In this document: positions 1-42,801 of the stretch, piece by piece
How positions within the stretch are numbered: the first letter of the stretch is position 1
Layout of the letters: every line of letters begins with the position of its first letter
IMG/VR virus record: IMGVR_UViG_3300047476_002078
Coordinates: 1 to 42,801 of that record
Source: a virus
Strand: one strand, 5' to 3'
Length of the DNA stretch: 42,801 nucleotides
Program-made: the position numbers and the translations under genes
The notes under the pieces: generated by a model
Told to the model about the DNA's origin: nothing
Seen by the model: only the letters and a program-made list of their open reading frames with translations
Database searches by the model: none

Positions 1-1
1 A

Positions 2-519
2 ACTGGAGTCCAAGGCGAAACTGGTGTTCAAGGTGAAACAGGAGTCCAAGGCGAAACTGGAGTACAGGGAGCCACAGGCGTTCAAGGTGAAACTGGAGTT
101 CAGGGAACAACTGGAGTCCAAGGAACCACAGGTGTCCAAGGTCAAACAGGTGTTCAAGGTGAAACTGGGGTACAGGGAACAACTGGAGTCCAAGGTCAAA
201 CTGGAGTCCAAGGAACCACAGGTGTTCAAGGTGAAACTGGAGTACAGGGAACAACTGGAGTCCAAGGAACCACAGGTGTTCAAGGAACAACTGGGGTACA
301 AGGAGTCCAAGGTCAAACGGGTGTTCAAGGTGAAACAGGAGTCCAAGGAGCGACAGGAGTCCAAGGAACCACAGGAGTTCAAGGCATCCAAGGAAATACA
401 GGCGTACAGGGTGAAACTGGAGTTGACGGTTACACAGGGGTACAAGGAACAACTGGGGTACTAGGATTTACAGGTGTCCAAGGTGGAACAGGAGTCCAAG
501 GAGCAACAGGTCCAGCTTC
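2..519 (+). repeat. 18-bp coding tandem repeat (collagen GVQGxT unit)
   Basis: About 28 degenerate copies of an 18-base unit of the form GGNGTNCAAGGNNNNACN lie head to tail. Variation is mostly at third codon positions and at the X residue of every second triplet. One slip adds an extra GVQ triplet near 300-311. This is a protein-level repeat prone to copy-number change by recombination. Confidence 0.9.
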
Positions 520-892
520 ATTAGCTAACAATGAAGCTTCTGCCACACTTGATACAACAACAACGAGTAGTTCCGATGTTTTAATGTCAGGAATGACTTT
601 ATCACCTTCGGCAGGTAAATATTTGGTGACTTTTAGTACCGTAATATCTCAAGATACTGTAGGAGCTTCTGTTTTTGTTAGTATTTATAAAGGCGGTTCA
701 CAGGTTTCTGGAAGTGAAAGAGTGATTCAACCTCGTAACTCTACAGGTAACTCAACTTTAAACACTATTCCTGTGGCGGTAAATGCCATAGTAACAGTGA
801 CTAACGGACAGTCTATAGATATTTACTGGAGAACTTCGGGCGGAACAGCAACAGCTAAAGCTAGAATTATTGATATTATAAAAATTGCGTAA
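2..892 (+). CDS. Collagen-like tail fibre protein, 5' end outside window
   Basis: The frame is open from the first bases of the window, so the start lies upstream. From about 2 to 516 it encodes roughly 56 uninterrupted Gly-X-Y triplets, mostly a six-residue unit G-V-Q-G-(E/T/Q/A)-T. The Y positions alternate Gln and Thr, and proline is almost absent (one GPA at the end). A Ser/Thr-rich linker (about 517-583) leads to a beta-rich C-terminal domain of about 100 residues resembling the C1q-like trimeric tips of phage and bacterial collagen-like fibres. Known family role: trimeric host-recognition or capsid-decorating fibres. Seen: repeats and frame continuity. Inferred: trimeric fibre on the tail or capsid. 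The next structural gene starts 13 bases downstream with a GGAG ribosome site, so they are probably co-transcribed. The Thr at Y is a plausible O-glycosylation site given the nearby glycosyltransferases. Confidence 0.9.
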
Positions 893-905
893 TTGGAGAA
901 AATAA

Positions 906-1967
906 ATGGCTGACATTAAGTATGATTATATTAAAGTAATTAACCCTACCCAACTTTCTGAAGAAATTAGAAAAAGCTCTATTGTAACAGCTTTAAGTTA
1001 TATTTCTACTGAGGGTGAAAACGTACAAATCTATTTTAAAAGTGCTCTCTCTCAATTAGATAAAGACACTTTGGATAGTTTAGTGTCAAATCATTTACCT
1101 GCCTCAGATTATACGGCTCCAATTAATAAGGAAAATATCCCAATCTTCGAGCCTTCTTTGAGAAGAGGTAGAGAAGGAACAGAAACTTTTACAATCGTTT
1201 CACATGATTTTTCTGATAGAACTACTTGGTATCAAAATTCTATTCAAGTTACAAACCAAAGTCTCAGTTTGGTAAGTGGTAACATGTATCAAGCACCTGT
1301 AGGAAAAAGACACTGGATTAATATACATAATCCTAAATTAACGCTAGATCATAATAAAGTTTTAGAAAAAGATGGAAGCTTATCAGCAATATCTCTTCGT
1401 GAAGTTAAAGTTTATTCAAACGGTACTTTACTAAATTCTTCGGAATATTCAGTAGATTTTGAAAATGGTTCAGTAAGTTTTAATTCCCCGCAAGCTGGAA
1501 GTATTTCAGCCGATTTTTGGCATAATGATGGAGTTAGCTCAAATAATTTAGCTGATTTTATTATCAAACCTCAAACAGGCTATACTTTAAGAATTCAACA
1601 CGTAGAAATTCAAGTATCAAAAAATATTGCTTTTAATGACACTATAATTTTTGAAACTTGGGCAGGAGCGAACTTAGAAAATTATGGAAATTTTAGCAGT
1701 TCTGTTTTTGATTTAGGGTTTGGAATATCAAGAGCCTATTACCGTTCAATTAAAGATTTAATAAATTGGTGTAATAACTCATATCCTGTAATTCCTGCGG
1801 CAGGAGAATTACAAAACGATGTGATGTGTTTTCCTTTTATTTTTCTTCTTTCTCCTGAATTAAATTATAAGCAAAAATCTTTGATTAGACTTTGCACTAA
1901 AAATGGAGTGGGAGTTGCAGCGGAGATGGCTACAGCGACTTTTTATATGGAAAAATCTCAGATTTAG
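906..1967 (+). CDS. Tail fibre/baseplate-associated structural protein
   Basis: 353 residues, following the collagen-like fibre by 13 bases with a GGAG ribosome site at 897-900. The first 70 residues form a small mixed alpha/beta unit of a kind seen at the N terminus of phage tail proteins. The rest is beta-rich, with Asn/Ser-rich strands and a module (about 150-220) that reads like a short beta-sandwich. There is no signal peptide or membrane segment and no catalytic motif I can recognise. Position between a fibre and the tail tube gene supports a virion role, probably a fibre-attachment or baseplate accessory protein. The exact function is not recognisable from sequence. Confidence 0.6.
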   Translation: MADIKYDYIKVINPTQLSEEIRKSSIVTALSYISTEGENVQIYFKSALSQLDKDTLDSLVSNHLPASDYTAPINKENIPIFEPSLRRGREGTETFTIVSHDFSDRTTWYQNSIQVTNQSLSLVSGNMYQAPVGKRHWINIHNPKLTLDHNKVLEKDGSLSAISLREVKVYSNGTLLNSSEYSVDFENGSVSFNSPQAGSISADFWHNDGVSSNNLADFIIKPQTGYTLRIQHVEIQVSKNIAFNDTIIFETWAGANLENYGNFSSSVFDLGFGISRAYYRSIKDLINWCNNSYPVIPAAGELQNDVMCFPFIFLLSPELNYKQKSLIRLCTKNGVGVAAEMATATFYMEKSQI

Positions 1968-2102
1968 GCTGTATAAAATAATAGCATAATAAAAATGACA
2001 TAATGAGTTAGTTCTTTAGTGGGAACGTATAAAAATATAGATAATCAATTATTAAATCATTTATACAGACTTTAAGAACTTTTTTTATCGGAGTTTCATA
2101 TT

Positions 2103-2741
2103 ATGGCTATTCCTACAAATTCACGCATTTATCGTTCGGGGACAACTCCTCAGACACGATCAGTCGTAAGCAGTAAAAACAGAATTTTTGCTCCTGCGGC
2201 AGAAGGTAATCAATTACTTCAAATTGGAGCAATGGCAAGTTTTTCACCTAATGAATCACGAAATGTTGAACAGGTTAGAGGGATTGGTTACGGAGACATG
2301 ATTGCTGAACTTGTTCCGGGCGTAACAGAGGCAATGACTATTTCTGTCGTTAGAACTGCTTTATATCTTGCTAATGTTTTCCAAGTGTTTGGATACAAGT
2401 CAGGTACTTCAGGAGTTGTAAGATCATTAAGACATCATAAGTTCCCTTTTGATATAAAACATGAGCTTATTTTATCTTCTCTTACAGAAAATGCTACAGC
2501 TTCAGGCACTAAAGATTTAACAATATCAGGTCAAACTGTAAAAGCTCTCATCACTATTTTTGAGGGTTGTTGGATGACAAGCTGGAGCACCGAGTTTACT
2601 TCTGATGCTGCGATGGTTCAAGAAAACGTAGAAATTATTGTTACTGACGTTGTGGACGCTGACTCTACTTACAATGAATTTATTGATGCTGGTCTTGGAG
2701 GCAATGACGCTTACCAGTCTAACATTTACAAAGCTATTTAA
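2103..2741 (+). CDS. Probable tail tube protein
   Basis: 212 residues. The protein is rich in beta strands with the composition of contractile-tail tube subunits: an N-terminal region with SRIYRSG, then a stretch around residues 45-100 with the IGAMASFSPNESRNVEQVRG motif that I associate with tail tube proteins of large myoviruses. Length is close to the usual 160-220 residues. It would polymerise into the inner tube of the tail. It is preceded by a 135-base AT-rich gap that may hold a promoter, and by a CGGAG ribosome site about 8 bases from the ATG. It is followed by a hairpin terminator, as expected for a highly expressed structural gene. The assignment rests on remembered family resemblance and position ahead of the likely tail chaperone genes. 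Confidence 0.65.
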   Translation: MAIPTNSRIYRSGTTPQTRSVVSSKNRIFAPAAEGNQLLQIGAMASFSPNESRNVEQVRGIGYGDMIAELVPGVTEAMTISVVRTALYLANVFQVFGYKSGTSGVVRSLRHHKFPFDIKHELILSSLTENATASGTKDLTISGQTVKALITIFEGCWMTSWSTEFTSDAAMVQENVEIIVTDVVDADSTYNEFIDAGLGGNDAYQSNIYKAI

Positions 2742-2747
2742 TTTTTT

Positions 2748-2781
2748 AAGGGAGTAAAAGTTAATTTTTTACTCCCTTTAA
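2748..2781 (+). terminator. Hairpin terminator after tail tube gene
   Basis: A perfect 12-bp stem (AAGGGAGTAAAA at 2748-2759 pairs with TTTTACTCCCTT at 2767-2778) has a 7-base loop. The trailing U run is short (TTTAA), so termination may be partial. The GGGAGTA/TACTCCC core recurs in the terminator at 21664. Confidence 0.75.
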
Positions 2782-2782
2782 C

Positions 2783-2788
2783 TATAAT
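2783..2788 (+). promoter_or_regulatory. -10 box abutting start at 2796 (leaderless candidate)
   Basis: A perfect TATAAT lies 7 bases before the ATG at 2796, with no Shine-Dalgarno sequence between. A transcript starting the usual distance downstream would begin at or next to the start codon. No convincing -35 box is visible; the preceding terminator hairpin occupies that region. Confidence 0.55.
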
Positions 2789-2795
2789 ATAAAAT

Positions 2796-3284
2796 ATGGA
2801 TATAAAAAAACTTTCAAAAAAATTCGCTGAATTACACGCATCAACAATTCAAACTAAAGAAGTAGAAGTTCATGGTATGAAGGTAAAACTTCGACCATTG
2901 CAAAGCATAGAAGAAATTCAACTTCACAAATTAGTTTCAGATTTATCTGGTATAGAATATCTTTTAAGATTAAAACAAGAAACTTTAGGTTTTTCCATTT
3001 CTAGTATTGATGATGAAGAATTAGAAGAAGAAATAACAGATGATAGTGGTTCTTCTATGCCTAAATCTTTATATTTGAAGAAGAATTTTTTGTCTAAGTT
3101 ACCACAACAAGCAACTGATATTCTTTTCAACGCTTATCTTGTCTTAGGCATTGAGATGGAAGAAAAATCCAAATCTCAGATTAAATTTGATAACGCTGAT
3201 TTAATAAATAAATATCTTGAAGAAGAAAATGTTAAAAAAGTTAGCGAAACTGTAGATAAAATTATCGAAAAACAAGAAAACTAA
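2796..3284 (+). CDS. Probable tail assembly chaperone-type protein
   Basis: 162 residues, acidic and alpha-helical. Residues 20-45 hold a short beta segment (VEVHGMKVKLRPLQSIEEIQ) followed by a helix, a pattern common in phage tail assembly chaperones and small tail proteins encoded between tube and tape-measure genes. An acidic low-complexity loop follows (about 70-85), and the C terminus is helical and charged. Position directly after the tail tube gene supports the call. No tape-measure gene follows here because the next large gene is on the other strand. The start is set by a TATAAT box 7 bases upstream rather than a ribosome site. Confidence 0.4.
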   Translation: MDIKKLSKKFAELHASTIQTKEVEVHGMKVKLRPLQSIEEIQLHKLVSDLSGIEYLLRLKQETLGFSISSIDDEELEEEITDDSGSSMPKSLYLKKNFLSKLPQQATDILFNAYLVLGIEMEEKSKSQIKFDNADLINKYLEEENVKKVSETVDKIIEKQEN

Positions 3285-3308
3285 TTGATCTAATGGGGTT
3301 TAATTTAG

Positions 3309-4427
3309 ATGGAAGATGACTCATACTTTCTTGAGTCGCAAAACGACTTCATTGAAATTCAAACTCCTGATTTTGAAGACAATTATTTTCAAGTAAAGAA
3401 TTTAATTTTTGACGGGTTTGTTCCTGTAAGAATAAATTTTGGAAATTATAATTTTGTAGTAAAAGCTTTAAACCCTTCCGATTTTAAATACATTGATTTA
3501 ATAACAAATTCATCGTCTTCCAAAGTCCCTTTGTATTTTTTATATTCTCTTGTATTTTTTGACGGTCAAGAAATAGTCCCATTCAGAAAAGAACTTCACG
3601 AAGACGTTTTTAATTTATTTAATTCTTTTTCAAATAAAACCATAGATAGAATAATGCAATTATTGGGGTATCTTCAAGGATACTATACTAAATGCTATGA
3701 AAATTTAGAGGGTTATTTGTATGAAAAAGAATCCAGATACAAATGGGAAGTTTATAAACACAAAGCTTTAAACAGTTTAATTAAAGGTTTTTCAGATTAC
3801 AATACTGCTCAAGAAGTTTGGGTTAGTTTTAATCAAAGAGAAGACGAAAGAGAAAAAAGTGAAAATGATTTCATCCATTCTAAGTTCATAGCTTCAGCTT
3901 TTATTGGAAGCAAAGAGATCAAGCGTATAGAACAATTAGAAAAGAATCGTTGGAATGAAGAATTAAAAAGACGACAAAACGTAAGATTAAAAAATAAAGA
4001 AGATAAAATTATTCTCTCTGCTCCAATTTTAACTTCAGATGATCTCGTTAAAGAACTAGAAAAGCAAATCAAAGGTGAAATGGATGTGCATGATAGAATA
4101 ATAAAACAACATGAAGAACAGATGGAAAAATTCGCTGAACAGAGACGTTTACAAATGGAAGCTATGAAATCTCAAATGTCTTTTGGAGAAGAAGACAAAA
4201 ATATTTTTGGCGGAAGCAAAGCTGTTTCTAAAAAAGAAATGGAAGATAGTTTAAATAAATCACCAAACGATATACCTAAATATTCAGAGCAGACTGATAG
4301 ATATTTGAACAAAATTTCTCAAACAAAAATACAAGGTTCAGAATTAACTCAAGAAAGATCAATAAGTATTTTTGACCCTGAAGTACAAGAAGAACTAGAA
4401 AAATTAGAAAGGGTGATAAAAAAATGA
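3309..4427 (+). CDS. Tail assembly/virion protein with coiled-coil C terminus
   Basis: 372 residues, 24 bases after the previous gene. Residues 35-65 repeat the motif seen in that gene (a beta hairpin ending VVKALNPSDFKYIDLI, compare VKLRPLQSIEEIQLHKLV), so the two may be related small-plus-long chaperone-like proteins, although here they have separate start codons. Residues 60-190 are helical and aromatic-rich. From about 195 to 290 the chain is highly charged Lys/Glu coiled coil, and the C-terminal 80 residues are hydrophilic and probably disordered. No enzyme motif is visible. A weak GGGGT ribosome site lies about 9 bases upstream. The function is inferred from position only. Confidence 0.4.
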   Translation: MEDDSYFLESQNDFIEIQTPDFEDNYFQVKNLIFDGFVPVRINFGNYNFVVKALNPSDFKYIDLITNSSSSKVPLYFLYSLVFFDGQEIVPFRKELHEDVFNLFNSFSNKTIDRIMQLLGYLQGYYTKCYENLEGYLYEKESRYKWEVYKHKALNSLIKGFSDYNTAQEVWVSFNQREDEREKSENDFIHSKFIASAFIGSKEIKRIEQLEKNRWNEELKRRQNVRLKNKEDKIILSAPILTSDDLVKELEKQIKGEMDVHDRIIKQHEEQMEKFAEQRRLQMEAMKSQMSFGEEDKNIFGGSKAVSKKEMEDSLNKSPNDIPKYSEQTDRYLNKISQTKIQGSELTQERSISIFDPEVQEELEKLERVIKK

Positions 4428-4585
4428 TTGTATGTCTTAATTGCGGAATAGAGTTATCAGAGGAAAAAGATATATATTTCTCTGAATATGAGATTTATGC
4501 TAAAGCCTACATTTGCGAATGTGGTGGAGAATTTATGACATCCGATCAATTGGATGACATGTTAAATAAGATTAAGAAAGAATAG
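4424..4585 (+). CDS. 53-residue zinc-ribbon protein
   Basis: A short gene starting at the ATG inside the ATGA overlap with the previous stop (4425-4427), which implies translational coupling. The protein begins MIVCLNCG and has a second CEC pair near residues 31-33, giving a C-x2-C...C-x-C zinc-ribbon pattern, then a short acidic/basic helix. Such mini zinc ribbons are common in phages, and no specific function can be given. Its last 14 bases overlap the 3' end of the convergent 1246-residue gene, so no terminator separates the two convergent units. Confidence 0.7.
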   Translation: MIVCLNCGIELSEEKDIYFSEYEIYAKAYICECGGEFMTSDQLDDMLNKIKKE

Positions 4586-7500
4586 TGTTATTTATACCTA
4601 TTTGTTCGTTAGAAGAATTCTGAGAATCAACGGCTCTTTTTATAGAAGATACTGTACCTGTACCTCTACTTGCTCTGTAAGTTAGCCAAGAATATCTTTT
4701 ATTGAATAAATTTTCTTGCGTTGACGTAAGAGTATTGGAAATTTCAGATAACCTATCATTCAAATTAGATAAAAATGTATTTATTTCATTCAAACGACTA
4801 GGGTTAGTAACATCACGTCTATTTGTAATGTTTGAATTTTGATTTATATCCATCGTTAAATCAATTTGATTTTTAGATTTTGATTGATTCGTATCTGAAA
4901 TGAAAGAATTAACTTTATCTCTCCATTCTTTAGCTTCGTTAAAAGATATATCATAAGGAGGTCTAAATTCTTCCATTATAACAGATAGAAAATCATTTAC
5001 TTGATTTAAAAGAACTAAATACAGATTTTGGTTATTTATTTCCCCTTGAACAAGATTCAGCCAATCTTGATACTCTTCCGAAGTGAGTCTTGTAGTTTCA
5101 GGTTCTTGACCCGGAAGAGGAAAAGAAAAAGTAGGAAGAGATAAAATAACATTGAGTAATGAGGTTTCAGAATTTATGTTAGATTTTTCATTATTTACAT
5201 AAGTAACAATAGTATTGTTAGTAGTTCCTCCTGTAGTAGTTCCATTATCATTTTGATTGATTCCATCTAAAGCTGGAACTCTGAAAGGAAGTGATGAGCT
5301 ATAACCTTGTGGAAATAATCTCGATGAAGAATTAACTATATTTTGAATATCTGATTCGGTTACTACACCGTTATTTGCTCCAACAATCCATCCGTTGTAC
5401 TTCAATCTTTCGTTAGTGAAAGCATTAATTCTGTTATTAAAAAAATCAAAATATTTTTTGGCAATTCCGTCCTCTATTCTAGCTTTGTATTCTACCCACT
5501 TAGGAGTTTCATTTCCTGAATCTGAATTAGCTTCTTCTCCTCCTGCCGTTGCAGAGTAACCACTGGACGAAGGATTAGATAAACTATCATTTTCAGAGCG
5601 GATTTTATCCAATATTTTTTCTGCAATATCATTTTCATAAACAACGTCATAGAAAAATTGATCTGGAGAAATAAATTCGTAAGAAGCTTTGACAATGCTC
5701 CCTTCGTTTAAGTTTGAAAAAAACTTATATGTAGCAACTATTGTGGAATTTTCAGGTATATTTGAAAATATTGTGTAGCTTGCTTGAATACTAGAGCTTG
5801 AATTTAATTTTTTAAGATCAGATAAAGTTATAGTACCGTTTTCATTAATCGTGTAATCAATGCCTTCTTGTAAAATAACATTGTTATCTTTCACTGTTAT
5901 TGGAAGATCAATTATTGGTGTCGATAAGAAAGATAGCTCTGTTTGACCTTCTAAAAATACAGGTCTTCTAGTAAATTGGATAACATCTATAGGATATATC
6001 GGAGCTACTGTTCTACTTAATAATTGAATTATTGTTTTTCCGTCTTCAAATCTTGAAGATAAAACGGAGTATAAGTTATTGTTGATTTTAATGACTGTGT
6101 TAGGTTTGTAATTATTTGTAACATCTACCCCGTTAAACTCGATAGTGCTACTACCTGCAACACATTTTTCTGGGCTGTTAGTTTCAGTAATGAAGGTAAC
6201 AGGTTTTTTTGTCGTTCTTAAAATAGGGTTTTCATAAGCAGTATAAAATAAACCCTGCACAGTAATTATGGTGTCAGTTAGACCGGAATCTGTTTGATTG
6301 TTTGTAAATCCTAACATTAAGTTAGCAGTTCCTTCTTTAATTTTTAATCTGCTCCCTATTCCTGAACTTTGTGACTCTAGTTTAACAACTGTTTGGTTAT
6401 TAATAGTCACTGAAGAGGCTATGCTTACTATTAAGTTTATATCTTCTGCAATATCTTGAGCAGTTCTATCTCCAGATGTGAGTATGATAGTTTTTTCGAC
6501 ATCATCAACTTCAATAATAAATTTGTCGTTGATGCCAGAAGTTATTCTGAAAGGTTCAGGATTTGAAAAAAGAGTGGCTTTGTTTGACGTACTAGAAGAT
6601 TCTACTAAATAAAAATCATTATTTATTTGTATTAAAGTATCAGGCAGGTAATTGTTCGCAACATTAGCTTCTCTGATATAAAAAGTGTTACCGTTTTGAG
6701 GAACTTTAAATGAATTAATTTCAATAGGAGCGTTCACCAAATCAAATGCAAATTCTCCTCCATTAGCACCAAAACCTACAGAGTTTAAACCTGTGGTAAG
6801 ACCTAAATTTATGTTACCGTTTGCTTGAAGAATTTGAATACTGCTTGAACTTCCTGCAATTCTACTTGAAATGATAAATCTATTACCTGCGGTATTCTTT
6901 GTCGCAAAACTATTAGAGGCTTGTGAATTATAAGCTTCTATTATCTCATCTAAACTTACGTTTAGACCGATAGGTAGAGTAATAGATTCTATTACAGATT
7001 CAACTTGAATTATAATGTTATCATTTTCTCCTGCCGTTATGGTGTATGGGGCAGGCAAAGTATTAGTAACCGTAGCAGGAGTTCCTGCTAAAATTTCATC
7101 ATTTATTTGTCCAAAATCCGCCGATCTATAGCTTGCAGTTAAAACGTCTTCTGGAAACAAAGGGGTGTTTAAATTTAAAAATCCTGCTTCTAAAGCAATA
7201 ACATATTCACTTGAATCAACTATAGTTCCATTTTTTTTGATTATAAGATCATTTGAAATCAAAGCCCCTTCAGTTGATAAAACATATTCTGCAATCAAAT
7301 CATCCGTAAAACTTTGAGTGAAATATATCCGACCTGAACTCATCGCTCTACTTTGGTATTCTGTAGTATCTTGGGCTATGAAATCTACATTTGGAGTGAG
7401 CAGATTACCGTTTAATGTAATGGAGATTAAATCTTTAATAACTCCACCAACTCCCGTATTATTGAGATCGAACTGCGAAGTTGAAGAATCGAACGTATAA

Positions 7501-8312
7501 ACTTCATTTGTTATTGTGCGAAGAAAATTGATGCGGTTATCTTGAAGTGATATTGTGTAACCTATATTTTCTTCTGAAATTTCTTCGTTTATGCTGATTT
7601 GTAGCGTTCCCGAAATTATCAATTTTAAAACAGGCATGTTTACAAACTGAATACCACTTGATGCGTTTTTAACCAAAATTTCATCAACAACAACTTTTAT
7701 TCGGGCTAGATCAAATTCTGGATTTGTTGTGTTATTAACAAAAATAATGTTCGCCCCGTTATCTATCGGAGTTATTCCTGACGAAGGAACTAAAACTCCA
7801 GTAGCATCATAATTCTGACTTTGGTTAATCCATTTAAAATCTATGGATGAAAAAACAAAATTATTTTTTACCCACTTAACTGAACTGCTTCCAAGTTTTG
7901 CGGTAGTCTCTGATTCAATTAAATATTCTGCGGTTTTTGCATAAAATACCTGAACAGTATTTTTAACATTCACTCCAATTTTTCCTTCGATTATTGCTCG
8001 ATCAGAAGGATTGCCTTGTAAAATCGCTTCATAATTAGAGTTTTGGTTTATAGCGTCAACTAAGTCTTGAAGTTGTTTTCCGACTAAAGGTATAACGAGA
8101 TTGTCTGAGTGTGTTAAGTCTTCGTTTACTAGAGTCACTAATTCTTTAGCGTTAAGAAAAAGAAAAGCTGTGTCACCAGAACCGTTGTATTTTACGGTAA
8201 AAGCGTTACTTAGCGTGTACGTTCCTGAAGTTGAAGGAGGCAATGTTTTTTTATGATTTACTGCCGAAACTCGTGGCTGTCTAATTATGAAACTTGTTAA
8301 ATTAATAGGCAT
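4572..8312 (-). CDS. Large virion structural protein with flagellin-IN-like repeats
   Basis: 1246 residues, no signal peptide or membrane segment, Asn/Ser/Thr-rich and beta-rich. Two stretches (about residues 425-510 and 595-680) repeat the same pattern: an ITAGxND-type strand, a segment like DRTAQDIAEDIN, then SSxxGxxSxI and a LGFT-like end. This resembles the IN motif of flagellin and hook-associated proteins and is also used in phage tail proteins. Further repeats (for example SxxASYxFxS near 860-890) look like short Ig-like strands. The last 300 residues are more helical with Ser/Asn/Gly linkers. Likely a baseplate or tail surface protein. It begins in a TAATG overlap with the stop of the gene at 8312-8902, so the two are translationally coupled. 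Confidence 0.6.
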   Translation of the reverse strand: MPINLTSFIIRQPRVSAVNHKKTLPPSTSGTYTLSNAFTVKYNGSGDTAFLFLNAKELVTLVNEDLTHSDNLVIPLVGKQLQDLVDAINQNSNYEAILQGNPSDRAIIEGKIGVNVKNTVQVFYAKTAEYLIESETTAKLGSSSVKWVKNNFVFSSIDFKWINQSQNYDATGVLVPSSGITPIDNGANIIFVNNTTNPEFDLARIKVVVDEILVKNASSGIQFVNMPVLKLIISGTLQISINEEISEENIGYTISLQDNRINFLRTITNEVYTFDSSTSQFDLNNTGVGGVIKDLISITLNGNLLTPNVDFIAQDTTEYQSRAMSSGRIYFTQSFTDDLIAEYVLSTEGALISNDLIIKKNGTIVDSSEYVIALEAGFLNLNTPLFPEDVLTASYRSADFGQINDEILAGTPATVTNTLPAPYTITAGENDNIIIQVESVIESITLPIGLNVSLDEIIEAYNSQASNSFATKNTAGNRFIISSRIAGSSSSIQILQANGNINLGLTTGLNSVGFGANGGEFAFDLVNAPIEINSFKVPQNGNTFYIREANVANNYLPDTLIQINNDFYLVESSSTSNKATLFSNPEPFRITSGINDKFIIEVDDVEKTIILTSGDRTAQDIAEDINLIVSIASSVTINNQTVVKLESQSSGIGSRLKIKEGTANLMLGFTNNQTDSGLTDTIITVQGLFYTAYENPILRTTKKPVTFITETNSPEKCVAGSSTIEFNGVDVTNNYKPNTVIKINNNLYSVLSSRFEDGKTIIQLLSRTVAPIYPIDVIQFTRRPVFLEGQTELSFLSTPIIDLPITVKDNNVILQEGIDYTINENGTITLSDLKKLNSSSSIQASYTIFSNIPENSTIVATYKFFSNLNEGSIVKASYEFISPDQFFYDVVYENDIAEKILDKIRSENDSLSNPSSSGYSATAGGEEANSDSGNETPKWVEYKARIEDGIAKKYFDFFNNRINAFTNERLKYNGWIVGANNGVVTESDIQNIVNSSSRLFPQGYSSSLPFRVPALDGINQNDNGTTTGGTTNNTIVTYVNNEKSNINSETSLLNVILSLPTFSFPLPGQEPETTRLTSEEYQDWLNLVQGEINNQNLYLVLLNQVNDFLSVIMEEFRPPYDISFNEAKEWRDKVNSFISDTNQSKSKNQIDLTMDINQNSNITNRRDVTNPSRLNEINTFLSNLNDRLSEISNTLTSTQENLFNKRYSWLTYRASRGTGTVSSIKRAVDSQNSSNEQIGINNTILS

Positions 8313-8902
8313 TATAATATCTTCCCAACTCCTACCCCAGAACCCCCAACAATATTGGGAGCACCTAAAATAGGTGTAACTACTGTGCCTGAAGATAATA
8401 CATGAGGCACGATTGAGTTTGCAATTGCTTTAGCTAATTTTGGGGAGTATTGACCTAACATGCCATTCGCTCCAAGCATACCTACAAGCAAAGCTTCCAT
8501 GGCTGTAGGCGTTAATCCTGAAACTGAACCTTGACCTACTCCCACGCCTACACCGGAGTGTACGGTTTGTGTTTGATTTCCAGCTAAAAACCACAAAGCA
8601 AAAGCTTCTGAAATAGCTCCTGCTAATTTTGGTGAATATTGACCAAGCATCCCTTGTGAAGCAAATTGACCTATCATTAACCCTTTTAACGCAGCGGAAT
8701 TAATTCCAAGAACTTTTGAAGTTCCGACTCCTCCTCCGAGAGTTCCTGAGTCTATTGTTTGAATTGTAGCGGTGGATAAAATATTTATTGTAACTGCATC
8801 GGATATTGCAGTAGCAAGTGCAGGAGAGGATTTTCCTAAAATCCCTTGTGCCGCAAATTGCCCTATTAGTAAACCTTTAAAAGCTGACGCTACTAATGTC
8901 AT
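8312..8902 (-). CDS. Structural protein built of three internal repeats
   Basis: 196 residues with three copies of a roughly 30-residue alpha unit: LIGQFAAQGILGKSSPALAT, then MIGQFASQGMLGQYSPKLAG, then LVGMLGANGMLGQYSPKLAK. These are separated by Gly/Val/Thr-rich linkers (GVGVGVGQGS types). Gly- and Ala-rich, mildly hydrophobic, no enzyme motif. It lies in one operon with the large structural protein downstream (overlap TAATG at 8310-8314), so a virion or assembly role is likely, perhaps a small baseplate or tail component. The start codon lies 5 bases after a minus-strand TATAAT, suggesting a leaderless transcript. Confidence 0.55.
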   Translation of the reverse strand: MTLVASAFKGLLIGQFAAQGILGKSSPALATAISDAVTINILSTATIQTIDSGTLGGGVGTSKVLGINSAALKGLMIGQFASQGMLGQYSPKLAGAISEAFALWFLAGNQTQTVHSGVGVGVGQGSVSGLTPTAMEALLVGMLGANGMLGQYSPKLAKAIANSIVPHVLSSGTVVTPILGAPNIVGGSGVGVGKIL

Positions 8903-8907
8903 ATTTA

Positions 8908-8913
8908 ATTATA
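8908..8913 (-). promoter_or_regulatory. -10 box for the 8902-4572 structural operon
   Basis: On the minus strand TATAAT ends 5 bases before the ATG at 8902, with no ribosome site in between. The divergent plus-strand gene starts only 31 bases away, so this short AT-rich gap must serve both directions. Plus-strand TATAGT at 8910-8915 overlaps it. Confidence 0.5.
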
Positions 8914-8933
8914 GTTTAATTTTAATCAAAATT

Positions 8934-9164
8934 ATGAACCTTGTGTTTATTTATAGACCAGATATTCCTAAAGAATTTGCTCTAGGCGTAATGTATGTTT
9001 TAAAAGGTTTCAACACTACACAGAACATGCAATTATTACGAGATTACATGGACGCAGAATCCGATATTTTAGTTTTTAAGTGGATAGAATCAATAATTCA
9101 AGACAATGACGTAGATCAAAAATATAGTTTAGGTTGGTGGAAAGCAAACCTTGTCGGTAACTAA
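8934..9164 (+). CDS. Hypothetical 76-residue protein
   Basis: The open frame extends upstream into the divergent gene (to 8772), but the sensible start is the ATG at 8934 inside the intergenic gap. The protein begins MNLVFIYRPDIP, is alpha-helical, and ends with an aromatic SLGWWKANLVGN tail. No family is recognised. There is no clear ribosome site; the leader would be about a dozen bases if TATAGT at 8910-8915 is the -10 box. The promoter of the next gene overlaps its 3' end. Confidence 0.5.
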   Translation: MNLVFIYRPDIPKEFALGVMYVLKGFNTTQNMQLLRDYMDAESDILVFKWIESIIQDNDVDQKYSLGWWKANLVGN

Positions 9165-9179
9165 AACATTTTGTAAAAT
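9151..9179 (+). promoter_or_regulatory. Promoter for the cysteine-peptidase-like gene
   Basis: TTGTCG (9151-9156) and TAAAAT (9174-9179) are spaced by 17 bases, and the -10 box ends 6 bases before the ATG at 9186. No ribosome site follows, so a leaderless mRNA is likely. This is the best two-box promoter of the leaderless set. Confidence 0.55.
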
Positions 9180-9185
9180 TTTTAA

Positions 9186-9773
9186 ATGAAGAACTTTTAT
9201 GAAATGCAAACAGTTAAATTCAAACTCAAGCCAATACAAAATTTTGAACCTGTTGGAAGTTGCGGGGTGTACGCTTTATCGTACATTACAGGATTAAAGT
9301 TATCTTACATTGATAAATTCACTCCTAAAAAAGGTTGGTGGTCGGATAAAGATATTTTGAAATTTTTAAAAAATTTGGGATATAAATATTTAAAAATATG
9401 TGATTCTACAATCCATCGTCAAAAACTTACTGGAAAGAACTACTATGAAAAAAATATTAACCATTTGAATGTAGTTTTAATATCCCAACATACTACCAAA
9501 GAAGAAGGAAGCTGGGCGGTAGTTTATGATAATAGATACTATCATGGAACAGAAGTTGAATTTTTCAGTGGGTATGAGCTATTAGTAAATCCGTTATGGA
9601 CAGGCTACGTTATTTTTCACCCTAAATGGAAAAGTTCAGCCAAACAAATAAGAGAAAAAATAGATCAAAATTTTTTAGCAATACATAAAATTTGCGGTAA
9701 AAAAAATATTAATGATTATTATCATCCCTCATTATCTATTTGGCATCACTCAGTTTCTAAAAAGTTTAAGTAA
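9186..9773 (+). CDS. Papain-like/C39-like cysteine peptidase fold protein (probable)
   Basis: 195 residues. GSCGVYALSYITG (Cys26 at the start of a helix) has the layout of the nucleophile helix of small papain-like phage proteins. A second element, GSWAVVYDNRYYHG (around residues 107-120), matches the strand pair that normally carries the catalytic His (usually GHWVVV). Here the usual His position is Ser, and the nearest His is in YYHG, so activity is uncertain. The C-terminal 40 residues are basic. It sits next to the convergent endolysin, sharing 24 overlapping bases at the 3' ends, so a lysis or host-processing role is possible. It could also be an inactive or transglutaminase-like relative. 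Confidence 0.45.
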   Translation: MKNFYEMQTVKFKLKPIQNFEPVGSCGVYALSYITGLKLSYIDKFTPKKGWWSDKDILKFLKNLGYKYLKICDSTIHRQKLTGKNYYEKNINHLNVVLISQHTTKEEGSWAVVYDNRYYHGTEVEFFSGYELLVNPLWTGYVIFHPKWKSSAKQIREKIDQNFLAIHKICGKKNINDYYHPSLSIWHHSVSKKFK

Positions 9774-10415
9774 TTTTTCCCAAGCGTTTGGCTTTAATTC
9801 TAGTTTCGGCTCTGGGATTATTTCAATTTCTAATTCCTTATCTTTTTTTGTAACTGCTTTTTGTTTAACAACTTCTTCATTTTCTTTCGGTTTTTCAGAT
9901 TCAACAACTACTAAAGGATTTTTCCACGGTTTAAGATAACCAAGAAGAACAAAAGAACCAGAATTTCCTATAAGTCTTTTTCTTCTATAAACTCCATCAC
10001 CTTCACGATTAATACCTATACCGTCGCTAGTATTTCCTTCTATCGTAATCATGGTCTTGTTATCTATGATTTTTTCAACGATGCCTGTGTGCCCTGAAGC
10101 TGTAGGTTTTCCGTTTTTGTAATAGTTCCAAATAACAATAGCTCCGACTTCTGGTTTACTTAGACGGGCTTCTTTTGGTGATTTATTCCAACATGTTAAT
10201 ACGTGCTCTGTTTTGAATATCCAAGAACTAATGCCTCCAAATTCATCTGTTTTTTTTATACAGTATTGGACAAAAGACATGCACCAAGGTTCCCCTTGAG
10301 CTTTCCCATCTACAGCTTTTTGAAATTCTTCAACCATTTTCCCCTTGTTTTTACCCGACTCTTTGACTCCAACAAGTTTAGAAGCTATTCCGCATAGTTT
10401 TTGAATCTTATTCAT
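9750..10415 (-). CDS. CHAP-domain endolysin
   Basis: 221 residues. The CHAP (NlpC/P60-like amidase/peptidase) core spans about 10-165. Cys45 lies in GEPWCMSFVQYC, His109 in ASGHTGIVEK, and Glu126/Asn128 in TIEGNTS, the expected catalytic order. It would cleave peptidoglycan peptide bonds at lysis. There is no signal peptide, so it needs a holin; the 85-residue hydrophobic protein at 21385 is one candidate. Residues 170-221 form a Lys/Glu/Pro-rich tail with no recognised cell-wall-binding repeat. A strong AGGAGG ribosome site precedes the ATG. The 3' end overlaps the convergent gene by 24 bases. Confidence 0.85.
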   Translation of the reverse strand: MNKIQKLCGIASKLVGVKESGKNKGKMVEEFQKAVDGKAQGEPWCMSFVQYCIKKTDEFGGISSWIFKTEHVLTCWNKSPKEARLSKPEVGAIVIWNYYKNGKPTASGHTGIVEKIIDNKTMITIEGNTSDGIGINREGDGVYRRKRLIGNSGSFVLLGYLKPWKNPLVVVESEKPKENEEVVKQKAVTKKDKELEIEIIPEPKLELKPNAWEKLLKLFRN

Positions 10416-10452
10416 AGGTAATTCCTCCTAAGAATAATATAAATTAAAAGAA

Positions 10453-10749
10453 TTATTGGTTTTGTTTGTAAGATTTCAATAAATCTGGGCGAAATACGTT
10501 TGATTCATATCCGCAGTCACACATCTTAATTAACATTTTTGGTTGATGGAAATTGAAATTAACTATAGGGGCTAATTTTTTGCAACAGGGGCATTTTTCA
10601 TAGCCTAACTCTTGGATATGGTAAATTGAAGAGTCTTTTTTGCCTTTCTTCATTTCTATTGAAATATGATCGAATGACATATCACAAATCAATCTGTCAT
10701 ATATTTCAATTGCTTTTTTTTGCCAAGTTTTTGTCTTTAATTCATTCAT
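10453..10749 (-). CDS. Hypothetical zinc-ribbon protein, 98 residues
   Basis: The N-terminal half is basic and helical. The C-terminal half holds KCPCCKKLAP (about 53-62) and MCDCGYESN (about 76-84), a C-x-C-C...C-x-C arrangement typical of a zinc ribbon. Probably a small nucleic-acid- or protein-binding factor; no family can be named. It lies upstream of the endolysin on the same strand with a 37-base gap, so the two may share a transcript although the endolysin has its own strong ribosome site. A TATAAT box 8 bases from the ATG suggests the promoter. Confidence 0.55.
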   Translation of the reverse strand: MNELKTKTWQKKAIEIYDRLICDMSFDHISIEMKKGKKDSSIYHIQELGYEKCPCCKKLAPIVNFNFHQPKMLIKMCDCGYESNVFRPDLLKSYKQNQ

Positions 10750-10757
10750 TCTTACCT

Positions 10758-10763
10758 ATTATA
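10758..10763 (-). promoter_or_regulatory. -10 box upstream of the gene at 10749
   Basis: Minus-strand TATAAT ends 8 bases before the ATG at 10749. The sequence between (AGGTAAGA) contains a partial Shine-Dalgarno, so this gene may be either short-leadered or leaderless. A plus-strand TATATT at 10795-10800 in the same 70-base divergent gap probably serves the RelA/SpoT-type gene. Confidence 0.45.
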
Positions 10764-10819
10764 GTAGTAATTATTTTTTAATTTATCAGTGATTTATATT
10801 TCTAATAAAAGACAGGGTT

Positions 10820-11746
10820 ATGAATTTAAGAAAAATAGCAGGAAGAGTAGCTTTAAAATATGCGGCATCTGGACCATCCTTTGATTACAAATTTAATGAA
10901 GAGGATTCAGAAAAATTAGTGAGAAATCCTAACCCTCACGGTGTTAAGAAAATGGTGACACAGGAATACGCTGATAGATTTTTGGGGAAACAGCCAAAAA
11001 AATCTCCTGTTGAAAATAAACCTGCTCCTTCAACAATTTCTAAAGCTAAAGAAAATAAGGAAAGAGTAGAAAATCAGAAAAAAACTAATCAAAAGCACTC
11101 GAATGGGATGAATAAACCTGAATACAATAAAAAGGGTGCTGAAGTAACAAAAGATGAATGTGTTTCTTTTATTAAAGAGTTTCACCCTGCTTTTGAAGAA
11201 GCCGCTTCATGGGGAGAAGGGTTTAAAAAATCAGGAGCGATGAGTTTTTCAGGAAGATTAAAAGACGAAAATTCTCTACATGATAAAATGAAAGGAAGAT
11301 TCAAAGAAAGAACTTTGAATTCGGCAGGGGATATTGTAGGAAGTAGAGCTATTTGCAAAAATATGAACGATGTTAAAAAAATCATTTCTCATGTTTATGA
11401 CACTTATGATGTTTTAGAACACGATGATAGTGTAGAAGAAAAAGTAAGACCTGAAGGGTACAGAGCACATCATTTTACAATCAAATCAAGTGATGGTAAA
11501 TTAATTGAACTTCAAGTTAAAACGCAAAATCAACAATTATGGTCAGGGTACACACATGACACAATTTATAAAGCTGAAGACCCTGAAATAATACAAGCCA
11601 AGCCAGATATAGATAAATATACTAAAGCAGTTAGTGACTATATTTATGCTGTGGATACTGGCAAAGACCCCGGTTCTTTTCCAGAAACTCCAGAAATATT
11701 AAAAAAGAAAAATTTAGCTTTCCCTGCTAATGACATAGTGAGATAA
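10820..11746 (+). CDS. RelA/SpoT-type nucleotidyltransferase (alarmone synthetase-like)
   Basis: 308 residues in three parts. Residues 1-16 form a basic amphipathic peptide (MNLRKIAGRVALKYAA). Residues 20-115 are a low-complexity Lys/Asn/Pro linker. Residues 115-280 form a RelA_SpoT synthetase domain: SGRLK (144-148), GDIVGSR (170-176, matching the conserved D-x-x-G-x-R), YRAHH (214-218, usually YRSLH) and ELQVKT (230-235, usually E-V-Q-I-R-T with the catalytic Glu), then an H246. No HD hydrolase or TGS/ACT domains are present, so it resembles a small alarmone synthetase or a toxic pyrophosphokinase that modifies nucleotides or tRNA. Expected effect: transfer of pyrophosphate from ATP, slowing host translation or metabolism. 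The N-terminal peptide resembles that of the ADP-ribosyltransferase at 39196. Confidence 0.75.
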   Translation: MNLRKIAGRVALKYAASGPSFDYKFNEEDSEKLVRNPNPHGVKKMVTQEYADRFLGKQPKKSPVENKPAPSTISKAKENKERVENQKKTNQKHSNGMNKPEYNKKGAEVTKDECVSFIKEFHPAFEEAASWGEGFKKSGAMSFSGRLKDENSLHDKMKGRFKERTLNSAGDIVGSRAICKNMNDVKKIISHVYDTYDVLEHDDSVEEKVRPEGYRAHHFTIKSSDGKLIELQVKTQNQQLWSGYTHDTIYKAEDPEIIQAKPDIDKYTKAVSDYIYAVDTGKDPGSFPETPEILKKKNLAFPANDIVR

Positions 11747-11750
11747 GAAA

Positions 11751-11963
11751 ATGAAATACTATCTAGTTATAAGAGATAAAAAAAATAAAAACTTAGACGT
11801 AAAAGAATATCCTACCATGAAAAAAGCTTCCGCAGTAAAAGAAGCTATGCTTAAAAGCGGTCATGAAGGGCAATTAGTAATAGGTTACGGAAGCTCAATG
11901 AATGATTTTTTAACATCATTTACAGAGTATCGACCAAAAAATTGGAAAGATTTAATTAAGTAA
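11751..11963 (+). CDS. Hypothetical 70-residue protein downstream of RelA/SpoT gene
   Basis: Starts 4 bases after the RelA/SpoT-type gene, so it is certainly co-transcribed. Small, basic, alpha/beta: a strand-forming start (MKYYLVIRDKK), a helix around 22-36, a strand LVIGYG, and a helical end. No family is recognised. Because small alarmone synthetase toxins are often paired with a small neutralising partner, an antitoxin or chaperone role can be imagined, but nothing in the sequence shows it. Its last 8 bases overlap the convergent acetyltransferase gene. Confidence 0.5.
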   Translation: MKYYLVIRDKKNKNLDVKEYPTMKKASAVKEAMLKSGHEGQLVIGYGSSMNDFLTSFTEYRPKNWKDLIK

Positions 11964-12573
11964 TTTTTTTGGCAGGTATTCCAACATAAATACCACTTTC
12001 TGTTAAATTTTTGACAACTGCGGATTGAGCACCAGTAATTACATTTTCTGATATACAAATTTTTTCTCGAACCGCTGTTCCTGTTCCCAAAGAGGAATAT
12101 TTTCCGATAACTGTGTTACCTGAAATGTGACAGCCCGGATTTGCTGTTACATAATCATCAATTACTGCGTCGTGCCCAACAGTACAGTTAAGATTCAAAA
12201 CAACGTAATCCCCGATTTTAACATTAGTAGTGATTATACACCCTGCGGTTATAATCCCTCCTACACCTATATCAGCATCTTGAACTAAAGCTTTTGGGTG
12301 AACAAATGTTTTCATTGGCTTTAATCCGCTTTTCAATGCTTTTTCTACCATTATTTTTTTAACTTCGGGATTACCTACACCGATTATAAATTCAGCATTT
12401 TGAAATGAATCAAAGTTCCAATTTTTAACAACCTTGTAACTTTTATTTTTTATAATTATTTCTTCAATATTTGTGAAATCATCCACAAAAATAAAATCAG
12501 CATTAAAAGAATCTAAGTGAAAAAAGACTTCCCTTGCAAATCCCCCTGCTCCAAGAATAACTATGTTTTTCAT
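11956..12573 (-). CDS. NeuD/PglD-like sugar O/N-acyltransferase
   Basis: 205 residues. Residues 1-80 form the small Rossmann-like N-terminal domain of the NeuD/PglD family (IVILGAGGFAREV at 4-16). Residues 95-205 are a left-handed beta helix with hexapeptide repeats (IGVGGIITAG, IGDYVVLNLN, VIDDYVTANPG, IGKYSSLGTG) and the conserved NCTVGHD (catalytic His about 134). Known role: acetyl-CoA-dependent acylation of an amino- or sialic-type sugar nucleotide. It overlaps by 4 bases with the upstream aminotransferase fusion. That pairing is the classical order for making a 4-amino then 4-acetamido sugar (compare PglE/PglD). The preceding dehydratase is not in the window and may come from the host. 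Confidence 0.85.
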   Translation of the reverse strand: MKNIVILGAGGFAREVFFHLDSFNADFIFVDDFTNIEEIIIKNKSYKVVKNWNFDSFQNAEFIIGVGNPEVKKIMVEKALKSGLKPMKTFVHPKALVQDADIGVGGIITAGCIITTNVKIGDYVVLNLNCTVGHDAVIDDYVTANPGCHISGNTVIGKYSSLGTGTAVREKICISENVITGAQSAVVKNLTESGIYVGIPAKKIT

Positions 12574-14654
12574 GAAAGAGCCTCAATAATTCCATTGAAA
12601 ACTTCATCCATTTCTTCATTTGTAATAGTTTCGTAAAACGGTATGCACAATATTCTGTCTGACATGTTTTCAGTTTTTGACAAGTCGTTAAATGCCAAAT
12701 TATCTTTGAAAAAAGGCTGTGCGTGAATAGGTATGTAGTATATTCTGGTGTTAATACCTTTTTTGTTCAAAGATTCAATAACTAAATTTCTTTCTTCTTT
12801 ATTTGATAAAATAATAGGGTAAACCTGATAACCTGAATTAATATTTTTAATTGTTTTTATTGAACTTGTAGAAAATTTTTGTTGATAGTAATCGTGTTTT
12901 TGCTTTTTAATATTTATTTTATTTTCAATAGTATCCATAACAGATAGACCTATAGCAGCATGAAATTCAGAGCATTTTGCATTTGTACCCGATAAGGTTG
13001 AAACATTATTGGTAAAACCAAAATTTATAATTTTTCTGCATTTCTCAATAAAATTTGAATTTTTACTGGTCACTAAGCACCCTTCACCAATACCAAAAGT
13101 TTTGGTTATATGCAGACTGAAAATTTCGCAATCTCCTGCCGACCCTAATTTTGTTTCGTCACTGTACGATGCTCCAAGTGCAGCCGCCGAATCAAAAATT
13201 AAAATTAATCCATGTTTATTAGCAAAGTCTTCGTACTTTTTATAATCACATGTGTAGCCGAGAGCCTGAACGACAATCATGGCTTTTGTATTGGCAGTTA
13301 ATTTTTTTTCTGCGTTTTTAATACATAAATGAATACCTTCTTCTTCAATATCAACTAAGACAGGATTACATTCAGCGTTTAATACAGAATGTGCTGTAGC
13401 AGAAAACGTAAAAGATGGAATTAAAATATCACAGTTCTTTAAATCATGTGCTTTTATAGCAACAGTTAATCCTATTGTTGCGTTATTCATTAAAACTGGG
13501 ACATTATCAAGATTGAGATAGGACTTGAACCTTTCCTCTAACATTTTTACACAGGGTCCGTTGTTAGAGAATGTATTTGATTCATAGGAATCTACTAAAT
13601 ATTTAGCCCAATCTTTGATTTGTGGTGGGTTAGGTTTTAAAACAGGTATCTTTAAAAAAAGATCAGAGTCATCAAAAAATTTACTGGCGTAATTTGGCAA
13701 ATTTTTAATGTCGAATCTTTCGTATCTTTCAGAGATTTCTAAATTCACTTTAGAATTTATCTGAATTTCACTTAAAGCAGAGCTAGATATTATTGAATTT
13801 GGGACATTTACTGTAAAATGGTCTTGTTCTATTTTGTAAACATTCAAACTTAACCCATTAACTGAAATAGAATCTTCTATCTTTAAATCAGCTAGTATCT
13901 CTGGGCAAGAAATTATAAATTCTTTTGATTCCTCTAAGTTGTTAATTGAAGATACAGTCCCTATATTTTTGATTTGACCAGCAAACATATTTCCCTTCCT
14001 ATTTTGTATATCAACCCCAAATATAGGGTATTTATCTAAATCTTTGAAATGCCATCCGATTATTTCACCATTAGATAAAGAATTTGATCTTAAATTATCT
14101 ACGTTATTGACCGTAAAATGAAAAAGAGGGTCAAAATTCTTTTTTAGACACATTAAATTTTTACTATCTTGAATATTATTTTGAATTTTCAAATTTAAAA
14201 AATATCTAAAATTTTGGAGCTTGAAAACAATAGGCTCCTGATTATCTGTAAATAAAGCATGAGCTTCTCTTGTCCAACTCATTAATGTTTGATTATTAAA
14301 AACGATATTATCTTCGGAGAGTATGACAATATCTTCCGGTTGTGCAGAAGATAGAGCTTCTGACAGTTTTGAATAGTGGTGCGTTAAATTTTCAACAAGT
14401 GAATTTTCTGAAGGTAAGTCTATGACGCTGTACAAAATTTTATCTTTATACTTATCAAAAATGTCTTTATTTTCTTCAAACAGTAGAGCTTTCGGCTTTC
14501 CGTTATAATCTTGGTTACATTCTACGAAAACAAAATAATCAACGATGGAAAGTTCATAAACTAATGTTTCTAAAACTGTTAGGGTATGTTTACCGTAATT
14601 TACAATAGGTACACATAAAAAAACTTTTTTTCCAAATTTATTGCTTAATTCCAT
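12570..14654 (-). CDS. Glycosyltransferase - lumazine-binding barrel - DegT aminotransferase fusion
   Basis: 694 residues in one open frame. About 8-210: GT17-like glycosyltransferase (KVFLCVPIVNYG, VDYFVFVECN, EDIVILSEDN). About 223-312: a single riboflavin-synthase-type lumazine-binding barrel, starting MFAGQIKNIGTV (family MFTGIVE...GTV), then ILADLKIEDSISVNGLSLNV (family NG-x-C-LTV; here Ser replaces Cys), FTVNVP and SKVNLEIS. About 345-694: DegT/DnrJ/EryC1 PLP-dependent sugar aminotransferase, with FDSAAALGA (Asp488) and SLHITKTFGIGEG (Schiff-base Lys518). The third domain should aminate a 4-keto sugar nucleotide, and the next gene could acetylate it. The middle barrel's job is unknown. 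A GAGGT ribosome site precedes the ATG. Confidence 0.8.
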   Translation of the reverse strand: MELSNKFGKKVFLCVPIVNYGKHTLTVLETLVYELSIVDYFVFVECNQDYNGKPKALLFEENKDIFDKYKDKILYSVIDLPSENSLVENLTHHYSKLSEALSSAQPEDIVILSEDNIVFNNQTLMSWTREAHALFTDNQEPIVFKLQNFRYFLNLKIQNNIQDSKNLMCLKKNFDPLFHFTVNNVDNLRSNSLSNGEIIGWHFKDLDKYPIFGVDIQNRKGNMFAGQIKNIGTVSSINNLEESKEFIISCPEILADLKIEDSISVNGLSLNVYKIEQDHFTVNVPNSIISSSALSEIQINSKVNLEISERYERFDIKNLPNYASKFFDDSDLFLKIPVLKPNPPQIKDWAKYLVDSYESNTFSNNGPCVKMLEERFKSYLNLDNVPVLMNNATIGLTVAIKAHDLKNCDILIPSFTFSATAHSVLNAECNPVLVDIEEEGIHLCIKNAEKKLTANTKAMIVVQALGYTCDYKKYEDFANKHGLILIFDSAAALGASYSDETKLGSAGDCEIFSLHITKTFGIGEGCLVTSKNSNFIEKCRKIINFGFTNNVSTLSGTNAKCSEFHAAIGLSVMDTIENKINIKKQKHDYYQQKFSTSSIKTIKNINSGYQVYPIILSNKEERNLVIESLNKKGINTRIYYIPIHAQPFFKDNLAFNDLSKTENMSDRILCIPFYETITNEEMDEVFNGIIEALS

Positions 14655-14748
14655 TAATTTACCTCTAACATATTTATAGCTAAAAAATTATAAAAATTTT
14701 ATGGCTTTATCCATATATATTTATTAGGATATTTTTACGGAGGTGTCT

Positions 14749-15084
14749 ATGAGTTTTATGAACAGGATACGTAAAGAGGCTCTTAGTGATGAGGAGCTTA
14801 TCAAAATTCGAGAAAGCGAGCTTCTTTTTAACGAAAATCGTTACGGTAATAACGTACCAAAAGAAGAAATAGAAGAAGATAATAGATGCCGTGAGGTTCT
14901 ATCTGGTATTAAAGCACAAGCTGAATCTTTGTTGAGTGATACAGATACTTTAGAAATAAACATTAAAAAAATAGAAGATAATCTACAAAATGTTACGGTT
15001 TCAGGAACTTCTAATCAAGATTATGACGAAATTATTCTTTCAGTCGATGAAGGTAAAGTTATTTTTAAAATAACACCAAATTAA
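14749..15084 (+). CDS. Hypothetical acidic helical protein, 111 residues
   Basis: An in-frame GTG exists at 14743, but it falls inside the strong CGGAGGTG ribosome site. The ATG at 14749, 5 bases after GGAGG, is the better start. The protein is acidic and helical for 80 residues (heptad-like from 45 to 80), then a short strand pair (YDEIILSVDEGKVIFKI). No family is recognised. It is alone on the plus strand between two minus-strand operons and overlaps the Fe-S carrier gene tail-to-tail by 4 bases. The strong ribosome site suggests good expression, perhaps as a structural or scaffolding protein. Confidence 0.6.
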   Translation: MSFMNRIRKEALSDEELIKIRESELLFNENRYGNNVPKEEIEEDNRCREVLSGIKAQAESLLSDTDTLEINIKKIEDNLQNVTVSGTSNQDYDEIILSVDEGKVIFKITPN

Positions 15085-15413
15085 ATTGAAAAAGATTCAC
15101 CGCAACCACAGGTATTTTTGGCATTATGGTTTTCAAATACAAAACCTTTTCCATTAAGACCGTCTTTAAAGTCAAGTGTGACTCCTTTCAGATAGATAGC
15201 GGATTTAGGGTCTATTAAGATGGAGATGTTATCCAAACTTAATATGTTGTCTTTTTCTTTAAACTGAGAAAATTCTATTTTATAAGATAACCCAGAACAT
15301 CCTCCTCCTGTTACAGAGATGCGTAAACCCTTTTCGTTGTTCGCATTTTCGGTACTCCAGATGTCTTTTATTTGTTGGATTGCCTTTTCGGTTACTTCAA
15401 TTATGTTGTTCAT
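15081..15413 (-). CDS. A-type iron-sulfur carrier (IscA/ErpA/HesB family)
   Basis: 110 residues, the usual length. The three conserved cysteines are present: Cys39 in GGGCSGLSYKIEF, and Cys102 and Cys104 in the C-terminal CGCGESF. Known role: accepts Fe-S clusters or iron from the scaffold and hands them to target proteins. The gene starts in a 4-base overlap (ATGA) with the end of thymidylate kinase, so they are one operon. In a phage it may help mature Fe-S enzymes such as host ribonucleotide reductase or radical enzymes. Whether it belongs to the IscA, ErpA or SufA branch cannot be decided by eye. Confidence 0.9.
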   Translation of the reverse strand: MNNIIEVTEKAIQQIKDIWSTENANNEKGLRISVTGGGCSGLSYKIEFSQFKEKDNILSLDNISILIDPKSAIYLKGVTLDFKDGLNGKGFVFENHNAKNTCGCGESFSI

Positions 15414-16096
15414 AAAACCTCTTTATCAATTATCGCCGTAATTTGCTCTTTTGATAGAGTTCCATCTATTTCAAAAACTTTAGGAAAATTTGTAGATAAT
15501 TCAATTTCTCCTAAAAAGGGACAGTTTAATTTATTTATAGCAAATTTTTGTCCGTTTATGCTATTCAAAGAGTTTAAATCCTTAGAAATTCTTAAAAAAT
15601 TTTCTCTTACTTTTTCCGTAAAACTGTCACCTTTAGATTCTTCTCTCGTGGAAGAAGTATCACCTCTTTCAAACCTTCGTTTTGTAGCTTCTTCGATAGG
15701 TATATCTAAGAAAAAAATATGAGAGGGGAAAACCTGAATAGCAAATTTTAACAGGTTCCAAATGTCTTGAACTTTGTTTCCACAAGCTACACCATAAGCT
15801 AAACCGCTCATAAATGATCTGTCTGAAACAACAAAATAACCGTCTTCTAAAAGCTGTTTTACCTTGGCGGTATGTTCGGCTCGATCAGCTTGCATTAGCA
15901 GTTCCAATGATGCTGGAGATATTTTTTCATGGCTTAAAACAAAATCTCGAACTTTTAAATTTATCAAAGGGCTTCCGGGTTCTCTAGTCCAAATTGCTTT
16001 GTGCCCTGAATTGATTAATCTTTTTACTAAATTTTCACTGTGACTTGATTTACCACACCCGTCGATTCCTTCAAACACGATATATTTGTTTTCCAT
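15410..16096 (-). CDS. tmk: Thymidylate kinase
   Basis: 228 residues, close to the usual 205-215. P-loop FEGIDGCGKSS (8-18), the thymidylate-binding TREPGSP (37-43), and SDRSFMSGLAY (91-101), the DRS/DRY signature. A lid-like basic segment RRFERGD follows. It phosphorylates dTMP to dTDP using ATP. The substrate could be made by the ThyA at 26594, so the phage carries two consecutive steps of dTTP supply. The ribosome site AAGGGGA lies upstream. The stop overlaps the start of the A-type Fe-S carrier by 4 bases. Confidence 0.92.
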   Translation of the reverse strand: MENKYIVFEGIDGCGKSSHSENLVKRLINSGHKAIWTREPGSPLINLKVRDFVLSHEKISPASLELLMQADRAEHTAKVKQLLEDGYFVVSDRSFMSGLAYGVACGNKVQDIWNLLKFAIQVFPSHIFFLDIPIEEATKRRFERGDTSSTREESKGDSFTEKVRENFLRISKDLNSLNSINGQKFAINKLNCPFLGEIELSTNFPKVFEIDGTLSKEQITAIIDKEVL

Positions 16097-16153
16097 AAAT
16101 CCCCTTTTACGGAAAAAGTTTAAAATAATGTGTTGGAATTTTCAAACGAATAG

Positions 16154-16159
16154 TATAAT
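16154..16159 (+). promoter_or_regulatory. -10 box abutting start at 16168
   Basis: Perfect TATAAT ends 8 bases before the ATG at 16168. The bases between (TTGATTTT) hold no ribosome site, so a leaderless or near-leaderless transcript is predicted for the glycosyltransferase operon. The -35 region (TTGGAA at 16133) is poor. Confidence 0.55.
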
Positions 16160-16167
16160 TTGATTTT

Positions 16168-16809
16168 ATGATTAGTATTATTACAAGCGTAAATGACCAA
16201 GAGCAATATGAACAATTTATGATGCCTAGTATGAACAGGCTTCAGAAATTTCTTATGGATTCTAATCTTCCTACTCTGGATATAGTAAAAGTTTCTGGTT
16301 CAGAGTCTATCGGCAAGAATTACAATGAAGGCATAAGAAAAGCCATCTACAAGGTAAAAGTTTTTATTCACCAAGATGTAGATATGCTAGAAATAGATTG
16401 GGCTTTTAAACTTCTAAAAATTTTTGCTGATTACCCAGATGTGGGATTAGTAGGATTGGTAGGAACCGTAAATTTTCCGAATAGAGGGTTTTGGTGGACT
16501 TCTGGAAGAGAATTTATTCGTGGAGAGCTTTGGTCAGGAAAAGAAAAAGCTGATTGGACTTTTTTGCCTGTGATTGCCCCGACAACAGTAGAATGTATTG
16601 ATGGCTTTTTCATGGCAACAAATAGAGACATTCTATGGGATGAGGACATTAAAGGTTTTCATTGTTATGATATGGACTACTCTCGTACAATTACTAAAAA
16701 CGGTTTAAAAATAATGGTCATGCCTCATAAATCTTGGCATATTGGAGAAATTCGAGAGGCAAAACACGAGCATTTATTTGAAACTTACTATAAAAAATGG
16801 AATTTATGA
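16168..16809 (+). CDS. GT-A fold glycosyltransferase (family 2-like)
   Basis: 213 residues. Starts with the strand MISIITSVND; VFIHQDVDMLEID (Asp70-Val-Asp72) is the DxD metal/nucleotide-sugar motif. WWTSGRE, ECIDGFFMATNRD and HCYDMDYSRTITKNG follow the acceptor-side pattern of short GT2-like enzymes, and W-H-I-G near the end is typical of the C-terminal His. No membrane segment, so a soluble enzyme. It heads an operon: the next glycosyltransferase begins in the ATGA overlap at 16806. Donor and acceptor cannot be predicted. Confidence 0.8.
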   Translation: MISIITSVNDQEQYEQFMMPSMNRLQKFLMDSNLPTLDIVKVSGSESIGKNYNEGIRKAIYKVKVFIHQDVDMLEIDWAFKLLKIFADYPDVGLVGLVGTVNFPNRGFWWTSGREFIRGELWSGKEKADWTFLPVIAPTTVECIDGFFMATNRDILWDEDIKGFHCYDMDYSRTITKNGLKIMVMPHKSWHIGEIREAKHEHLFETYYKKWNL

Positions 16810-17717
16810 AAATAGCAGTTTTTTGGGGTGGAAGACATACTTTGCCCGGTGCTTGCGATGAAAATACTTGGTACAGTTTTTACAATTCTGGTTGGAAGTA
16901 CGGATTTGAAAGTTTAGGGCACTCTGTACATTATTTTTCATGGGATGACCATGAAGATAGATCAGGATATGATCTTTACATTTACGCTCCGGGGTTTTTA
17001 ACAAATTTAACTTATCATCCAAAAATTTATCATCCGAACGTATTTTTTACTGAAGAGGCTAGTTGTGCAGTTTCTTGGGCGGCTTCTCACAGTTACTACT
17101 ACGATGCGGTCACATTTCTTGATTACATAAATTGGAAAGCTGTAAAACATATAGGCGTTAATAACGCATATTGGGTGCCCGGTGCAGTTGACCCGACAGT
17201 GTTTAAAAATTTGAATCAGGAAAGAATATATAATACAGCGTTTTTAGGTTCTTATGATGATAATGTTAAAATCATTAATGGTAAGACACGATTAGATTTT
17301 ATACGAGCTATTGACGCTCATAATAAACCTTCAATGGTAGCCAGAGGTTATTACGCATTTGAAGCTAATAAGATTTGGAATGTTACTAAAATAGGTGTCG
17401 ATGTACCGATAGTTGAGTTCTGTTCTTTTAGACTTTTTCAAATAATTGCGTCAGGGGCTTTCTGTATTACTCGAAAAACTAGATTGGATAGTGGAATATC
17501 ACAACTTCTTGAACCTGATATGTATGACACTTATAACGACATAGATGATCTTGTTTTTAATGTAGCTCCGTATTGGATAGTTAAAGACCAAAAACGGGAG
17601 AAACTATGTAAGACTGCTCAAGAGTTTGTTCTCCAAAATCATACTTTTAAAAATCGTGCAGAGCAAATATTAAAAATAGCTGGTCTTATGGAAGGAAAAA
17701 TTCCGTATCAAGGATAA
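16806..17717 (+). CDS. GT4/CgeB-like GT-B glycosyltransferase
   Basis: 303 residues from the ATG at 16806, which overlaps the stop of the preceding gene (ATGA); an in-frame ATG at 16797 is possible but less likely. MKIAVFWGGRHT starts a GT-B N-terminal Rossmann strand. NAYWVPGAVDPTVF and the later FRLFQIIASGAFCITRKT with YNDIDDLV follow the CgeB/GT1-like C-terminal signature, where an E/G-A region binds the donor nucleotide. Probably transfers a sugar to a phage or host surface glycan. Operon with the gene before and the small gene after. Confidence 0.75.
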   Translation: MKIAVFWGGRHTLPGACDENTWYSFYNSGWKYGFESLGHSVHYFSWDDHEDRSGYDLYIYAPGFLTNLTYHPKIYHPNVFFTEEASCAVSWAASHSYYYDAVTFLDYINWKAVKHIGVNNAYWVPGAVDPTVFKNLNQERIYNTAFLGSYDDNVKIINGKTRLDFIRAIDAHNKPSMVARGYYAFEANKIWNVTKIGVDVPIVEFCSFRLFQIIASGAFCITRKTRLDSGISQLLEPDMYDTYNDIDDLVFNVAPYWIVKDQKREKLCKTAQEFVLQNHTFKNRAEQILKIAGLMEGKIPYQG

Positions 17718-17722
17718 CTATA

Positions 17723-17953
17723 ATGGCATCTCCTTATGAAAAAGAGGTAATTGATATTCTTTTAAAAACAAAAGGAAAAGCTGTGTGCTTTTTGGTTTTG
17801 GATGGCTCAAAAGGAACTAGCTTTGAAGTAAGGTCTGTTGATGAAAAATACATGCGGAGTCTGCCAAAAATTTTAATAGAAATAGCCAGTAAAATTGAAG
17901 GCGAATTGAACGAAAAAGATTTAAAGAAGAAAATGGAAAATTTAGATGTTTGA
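17723..17953 (+). CDS. Hypothetical 76-residue protein
   Basis: Alpha/beta, charged; residues 20-35 form a strand-turn-strand (VCFLVLDGSKGTSFEVRS) followed by two helices. No family is recognised. It lies 5 bases after the GT-B glycosyltransferase, and its last 8 bases overlap rmlC, so it is an operon member. There is no transmembrane segment or cysteine motif. Confidence 0.5.
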   Translation: MASPYEKEVIDILLKTKGKAVCFLVLDGSKGTSFEVRSVDEKYMRSLPKILIEIASKIEGELNEKDLKKKMENLDV

Positions 17954-18575
17954 TCTTAATTATCAAAACCCTTATAATCCTTACGTAACTAAGACTCAAG
18001 AATTTGGAAATTTTAAATTTGAGAGTTTATCCATAGAAGGTTTAGTTATTATTACTCCTAAAATCTATGGAGACAGTAGAGGCTACTTCCTTGAAACTTA
18101 TAATGAATACGCATTTTTAAACGCTGGGATACCTACACAGTTTAAACAAGATAATCAAAGTTATTCAAGTAAAGGTGTACTTAGAGGGATGCACATACAA
18201 AACCCTACCTTTCAAGGAAAGCTTGTAAGATGTAATAGCGGATTAGTTTATGATGTTGCAATTGATTTAAGAAAAGGTAGTAAAACTTTTGGTCATTTTG
18301 CTGGAATTTTATTAGACCCGAAAATTAAAAATATGTTCTATGTTCCTGAAGGATTTGCACACGGGTTTTTAGCTTTAGAAGATTCTGAGTTTGTTTATAA
18401 ATGCTCTGAAACTTGGAAACCTAACGAAGACCTCACGGTTTCTTATGATTGTTTTGGTGCTCCTTGGTTAGATATTGCGAATAAATACGATATTTCAGAA
18501 TTTTTAACTTCTGTTAAAGACCGCCAAAATGCTATTAGTGTTGAACAATATCGAGTAATGTACTGCTTGGAGTAA
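17946..18575 (+). CDS. rmlC: dTDP-4-dehydrorhamnose 3,5-epimerase-like protein
   Basis: 209 residues. Cupin core with the family's landmarks: DSRGYFLETYNEYAF (43-57), QDNQSYSSKGVLRGMHIQ (68-85, catalytic His83), GKLVRCNSGLVYDVAIDLRKGS (91-112), FYVPEGFAHGFLAL (131-144) and Tyr151. Known reaction: epimerisation at C3 and C5 of a dTDP-4-keto-6-deoxy sugar. RmlA, RmlB and RmlD are not in the window, so it either uses host intermediates or acts on a related keto sugar, possibly one linked to the DegT/NeuD pair. A 20-residue N-terminal extension precedes the domain. It overlaps the upstream gene by 8 bases. Confidence 0.9.
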   Translation: MFDLNYQNPYNPYVTKTQEFGNFKFESLSIEGLVIITPKIYGDSRGYFLETYNEYAFLNAGIPTQFKQDNQSYSSKGVLRGMHIQNPTFQGKLVRCNSGLVYDVAIDLRKGSKTFGHFAGILLDPKIKNMFYVPEGFAHGFLALEDSEFVYKCSETWKPNEDLTVSYDCFGAPWLDIANKYDISEFLTSVKDRQNAISVEQYRVMYCLE

Positions 18576-18580
18576 AGTGT

Positions 18581-18982
18581 GTGAATAAACTTCATAAGCT
18601 CACAATCAAAAAATTGATAAAATTGTGTTCACCTAGTTTAAGAAGTTTAAAATGGGAATTTACGACAATGACCCATGAACAAAAAATTATTTCAGTTTTA
18701 GAAGTTATATGTTTTGAAATTTTTAAGAGAAACAAAGATAAGATTTCAAGTTTAAAATTTTCAGATTATATTAAAAACGAACCTTACCTTGACCATTATT
18801 TGTTAAAACTTTGCAAAGAACTGGACAATAAAAAAACTGACAAAATAAAAAAGCCCAAACAAAAAACTAAAAAATTCGGTATTTTTGACGTAACTAAACT
18901 TCAAAAGAAAAAAGACGCAAATTTAGATATTAAACCAAAAATATTGTCAAAAAAAGAAGCCTTCACAGATTTTGATGAATAG
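18581..18982 (+). CDS. Hypothetical basic protein, GTG start
   Basis: 133 residues from GTG at 18581; a GGAG site (18569-18572) about 8 bases upstream supports this start. Residues 1-85 are helical, while the C-terminal 48 are very Lys-rich and probably disordered. No family is recognised. The basic tail suggests nucleic-acid contact. Position between rmlC and the SNF2 helicase with small gaps implies read-through transcription. Confidence 0.5.
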   Translation: MNKLHKLTIKKLIKLCSPSLRSLKWEFTTMTHEQKIISVLEVICFEIFKRNKDKISSLKFSDYIKNEPYLDHYLLKLCKELDNKKTDKIKKPKQKTKKFGIFDVTKLQKKKDANLDIKPKILSKKEAFTDFDE

Positions 18983-19035
18983 TATCAATTACTTGCGATC
19001 ATTAGTGGATTCGGTATAGCCTTTGAGAGGTTAGA

Positions 19036-21279
19036 ATGAAATCCAACAAAATTGAAAATAAAATTATTGAGACAACTGCTTGGTACGCCAAAACTTTTAA
19101 AGAAAGTCACGGCACTTCCTACGCTTTTAGAAATTTTAAAGTTCTAAAATTTTTAGGGGAAACCTCAAAAGCTTATCATGTTGATGTAGAGTTTTTTTCA
19201 GGTATCTCTTGCACTTGCGGAGTCTGCGGAAGGATTCTATCGAACGCAGTTTCTAAAGCGACTGGAATTGGTCCCGTTTGTGCTGAAAAAATAGGTCTTC
19301 CAAGACCAACACTAGAGTCGGCAAAAGAAACCGTTAAATTAATGGAATCTTTATCACAACAACAAGGTCAATTTACAAGTATTTGGATTCCAAAATCACA
19401 AATTAAAAGAATCGTAGGTGAAGACGGACAAATAATCGAAGGAGACTCTCCTGAATCTGAAAATGATTCAGAAAAAGTAGAAGTTAAATTAGAACATGAG
19501 ATAAAAGTTTCAGGTCAAGAAGTTACTTTCAAATTTAAAGGCGGAGATTTCCAAAATATTTTGAATAAGATGCGTTCAATGAACGGTAAGTGGGATGCTT
19601 CTTCTAAGTCATGGGTAGTATCTCTACAAAATGTAAAAAAAGAATCAAACTCCCTTAAACTTTTAGGATTTAATTTTGATTTAAGCGTGGAAGATGCAGA
19701 AGTCGAAAAGCCTTTGATGCAAATATCCATTGAAGATGATACTGCAATTATCAATTCACCTTATAACTCTCAATTGGTTAATTTTTTCAGAAATAACTCA
19801 GGGTTTATTTATAACGCTTCAAATCACTCAAGAAAGATTAACATTATTTCAGGAGCAGAGACTCTAAAAAAACTTATAGAATTTGCAAAGAATATAGGAT
19901 TTGAAGTTGATGAATCTATAAGCTCTCACCTTGAGGATTTAAAACAAAAGAAAATCGAACTTGAAGCAACAAAAAAAGATTTCACGATTGATCTAAATCT
20001 TGGAATGAAGGTTAAACCATACCCATATCAAATGGCAGGAATTAAGTTCATTGATCTTGCTAACGGCAGAGCAATTGTTGGAGATGAGATGGGTCTTGGA
20101 AAAACTATGCAGGCTTTAGGATGGGTAGCTTGGAGAAAAAAGAAAGCTCTTGTTATTTGTCCTAATTCTTATAAACTCGGTTGGGCTAGAGAGATAACTA
20201 AGTTCACAAATTGCACTAGCCAAGTTTTAGGAAGTAAAAATGTTGAATTTGAGCAATCTGATTTTACGATTATCAACTATGAAAATATTAAAAAACATGA
20301 TTTTTCAAAATTAAATTACGATACAGTTATTATTGATGAATCTCATAAAATTAAAAATTCTAAAACACAAAGATTCGAGTCTTGTGATAAAATTGTATCC
20401 AAATCAAAACATGTAATTTTGCTGACAGGTACAGCGATTGTTAATAGACCTGTTGAATTTTACACACAGCTTAAAATGGTTTCACCTTCATTAGTCGGTT
20501 CTTATGGTTCTTATACTGCTAAATTTTGTGGAGGTCACAATAACGGTTACGGTTGGGATACTAATGGGGCTACGAACTTGGATGAGTTAAGCAAACTTAT
20601 TTCTCCTATCTACCTTCGCAGGATTAAATCAGAAGTTCTTACTGAGTTACCTTCAAAAATTCATCAAGATATAATGATTGAAGGGGTTAAAGTAAAATTA
20701 AATAGACATTCAAAAAACGCTCTTGATGAAATTAATAATCTGAAAATTGAGTTAGCTAAGGAAAAAGTTAGTCATACAATCGAGTTCGTCGAAAACATGG
20801 TTGAGAATGGGGACAAGGTAATTGTTTTCAGTGACTATATTGAGACTGCTAAAAGTATAGCAGATGCTCTTGGAGAAAAAGCTGTATGCTATTTAAGTGA
20901 ACTTTCAACAGAAGAAAGATTCGAGATTGAAAAGAAATTTCAAGAAGATGAAAATGTAAGAGTTTTTGTCGCCACTATGAAAGTCGCAGGGGTAGCACTT
21001 ACTTTAACGGCAGCTAACAAAGTATGTTTTAATGATCTTCCGTGGACTCCGGGCGATTTAAGACAGTGTGAAGATAGAGCACATAGAATCGGTCAAAAAA
21101 ATTCAGTAAATGTTTACAAGATGGTAGCTGAAGGAACGCTGGACGAGTACATTAATGATCTTCTAAACGACAAAATACGTATTCTTGATGCGGTACTTGA
21201 TGGAAAAGAAATTTCGTCTTCTGATAGAGCTATCTTAGATTTATCAATAGAATCAAAGCTTTGTAATATGGTGCGTTAA
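19036..21279 (+). CDS. SNF2-family helicase with zinc motif and HARP-like domain
   Basis: 747 residues. N-terminal zinc motif: Cys59, Cys61, Cys64 and Cys82 in C-T-C-G-V-C-GR...GIGPVC, a form common in phage proteins. About 155-230 and 230-310 resemble the HARP fold of SMARCAL1-type annealing helicases (GKWDASSKSWVVSL). Superfamily 2 motor: DEMGLGKT (350-357, Walker A), DESH (434-437, Walker B), LTGTAI, then C-terminal lobe SDYIETAKS, VATMKVAGVALTLTAA and AHRIGQ (682-687). Expected role: ATP-driven remodelling or annealing of branched DNA at replication forks, analogous to T4 UvsW. A GAGAGGT ribosome site precedes the ATG. The four-cysteine module may bind DNA. Confidence 0.88.
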   Translation: MKSNKIENKIIETTAWYAKTFKESHGTSYAFRNFKVLKFLGETSKAYHVDVEFFSGISCTCGVCGRILSNAVSKATGIGPVCAEKIGLPRPTLESAKETVKLMESLSQQQGQFTSIWIPKSQIKRIVGEDGQIIEGDSPESENDSEKVEVKLEHEIKVSGQEVTFKFKGGDFQNILNKMRSMNGKWDASSKSWVVSLQNVKKESNSLKLLGFNFDLSVEDAEVEKPLMQISIEDDTAIINSPYNSQLVNFFRNNSGFIYNASNHSRKINIISGAETLKKLIEFAKNIGFEVDESISSHLEDLKQKKIELEATKKDFTIDLNLGMKVKPYPYQMAGIKFIDLANGRAIVGDEMGLGKTMQALGWVAWRKKKALVICPNSYKLGWAREITKFTNCTSQVLGSKNVEFEQSDFTIINYENIKKHDFSKLNYDTVIIDESHKIKNSKTQRFESCDKIVSKSKHVILLTGTAIVNRPVEFYTQLKMVSPSLVGSYGSYTAKFCGGHNNGYGWDTNGATNLDELSKLISPIYLRRIKSEVLTELPSKIHQDIMIEGVKVKLNRHSKNALDEINNLKIELAKEKVSHTIEFVENMVENGDKVIVFSDYIETAKSIADALGEKAVCYLSELSTEERFEIEKKFQEDENVRVFVATMKVAGVALTLTAANKVCFNDLPWTPGDLRQCEDRAHRIGQKNSVNVYKMVAEGTLDEYINDLLNDKIRILDAVLDGKEISSSDRAILDLSIESKLCNMVR

Positions 21280-21384
21280 TACTCTAATAAATACATATTA
21301 GTGATCGGTCCATGGGAAGCAAGGAAGCTATTATTTGTATATGAACATATTTGAATTCACCCTTTAACTCTTAGGAGAATTCGT

Positions 21385-21642
21385 ATGGAAGTCATCTTAG
21401 TCGCAATTAAACCTTTAATTGAAACATTTGCAGGGAATAACGGTGTTGTTCTTCAGGTAGTATCAATCATCGGAGCTTTAAGAATTTTATTAAAGCCTGC
21501 CATGACTCTTGCTCAAGCTGTAGTTGATGTTACTCCGTCTCAAACGGATAACGAAAAACTAAACAAGTTTTTAGAAAGCAAGACTTATGCAACAATCGTT
21601 TATGTTTTAGATTGGTTCGGTTCAATTAAATTACGTAAGTAA
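21385..21642 (+). CDS. Small hydrophobic protein, holin candidate
   Basis: 85 residues with a strong AGGAGAATT ribosome site. A hydrophobic segment (about 20-48, VVLQVVSIIGALRILLKPAM) could cross a membrane, and a second mildly hydrophobic patch (68-80, YATIVYVLDWFGSI) lies near a basic end. Size and layout are compatible with a small holin or a membrane-anchored virion protein. The family is not recognised with certainty, and the endolysin gene is 11 kb away on the other strand. It is followed by a strong terminator, so it forms a single-gene unit with a 105-base AT-rich region upstream that likely contains its promoter. Confidence 0.5.
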   Translation: MEVILVAIKPLIETFAGNNGVVLQVVSIIGALRILLKPAMTLAQAVVDVTPSQTDNEKLNKFLESKTYATIVYVLDWFGSIKLRK

Positions 21643-21663
21643 TTGTAAATTCAAAAGGATTTG

Positions 21664-21697
21664 AAAAAGGGGAGTATTTTTTACTCCCCTTTTTTTA
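21664..21697 (+). terminator. Strong intrinsic terminator
   Basis: Perfect 13-bp stem (AAAAAGGGGAGTA at 21664-21676 with TACTCCCCTTTTT at 21682-21694), TTTTT loop, followed by further Ts. The flanking A and T tracts would allow use in both directions, but only plus-strand genes flank it. Confidence 0.92.
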
Positions 21698-21752
21698 TAC
21701 ATAATCCCTTAATTTTCTACAATATAGGTAAGTTCAATTAAGGAGATTTGAG

Positions 21753-22772
21753 ATGGATTACAAATTTGTAAAAGTGGAAATTGATAAAATGTATAAGCAA
21801 CTCCACAAATACGCTTCATTACCTGCGGAAAATTACCCTCCTGCTAATATAGCAAGTTGGATTAAACAGTGTAAAAAGGCTGGTCGGGATGATTTAGCAG
21901 ATAAAATTATGCAAGGTTGGAATAATTGTGTAGCTAAATATCCTCAAACTAGACTTAGATGGGATACAGCAACAGTTTTAGGGACTAACTCTGTTAAAAA
22001 GAATGTTTTTGGTGGAAAAGATGTAAATTTTGATGAGTGGTTCGCATCTCAAGGAGCACCTCAACAACAAGTACAAGAAGCTAAAAAAATTAAAGAGCCT
22101 AAAATAACTCTTCCTCCTATAGCTACCCCTTCTCCTGAAGAAACCCCTGAACAGTGGCAATCTGAAGCAGCTAAAACTAAAACTATGCTTGACCAAGGTG
22201 AGTCAGCTTTTAAAAATGTTGATGAGTTCATCACTTATTTAAAAAATACGGCGAGCGATCTGCAAAGAAAAATTAGTGATTACGGTCCGGGCGGTTCTAA
22301 AGAAAAAACTAAATCGGGAGCACCTCATAAATTTACAGAAAGGGTTCCAAAGTGGAAATCTGAGTTGGAAACATATTCTGCAAAAATAGAAGAAGTGGAG
22401 AAAAAAACAAAGCAAGCCAAAGAAAAATTTGATGACGCTAAAAAATCTTATGAAAAATCTCCAGCACTTACCGTTAAATATGAACAAAAAGCTCAAGATG
22501 CTTTAGAAGATGTTCTTAACTTTATTTTAAATGTTGAAGATTTTAATAAGCAAAAAGATATGCTGTTAAAGTTCCAAGACACATTAAAAAAGATGGACAG
22601 CAAAAAAGTAGCTTCCTTCGACAAAGAGGCAGCTTTTTGGGATGCCCTTTTTAAAGCTATGACCAACATGTTTGACTATATTTCAAAAGCTTGGAAAAAA
22701 TTAATTGACTGGATAAACGGTCTTTTCAAAGCTATTGATAAATTTGATGAACTTGCAAAAATAGATTTCTAA
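21753..22772 (+). CDS. Coiled-coil protein, probable virion or assembly protein
   Basis: 339 residues with an AAGGAGATTTGAG ribosome site. Residues 1-85 form a compact helical domain (IASWIKQCKKAGRDDLADKI). About 100-150 is Pro/Gln/Glu-rich linker. About 150-290 is a long Lys/Glu coiled coil. The C terminus (about 292-339, AAFWDALFKAMTNMFDYISKAW) is amphipathic and aromatic and could bind a membrane or a partner. No family is recognised. KYASLP near residue 19 and KKVASFDKEA near 285 look like small-residue sites that phage maturation proteases cut, but this is a guess. Confidence 0.5.
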   Translation: MDYKFVKVEIDKMYKQLHKYASLPAENYPPANIASWIKQCKKAGRDDLADKIMQGWNNCVAKYPQTRLRWDTATVLGTNSVKKNVFGGKDVNFDEWFASQGAPQQQVQEAKKIKEPKITLPPIATPSPEETPEQWQSEAAKTKTMLDQGESAFKNVDEFITYLKNTASDLQRKISDYGPGGSKEKTKSGAPHKFTERVPKWKSELETYSAKIEEVEKKTKQAKEKFDDAKKSYEKSPALTVKYEQKAQDALEDVLNFILNVEDFNKQKDMLLKFQDTLKKMDSKKVASFDKEAAFWDALFKAMTNMFDYISKAWKKLIDWINGLFKAIDKFDELAKIDF

Positions 22773-22777
22773 ATTAT

Positions 22778-22810
22778 AAGGCGGCAGGTCGTAAAAATCT
22801 GCCGCTTTTA
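22778..22810 (+). terminator. Hairpin terminator after coiled-coil gene
   Basis: GCGGCAG (22781-22787) pairs with CTGCCGC (22799-22805), extended by one G-U and two A-U pairs, with an 11-base loop and TTTT at the end of the stem. It merges directly into the first copy of the palindrome TTTACCGTAAA. Confidence 0.75.
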
Positions 22811-22829
22811 CCGTAAATTTTACCGTAAA
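22807..22829 (+). promoter_or_regulatory. Twin palindromic operator TTTACCGTAAA
   Basis: Two exact copies of the 11-base near-perfect palindrome TTTACCGTAAA lie at 22807-22817 and 22819-22829, 12 bases apart start to start. The second overlaps the likely -35 position (TTACCG, 22820-22825) of the promoter whose -10 TATAAT is at 22843-22848. A single further intergenic copy lies at 23646. Spacing, symmetry and overlap with the promoter fit a repressor or activator operator. Confidence 0.6.
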
Positions 22830-22848
22830 ATGAAATTTTATCTATAAT
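22820..22848 (+). promoter_or_regulatory. Promoter of PD-(D/E)XK-like gene
   Basis: TTACCG (22820-22825) and TATAAT (22843-22848) with a 17-base spacer. Transcription would start near 22855, leaving a 25-base leader that contains the strong GGACGGAGG ribosome site. This unit is therefore not leaderless, unlike several neighbours. Confidence 0.6.
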
Positions 22849-22879
22849 CAAAACAACTAACCAAGGACGGAGGTTGTTT

Positions 22880-23635
22880 TTGAGAATAAAATATTTGCTA
22901 TCTAAGTATGATAAAGCTGTTCAAGTTGATAAATCTTTACCAATTCAAAAGCAAACTTTAATAGTATCCCAGCAATTAAAAAGTGTCCGAGACGATTTGT
23001 GCAAAAAGTCTAAAACCTTGAATGATGTCCTCGAAGCACAATACGCTTACATAATATCTTCTTTAAATCATAGAAATAGAATTTGGAAATATGACTACAT
23101 GTCCTTCCCTAGAAGAGTGGGAGAATTATGGGAGTCTTTCTGTAAAGCCGCCTTTTATAATGCACATGATGTAAGACATGTTAATGCCCCTGAATTTAAT
23201 GACATTAAAAAAGAAATAAAAAAATCTATCCCTAAAGAGATATGGCAGATTGTAGGAGAAGTTAATTTAAAAACAGACAGTCTTTTTTATACTGATCGTA
23301 AATTACATGTAATTGACCTTAAATCTAGTTTTAACAGTCATGAAAAAGGTAACATGCAAAGATTAAGGACAGTCGGGGCAGTTTACAAATTATGGAAGCC
23401 TCGCACAAAACTTTTGGTTTTAGTAAGAGAGACAGATAACAGCAATTATTTGGAGCATTTAGAAGAATTTTGGGAAGTAAAATGTGGTAAAGACGCTTAC
23501 AAAACGATTGAAAACTTTACTGGAGTGAATTTACGGAAATGGATTGATCGTAACGTAAATTTTGAAAAACATCTGGATAAAAACTTTTTTATTGACTTAA
23601 AGAAAAATGACCTAGAAAGTTATCTTAACTGGTAA
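22880..23635 (+). CDS. PD-(D/E)XK-like nuclease (probable), TTG start
   Basis: An in-frame TTG at 22874 touches the ribosome site GGACGGAGG, so the TTG at 22880, 6 bases after it, is the better start (251 residues). The first 60 residues are helical. Then VGELWESFCKAAF, KTDSLFY and VIDLKSS, followed by an Arg/Gln-rich helix (NMQRLRTVGAVYK), give the E...D...(D/E)-x-K layout of restriction-type nuclease folds. Possible role: host DNA degradation, self/nonself cutting, or a packaging/recombination nuclease. No methyltransferase partner is adjacent. Promoter with twin operator upstream; the small basic protein follows 40 bases downstream, separated by a third operator copy. Confidence 0.55.
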   Translation: MRIKYLLSKYDKAVQVDKSLPIQKQTLIVSQQLKSVRDDLCKKSKTLNDVLEAQYAYIISSLNHRNRIWKYDYMSFPRRVGELWESFCKAAFYNAHDVRHVNAPEFNDIKKEIKKSIPKEIWQIVGEVNLKTDSLFYTDRKLHVIDLKSSFNSHEKGNMQRLRTVGAVYKLWKPRTKLLVLVRETDNSNYLEHLEEFWEVKCGKDAYKTIENFTGVNLRKWIDRNVNFEKHLDKNFFIDLKKNDLESYLNW

Positions 23636-23645
23636 AATATAAAAT

Positions 23646-23656
23646 TTTACCGTAAA
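23646..23656 (+). promoter_or_regulatory. Third TTTACCGTAAA operator copy
   Basis: An exact copy of the palindrome at 22807/22819. It lies 20 bases before the ATG at 23676 and just after TATAAA (23638-23643), so a bound protein would cover the transcription start, or the RNA copy would sit next to the AAAGGAG ribosome site. This suggests coordinated, perhaps autogenous control of the two genes. Confidence 0.55.
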
Positions 23657-23675
23657 TTTCAAAGGAGTGATTATC

Positions 23676-23972
23676 ATGGCAAAAGAAACCAAAAAGACGG
23701 CAAAAAAACCTAAAACTATGGCAAGCCGTCGAGGAACAGTAACTAAGACAGCTTCAGTTTTTGGGGCTATTGTAAAAACTATTCTTAATACCAAAAAGAA
23801 GACTTTTACATCAACTGAGATTGCTAAAGCCTCTAAAGCCAGCCCACGTCACAGCCGAAGAACTCTAGCTTCTTTAGCTTCTAAAAGCGTTCTAAGAGTG
23901 AAAAAAGGCGAAGCACCATTTGAATACAGTGTTGCCTCTCGTGAAACTCTCAAAAAAATCGTTACTGCTTAA
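23676..23972 (+). CDS. Small basic DNA-binding-type protein
   Basis: 98 residues from the ATG at 23676, 8 bases after AAAGGAG; an upstream GTG at 23667 falls inside the ribosome site. The first 25 residues are a Lys/Thr/Arg-rich tail like those of histone-like proteins. Residues 30-98 read as a winged helix-turn-helix: helix VFGAIVKTILNT, the FTSTEIAKAS - PRHSRRTLASLA pair as recognition helices, then VLRVKKGEAPFEYSV as a wing. It could be a nucleoid-type packaging protein or the regulator that binds TTTACCGTAAA, since a copy of that site lies just upstream. The family is not recognised. Confidence 0.6.
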   Translation: MAKETKKTAKKPKTMASRRGTVTKTASVFGAIVKTILNTKKKTFTSTEIAKASKASPRHSRRTLASLASKSVLRVKKGEAPFEYSVASRETLKKIVTA

Positions 23973-24036
23973 ATTAGTCGGGTGTCACATACCTAATCCT
24001 TTGAAATTGTGAGGGTGGCGAGCTATCGCCTCAATT
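23973..24036 (+). other. Two imperfect hairpins in the intergenic region
   Basis: The 107-base gap after the basic protein holds an imperfect stem ATTAG..GGT/ACC.TAAT (23973-23997) and a second with bulges, AATTGTGA..GGCG/CGCC..TCAATT (24005-24036). The second has no long U run. They may be a terminator, an RNA-processing site or a small structured RNA. Only complementarity supports them. Confidence 0.35.
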
Positions 24037-24057
24037 CCTTGATATTTCATAAATTAA

Positions 24058-24073
24058 ATCTCCTTTTGGAGAT
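24058..24073 (+). promoter_or_regulatory. Hairpin enclosing the ribosome site of the propeller gene
   Basis: ATCTCC (24058-24063) pairs perfectly with GGAGAT (24068-24073) across a TTTT loop. GGAG is the Shine-Dalgarno for the ATG at 24080. In RNA this 6-bp stem would hide the ribosome site, so translation may be limited or opened by ribosomes, an RNA-binding protein or temperature. Confidence 0.5.
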
Positions 24074-24079
24074 ACAAAA

Positions 24080-26572
24080 ATGATAAGACAACGCCCAAAC
24101 ATTTTAGGAAATGATACAATTACTTCAGATTCTTTTGGAAGCTCTACTGCTATGTCAGGAGACGGTTCCTTGTTAGTTTCTGGAGCTTCAGAGCACAACC
24201 AGACAGGAGCCGTTTACGTCTTTTCTCTGGGAGGAGATTCTCTTTATTCACAGATTCAAAAAATAGTCTCAGATGACATAGCCACTGGAGATAATTTTGG
24301 GATTTCTGTAGATATAAGTAAAGATGGTAGCGTAATTGTAGTAGGGGCATCCGGAACAACCATAGCAGGGAAATCAAATTTCGGGTGTGCTTATGTTTTC
24401 AGAAAATCTGGTAATTCTTGGATTCAAGAAGCAAAACTTTTCACATCTTTATTATCGACGACAACTTCTCAACCTTTTTTTGGTTCAAATGTTGCAATAA
24501 GTGGAGACGGCAATACTATTGTTGTTTCTAACAAGTCAGAAACAAAAGATGTACAGTACGCTCTTTGCTTTTATTACGACGGGGTTTCTTGGACTGAGAA
24601 ATTTTTGCCATATTCAGAACCGGCGGAAGTTTACAACACTGAGTATAATTGGAAGGTGTCTGTAGATTTTAACGGCGAATTTATAGTATCTTCAAAAGCT
24701 CTTGCACAAAACGGAACAGAAGATAATGTAGGCTCTGTATTTGTTTATAAAAAAAATGAAGGGTCTTATCAAAATTTTCAAACATTAAATATAAGTAGAG
24801 AAACATTTCCGAATATATTCTCTATGGGGACTAGCCTATATTTTACTGAAAATGGGTTGAGTGTTTTAGCAAGTGCCCCAAAATCTAACTTAGATGAATT
24901 TTCTGAATTAGGTGCAATTTGCGTATTTAACAGGCATAGAAGAGATTTAACATTTTCGAGTTCACCTGAAGTATTTTATCCAAGAAATACTGACCAAGTA
25001 GATAATTTACGCTTTGGTTTAAAAATATCATGTAGTGAAAACGCTGAAAATTTAATTATATCTTGTAACGGAAGTGCTTATCTTTATAACAGATCACCGA
25101 AATTAAGTTCTTGGGAGTTCATGAATTTAATTTTAGCAAGTGATTATGGAATATCAGAAGTAGATTTTGCAAGTGATGTTGTGTGTTCTAAAGATTTCAT
25201 GTTTTTTTCTATAGCCTCTAAAAATCATTTGAGTAAAGGTGTAGTAACTCCTTTTAAAGTTCAATATAGAATATTTTTAAATGATTTTACAAGATTAGGG
25301 TCTTTAACCAAAATTTTTGATACCTCTATTGTACAAAATGAATTTTCAAATCCTACAGGTTTTATTGAACTTAGACAGCCGAGCCAATCCGCCGTATTTC
25401 AAAAATTAACAATAAACTCTTTATCTTCTTTTAATAAGTTAAAACTTAAATTGAACAAGATCGGAACTCCCACAGGGTTAATAGCTGTCAGAATAATTAG
25501 AGAGTCTGGTGTTTTACCATCTACAAGTGAAAATAATGTTTATGTTTCTTGGTTTGTAGATAGTGAAGAACTAACAGAAGGTGAAAACGAAGTTGTTTTA
25601 GATTTTCCTGTGAGACTTTCAAGCGGTAATTTTTATATTCAAATAGAACCATACAGTTATGATTCTTGGTCTGAAGGATTGAATGAAGTAGCTGTAGCTG
25701 TTGTTATTAATTCATCCTCACCTGATATTTTATTATACGACAGCGGTCTTCAGAATTACTCGGCTGTTACAAGCACATCATTGGTTTATTCTTTAGAGCT
25801 TTCGTCCTCTGTGTACAGAGGTCAGTTTAATTTTTTAAACTTTCCAGTTTTAGATACGTCAAATCCTCATATTGTATTAACAAAACAAGAGCCTTTCAAT
25901 TATTTTGGTGGGGAATTATTGGCTTTTGATATTGATGGAAACATTAAATCTTTTACTTTAGCTCAACCTGCAATAGCTGGAGCGGCTACTGCATCTGAAC
26001 TTGCTTCTTCTTTAAATATAGATTTAGCTTCTATTGGAGGTCAGGCAGAGGTAGTAAACGGAAGAGTAAAAATATCTTCAACGACTGAAAACGGTTACGC
26101 TAAATTTTTTCATACGTTTAATACTGTTTCACAAATTGGAACAGGTAGTTCAATGGATATTTTTAAATTTCAAAAAGGTTACTTTTGTAAGAATTGGAAA
26201 CCTGACATTTTAAGTAGAGCTAGAGTAAGTGTTCCTTTCAATAAGCAAGTGGTATCAGCTTGGAAATTTGCAGATATACCAGAATTTTATGCTAATTCTA
26301 CCATCTCAAATTATTTGGATGATGAAACCCTTTCTGTAGGAGAAGCCCAAAGTATAAAAGTTGAAGTTTACGATTCAAATGAATGGTCTTGGACTAAACA
26401 GCAAATAGTAGAGTTTGGTGTAACAAATTTTATTGAAAAACCGTTTACTCAGATTGTTAGTAATACTCAAAATGTCTCAATACCTTCAAGCGAAACATCT
26501 CACTTAAACGTAGTTTTATTTGAAGACACTATTGACGGAGTTGTTCATTACGGAGCTTTCTGGTATTTATAA
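24080..26572 (+). CDS. Seven-bladed FG-GAP-like propeller structural protein
   Basis: 830 residues. Residues 15-395 hold seven repeats of the FG-GAP kind, each with an SFGSS-, NFGIS-, FFGSN-, NWKVS-, SMGTS-, RFGLK- or DFASD-type start, a (S)xDG turn and a hydrophobic strand (LLVSGA, VIVVGA, TIVVSN and so on), ending in an aromatic VYVF-type strand. This predicts a complete seven-bladed integrin-alpha-like propeller. About 420-580 is a carbohydrate-binding-like beta sandwich, 610-710 resembles the flagellin-IN-like pattern of the 4572-8312 protein, and the last 80 residues are beta-rich. No signal peptide. Likely a virion surface or receptor-binding protein. The ribosome site lies in a hairpin. 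Confidence 0.65.
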   Translation: MIRQRPNILGNDTITSDSFGSSTAMSGDGSLLVSGASEHNQTGAVYVFSLGGDSLYSQIQKIVSDDIATGDNFGISVDISKDGSVIVVGASGTTIAGKSNFGCAYVFRKSGNSWIQEAKLFTSLLSTTTSQPFFGSNVAISGDGNTIVVSNKSETKDVQYALCFYYDGVSWTEKFLPYSEPAEVYNTEYNWKVSVDFNGEFIVSSKALAQNGTEDNVGSVFVYKKNEGSYQNFQTLNISRETFPNIFSMGTSLYFTENGLSVLASAPKSNLDEFSELGAICVFNRHRRDLTFSSSPEVFYPRNTDQVDNLRFGLKISCSENAENLIISCNGSAYLYNRSPKLSSWEFMNLILASDYGISEVDFASDVVCSKDFMFFSIASKNHLSKGVVTPFKVQYRIFLNDFTRLGSLTKIFDTSIVQNEFSNPTGFIELRQPSQSAVFQKLTINSLSSFNKLKLKLNKIGTPTGLIAVRIIRESGVLPSTSENNVYVSWFVDSEELTEGENEVVLDFPVRLSSGNFYIQIEPYSYDSWSEGLNEVAVAVVINSSSPDILLYDSGLQNYSAVTSTSLVYSLELSSSVYRGQFNFLNFPVLDTSNPHIVLTKQEPFNYFGGELLAFDIDGNIKSFTLAQPAIAGAATASELASSLNIDLASIGGQAEVVNGRVKISSTTENGYAKFFHTFNTVSQIGTGSSMDIFKFQKGYFCKNWKPDILSRARVSVPFNKQVVSAWKFADIPEFYANSTISNYLDDETLSVGEAQSIKVEVYDSNEWSWTKQQIVEFGVTNFIEKPFTQIVSNTQNVSIPSSETSHLNVVLFEDTIDGVVHYGAFWYL

Positions 26573-26593
26573 AGAAAAACTTTTGGATATACA

Positions 26594-27376
26594 ATGAAGC
26601 AGTATCACGATCTATTAAACTTTATCTTAAAAAATGGAAAAGTAAGAGAAGATAGAACAGGAACAGGTACTATAAGTGTTTTTGGATACCAAAATCGTTA
26701 TGATTTGGAAGAAGGTTTTCCTTTAGTCACTACAAAAAAAATTCACCTGAAATCAGTTATCCATGAACTACTTTGGTTCATTAACGGTAACACTAACATT
26801 AAATATCTTAAAGATAACGGCGTTTCGATCTGGGATGAGTGGGCAGATGAGAACGGGAATCTGGGTCCTGTTTATGGTCATCAATGGAGAAATTTTGGAG
26901 GTGTCGTAGATCAGCTTCAAAATGCTATTGATACAATCAAAAACAACCCAAAATCACGTCGAATTATCGTTTCTGCATGGAACCCTGTGGATATACCTCA
27001 GATGGCTTTACCGCCATGCCACGCCTTATTTCAGTTTTATGTTGAAGGTAATGAGTTATCTTGTCAATTATATCAAAGAAGTGCAGATGCTTTTTTAGGA
27101 GTTCCTTTTAATATTGCCTGTTATTCAATGTTGACTATGATGGTAGCTCAAGTAACTAATTTAAAGGCTAAAGAGTTTGTCCATACTTTTGGCGATTTAC
27201 ATATCTATAGTAATCATCTCGATCAAGTAAATTTACAGCTTTCTCGACAACCTAAAAAATTACCTTCACTTGAAATAAACCCAGATGTTAAATCTATTTT
27301 TGATTTTAAATACGAGGATTTTAAACTTATTGGTTATGAACCTGAACCTGCTATAAAAGCACCAGTAGCTATTTAA
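26594..27376 (+). CDS. thyA: Thymidylate synthase, ThyA type
   Basis: 260 residues, the standard length. [26 protein letters not shown], Arg122/Arg123 of [11 protein letters not shown], the catalytic Cys142 in [30 protein letters not shown] and the [10 protein letters not shown] end are all intact, so the enzyme should be active: dUMP plus methylene-tetrahydrofolate to dTMP. Its product is the substrate of the phage Tmk. No sign of dUMP hydroxymethylase specialisation is visible by eye, though that would need residue-level comparison. It lies 21 bases after the propeller gene, with a weak ribosome site. Confidence 0.95.
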
Positions 27377-27378
27377 TT

Positions 27379-27615
27379 TTATTTATTTTCAAATTCATCC
27401 CATAAAGATTGGCAAAAAGCCCAAGTTGCGTCTTCACTTGGAAAATATTTTCTAACCTTCTTATGACATTTAGTTCTCTTGTGCTCTACGTCTCCGACTA
27501 AAGTATCCCAAAATTGTTTTCTACTCCCTTCAGTCCAGCCTTTAGGCATATTTTTCCATTCTGTAGAAATTTTGTTTTCTAATTCTGAAATTTTTTCCAT
27601 TAAACTTTTTTTCAT
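27379..27615 (-). CDS. Hypothetical 78-residue basic protein
   Basis: Helical, basic and aromatic: PKGWTEGSRKQFWDTL (about 24-39) and KRTKCHKKV, ATWAFCQSLWDEF near the end. Small phage proteins with a KGW..SR..FW-type motif are frequent, but I know no function. It converges on thyA with only 2 bases between the stops. An AGAGGGAT ribosome site is present. Confidence 0.5.
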   Translation of the reverse strand: MKKSLMEKISELENKISTEWKNMPKGWTEGSRKQFWDTLVGDVEHKRTKCHKKVRKYFPSEDATWAFCQSLWDEFENK

Positions 27616-27677
27616 ATAATCCCTCTTGGAGATTTAAAATAATTACAAGAAAATTCACCGTTAATCTTTACATCAAT

Positions 27678-27683
27678 TATATT
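27678..27683 (+). promoter_or_regulatory. -10 box abutting start at 27690
   Basis: TATATT ends 6 bases before the ATG at 27690. The AAGGA in between is immediately next to the ATG, too close to act as a ribosome site. TTCACC at 27654-27659 may be a weak -35 box (18-base spacer). Leaderless candidate. Confidence 0.5.
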
Positions 27684-27689
27684 TAAGGA

Positions 27690-27893
27690 ATGAAAAATAA
27701 AAGTGAAAAAAAAGAAGATATGTGTATAAAGTGCGTTCACGCCTTACCAAATTTTAATTTACTTTGGTGTAATAAATATAAAAAAAGCGTACACGCTCAT
27801 GATAAATGCCTTCATTTTGATTTAAGAGAAAAAATTTGTTCTGAATGTAATTGCAAGTTATTAGACTGCTTGTGTCAATACGATGAGTTTTAA
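27690..27893 (+). CDS. Small cysteine-rich (zinc-binding) protein
   Basis: 67 residues with Cys/His-rich pattern: CIKC (12-15), WC (26-27), H-x-H-x2-KC (36-41), CSECNC (51-56), CLC (61-63). This could bind two zinc ions. No family is recognised. It precedes a second small gene by 9 bases. The start codon is set by the TATATT box, with no ribosome site. Confidence 0.5.
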   Translation: MKNKSEKKEDMCIKCVHALPNFNLLWCNKYKKSVHAHDKCLHFDLREKICSECNCKLLDCLCQYDEF

Positions 27894-27902
27894 AGGTAAA
27901 GA

Positions 27903-28115
27903 ATGGAAATTTTAAAAAAATACGTTATTTTATACATGTATCAAAAAGATCGTAACTTTTATTTAGTAGATTACGATCATGATTCTATAGAGTGGTCTGG
28001 AGATAAAAAAAATAGTTTAATTTTTCCGAATGAGGAAGAAGCATTGAAAGCCATCGAGCAATTTCCTTGGTTTGTTCATAAAGACTTATGTGTAGTTAAA
28101 GAATCAGTTTTCTAG
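27903..28115 (+). CDS. Hypothetical 70-residue protein
   Basis: Alpha/beta: YVILYMYQKDRNFYLVDY is two aromatic strands, then a helix with EEEALKAIEQF and a final strand. AAAGGT ribosome site. Its 3' end overlaps by 12 bases the convergent gene at 28104-28634. No family is recognised. Confidence 0.45.
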   Translation: MEILKKYVILYMYQKDRNFYLVDYDHDSIEWSGDKKNSLIFPNEEEALKAIEQFPWFVHKDLCVVKESVF

Positions 28116-28634
28116 CATTTTGGATTTACGTCTTTTTTTAACCACTAACTCCAAGGAGTCAGCAAAAATTTTTCCTGACCTTACCTCATCTTTTATTTTT
28201 TTGATTTCTTGCAGAAGATTATCATTTGTAGTTTCTTCAAATCTGCCTTCCATTTCTTCAATCTTCTTTTTTAGAAAATCTATAGTTTTTTGATTTTCTA
28301 ACATTATGCTGACAATCTCATTAATTTTTTTCAAAAGTTCGGTTTCAAAAATTAAATCAGAGCTTTCTTCCGTCATTTTTTCTTTAAAATTCAAAGGAGG
28401 GTCAATGACTTTATCATCGAAAATTTTGAACAAATTTGACGGGATTGTTACGTATTTAACAAATTTATTTTCTGAAACTATTTGAGTTTTTACCAAATAG
28501 CCTTCATTTACGTCTAAAATAAGATCGTTAGTCAGCTTAAATGGGTTACGGAATAAAACAATTTCAGGGTATGATTTATAAAAATCATCTGTTATTGTAA
28601 GAATATCGCCAACTTTAAACGGTGCATTATACAT
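28104..28634 (-). CDS. Hypothetical coiled-coil protein, 176 residues
   Basis: Residues 1-80 are beta-rich (GDILTITDD, LILDVNEGYLVKTQIVSE) and could be an SH3- or KOW-like barrel, the fold seen in small phage DNA- or RNA-interacting proteins. About 85-155 is an amphipathic coiled coil, and the C terminus is basic (KKRRKSK). The pair of barrel plus coiled coil suggests an oligomeric binding protein; the function is unknown. It diverges from the gene at 28658 with only 23 bases between the two starts. Confidence 0.45.
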   Translation of the reverse strand: MYNAPFKVGDILTITDDFYKSYPEIVLFRNPFKLTNDLILDVNEGYLVKTQIVSENKFVKYVTIPSNLFKIFDDKVIDPPLNFKEKMTEESSDLIFETELLKKINEIVSIMLENQKTIDFLKKKIEEMEGRFEETTNDNLLQEIKKIKDEVRSGKIFADSLELVVKKRRKSKMLEN

Positions 28635-28657
28635 GTTTATCCTTCAAGGAAGAAATT

Positions 28658-28933
28658 ATGCGTTTGTTTGTATTTCAATTAAACAATTTCTCTCACGATT
28701 TCAAGAATTTTGTTGTGAAACAAGATAAAAAAAGTGAAGATTTCATGGCTGTTCATTCAGCATTGCTTAGAATAATGCCTAGCAAAAAATTTGAATGTAG
28801 CGTGAGTTACAATTGGCAGTCAGGGTTCCCTTTGTTTATTTTTGAAGATGAGACGGATGTATATGTTGTTTCAGACACACAGCTAAAAATGTTCGGTATA
28901 AAAAGTAGTTTTGAAATAAATGTAGAGGTTTAA
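28658..28933 (+). CDS. Hypothetical 91-residue protein
   Basis: The open frame begins at an ATG at 28622, but the AAGGAAG ribosome site points to the ATG at 28658. Short beta-rich protein with FVFQLNN, PLFIFEDETDVYVVSD strands. No family is recognised. It starts a plus-strand operon running through the glycosyltransferases to at least 32779: the next start is 2 bases after its stop. Confidence 0.5.
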   Translation: MRLFVFQLNNFSHDFKNFVVKQDKKSEDFMAVHSALLRIMPSKKFECSVSYNWQSGFPLFIFEDETDVYVVSDTQLKMFGIKSSFEINVEV

Positions 28934-28934
28934 A

Positions 28935-29159
28935 ATGCAAAAAGATGATGATTTTAGAAGAATTACTTCTATGCCTTTAGCTAAAGCGTTAAAAAATCCT
29001 CATACCGCTTCGGACTGGCTGGCAGAAAAAATGAATCTTGAACCACATCAAGTACATATTTCAAAAACAAGTGAAGATGAAATGGATACATATCTTGAAG
29101 GTTCATTATTGCTTCAAGGGGTTTCCTCTTTTAATTTTAAGGTCAAAATAAAAAAATGA
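28935..29159 (+). CDS. Hypothetical 74-residue protein
   Basis: Acidic helical N terminus (DDDFRRITSMPLAKALKN) with a small C-terminal strand pair. AGAGGT ribosome site just upstream; the last 4 bases form an ATGA overlap with the glycosyltransferase that follows, so translation is coupled. No family is recognised. Confidence 0.45.
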   Translation: MQKDDDFRRITSMPLAKALKNPHTASDWLAEKMNLEPHQVHISKTSEDEMDTYLEGSLLLQGVSSFNFKVKIKK

Positions 29160-30295
29160 TAGCAGTTGTTCTTTCTGAGAAAAACGAATGTCAAAAAAGA
29201 TTAGCTTTCGTAAAATCTAAATTATACCAAAACGGTTTAAATTGTATCGTTATTCAAGATATTTGGGAAATGGAAAAATTAATCCCTTTTCTTTACTCAA
29301 TTGGGGACTTCCCTTTTTTGTTTTTTAAAAGTCCTTGGGAATGGATAGAAAAACCAAAAGAGATATTAGAGTTTCATGCCTCTAACACAGGATTCGACAG
29401 TGTAGTTGTTAGTGGGGATATTGTTACTTATATTCCATCAAGAGTGACTGTATTTCGAGATACTCTTATTAATTTTAAACAATTATATAACCAAGAGTTT
29501 TATAATTTTTATGCAAAAAATTCTCAAAAAGTAATTGATAAGCCAAACTATGCCCCTCACATATTTTTGACTACACATAATAGACATACCTATTTAGAAT
29601 TAACCCTAAACTCGCTTTTATTTAATGTGAGTGAGTCAACTCCAATAACTTTATTACTGAATGAACCTACAGAAGAAGTTTACAAAACAGCGTTAAAATT
29701 TTCTCAAAAAAGACAAATTGAAATTTTACATATAGAAAAAAACTCATTCTATTCTTCAATAAATTTAGCTGTTCAGTGGTATAACCCAGACATATTTATG
29801 GTATTTGAGGATGACTTTATCCTGCCTCCAACGGCAAAAGAATATTATCCAAATTGGGAGTATCATTTTGCCAGAAGGTTACAAGAATTTGACTTAGTTG
29901 GTTGGAGTCCTATTTTAGATAATGGTCCGACAATTCATAGATTACCTAGAATAGAATCAAAGCCTTTTGGTCAGTGGTATTACGGAAATAAATCTGAAAA
30001 ACCTTTACTATTAGGCAACGCTTTAATGATTAGAAAAAATTTTTGGTTAGAATCTTTAAAATTTATGGCTGAATCAGGGGATGAGAATAAATGGTACACT
30101 CCGCTAGATCACACGTTACATAAAAATGCTAAGAAATATTGTATGCCTAGTTTAAGAGGTTATCATATCGGATGGAATCAAACTTTGGATTATAATTTTA
30201 AAGCTCCTACAAATTTTGACCCTCCTTTAAAAAACACAGTTACTAGCATAAATACGGGTGAAAAAAGAGAGTTCAACTTACAGGATATTCTATGA
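29156..30295 (+). CDS. GT-A fold glycosyltransferase
   Basis: 379 residues. Residues 1-125 are a phage-specific N-terminal part of unknown function. From about 130 the GT2-like enzyme starts with PHIFLTTHNRHTYLELTLNSLL, then VFEDDFILP (Glu218-Asp219-Asp220, the metal/nucleotide-sugar motif), LLGNALMIRKNFWLES and PLDHTLHK, then YHIGWN near the end. It sits in a tight operon: 4-base ATGA overlaps on both sides (29156 and 30292). Donor and acceptor cannot be predicted. Confidence 0.8.
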   Translation: MIAVVLSEKNECQKRLAFVKSKLYQNGLNCIVIQDIWEMEKLIPFLYSIGDFPFLFFKSPWEWIEKPKEILEFHASNTGFDSVVVSGDIVTYIPSRVTVFRDTLINFKQLYNQEFYNFYAKNSQKVIDKPNYAPHIFLTTHNRHTYLELTLNSLLFNVSESTPITLLLNEPTEEVYKTALKFSQKRQIEILHIEKNSFYSSINLAVQWYNPDIFMVFEDDFILPPTAKEYYPNWEYHFARRLQEFDLVGWSPILDNGPTIHRLPRIESKPFGQWYYGNKSEKPLLLGNALMIRKNFWLESLKFMAESGDENKWYTPLDHTLHKNAKKYCMPSLRGYHIGWNQTLDYNFKAPTNFDPPLKNTVTSINTGEKREFNLQDIL

Positions 30296-31086
30296 AAATA
30301 TTCATAGGTTTTGATAACAATGAGGCGGAAGCTGCCAAAGTGTGTGAATATTCTTTACGTAAAAACTCAAGTTCAGAATTAGATATAGTTTTTTTAAACA
30401 TTCATAATTTGAATTTTAATCGACCTTTAGACCCGTTGCAATCAAGCGAGTTCACATATACTAGATTTTTAGTTCCTTACTTGTGCGGATATGAAGGTAG
30501 AGCTTTGTTTATGGATTCGGACATGATTGTTCTTTCAGACATAAATGAGTTATTTGGTTTGTATGACCCGAATTATTCAATTCAAGTAGTAAAACATGAT
30601 TATGTTCCCACCCAACAAATAAAAAAAGGCAACAAAATACAGTCAGCTTACCATAGAAAAAATTGGTCTTCCTTAATGATGATGAATTGTGGAGATTTAA
30701 AAATATGGTCTAAAGATTATGTTGAAAAATCTACAGGTTCAGATTTACATCAATTTTTAGGTATCCGTGATGATAAAATTGGAGCTATACCAAAAAATTG
30801 GAATAGCCTTGATATTTTTGAGTCTGACACAAAAATACTTCATTTTACGTCTGGAGGTCCTTGGATTAAAGGTTGTGAAAATCATCCTGAATCGTATTTG
30901 TGGCTTCAATACTGGAAAGATATGTACAAAGATGGAATTAGAAGTGTTTTATCCGCTTACGATTGGAATAATATTGATAGTAATGTTTTCTTTAAATGGT
31001 GTGAAAATAAAAGGAAACAAGATATTTCCCCAGACAAAATATCATTCGTAGAGTTTGTCAGAGAGACGTTAAGTAAATTGTTATGA
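30292..31086 (+). CDS. GT8-family glycosyltransferase
   Basis: 264 residues. Canonical GT8 layout: MKIFIGFDNNEAEAAKVCEYSL (donor loop), FTYTRFLVPYLCGYEGRALFMDSDMIVLSD (Asp75-Ser-Asp77, the DxD), then NCGDLKIWSKDY, and KILHFTSGGPWI as the His motif near the end. Expected: retaining transfer from a UDP sugar, the chemistry used in lipooligosaccharide and glycogenin-type synthesis. The last 44 residues (about 221-264) are a separate acidic/basic helical tail whose motif recurs as a stand-alone gene at 32762-32968. Overlaps of 4 bases on both sides. Confidence 0.9.
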   Translation: MKIFIGFDNNEAEAAKVCEYSLRKNSSSELDIVFLNIHNLNFNRPLDPLQSSEFTYTRFLVPYLCGYEGRALFMDSDMIVLSDINELFGLYDPNYSIQVVKHDYVPTQQIKKGNKIQSAYHRKNWSSLMMMNCGDLKIWSKDYVEKSTGSDLHQFLGIRDDKIGAIPKNWNSLDIFESDTKILHFTSGGPWIKGCENHPESYLWLQYWKDMYKDGIRSVLSAYDWNNIDSNVFFKWCENKRKQDISPDKISFVEFVRETLSKLL

Positions 31087-31832
31087 ATCATATTTTTAAT
31101 AAATGCTACCTTCAAATATCCTCAGATTTTAATTTAGAATACATTAAAAAACAGGATTGTGTTTTATTTTCAGATAAGTACAAGTTCATAGATTATTTTA
31201 ATACTGCTATAGGATGTTCAAATTCATTGGTAGCTTGGAAAGGAAATAGCTTATTAGATTTAGTTAAAAAAGGCACAAGCGTTGCCACTTTTGTAAAAGC
31301 TTTAAGTGAATACGAGTCAGATAAAGACCTTCTCGTTTTTGGTGACATTGAAGACATAGCATTAATAATTTTGCAGACTATTAAATCTCTTACAAACTTA
31401 GATTTAAAGCAATTTTGGAGAGTTTGTGAAAAACAATATTTTCCTGTTACTATATCTGAAGATAGGCTAGAATTTTTAATTTCTTTGATAGAGCCTGTTG
31501 AAATTAAAGTAAAACGATTGTCTCCTGAATTTATGTACGCCGATTTTTTATTCAGAAATGACTCAACTTCAAAACAAGAGTTTTTAAAATTTTTTAATTT
31601 TTGTAATAATCACCAAATCAAAAAAAATTACAAATTAGGTCAGATATTTTACAGAGAAAATTTGTGGAAAGATGATTCTTATAAAAATTTTATCACAGAA
31701 AACTCACCTCAAGAAGTTATAACTGAAAACATAGAAAGAGAATGGTATTCCAACATAGATGTTATCGAATTAAATAAACATGTTTTAAAGTACATAGAGA
31801 GTATAAATGGTTTTGAAGTGCTTAGGCGATAA
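31083..31832 (+). CDS. Unidentified protein of the glycosyltransferase operon
   Basis: 249 residues, alpha/beta, no enzyme motif found. It starts in an ATGA overlap with the GT8 gene. A segment near 107-139 (FWRVCEKQYFPVTISEDRLEFL) resembles the tail of that GT8 protein (FFKWCENKRKQDISPDKISFV), suggesting a shared small module. Possible roles: a glycosyltransferase accessory or a degenerate GT. The last 26 bases overlap the next gene. Confidence 0.55.
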   Translation: MNHIFNKCYLQISSDFNLEYIKKQDCVLFSDKYKFIDYFNTAIGCSNSLVAWKGNSLLDLVKKGTSVATFVKALSEYESDKDLLVFGDIEDIALIILQTIKSLTNLDLKQFWRVCEKQYFPVTISEDRLEFLISLIEPVEIKVKRLSPEFMYADFLFRNDSTSKQEFLKFFNFCNNHQIKKNYKLGQIFYRENLWKDDSYKNFITENSPQEVITENIEREWYSNIDVIELNKHVLKYIESINGFEVLRR

Positions 31833-32034
31833 ATGTAAAGAGTGTCCAAATCACACTGAACTTTTGGATAATCTGGAAAAAATTGATACCTGCATTGATG
31901 GTTGTATAGGGTTGAAACCTTATTTTATAAATTTCGATAAAAAGCCACTTGAAGAAATACAAGCAACTTTTTCGGATGGAAGAGTAACTGACTTTGAATT
32001 TAAACTTATGCCTCCAGTTTTTAGGAGCATTTAA
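31807..32034 (+). CDS. Small cysteine-containing protein
   Basis: 75 residues. The ATG lies 26 bases inside the preceding gene; no later start in frame is plausible. Cys at 5, 10, 13, 29 and 33 in C-L-GDKCKECPNHT and CIDGCIG could bind metal. Ends in two beta strands (EIQATFSDGRVTDFEFKL). No family is recognised. The next gene follows 3 bases later. Confidence 0.45.
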   Translation: MVLKCLGDKCKECPNHTELLDNLEKIDTCIDGCIGLKPYFINFDKKPLEEIQATFSDGRVTDFEFKLMPPVFRSI

Positions 32035-32037
32035 AAA

Positions 32038-32517
32038 ATGAAAATTTTTGATTGCTTCATGTTTAATAATCAGATTGAAATTTTTAACAAAAGAGTCGAA
32101 AAACATTTTGATTATGTAGAAAGCTTTGTGATAGCTCAAGGAAAATTCAATTACGACGGTTCAGAAAAAGAATTTGTAGATTTATATGGCAAAAAATTAA
32201 CTCATATAATTAATGAAGAGAGAATAAGCTCCAAGACAATTCAACGTAATTTAATTATGAAAGGATTAGAAAAATGTAATTCTGAAGACATAATTATTTT
32301 TTCAAGAATAAATGAGTTTGTTGATTTTGATAGATTATTACCTTTTATTAAAGTTTTAGATTTTTTTCCAATATCTTTAGGATTATCAAACAGAGGTAAT
32401 CAAGCCGGACCTATAGTTACAAAGTACAAATATTTAAAATCTTTTACCCTGTCCCAATTAAGGAACCAAAGAAATTTTTTGTTAAAATTAGAAAACGGCT
32501 CTTTTTATGAGAATTGA
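32038..32517 (+). CDS. GT17-like glycosyltransferase, short form
   Basis: 159 residues. The N-terminal MKIFDCFMFNNQIEIFNKRVE and FVIAQGKFNYDGSEK motifs match the start of GT17 (beta-1,4-mannosyl-glycoprotein GlcNAc-transferase-like) domains. EDIIIFSRINEFVDF follows the same order as in the N-terminal part of the 12570-14654 fusion (EDIVILSEDNIVF). The protein is shorter than usual (about 280 residues), and its stop falls 10 bases into the next gene, so it could be a truncated enzyme or part of a split protein with the 90-residue product that follows. AAAAA precedes the ATG; no clear ribosome site. Confidence 0.65.
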   Translation: MKIFDCFMFNNQIEIFNKRVEKHFDYVESFVIAQGKFNYDGSEKEFVDLYGKKLTHIINEERISSKTIQRNLIMKGLEKCNSEDIIIFSRINEFVDFDRLLPFIKVLDFFPISLGLSNRGNQAGPIVTKYKYLKSFTLSQLRNQRNFLLKLENGSFYEN

Positions 32518-32779
32518 TGGTAATTATTTATTTTTAGACCATATTGGAATTATGGATTCCATAATTTCTAATTTACATTCTTCTTATCATAAAATGATAT
32601 TAAGTTTTCAAGTACAGATTTCTGTTGATTGTTTTTTTATTCCGAACGATTGTTTAGATGAAGTAAAACAAATGCTTTTAAATGTTTCTCAGGAAACAAT
32701 TCCAATTAATTTATCAAAAGACATAAATAACGATATATTTAGACTTAAAAAACAAGAACACTTATTGGTTCGGTGGTAA
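32507..32779 (+). CDS. Hypothetical 90-residue protein, maybe second half of the GT17-like enzyme
   Basis: Begins inside the end of the previous gene (11-base overlap) in another frame. Residues RIDGNYLFLDHIGIMDSI could be the C-terminal part of a GT17 enzyme whose frame shifted, but I see no slippery run at the junction and cannot prove it. Ends QEHLLVRW, overlapping the convergent small gene by 18 bases. Cysteine and hydrophobic content are normal. Confidence 0.4.
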   Translation: MRIDGNYLFLDHIGIMDSIISNLHSSYHKMILSFQVQISVDCFFIPNDCLDEVKQMLLNVSQETIPINLSKDINNDIFRLKKQEHLLVRW

Positions 32780-32968
32780 ATTTTCTTTAATGTAAGGATA
32801 AATTAATTCGTAGATGTAATTAGGATAACTAAGTAAACTGGGGTTAATTCCTTCTTTTTTCTTAGATTCTACCCACTTGTAAAATTCATTATTTTGAGGC
32901 TCGTCCCAATTATAGCAGCTATAAATTTTTTTTATTATGTCTTCTAGTAAAATTACTTTTTCATTCAT
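32762..32968 (-). CDS. Stand-alone copy of the GT8 C-terminal tail module
   Basis: 68 residues. SCYNWDEPQNNEFYKWVESK (17-36) with INPSLLSY after it aligns with SAYDWNNIDSNVFFKWCENK and ISPDKISF, the tail of the GT8 enzyme at 30292. The match covers S-x-Y-x-W, F-x-KW-x-E-x-K and I-x-P-x4-S. It is encoded on the opposite strand inside the glycosyltransferase cluster. This could be a small module that docks these proteins to each other or to a target. The start codon lies 14 bases from the divergent glycosyltransferase. Confidence 0.55.
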   Translation of the reverse strand: MNEKVILLEDIIKKIYSCYNWDEPQNNEFYKWVESKKKEGINPSLLSYPNYIYELIYPYIKENLPPNQ

Positions 32969-32978
32969 ATAATATAAT
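32968..32978 (+). promoter_or_regulatory. -10 boxes abutting start at 32983
   Basis: Two overlapping TATAAT hexamers (32968-32973 and 32973-32978) precede the ATG at 32983 by 9 and 4 bases. No ribosome site is present between. It lies next to the divergent small gene, whose start codon ends at 32968. Leaderless candidate. Confidence 0.5.
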
Positions 32979-32982
32979 TGTG

Positions 32983-33699
32983 ATGCAAAATGGGAAAACT
33001 CTTATATTTACTATAGCTTTTAATCGTCTTGAGATGATTAAATTTTCTATTTTAAATGTCGTCACTCATGCTAAAAACGCTCGTTTTGTAATATGGGATA
33101 ATGCTAGTGATCGAAAGCTTTTAGACTTTTGTCGGTACATTGTTAAAAATAACACTGAAAAGTCCCTCGAAATATTATACTTCGCATCAAAAAATATTGG
33201 TTTAAACGCAGCTAAAGAGATAGTTGAAAAATTTTCTGAGGGTTGTGAATTTATCATGAGTGTAGATGAGGATATTCTGTATCTACCTTTTAATTTTCAA
33301 TCTGATCTTCAATACTTACTAAAACAACAAGTTAAACCTTTAGGTTATGTGGCGTGTAATGTAATTCAAGATAAATTAACTAATGGTGCTAAACCTCCAG
33401 AAGATAGCTATCAAGAAATTGATGTAGGCTTACCTATTTTAATCGGACCTACCGGCGGATGGGCTTCCATGACAACCTCTTCAGTATATCAAAAAATAGG
33501 AGGATACTCTCAATCTAGCGAGGGCTTCTATGGTCTTGATGGTCTTTTTAGCAAAAAATGTCATGACAATGGTTTGTACACGGCGTTATCAAAAAATACT
33601 ATTTGTTATCATGCTACAGGTCCAAAATGGAATCATTATTTTAACTACGGTCAAATATATGATAAAAAATTAGAGATGTTTAAGAAATCAAAAACATGA
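32983..33699 (+). CDS. GT2-family glycosyltransferase
   Basis: About 238 residues; GTG at 32980 is an alternative start 3 bases earlier. GT-A motifs: LIFTIAFNRLEMIKFSI, RFVIWDNAS, NIGLNAAKE, SVDEDILYLPF (Asp-Glu-Asp near 95-97, the DxD-type site), then PTGGWASMTTSSVYQKIGGY and YGLDGLFSKKCHDNG, CYHATGPKWNH near the end. Soluble. Its last 4 bases overlap the phosphoesterase gene (ATGA). Acceptor unknown. Confidence 0.85.
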   Translation: MQNGKTLIFTIAFNRLEMIKFSILNVVTHAKNARFVIWDNASDRKLLDFCRYIVKNNTEKSLEILYFASKNIGLNAAKEIVEKFSEGCEFIMSVDEDILYLPFNFQSDLQYLLKQQVKPLGYVACNVIQDKLTNGAKPPEDSYQEIDVGLPILIGPTGGWASMTTSSVYQKIGGYSQSSEGFYGLDGLFSKKCHDNGLYTALSKNTICYHATGPKWNHYFNYGQIYDKKLEMFKKSKT

Positions 33700-34490
33700 A
33701 GTTAGCAATTACTACAGATACCCATTATGGGTTTGACGCAAAAACTCATAGAATCCATGAAAAATTTCTTACAAGATTAAAAGAAATCTGTGATTTAGAA
33801 AAAGTGGAAGCTTTAATTCATACTGGCGATTGGATTTCTAATAATCAGCATCAATTACCAAGAACTTGGAATATGTTTAGAAAATTTCTTGGAGATTTAC
33901 CAATTTTGACTGTTTTAGGAAATCACGATTTTTGGCAACAAGAAGTATGGAACAGTAAAAAAAGTAGTTATAAAAGAGATAAAATAACAACCATTCCTGT
34001 TCTCAATGAACAGCATTACGAATGGGCTTTAGAAAATAAAATACATCTTTTACAAGGAAATCCATACATAAGTAATGATATTGTTTTTTATGGATTTAAT
34101 GGTTGGTATCATCATCCTAATCCACCAACTAATGACGCTGTTAATATGTGTAAAATGTATGAAACTGCTCCGACAGGATTGTATTTTTCTTATCAAGCTA
34201 ATAAGGAATTAGAAAAAATACTAATAGATGTTGACCAGCATCCTATCAAAAAGAAAGTCTGTGTTACTCATTTTCCTCCTTACAGTAAAAATCCGAATTA
34301 CGAAATTTATTGTGCCAATACCTCTTATTTAGATTTTATATCAGAAAAATTTGATTTACTTGTTGTAGGTCATTCTCATCAAACAGAAGATTGGATTTCA
34401 AAATCTTGTAGAGTTGTTAATGCAGGAACTAATTTTGATAAATTTAGCGGTGGGTATAATAAACCGAATTTTTTAATCATAGATATTTAA
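33696..34490 (+). CDS. Calcineurin-like metallophosphoesterase
   Basis: 264 residues with the complete dimetal site: DTH (8-10), GD (44-45), GNHD (75-78), His192 in VTHFPP and GHSH (225-228). Hydrolyses phosphomono- or diesters; the substrate is unclear (nucleotides, nucleic acids or phosphoprotein). In this sugar-gene neighbourhood it could trim sugar phosphates, and in phages such enzymes also repair nucleic-acid ends. It overlaps the GT2 gene by 4 bases; the HNH gene follows after 19 bases with its own -10 box. Confidence 0.9.
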   Translation: MKLAITTDTHYGFDAKTHRIHEKFLTRLKEICDLEKVEALIHTGDWISNNQHQLPRTWNMFRKFLGDLPILTVLGNHDFWQQEVWNSKKSSYKRDKITTIPVLNEQHYEWALENKIHLLQGNPYISNDIVFYGFNGWYHHPNPPTNDAVNMCKMYETAPTGLYFSYQANKELEKILIDVDQHPIKKKVCVTHFPPYSKNPNYEIYCANTSYLDFISEKFDLLVVGHSHQTEDWISKSCRVVNAGTNFDKFSGGYNKPNFLIIDI

Positions 34491-34498
34491 GTTAGTCC

Positions 34499-34504
34499 TA
34501 AAAT
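34499..34504 (+). promoter_or_regulatory. -10 box abutting GTG start at 34510
   Basis: TAAAAT ends 5 bases before the GTG at 34510; TTATG separates them, with no ribosome site. Leaderless candidate, weaker because of the non-consensus box and GTG. Confidence 0.35.
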
Positions 34505-34509
34505 GTTAT

Positions 34510-34902
34510 GTGGTTAAAAAATCTAAATATTCAAAATTTTTATACAAAGCAAAACAGAGAAATTTAGAAGTATCTATTTCTTATACTGATTACGTTAAAT
34601 TAAAAAGCGGTACTTGTTTCTATTGTGGAACAGAGCCTTATATTCTAAAGCATTACTGCTATTTTTTAGGGATAAAGACACCATTTCCCACGATTGATAG
34701 AAAAGACAATACTAAAGGTTACACATTAGATAACACTGTCAGTTGTTGTTTCTTATGCAACAAAATAAAAGGTAATATTTTTAATTCAGACGAGATGGTT
34801 GAAATAGCTCAAAAATATTTGGTTCCTAAGATAAATTCGATTAAAGAAGAGGCTTGGGATGATTTCACCGATGATTGCAGGTATGATTATGATTTTGATT
34901 AA
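34510..34902 (+). CDS. HNH endonuclease, GTG start
   Basis: 130 residues. CFYCG (36-40), PTIDRKDNTKGYTLDNTVSC, then CCFLCNKIKG (about 78-87) form the two-Cys-pair zinc version of the HNH domain; Asp-Arg in IDRKDN takes the usual metal-site strand position. Probably a free-standing homing-type nuclease or a phage nicking enzyme. Acidic C-terminal tail (DDFTDDCRYDYDFD). Its stop abuts the convergent dioxygenase without any gap, so this is a candidate for an inserted selfish gene, although no flanking repeat is visible. Confidence 0.8.
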   Translation: MVKKSKYSKFLYKAKQRNLEVSISYTDYVKLKSGTCFYCGTEPYILKHYCYFLGIKTPFPTIDRKDNTKGYTLDNTVSCCFLCNKIKGNIFNSDEMVEIAQKYLVPKINSIKEEAWDDFTDDCRYDYDFD

Positions 34903-35652
34903 TTATACCTTGTTTAAAGTTTTTCCCATGATATTGTCTATATATCCAAACTGACAACTAAGTGTGAATCTTTCTTTTTCACATTTCATTGGATGCACTT
35001 TATGAAGAAGTCTTGGGTTCATATTGTCTAGTGTAATTAAAGTTCCGTGATTTGGTAAAACGTCTGCCAGAATACTAATTATTTCTTTTGGAAGACCTTT
35101 ATCGTCAATAGAACAATCAGATATGCTGAGATAGCCTCCATCGTTTTTAGTAAAATCTGAATCCCCTAAATACAGAATGTTGTTAAACCATGTCGAATCA
35201 GACAGATCATGATGCCATCCCAAGCTCTGATTTAATTTGTATTTGTGTGCTAACATGTAGCGATGGGTAAAATTACCATATATTGAAGTAAACCAATCCA
35301 TAGAATTTTCTACATTGAGCCAAAATTCCGTAAACATTTCAGGATAGTTATTGAAAGGTCTTTCAGATGAGTGCGGTCCATTAACCCCATTGACCCAAAT
35401 ATCTGGATGTTTTACTTCTTTCCAATCAAAACTTAGAGACTTTTTTAAATCTACATTAAAATCTGGTTCAATGACCTGACCGTTAGATGCTAGGTAATTT
35501 TTGGATTCGTAAACATCAAAAACATTTCCAGCATCAACAAAAACTTCGCTTTTTAAACAATTGAGTAGTTTGTCGGAATTTTCTTTTTTTAATTTCCTTA
35601 CAACAAAACCTTTTGAAAAAAAGTGATCTAAGTCAAATTCATCCTCGAACAT
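34903..35652 (-). CDS. 2-oxoglutarate/Fe(II) dioxygenase (P4H-like), paralogue 1
   Basis: 249 residues. Double-stranded beta-helix with complete iron ligands: His147 and Asp149 in GWHHDLSDS, His217 in NPRLLHKV, and 2-oxoglutarate-binding Arg228 in EKERFTLSCQFGY. DGGYL (171-175) and LPNHGTLIT (199-207) complete the prolyl-4-hydroxylase-type pattern. Expected: O2- and 2-oxoglutarate-dependent hydroxylation of a protein or small substrate. Last gene of a minus-strand trio overlapping by 14 bases each. N-terminal motif FDLDHFFSKGFVV is shared by all four copies. Confidence 0.85.
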   Translation of the reverse strand: MFEDEFDLDHFFSKGFVVRKLKKENSDKLLNCLKSEVFVDAGNVFDVYESKNYLASNGQVIEPDFNVDLKKSLSFDWKEVKHPDIWVNGVNGPHSSERPFNNYPEMFTEFWLNVENSMDWFTSIYGNFTHRYMLAHKYKLNQSLGWHHDLSDSTWFNNILYLGDSDFTKNDGGYLSISDCSIDDKGLPKEIISILADVLPNHGTLITLDNMNPRLLHKVHPMKCEKERFTLSCQFGYIDNIMGKTLNKV

Positions 35653-36328
35653 ATTTTTTAGTCTCTTTGTTTATTACATTATTGAAGTATCCTAGCTGAC
35701 ATACAAGGGCATAACGTGTTTTATCAGAAAAAAGCTTTTCAACTTTATGCAAAACGCTTGGGTTATAATTTGATATGGTAACAAGTGTTCCGTGATTTGG
35801 TAGAATTTTTATTTTACTTTCTACAGTGTCTTTTATTGGAATACCTTTCCCTGTTATATTACAGTGTCCTACCTCTAAATAACCTCCATCTTCAAGTTTC
35901 CATGTGTCGTCGGTAAGATATAATATGTTTAATAGAAGTGTCGCATCCGTTACATCGTAGTGCCATCCCATGCCATCATCTTTATTGTATTTATGAGCCA
36001 TGATTGTTCTATGGGTAAAACTTCCATAAAGTTTTGGAAACCATGAAAAGTATTCGGATTCAGATAAATTCTTCCAAAAATCTTGAAATAAATTAGGAGC
36101 GGAATTGAAAGGGCTTTTCTTGTCCCATAGAGGAGCTTTGGGGTGTATAATCCCATCCCAACTTTCTTTTAAAGCAACACTCGAAGGATTATCTAAAGAA
36201 TAGACATCATCTTCTTCAATATAATCATCTTTTTTTATAGCTTGTAATAATTGATCTGCCTCAGATTTATCAATTTTGGTAAATGTAAATCCATCACGAA
36301 AAAAATTATTTAGATTAAATTTTTCCAT
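35639..36328 (-). CDS. 2-oxoglutarate/Fe(II) dioxygenase (P4H-like), paralogue 2
   Basis: 229 residues, middle of the trio. Ligands: His123, Asp125 (GWHYDVTDA), His194 (NPSVLHKV) and Arg205 (KTRYALVCQLGYF). DGGYLEVG and LPNHGTLVT present. N-terminal FNLNNFFRDGFTF. A GGAGC ribosome site is present, and the start overlaps the end of paralogue 3 by 14 bases. All catalytic residues are intact, so it should be active. Confidence 0.85.
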   Translation of the reverse strand: MEKFNLNNFFRDGFTFTKIDKSEADQLLQAIKKDDYIEEDDVYSLDNPSSVALKESWDGIIHPKAPLWDKKSPFNSAPNLFQDFWKNLSESEYFSWFPKLYGSFTHRTIMAHKYNKDDGMGWHYDVTDATLLLNILYLTDDTWKLEDGGYLEVGHCNITGKGIPIKDTVESKIKILPNHGTLVTISNYNPSVLHKVEKLFSDKTRYALVCQLGYFNNVINKETKKYVRG

Positions 36329-36896
36329 ATAAATGCTCCAAAAATCCCGTCTGGCAAGATAAAGCTATGCGTGTTTTTTCCGATTTTACCGTAGATACCT
36401 CATGTAATATACAAGGATTTAAGTTATTAATTGTAACTAAAGTTCCGTGATTAGGGGAAATCTTTTTTAATACTTTGTAGGAGCCGTTATTTTTCCCATC
36501 GTTATTTATGTTGCATTGAGAAATAATTAACTCTCCTCCATCTTCAGGATAAAAAGTTTCATCTGTTAGATATAAAATACTTAATATAAAAGACCTGTCT
36601 AAAACATCATTATGTGTTTCCATAGCTTCACCTATTTCATAACGATGTGCAATAATATTTTTGAAAGAAAAATTTCCAAATAGTTTAAAAAATGCGTATG
36701 AGTTTAGACGTTTATGCCAATAGTAATCAATATCTTTATTATAAAAGTTAAGGCATGTTTGATTTCTTAAATACCCTTCAGATTTTTCTTCATAAGAATA
36801 GTTTAACTTTTTTGCTTCTTTTAGTAGCAAGTCAGCGTCGGATTTATCTATTTTTTCAACGCAGTAACCAAATTTAAAAAATAAGTTTATATCCAT
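36315..36896 (-). CDS. 2-oxoglutarate/Fe(II) dioxygenase (P4H-like), paralogue 3
   Basis: 193 residues, the shortest copy; it lacks about 40 residues between the N-terminal motif and the core. Ligands: His95, Asp97 (ETHNDVLDR), His165 (NPCILHEV) and Arg176 (KTRIALSCQTGF). DGGELIIS and SPNHGTLVT present. First gene of the minus-strand trio; TATAAT lies 9 bases upstream of the ATG, so the mRNA may be leaderless or nearly so. Confidence 0.85.
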   Translation of the reverse strand: MDINLFFKFGYCVEKIDKSDADLLLKEAKKLNYSYEEKSEGYLRNQTCLNFYNKDIDYYWHKRLNSYAFFKLFGNFSFKNIIAHRYEIGEAMETHNDVLDRSFILSILYLTDETFYPEDGGELIISQCNINNDGKNNGSYKVLKKISPNHGTLVTINNLNPCILHEVSTVKSEKTRIALSCQTGFLEHLYGKI

Positions 36897-36905
36897 CTAT
36901 ATTAA

Positions 36906-36911
36906 ATTATA
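36906..36911 (-). promoter_or_regulatory. -10 box for the dioxygenase trio
   Basis: Minus-strand TATAAT ends 9 bases before the ATG at 36896. The gap between the divergent starts is 49 bases. Plus-strand TATGAT at 36929-36934 would serve the fourth dioxygenase. Confidence 0.5.
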
Positions 36912-36945
36912 ACAACAAACGTCGTAGATATGATAGGTTTTAGTA

Positions 36946-37641
36946 ATGTTTTACGGTAAATTTGACGTAAATTCTTTTTTTAAAAATGGTCACACCGTCG
37001 GTAAACTTGATGATAATACTTCAGATTATTTGTTGAATTTGATTGAAAAAGAAAAATTTGCACAAGCTGAACAAAAGAATCTATTTTTAGACAATCCAGA
37101 TCACCCAGATGCTAAATTAGAGTATCCTGAAATATGGACAGAAAACGGAAATATCGTACAAGCTTTTTCTCGCCAAAATTACAACCCTGAATTGATACAG
37201 TTTTGGAAAGAATTTTCAGATAGTAACTTAAAATGGTTTAAAGATTATTTTGGCTCATTTGATGATATGACTATGTTAGCTCATAATTTTAAAATTAATA
37301 ATGAGATAGGTTTTCATACAGATTACATTGAAGCTTCTTATTTAGGGGTCATTGTTTATCTTGGGGATAGAAATTTCACGAAAGATGACGGAGGGTATTT
37401 GGAATTAGCTAAGTGCAAAGTAGATAATGAGGGAACGCCTCTAATCGACACAGTTCAAGTATTAAATCAAATTTTGCCTAATCACGGTACAGTGGTTTTT
37501 ATATCTAATACAAATCCTTGTTTCATGCACAGAGTTGTTCCATTAAAGTCTTGTAAAGTAAGAATTTCGCACGCCTGTAGATTCGGTTTTATTGCAAATA
37601 GAGTTAGTAAGAAAAATTTACCGAATCACGGGTATTTATAA
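36946..37641 (+). CDS. 2-oxoglutarate/Fe(II) dioxygenase (P4H-like), paralogue 4
   Basis: 231 residues, divergent from the other three. Ligands: His124, Asp126 (GFHTDYIEA), His195 (NPCFMHRV) and Arg206 (KVRISHACRFGF). DGGYLELA and LPNHGTVVF present; N-terminal FDVNSFFKNGHTV. Separate strand and promoter allow different timing from the trio. Start is about 11 bases after TATGAT; no clear ribosome site. Confidence 0.85.
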   Translation: MFYGKFDVNSFFKNGHTVGKLDDNTSDYLLNLIEKEKFAQAEQKNLFLDNPDHPDAKLEYPEIWTENGNIVQAFSRQNYNPELIQFWKEFSDSNLKWFKDYFGSFDDMTMLAHNFKINNEIGFHTDYIEASYLGVIVYLGDRNFTKDDGGYLELAKCKVDNEGTPLIDTVQVLNQILPNHGTVVFISNTNPCFMHRVVPLKSCKVRISHACRFGFIANRVSKKNLPNHGYL

Positions 37642-37655
37642 ATAAGGGGCTATTT

Positions 37656-38021
37656 ATGAAATTTAATTTTGAATACCACGGAGAAAACTACGATTTCGAT
37701 GTGATTATTGAAAAACAACTCAACAGTTATTCAATAATTTCCACAAATAAAGAAATTTCTATGAAATCTGAAGTAATGTTTCAAGAAAATGGGGATATAA
37801 GAATACTAAAACCTGTAAGTTTTATTTTAAAAGACCCAAAGATACAAATTAGTGACTACGTAATAAAAGTTTTTGTAAAAGCTACAAGGATAGCCTCAGT
37901 TTTAACCAATTTTCCTGAATTAAGCGTGGCAGATGCCAAAAATTTAATAGACCTGTTTGGTGACGAAGTGGCTATAAACTGCTCCGCTTTGAACATGAAA
38001 TTTTGTATGGAAATCCACTAA
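37656..38021 (+). CDS. Hypothetical 121-residue protein
   Basis: Alpha/beta, beginning MKFNFEYHGENYDFDVIIEKQ; C-terminal half with helices (IASVLTNFPELSVADAKNLIDLF). AAGGGGCT ribosome site. It lies between the dioxygenase and the P-loop/methyltransferase fusion, 14 bases after the former. No family is recognised. Confidence 0.5.
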   Translation: MKFNFEYHGENYDFDVIIEKQLNSYSIISTNKEISMKSEVMFQENGDIRILKPVSFILKDPKIQISDYVIKVFVKATRIASVLTNFPELSVADAKNLIDLFGDEVAINCSALNMKFCMEIH

Positions 38022-38035
38022 TATTTACTGATTAT

Positions 38036-39196
38036 ATGAAAAAAACAAACATTTTGTTAAGTTATCTAGTTACGGGTCTTCCAGATGAAGGGAAAACATC
38101 TTTTTCCATAGCTTTAGCCAAAATTTCGGGTGATTACTTTGTTAGTGGGTGTCAGCCTATTTTTAACCCTAAAAGCATAGTAATAATGTTGGATAGATCA
38201 TTTTACTTATTTATAGGAGAAAACCCAGCAACTACAAAATATTCAATAACTACAGCTATTCACAAAGATGCCAAGCTGGACAAAGACGAGTTTCTAAAAG
38301 TAGTAATTAAAGAAATTGATGAAATGTTAGAATACAACCCGAATCAGATCATAATAGAAGGCTACGTTTTAAATTTTATTAAAGAAGAAGTAGAAAATTA
38401 TTTAAAAGATAAAACATTATCTGCTCACATTAGAATGAGAAATTATGTAATACATTATTTGGATGAGGTTTATTCAACTAAGAGGTGCGAAAGTCCGAAT
38501 AGTTATACAGATGAAATAGTTGTAGCTTATAGAGATGCTATTCAATTGTTAAAACAAAAATTAGTTGAAGTTCACGGCAAAAACATTTTATCTCAAGTAA
38601 ATTATCAAGCTTTTCCTGACTTAGGAATAAATGTTAAAAATTCAGACAGCATTAAAAAATTTAAGAGCTTAAATCTAAAAAATTTACAAGACAAAAAAGT
38701 TTTGGACGTTGGGTGTAACCATGGGAGATTTTGCATTGAATCAATTAGGCTAGGTGCTTCCGTAGTTCATGGCATAGATAGTAACAAAAATTTTCTACAT
38801 ACTGCTTCAGCTTTAAATAATATTTTTTATCGCTATAACATTTCTTTTTTTGAATGTGATTTTTTAAATTTTAATCAGTCTAATTATGACATTATTATTG
38901 CTTGTTCCGTGTTTCATTATTTTAAAGAAAATCAACCTGAATTTTTTAAGAAAGCTTATGATTTGTTGGTTAAAGATGGTGTCTTAATTCTTGAAGCAGG
39001 AATATCTGATTTGCATCCAGATAAAGAATTTATTGAAAAGTATCAAAGAGGTGTGGACCCTACACCTTGTCACTTTCCAAATCATTTAGCTTTACTTGCC
39101 ATGGCTCAAGGCTTTAAGTGTGAATATCTAGGTAGTTCCGTTAATCAGCATGGGGATAGAATAAACAGGAAAGTTTATCATTTAAGGAAATTATAA
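38036..39196 (+). CDS. P-loop kinase-like domain fused to SAM-dependent methyltransferase
   Basis: 386 residues from ATG 38036 (a TTG at 38003 extends the frame into the previous gene and is less likely). About 1-185: P-loop domain with Walker A GLPDEGKT (14-21) and IIIEGY, resembling small phosphotransferases. About 200-386: class I methyltransferase with VLDVGCNHGRF (222-232), VVHGIDSNKNF and IIACSVFHYF (motif IV region), then VLILEAG. Substrate unknown; a phosphorylate-then-methylate modification of a sugar or nucleotide is one possibility. No ribosome site; TAATAT (38021-38026) ends 9 bases upstream. The stop overlaps the next start (TAATG). Confidence 0.75.
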   Translation: MKKTNILLSYLVTGLPDEGKTSFSIALAKISGDYFVSGCQPIFNPKSIVIMLDRSFYLFIGENPATTKYSITTAIHKDAKLDKDEFLKVVIKEIDEMLEYNPNQIIIEGYVLNFIKEEVENYLKDKTLSAHIRMRNYVIHYLDEVYSTKRCESPNSYTDEIVVAYRDAIQLLKQKLVEVHGKNILSQVNYQAFPDLGINVKNSDSIKKFKSLNLKNLQDKKVLDVGCNHGRFCIESIRLGASVVHGIDSNKNFLHTASALNNIFYRYNISFFECDFLNFNQSNYDIIIACSVFHYFKENQPEFFKKAYDLLVKDGVLILEAGISDLHPDKEFIEKYQRGVDPTPCHFPNHLALLAMAQGFKCEYLGSSVNQHGDRINRKVYHLRKL

Positions 39197-41187
39197 TGTC
39201 TATTAAAATAGCAAAAATTTTAGCAAAAATAGCTTTAACTTATGAAGAGTATAAAAATCTTCATCCTAAAACTAAAAAAACTCCAGATGATCCACTGTTT
39301 TCAAAAGAAAAAGAAAAAAAGAAAATAAAAAAAGATGTTCCTAATAATACAAAAAATAAAAAGGAAGAATCTAAACAAATTAAAAAGACTACCAAAGAAA
39401 TGTCTGACGACGAAATCGTAGAAAAATATAAGCCTACTTTTTCTGGGGGCGAGTTTCAGAGAAAAATGAATTTTGATGAACTTGGAAAGTATGCGGAAAA
39501 AATGTCTTCAGATGATTTAGCTTACCATCTTGTAAATAGCCCGATACCAGAGGATGAAGGGCATCCGTTTTTTCAATCGGCTAATTATAAGATTGGGAGA
39601 TTTAACGGATTTATGTTACAGCTTTTCAATCCCAACGTGAGCAAAGATGAAAGAACTTCGCTCGCCAGTTACATATTAGATAAAGCTGGAGTTTCTTTTG
39701 TTGGGGGAAGAACTTTAAATCAATTTATAACAGCCTTAGCGAAAAAAGGGTTAATTGATAAAAGTCTTTCTGAAGAATCAGAGTATGATAAATTAAGAAC
39801 TGATCTTTATTATGGAAATATATCTGACTCAGAAGAAATAAGAAAATACGCTAAAGAAAGAGATGGGAAAAGTATGAAGTGGGCGTATCAATTAAAAACT
39901 AATCCGTTCACTCCTTCGGATGTTCTAGTCAAAATTTATCAAGAACATGGTTCAGACTCTTCCTATAAAGAAGTTTTAAGACATAAAAATTTTCCAATAG
40001 AAACACTATTAAAAATAAGACCCCCTACATCTTCTGATAATTATTCTTTTTATTTAGATAGAGAAGATGTACCAAGTCAAATTCAACAACAAATAATTGA
40101 AACTTACATCATGAAGGGTAATGGTTTTTCAATACCTAAAAACTTTAATTTTTCAGAAAAACAACTTTCTGAATTATGGAGAAAAAACCTAGCTTCTCAC
40201 AAAAAATCAAACAAAGAAAAAGCTCAAAAAAGCCAAGACGGATTTATTTACCCTACTGATACAGAGTACGGTCTTTCAAAATGGGCAGAGCATCCAAACT
40301 GTCCCAAAGAGATACTTACAGAAATATTAAATTGGGAAAATAAGCAAGATAGAGAAGGTGGAGTACATTTCTCAATATCAAAAGCAAAAGTTTCTGCTTA
40401 TCAAAACTTAGTTAAAAGAAATATTTTAAAAAAAGAAGATATTGTTAATAAAGTAAAAGAGACTTTAAATTTACACGGTGATGAAGAAATTCTTCAAAAA
40501 TTTGGAGAAAGAGCTTACTGTTCTGAAAATCAAAAAAATGTTGTAAAAAGAACTATTACTAAAGTTTCTCCTGAAGAAAAATTAAAAATACAAGAAGAGA
40601 TGAATAAGACCGCAGTTCACGACGATTTTGATTATGATGTTTTAGAAGTATATGAGATAGATAAAGAGCCTCACAAAGACTTTGAAAATACCGAAAAAAG
40701 AATCAATAATGTTTTTAAAAATGTGTATCATGGTACATCATTTTCAAATGCAGGAGGTATTTTGGCTGACGGTATCAATACTGATTCAAAAGCTAGAACA
40801 GGTCAAATGTTTGGGCAGGGTTTTTATTTAGCTTCAGCCTCTTCAAAAGCAGTTCAATATGCGTCTGATAACTTCTCCAAGAATGAAGGGGAGGGCGTAG
40901 TTTTTCTTTTGGACGCAAGTATGGGAAAAACGACTGAGATGAAATACGGAAGACCTGCTAACGATGATATATCTCGTGTTGAATGGAAAGATGAAATCAA
41001 AAAAAAGAAAGAAGAGTACGAGAAAAATACAGGCAAGACCACTAACACTTATTGGCATTTAGAGCACGATTCAGTTATAGCTAAAGCAGGCATGTCTTTA
41101 GATCACGATGAATATGTGGTTAAGGATTCTTCTCAACTGAGAATAAAAAGAATAGTTCACGTTAAAAAGAAACCAAAAGCAGGCTAA
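39196..41187 (+). CDS. PARP-like ADP-ribosyltransferase with N-terminal sorting peptide
   Basis: 663 residues. 1-16: basic amphipathic peptide MSIKIAKILAKIALTY. About 20-70: Lys-rich linker. About 85-470: helical-repeat region with HxNxPxExL-like units (RHKNFPIETLLKI, WAEHPNCPKEILTEI), like variant leucine-rich repeats. About 505-663: ADP-ribosyltransferase of the PARP (H-Y-E) type, with His512 (NVYHGTSFSNAGGI), Tyr544 (GQGFYLASASSKAVQYA) and Glu639 (LDHDEYVVKDSSQLRIKRIV). Expected: transfer of ADP-ribose from NAD+ to a host target. T4 ships its ADP-ribosyltransferase Alt in the head; the shared N-terminal peptide with the RelA/SpoT protein suggests similar packaging. Ends in a terminator. 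Confidence 0.85.
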   Translation: MSIKIAKILAKIALTYEEYKNLHPKTKKTPDDPLFSKEKEKKKIKKDVPNNTKNKKEESKQIKKTTKEMSDDEIVEKYKPTFSGGEFQRKMNFDELGKYAEKMSSDDLAYHLVNSPIPEDEGHPFFQSANYKIGRFNGFMLQLFNPNVSKDERTSLASYILDKAGVSFVGGRTLNQFITALAKKGLIDKSLSEESEYDKLRTDLYYGNISDSEEIRKYAKERDGKSMKWAYQLKTNPFTPSDVLVKIYQEHGSDSSYKEVLRHKNFPIETLLKIRPPTSSDNYSFYLDREDVPSQIQQQIIETYIMKGNGFSIPKNFNFSEKQLSELWRKNLASHKKSNKEKAQKSQDGFIYPTDTEYGLSKWAEHPNCPKEILTEILNWENKQDREGGVHFSISKAKVSAYQNLVKRNILKKEDIVNKVKETLNLHGDEEILQKFGERAYCSENQKNVVKRTITKVSPEEKLKIQEEMNKTAVHDDFDYDVLEVYEIDKEPHKDFENTEKRINNVFKNVYHGTSFSNAGGILADGINTDSKARTGQMFGQGFYLASASSKAVQYASDNFSKNEGEGVVFLLDASMGKTTEMKYGRPANDDISRVEWKDEIKKKKEEYEKNTGKTTNTYWHLEHDSVIAKAGMSLDHDEYVVKDSSQLRIKRIVHVKKKPKAG

Positions 41188-41197
41188 AGCCTGCTTT
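41176..41197. terminator. Terminator hairpin overlapping the stop codon
   Basis: AAAGCAGGCT (41176-41185) pairs perfectly with AGCCTGCTTT (41188-41197), with loop AA. The TAA stop lies in the stem and loop. It separates the convergent ADP-ribosyltransferase and 41196-41462 genes; an A tract on one side and TTTATT on the other allow bidirectional use. Confidence 0.8.
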
Positions 41198-41462
41198 ATT
41201 GAAGAGGTGGATTAAATTCTTTTTCTTTTTCGTTAATGGCTTTGTTAGCTAAAGCTTCATTGTAGAATTCTTTAGTTTGAGCCGTACTTACAAACTTTTT
41301 TTCAGGCTTATAAACAAAAGCAAATCTGTGGTTGAGTTTGACCCTTATTGTTTGACCTTCGAGAGAGTTCTTTTCATGGATTTCCATAGCCATGAGTATT
41401 TCTCTCATTTTATCAGGAGTTACTTCAAATTCATAAAGCGTTTCAATATTATTAAATCCCAT
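41196..41462 (-). CDS. Hypothetical 88-residue protein
   Basis: Alpha/beta with IETLYEFEVTPDKMREILMAM and IRVKLNHRFAFVYKP strands; charged helical C terminus. Strong GGGAGG ribosome site. Converges on the ADP-ribosyltransferase across a shared terminator. No family is recognised. An immunity role for the toxin cannot be excluded but nothing supports it. Confidence 0.5.
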   Translation of the reverse strand: MGFNNIETLYEFEVTPDKMREILMAMEIHEKNSLEGQTIRVKLNHRFAFVYKPEKKFVSTAQTKEFYNEALANKAINEKEKEFNPPLQ

Positions 41463-41512
41463 CTTTTCCTCCCTAAATTGAACCGTATTTTAATAATCAT
41501 CAAACTTATTTA

Positions 41513-42466
41513 ATGCTTAATCAAGTTAAAAATGATAGATTTTACCGTAAATATATTTTGCGTGTGGTTATGAATTGGATTCGAGGACAAAAATTTCAAA
41601 ATAAGATAATTCATTTGGCGATAAATTCATATCGTTTAGGGGATAATATTGCTAGTTTCCCAACCCTTAGATATTTAGTAAGTAATGGAAAAAATTATGG
41701 AATAAATTATAAAGTTCATGTAATAAATCAACATTTAAACGACTTATATCGTTTAGCCTTGCCTGAATTAGTATTTGATAATTTTACAGGCAGCAATTTT
41801 CCACATTTAACTCATTTTGCCTTTAGTAATGTACCTACATTTGCCTCGAATTTAGTCGATTACATATCCTTTAATTTGGCTCAAACTAGCCTTTCAAAAG
41901 AAAATAAAAAGTATCCTTTGCTAAACCCTCCAGCGTTTAATTTTGATTTTGATGTGTCGAAATCAATAATTATTTCAGTAGGTCACACTTGGGAAAACAA
42001 AAAATTTACAACTAAATTTATTGAAGATATTTCCGATTGGGTGAATTCAAAAGGGTATTTGCCAGTTCTAGTAGGTACTACTAATAAAAATTTTGACATA
42101 ATGCAATACGCATCATCCTGTGAAAAATCTATCAATTTAGTAGATAAGACAAACTTGATAGAATTGTTATATTTAATTTCTAACTCTAAAGCTGTGATAA
42201 CTCAGGATAACGGAATACTTCACCTTTCAGCACTAACAAAAACCCCAATAGTAGTCGGATTTACAGCAACGATGCCTGAACATGCCCTCCCAATTAGAGA
42301 GGACATATTTCCAATTGAAACAGGTGTAGATTGTAAATTTTGTGCGGTAAAAGGCATCCATACTTTTAAAAGTTTTAACATTTGCCCTTATGGAGATTAT
42401 CTATGTATAGAGGATTTAAAAGCAGAAAAATTTATTAAAGTTTTAAGTGAAAAAGTTTTTAAATGA
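41513..42466 (+). CDS. GT9-family glycosyltransferase (heptosyltransferase-like)
   Basis: 317 residues from ATG 41513; ATG 41570 (298 residues) is equally possible, as neither has a ribosome site and the family usually begins nearer its GD motif. Motifs: LGDNIASFPTLRYL (N-terminal GT-B acceptor side), IIISVGHTWENKKF, PVLVGTTNKN, and donor site ITQDNGILHLSALTKTPIVVGF. Four cysteines lie near the C terminus (DCKFC, CPYGDYLC). Probably adds a heptose-like or other sugar to a surface glycan. If the start is 41570, a TTTACCGTAAA palindrome (41541-41551) and TATATT (41552-41557) would form its control region. Ends in a terminator. Confidence 0.82.
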   Translation: MLNQVKNDRFYRKYILRVVMNWIRGQKFQNKIIHLAINSYRLGDNIASFPTLRYLVSNGKNYGINYKVHVINQHLNDLYRLALPELVFDNFTGSNFPHLTHFAFSNVPTFASNLVDYISFNLAQTSLSKENKKYPLLNPPAFNFDFDVSKSIIISVGHTWENKKFTTKFIEDISDWVNSKGYLPVLVGTTNKNFDIMQYASSCEKSINLVDKTNLIELLYLISNSKAVITQDNGILHLSALTKTPIVVGFTATMPEHALPIREDIFPIETGVDCKFCAVKGIHTFKSFNICPYGDYLCIEDLKAEKFIKVLSEKVFK

Positions 42467-42491
42467 GAGGCATGACTGCCTCTCATTTTTT
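42461..42491. terminator. Bidirectional terminator between GT9 and thioredoxin genes
   Basis: AAATGAGAGGCA (42461-42472) pairs with TGCCTCTCATTT (42477-42488) around a TGAC loop, followed by TTT. The GT9 stop codon lies within the left stem. It fits termination for the convergent pair. Confidence 0.9.
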
Positions 42492-42499
42492 GGTGATTA

Positions 42500-42801
42500 T
42501 TACATTATCTTTTTTAATTCTTCTTCATAAGTGTTTTTAGGATGAACCCCAACCAATTGCTTTTCAACTTTTCCATCTTTTAAAATAACCACGGTTGGGA
42601 TACCTCTAACTCCAAACTGAGCAGCGATATTGCTATTTTCATCAACATTCACTTTAGTAATTGAAGCTTTACCTTGAAATTCTGAAGCAAGTTCATCAAT
42701 CACAGGGGATAGTGCTTTACAAGGACCGCACCATTCAGCAAAAAAATCCACAAGAACTACTCCACTTTCTGTAGCTTGGTTAAAATTTAATTCATTGAGG
42801 T
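42500..42801 (-). CDS. trxA: Thioredoxin, N terminus beyond window
   Basis: The frame runs off the right edge: before the internal GTG at 42751 it continues upstream with L-N-E-L-N-F-N-Q-A-T-E-S-G-V-V-L, the usual first strand of thioredoxin. Active site WCGPC is intact, followed by LSPVIDELASEFQGK, KVNVDENSNIAAQFGVRGIPTVV (cis-Pro in GIPT) and the C-terminal KDGKVEKQLVGV. Known role: dithiol reductant; in phages it can supply ribonucleotide reductase or act as a polymerase processivity factor. A strong terminator separates it from GT9. Confidence 0.93.
   Translation of the reverse strand, partial: LNELNFNQATESGVVLVDFFAEWCGPCKALSPVIDELASEFQGKASITKVNVDENSNIAAQFGVRGIPTVVILKDGKVEKQLVGVHPKNTYEEELKKIM

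Follow-up and report, generated by a model that had tools for sequence, protein, structure and literature searches.

A phage gene that joins a degenerate GT17-like domain, a riboflavin-synthase-type barrel and a DegT aminotransferase in one chain

A single gene of a 356-kb phage encodes a degenerate domain of the glycosyltransferase family 17 (GT17) type, one barrel of the riboflavin synthase type and a DegT aminotransferase in one chain; this is a new domain architecture assembled from known parts, and it is real and present in single copy. The gene lies in the window, the whole stretch of DNA analysed (42,801 nucleotides), which is the first 42.8 kb of a virus record of 355,874 bases (IMG/VR record IMGVR_UViG_3300047476_002078). 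Computation shows the architecture, the descent from an N-barrel, the lost residues, the genes of the pathway and the signal for an internal start; the enzyme activity, the substrate and the scaffold role are inferred. In the reading that we tentatively prefer, and whose chances we put a little below even, a live DegT domain would make a viosamine precursor, and the barrel and a pseudo-GT17 domain would be retained as structural modules. Features of the gene, in window coordinates, are as follows.

12570..14654, minus strand: fusion ORF, 694 aa (putative pseudo-GT17, riboflavin-synthase N-barrel and DegT aminotransferase)
13989..14654, minus strand: GT17-like GT-A domain, residues 1-222, truncated and degenerate (Pfam, AF2/Foldseek)
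14307..14315, minus strand: E114-D115-N116, where GT17 has an invariant DxD (alignment)
13994..14000, minus strand: AGGAAGG, Shine-Dalgarno-like, before Met223 (anti-SD energy, recoding test)
13731..13988, minus strand: single barrel of N-barrel descent, residues 223-308 (Pfam, NCBIfam ribE, profile comparison, AF2 and Foldseek)
13842..13850, minus strand: S269-L270-N271, replacing the C48-L-T50 active-site motif
13641..13730, minus strand: linker, residues 309-338, between the Pfam/PDB-alignment domain limits
12573..13640, minus strand: DegT/DnrJ/EryC1/StrS aminotransferase domain, residues 339 to about 692-694 (Pfam, PDB relatives)
13101..13103, minus strand: K518 (HITKTF), PLP Schiff-base lysine by alignment

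The initial annotation had placed an ORF at 12570-14654 and left its strand unstated. The ORF is real and lies on the minus strand, where the frame runs unbroken across 14654..12570 from an ATG to one stop; the plus strand over 12570-14654 is stop-rich. The three domains assigned to it are borne out by Pfam, as all three matches score over the curated cut-offs: GT17 at residues 28-124 (E=1.6e-7 with the full chain; E=1.7e-8 and 34.4 bits versus a cut-off of 26 when searched with the domain alone), Lum_binding (PF00677) at residues 226-307 (E=8.9e-12, 45.3 bits versus a cut-off of 27) and DegT at residues 349-688 (E=4.9e-74, 250 bits versus a cut-off of 19.8, profile positions 7-358 of 360). 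Lum_binding and DegT each match once in the whole 356-kb record, both times inside the fusion. AlphaFold2 models were built domain by domain.

The DegT domain is the only one of the three that keeps its catalytic residue, K518, which aligns with the Lys of 2po3; 2po3 and 3ju7 are its best PDB relatives. With this PLP Lys present, an E1/RfbH-type dehydrase was ruled out. The best NCBIfam models are PseC (182/423 bits) and DesI (171/650 bits), both under the equivalog cut-off, so the 4-amino product and the dTDP specificity are uncertain. Genes of a fitting sugar pathway are found at two other positions in the window.

11956..12573, minus strand: NeuD/PglD/VioB-family sugar N-acetyltransferase (TIGR03570, E=8e-45, 152.9 bits versus a cut-off of 160.8)
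17946..18575, plus strand: RmlC, dTDP-4-dehydrorhamnose 3,5-epimerase (TIGR01221, E=4e-54, over the cut-off)

The acetyltransferase start overlaps the stop of the fusion gene by 4 bp (ATGA), and the pair looks like VioA/VioB, known from flagellin viosamine (PMC3927599). An RmlA-like nucleotidyltransferase, RmlB (328/365 bits) and RmlD (over the cut-off) are encoded at record 229385-232044 (L014:9385-12044), so that the whole dTDP-L-rhamnose route is phage-encoded, with RmlA/B/D and RmlC at two places in the record. As the RmlA/B/C/D genes are present, the presumed substrate, dTDP-4-keto-6-deoxyglucose, is probably available from phage enzymes. The phage RmlA and RmlB would supply this nucleotide, the DegT domain, with PLP on K518, would turn it into dTDP-4-amino-4,6-dideoxyglucose (viosamine), which is its most likely activity, the exact product being the less certain part, and the overlapping downstream acetyltransferase would N-acetylate the viosamine nucleotide. 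The domain shares its full-length fold and PLP lysine with DesI, PseC, VioA and mimivirus L136, and a VioB/PglD-type acetyltransferase neighbour together with RmlA/B in the genome likens the phage to 4-aminotransferase systems, but it differs from these enzymes in its 338-residue N-terminal extension with two domains and in scoring below the equivalog cut-offs. In mimivirus, the enzymes behind the rhamnose and viosamine precursors include a PLP aminotransferase that is a dimer and a PglB-like acetyltransferase that shares one protein with a glycosyltransferase (PMC9614988). Its R141/L136/L142 set resembles the phage in combining a viral 4-keto-6-deoxyglucose nucleotide, an aminotransferase, an acetyltransferase, a fused enzyme and collagen-like proteins (PMC9614988), whereas the phage sugar genes are of the bacterial RmlABCD type and no barrel is described in mimivirus.

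The N-terminal domain is probably a pseudo-glycosyltransferase, judging by its alignment with GT17 relatives. Its AlphaFold2 model (pTM 0.78) matched GT-A folds in Foldseek, including SpsA and LH3, and the N-terminal half has the VDxFVxxE..K..FEENK and GWH motifs in common with GT17 (MGAT3-like, in many viral contigs). Other GT17 proteins keep DxDE and the internal and C-terminal segments, but these have been lost here: DxDE, invariant in 25/25 phage GT17 homologues, reads E-D-N-I (E114-I117), Thr has replaced an invariant Glu close to the N-terminus, and one internal segment and ~80 C-terminal residues are missing. The initial annotation had suggested that the barrel may simply oligomerise the sugar enzymes; with its DxD gone the glycosyltransferase domain is itself degenerate, and several working enzymes are not what the chain contains. 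The domain lacks its metal/sugar-nucleotide motif and probably has no role beyond holding the enzyme in place or binding a glycan or a partner. A second GT17-like gene, at window 32038-32779, appears divided between two overlapping ORFs of 159 and 90 aa and is possibly broken. Glycosyltransferases are otherwise numerous (families 2, 8, 9, 17 and others; window 16168-17717, 29156-33699 and 41513-42466; L020:3440-7256), two of them large and adjoining a collagen-like ORF.

The boundary between this domain and the barrel carries a candidate internal start. Met223, which corresponds to Met1 of riboflavin synthase, is preceded by AGGAAGG-GAAAT-ATG, with an anti-SD energy of -6.9 kcal/mol; of 958 internal in-frame phage ATGs 2.1% reach this value, and of 224 phage ORF starts 17% do. 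Among the nine internal Met codons compared, this one has the strongest site (synonymous recoding P=0.033). This constitutes moderate evidence for either a shorter barrel-DegT product of 472 aa from Met223 or a remnant of a gene that once stood alone, and such a product is likely enough to be considered within the preferred reading. The same site, placed at the ancestral riboflavin-synthase start and set beside the loss of the GT17 catalytic motif and C-terminal part, would also fit a recent chance fusion, in which loss of a stop codon fused a dying GT17 gene with one for barrel and DegT, leaving the N-terminal part without function and Met223 as the real start. We consider this unlikely, though well worth weighing: the upstream start of the fusion ORF is also well equipped (GAGGT, -7.1 kcal/mol), 222 codons have stayed open with typical codon usage, and they are predicted to form a GT-A fold.

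The barrel is a descendant of the first, N-terminal barrel of riboflavin synthase. Its extent, read in the initial annotation as one barrel from MFAGQI to VNLEIS, holds in a gapless alignment with riboflavin-synthase N-barrels, and profile searches return riboflavin synthase for the segment; besides the Pfam match, residues 223-309 align to positions 1-88 of NCBIfam ribE, i.e. to the first of its two barrels (E=3.7e-14). Barrel profiles were made from 80 riboflavin-synthase loci collected from bacterial genomes, 75 of which were split into N- and C-barrels. The phage barrel, ungapped over 85 columns, scored 86 bits against the N-barrel profile and 46 bits against the C-barrel profile, a gap somewhat inflated because the loci were fetched by an N-barrel pattern. 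Descent from the C-terminal barrel, in which Ser is normal and GHLMSGHI resembles the GNMFAGQI of the phage, was ruled out by these scores. The top Foldseek match of the AlphaFold2 barrel model was 1PKV, the riboflavin-synthase N-domain (E=7.5e-6, rmsd 1.5 Å, TM 0.93 by target length). Riboflavin synthases (RibE/RibC; 1PKV, 1I8D) thus have the N-terminal barrel fold and MFxG start in common with the phage barrel, and bacterial ones are 32-43% identical to it in the ungapped 85-column alignment, but they carry two tandem Lum_binding barrels per chain against one in the phage, and end in a C-terminal helix that forms the trimer (PMC10366380) where the phage chain continues into the linker and DegT. 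In a set of 297 genomes from a single bacterial phylum, 284 gave matches and 282 of these had exactly two barrel matches, and the listed Lum_binding frames were all of 196-280 aa; the extra matches in the other two genomes were extra riboflavin-synthase copies or fragments.

Riboflavin synthase keeps C48, T50, E66, T67 and an Arg after VNLE, whereas the phage barrel, fused to sugar enzymes, has lost them all. The Cys-to-Ser change first noticed in the active site is correct relative to the N-barrel (C48 to S269), and it is accompanied by T50 to N271, E66 to S287, T67 to I288 and Arg to I307; Cys and Thr stand at the C48 and T50 positions in 75/75 riboflavin-synthase homologues. T3 (A225) and E7 (K229) are also changed, at positions whose invariance is biased by the search pattern. 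Scaffold residues are retained, e.g. F2, G4, G10, N44, G45, N82, L83 and E84. With its conserved chemistry and ligand residues lost, the barrel appears very unlikely to catalyse riboflavin synthesis.

Two roles had been offered for the barrel at the outset, flavin binding or oligomerisation. The second, as a scaffold, is the better supported, since Thr50, Glu66, Thr67 and the Arg are gone besides Cys48, there is no second barrel, and the 356-kb phage record holds no lumazine synthase gene. DegT enzymes act as dimers, e.g. mimivirus L136 (PMC9614988), and the isolated riboflavin-synthase N-domain is a homodimer (PMC10366380), so a barrel placed before DegT could strengthen or space the dimer. 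In the preferred reading the barrel would most likely be a dimerisation or spacing module that fits the DegT dimer.

Lumazine protein (LumP, Photobacterium; 3a35, 3ddy) is the relative that bears on the first of these roles. It is dead as an enzyme, has Ser for Cys48 and a fold similar to that of the phage barrel, and 3a35 is the best PDB sequence match of the latter (E=3.6e-13). It has lost several of the same residues yet binds lumazine, keeping Thr50, and its isolated N-half binds lumazine as well (PMC8272222). A barrel with its fold intact could thus still bind flavin or lumazine as lumazine protein does, and act as a sensor or cofactor domain that regulates the aminotransferase or is redox-coupled to it. 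We regard this as rather improbable, although for the role of the barrel it is the chief competitor of the scaffold view. Lumazine protein binds through Ser48, Thr50, Ala66, Asn101 and Ile102 (PMC8272222), of which the phage barrel has Ser48 only: Asn replaces the Thr50 that riboflavin synthase and lumazine protein both retain, the alignment puts Ser at the Ala66 site, and the region of Asn101/Ile102 is missing. LumP has two barrels and a bioluminescence context, in contrast to the single fused barrel here, and the phage has no gene for lumazine synthase. Redox coupling is opposed by the Lys kept in DegT, which speaks against an E1-type dehydrase needing electrons from a flavin partner. Little credence is given to a combined form, in which the barrel is a flavin/lumazine sensor gating the aminotransferase and the internal start yields two products, with and without the pseudo-glycosyltransferase.

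It is more doubtful still that all three domains work, with GT17 transferring the 4-amino sugar made by DegT and the barrel tethering synthase and transferase. The mimivirus protein L142, which fuses a glycosyltransferase to a viosamine acetyltransferase (PMC9614988), offers a precedent and the GT-A fold is kept, but the altered DxDE and N-terminal-side Glu argue against transferase activity. An assembly artefact joining separate genes has an almost negligible chance: the fusion is a single example with no relatives by DNA or protein search, but one frame is open over both junctions, GC, GC3 and codon usage are similar across the three domains and near the phage average, which speaks against a misjoined contig, and a collagen-like frame continues in phase from one end of the record to the other, which points to a coherent circular assembly.

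The two halves of that collagen-like (Gly-X-Y) frame comprise 2814 codons at record 347433-355874 (L020), running off the record end, and 296 codons at window 2-889 on the plus strand, entering at the record start; the collagen-like frames hold 62 Pfam Collagen matches. Their in-phase join makes it probable that the record is circular and that the fibre measures ~3,100 aa. Four 2OG-Fe(II) oxygenases are clustered at window 34903-37641, and ORFs resembling them recur in L004, L007, L010, L013, L014, L016 and L017; these might be hydroxylases of the collagen-like fibre. Also present are two large ORFs that carry a PARP (ADP-ribosyltransferase) domain at the C-terminus (window 39196-41187 and L006:6873-9050), a RelA/SpoT-type domain in a 308-aa phage protein (window 10820-11746), a terminase-like ORF of 905 aa with an apparent intein (L011:12265-14982; Hint and LAGLIDADG-like matches) and, near each other, three radical SAM proteins with SPASM-like C-termini, related to peptide-modifying enzymes (L010:16702-18911 and L011:437-1522).

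The initial annotation knew of no such fusion, and no second example of the full architecture turned up in IMG/VR, in phage or plasmid collections or in the 297 bacterial genomes; its rarity holds for the collections searched. Searches with the whole protein, the N-terminal part and the barrel against 2.9 million IMG/VR contigs, and with the whole protein against GTDB genomes, returned no relative, both by exact peptide seeds that miss distant relatives. An alignment search of IMG/VR with the N-barrel gave two loci, 39-40% identical over the barrel. The terminase relatives, at 69%, 49% and 36% identity, are fragments in which nothing matches the fusion, and the phage DegT relatives L024, L025, L027, L120 and L121 are plain aminotransferases without a barrel. 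Every plasmid barrel match that fell over an annotated gene was a riboflavin synthase; several others lay where an incomplete gene table has gaps, and four records carry no annotation. In the collection of papers searched, none on such a fusion turned up.

Barrels in the sampled genomes belong to two-barrel riboflavin synthases, and the known relative without enzyme activity is lumazine protein; within a sugar enzyme, a single barrel would put the fold to a new use, and the fusion would be a naturally occurring example of one live enzyme served by two dead ones. The genes suggest that the phage produces rhamnose and amino-deoxysugar precursors of its own alongside a giant collagen-like protein, a combination that parallels mimivirus fibrils and the BclA glycoprotein of Bacillus spores.
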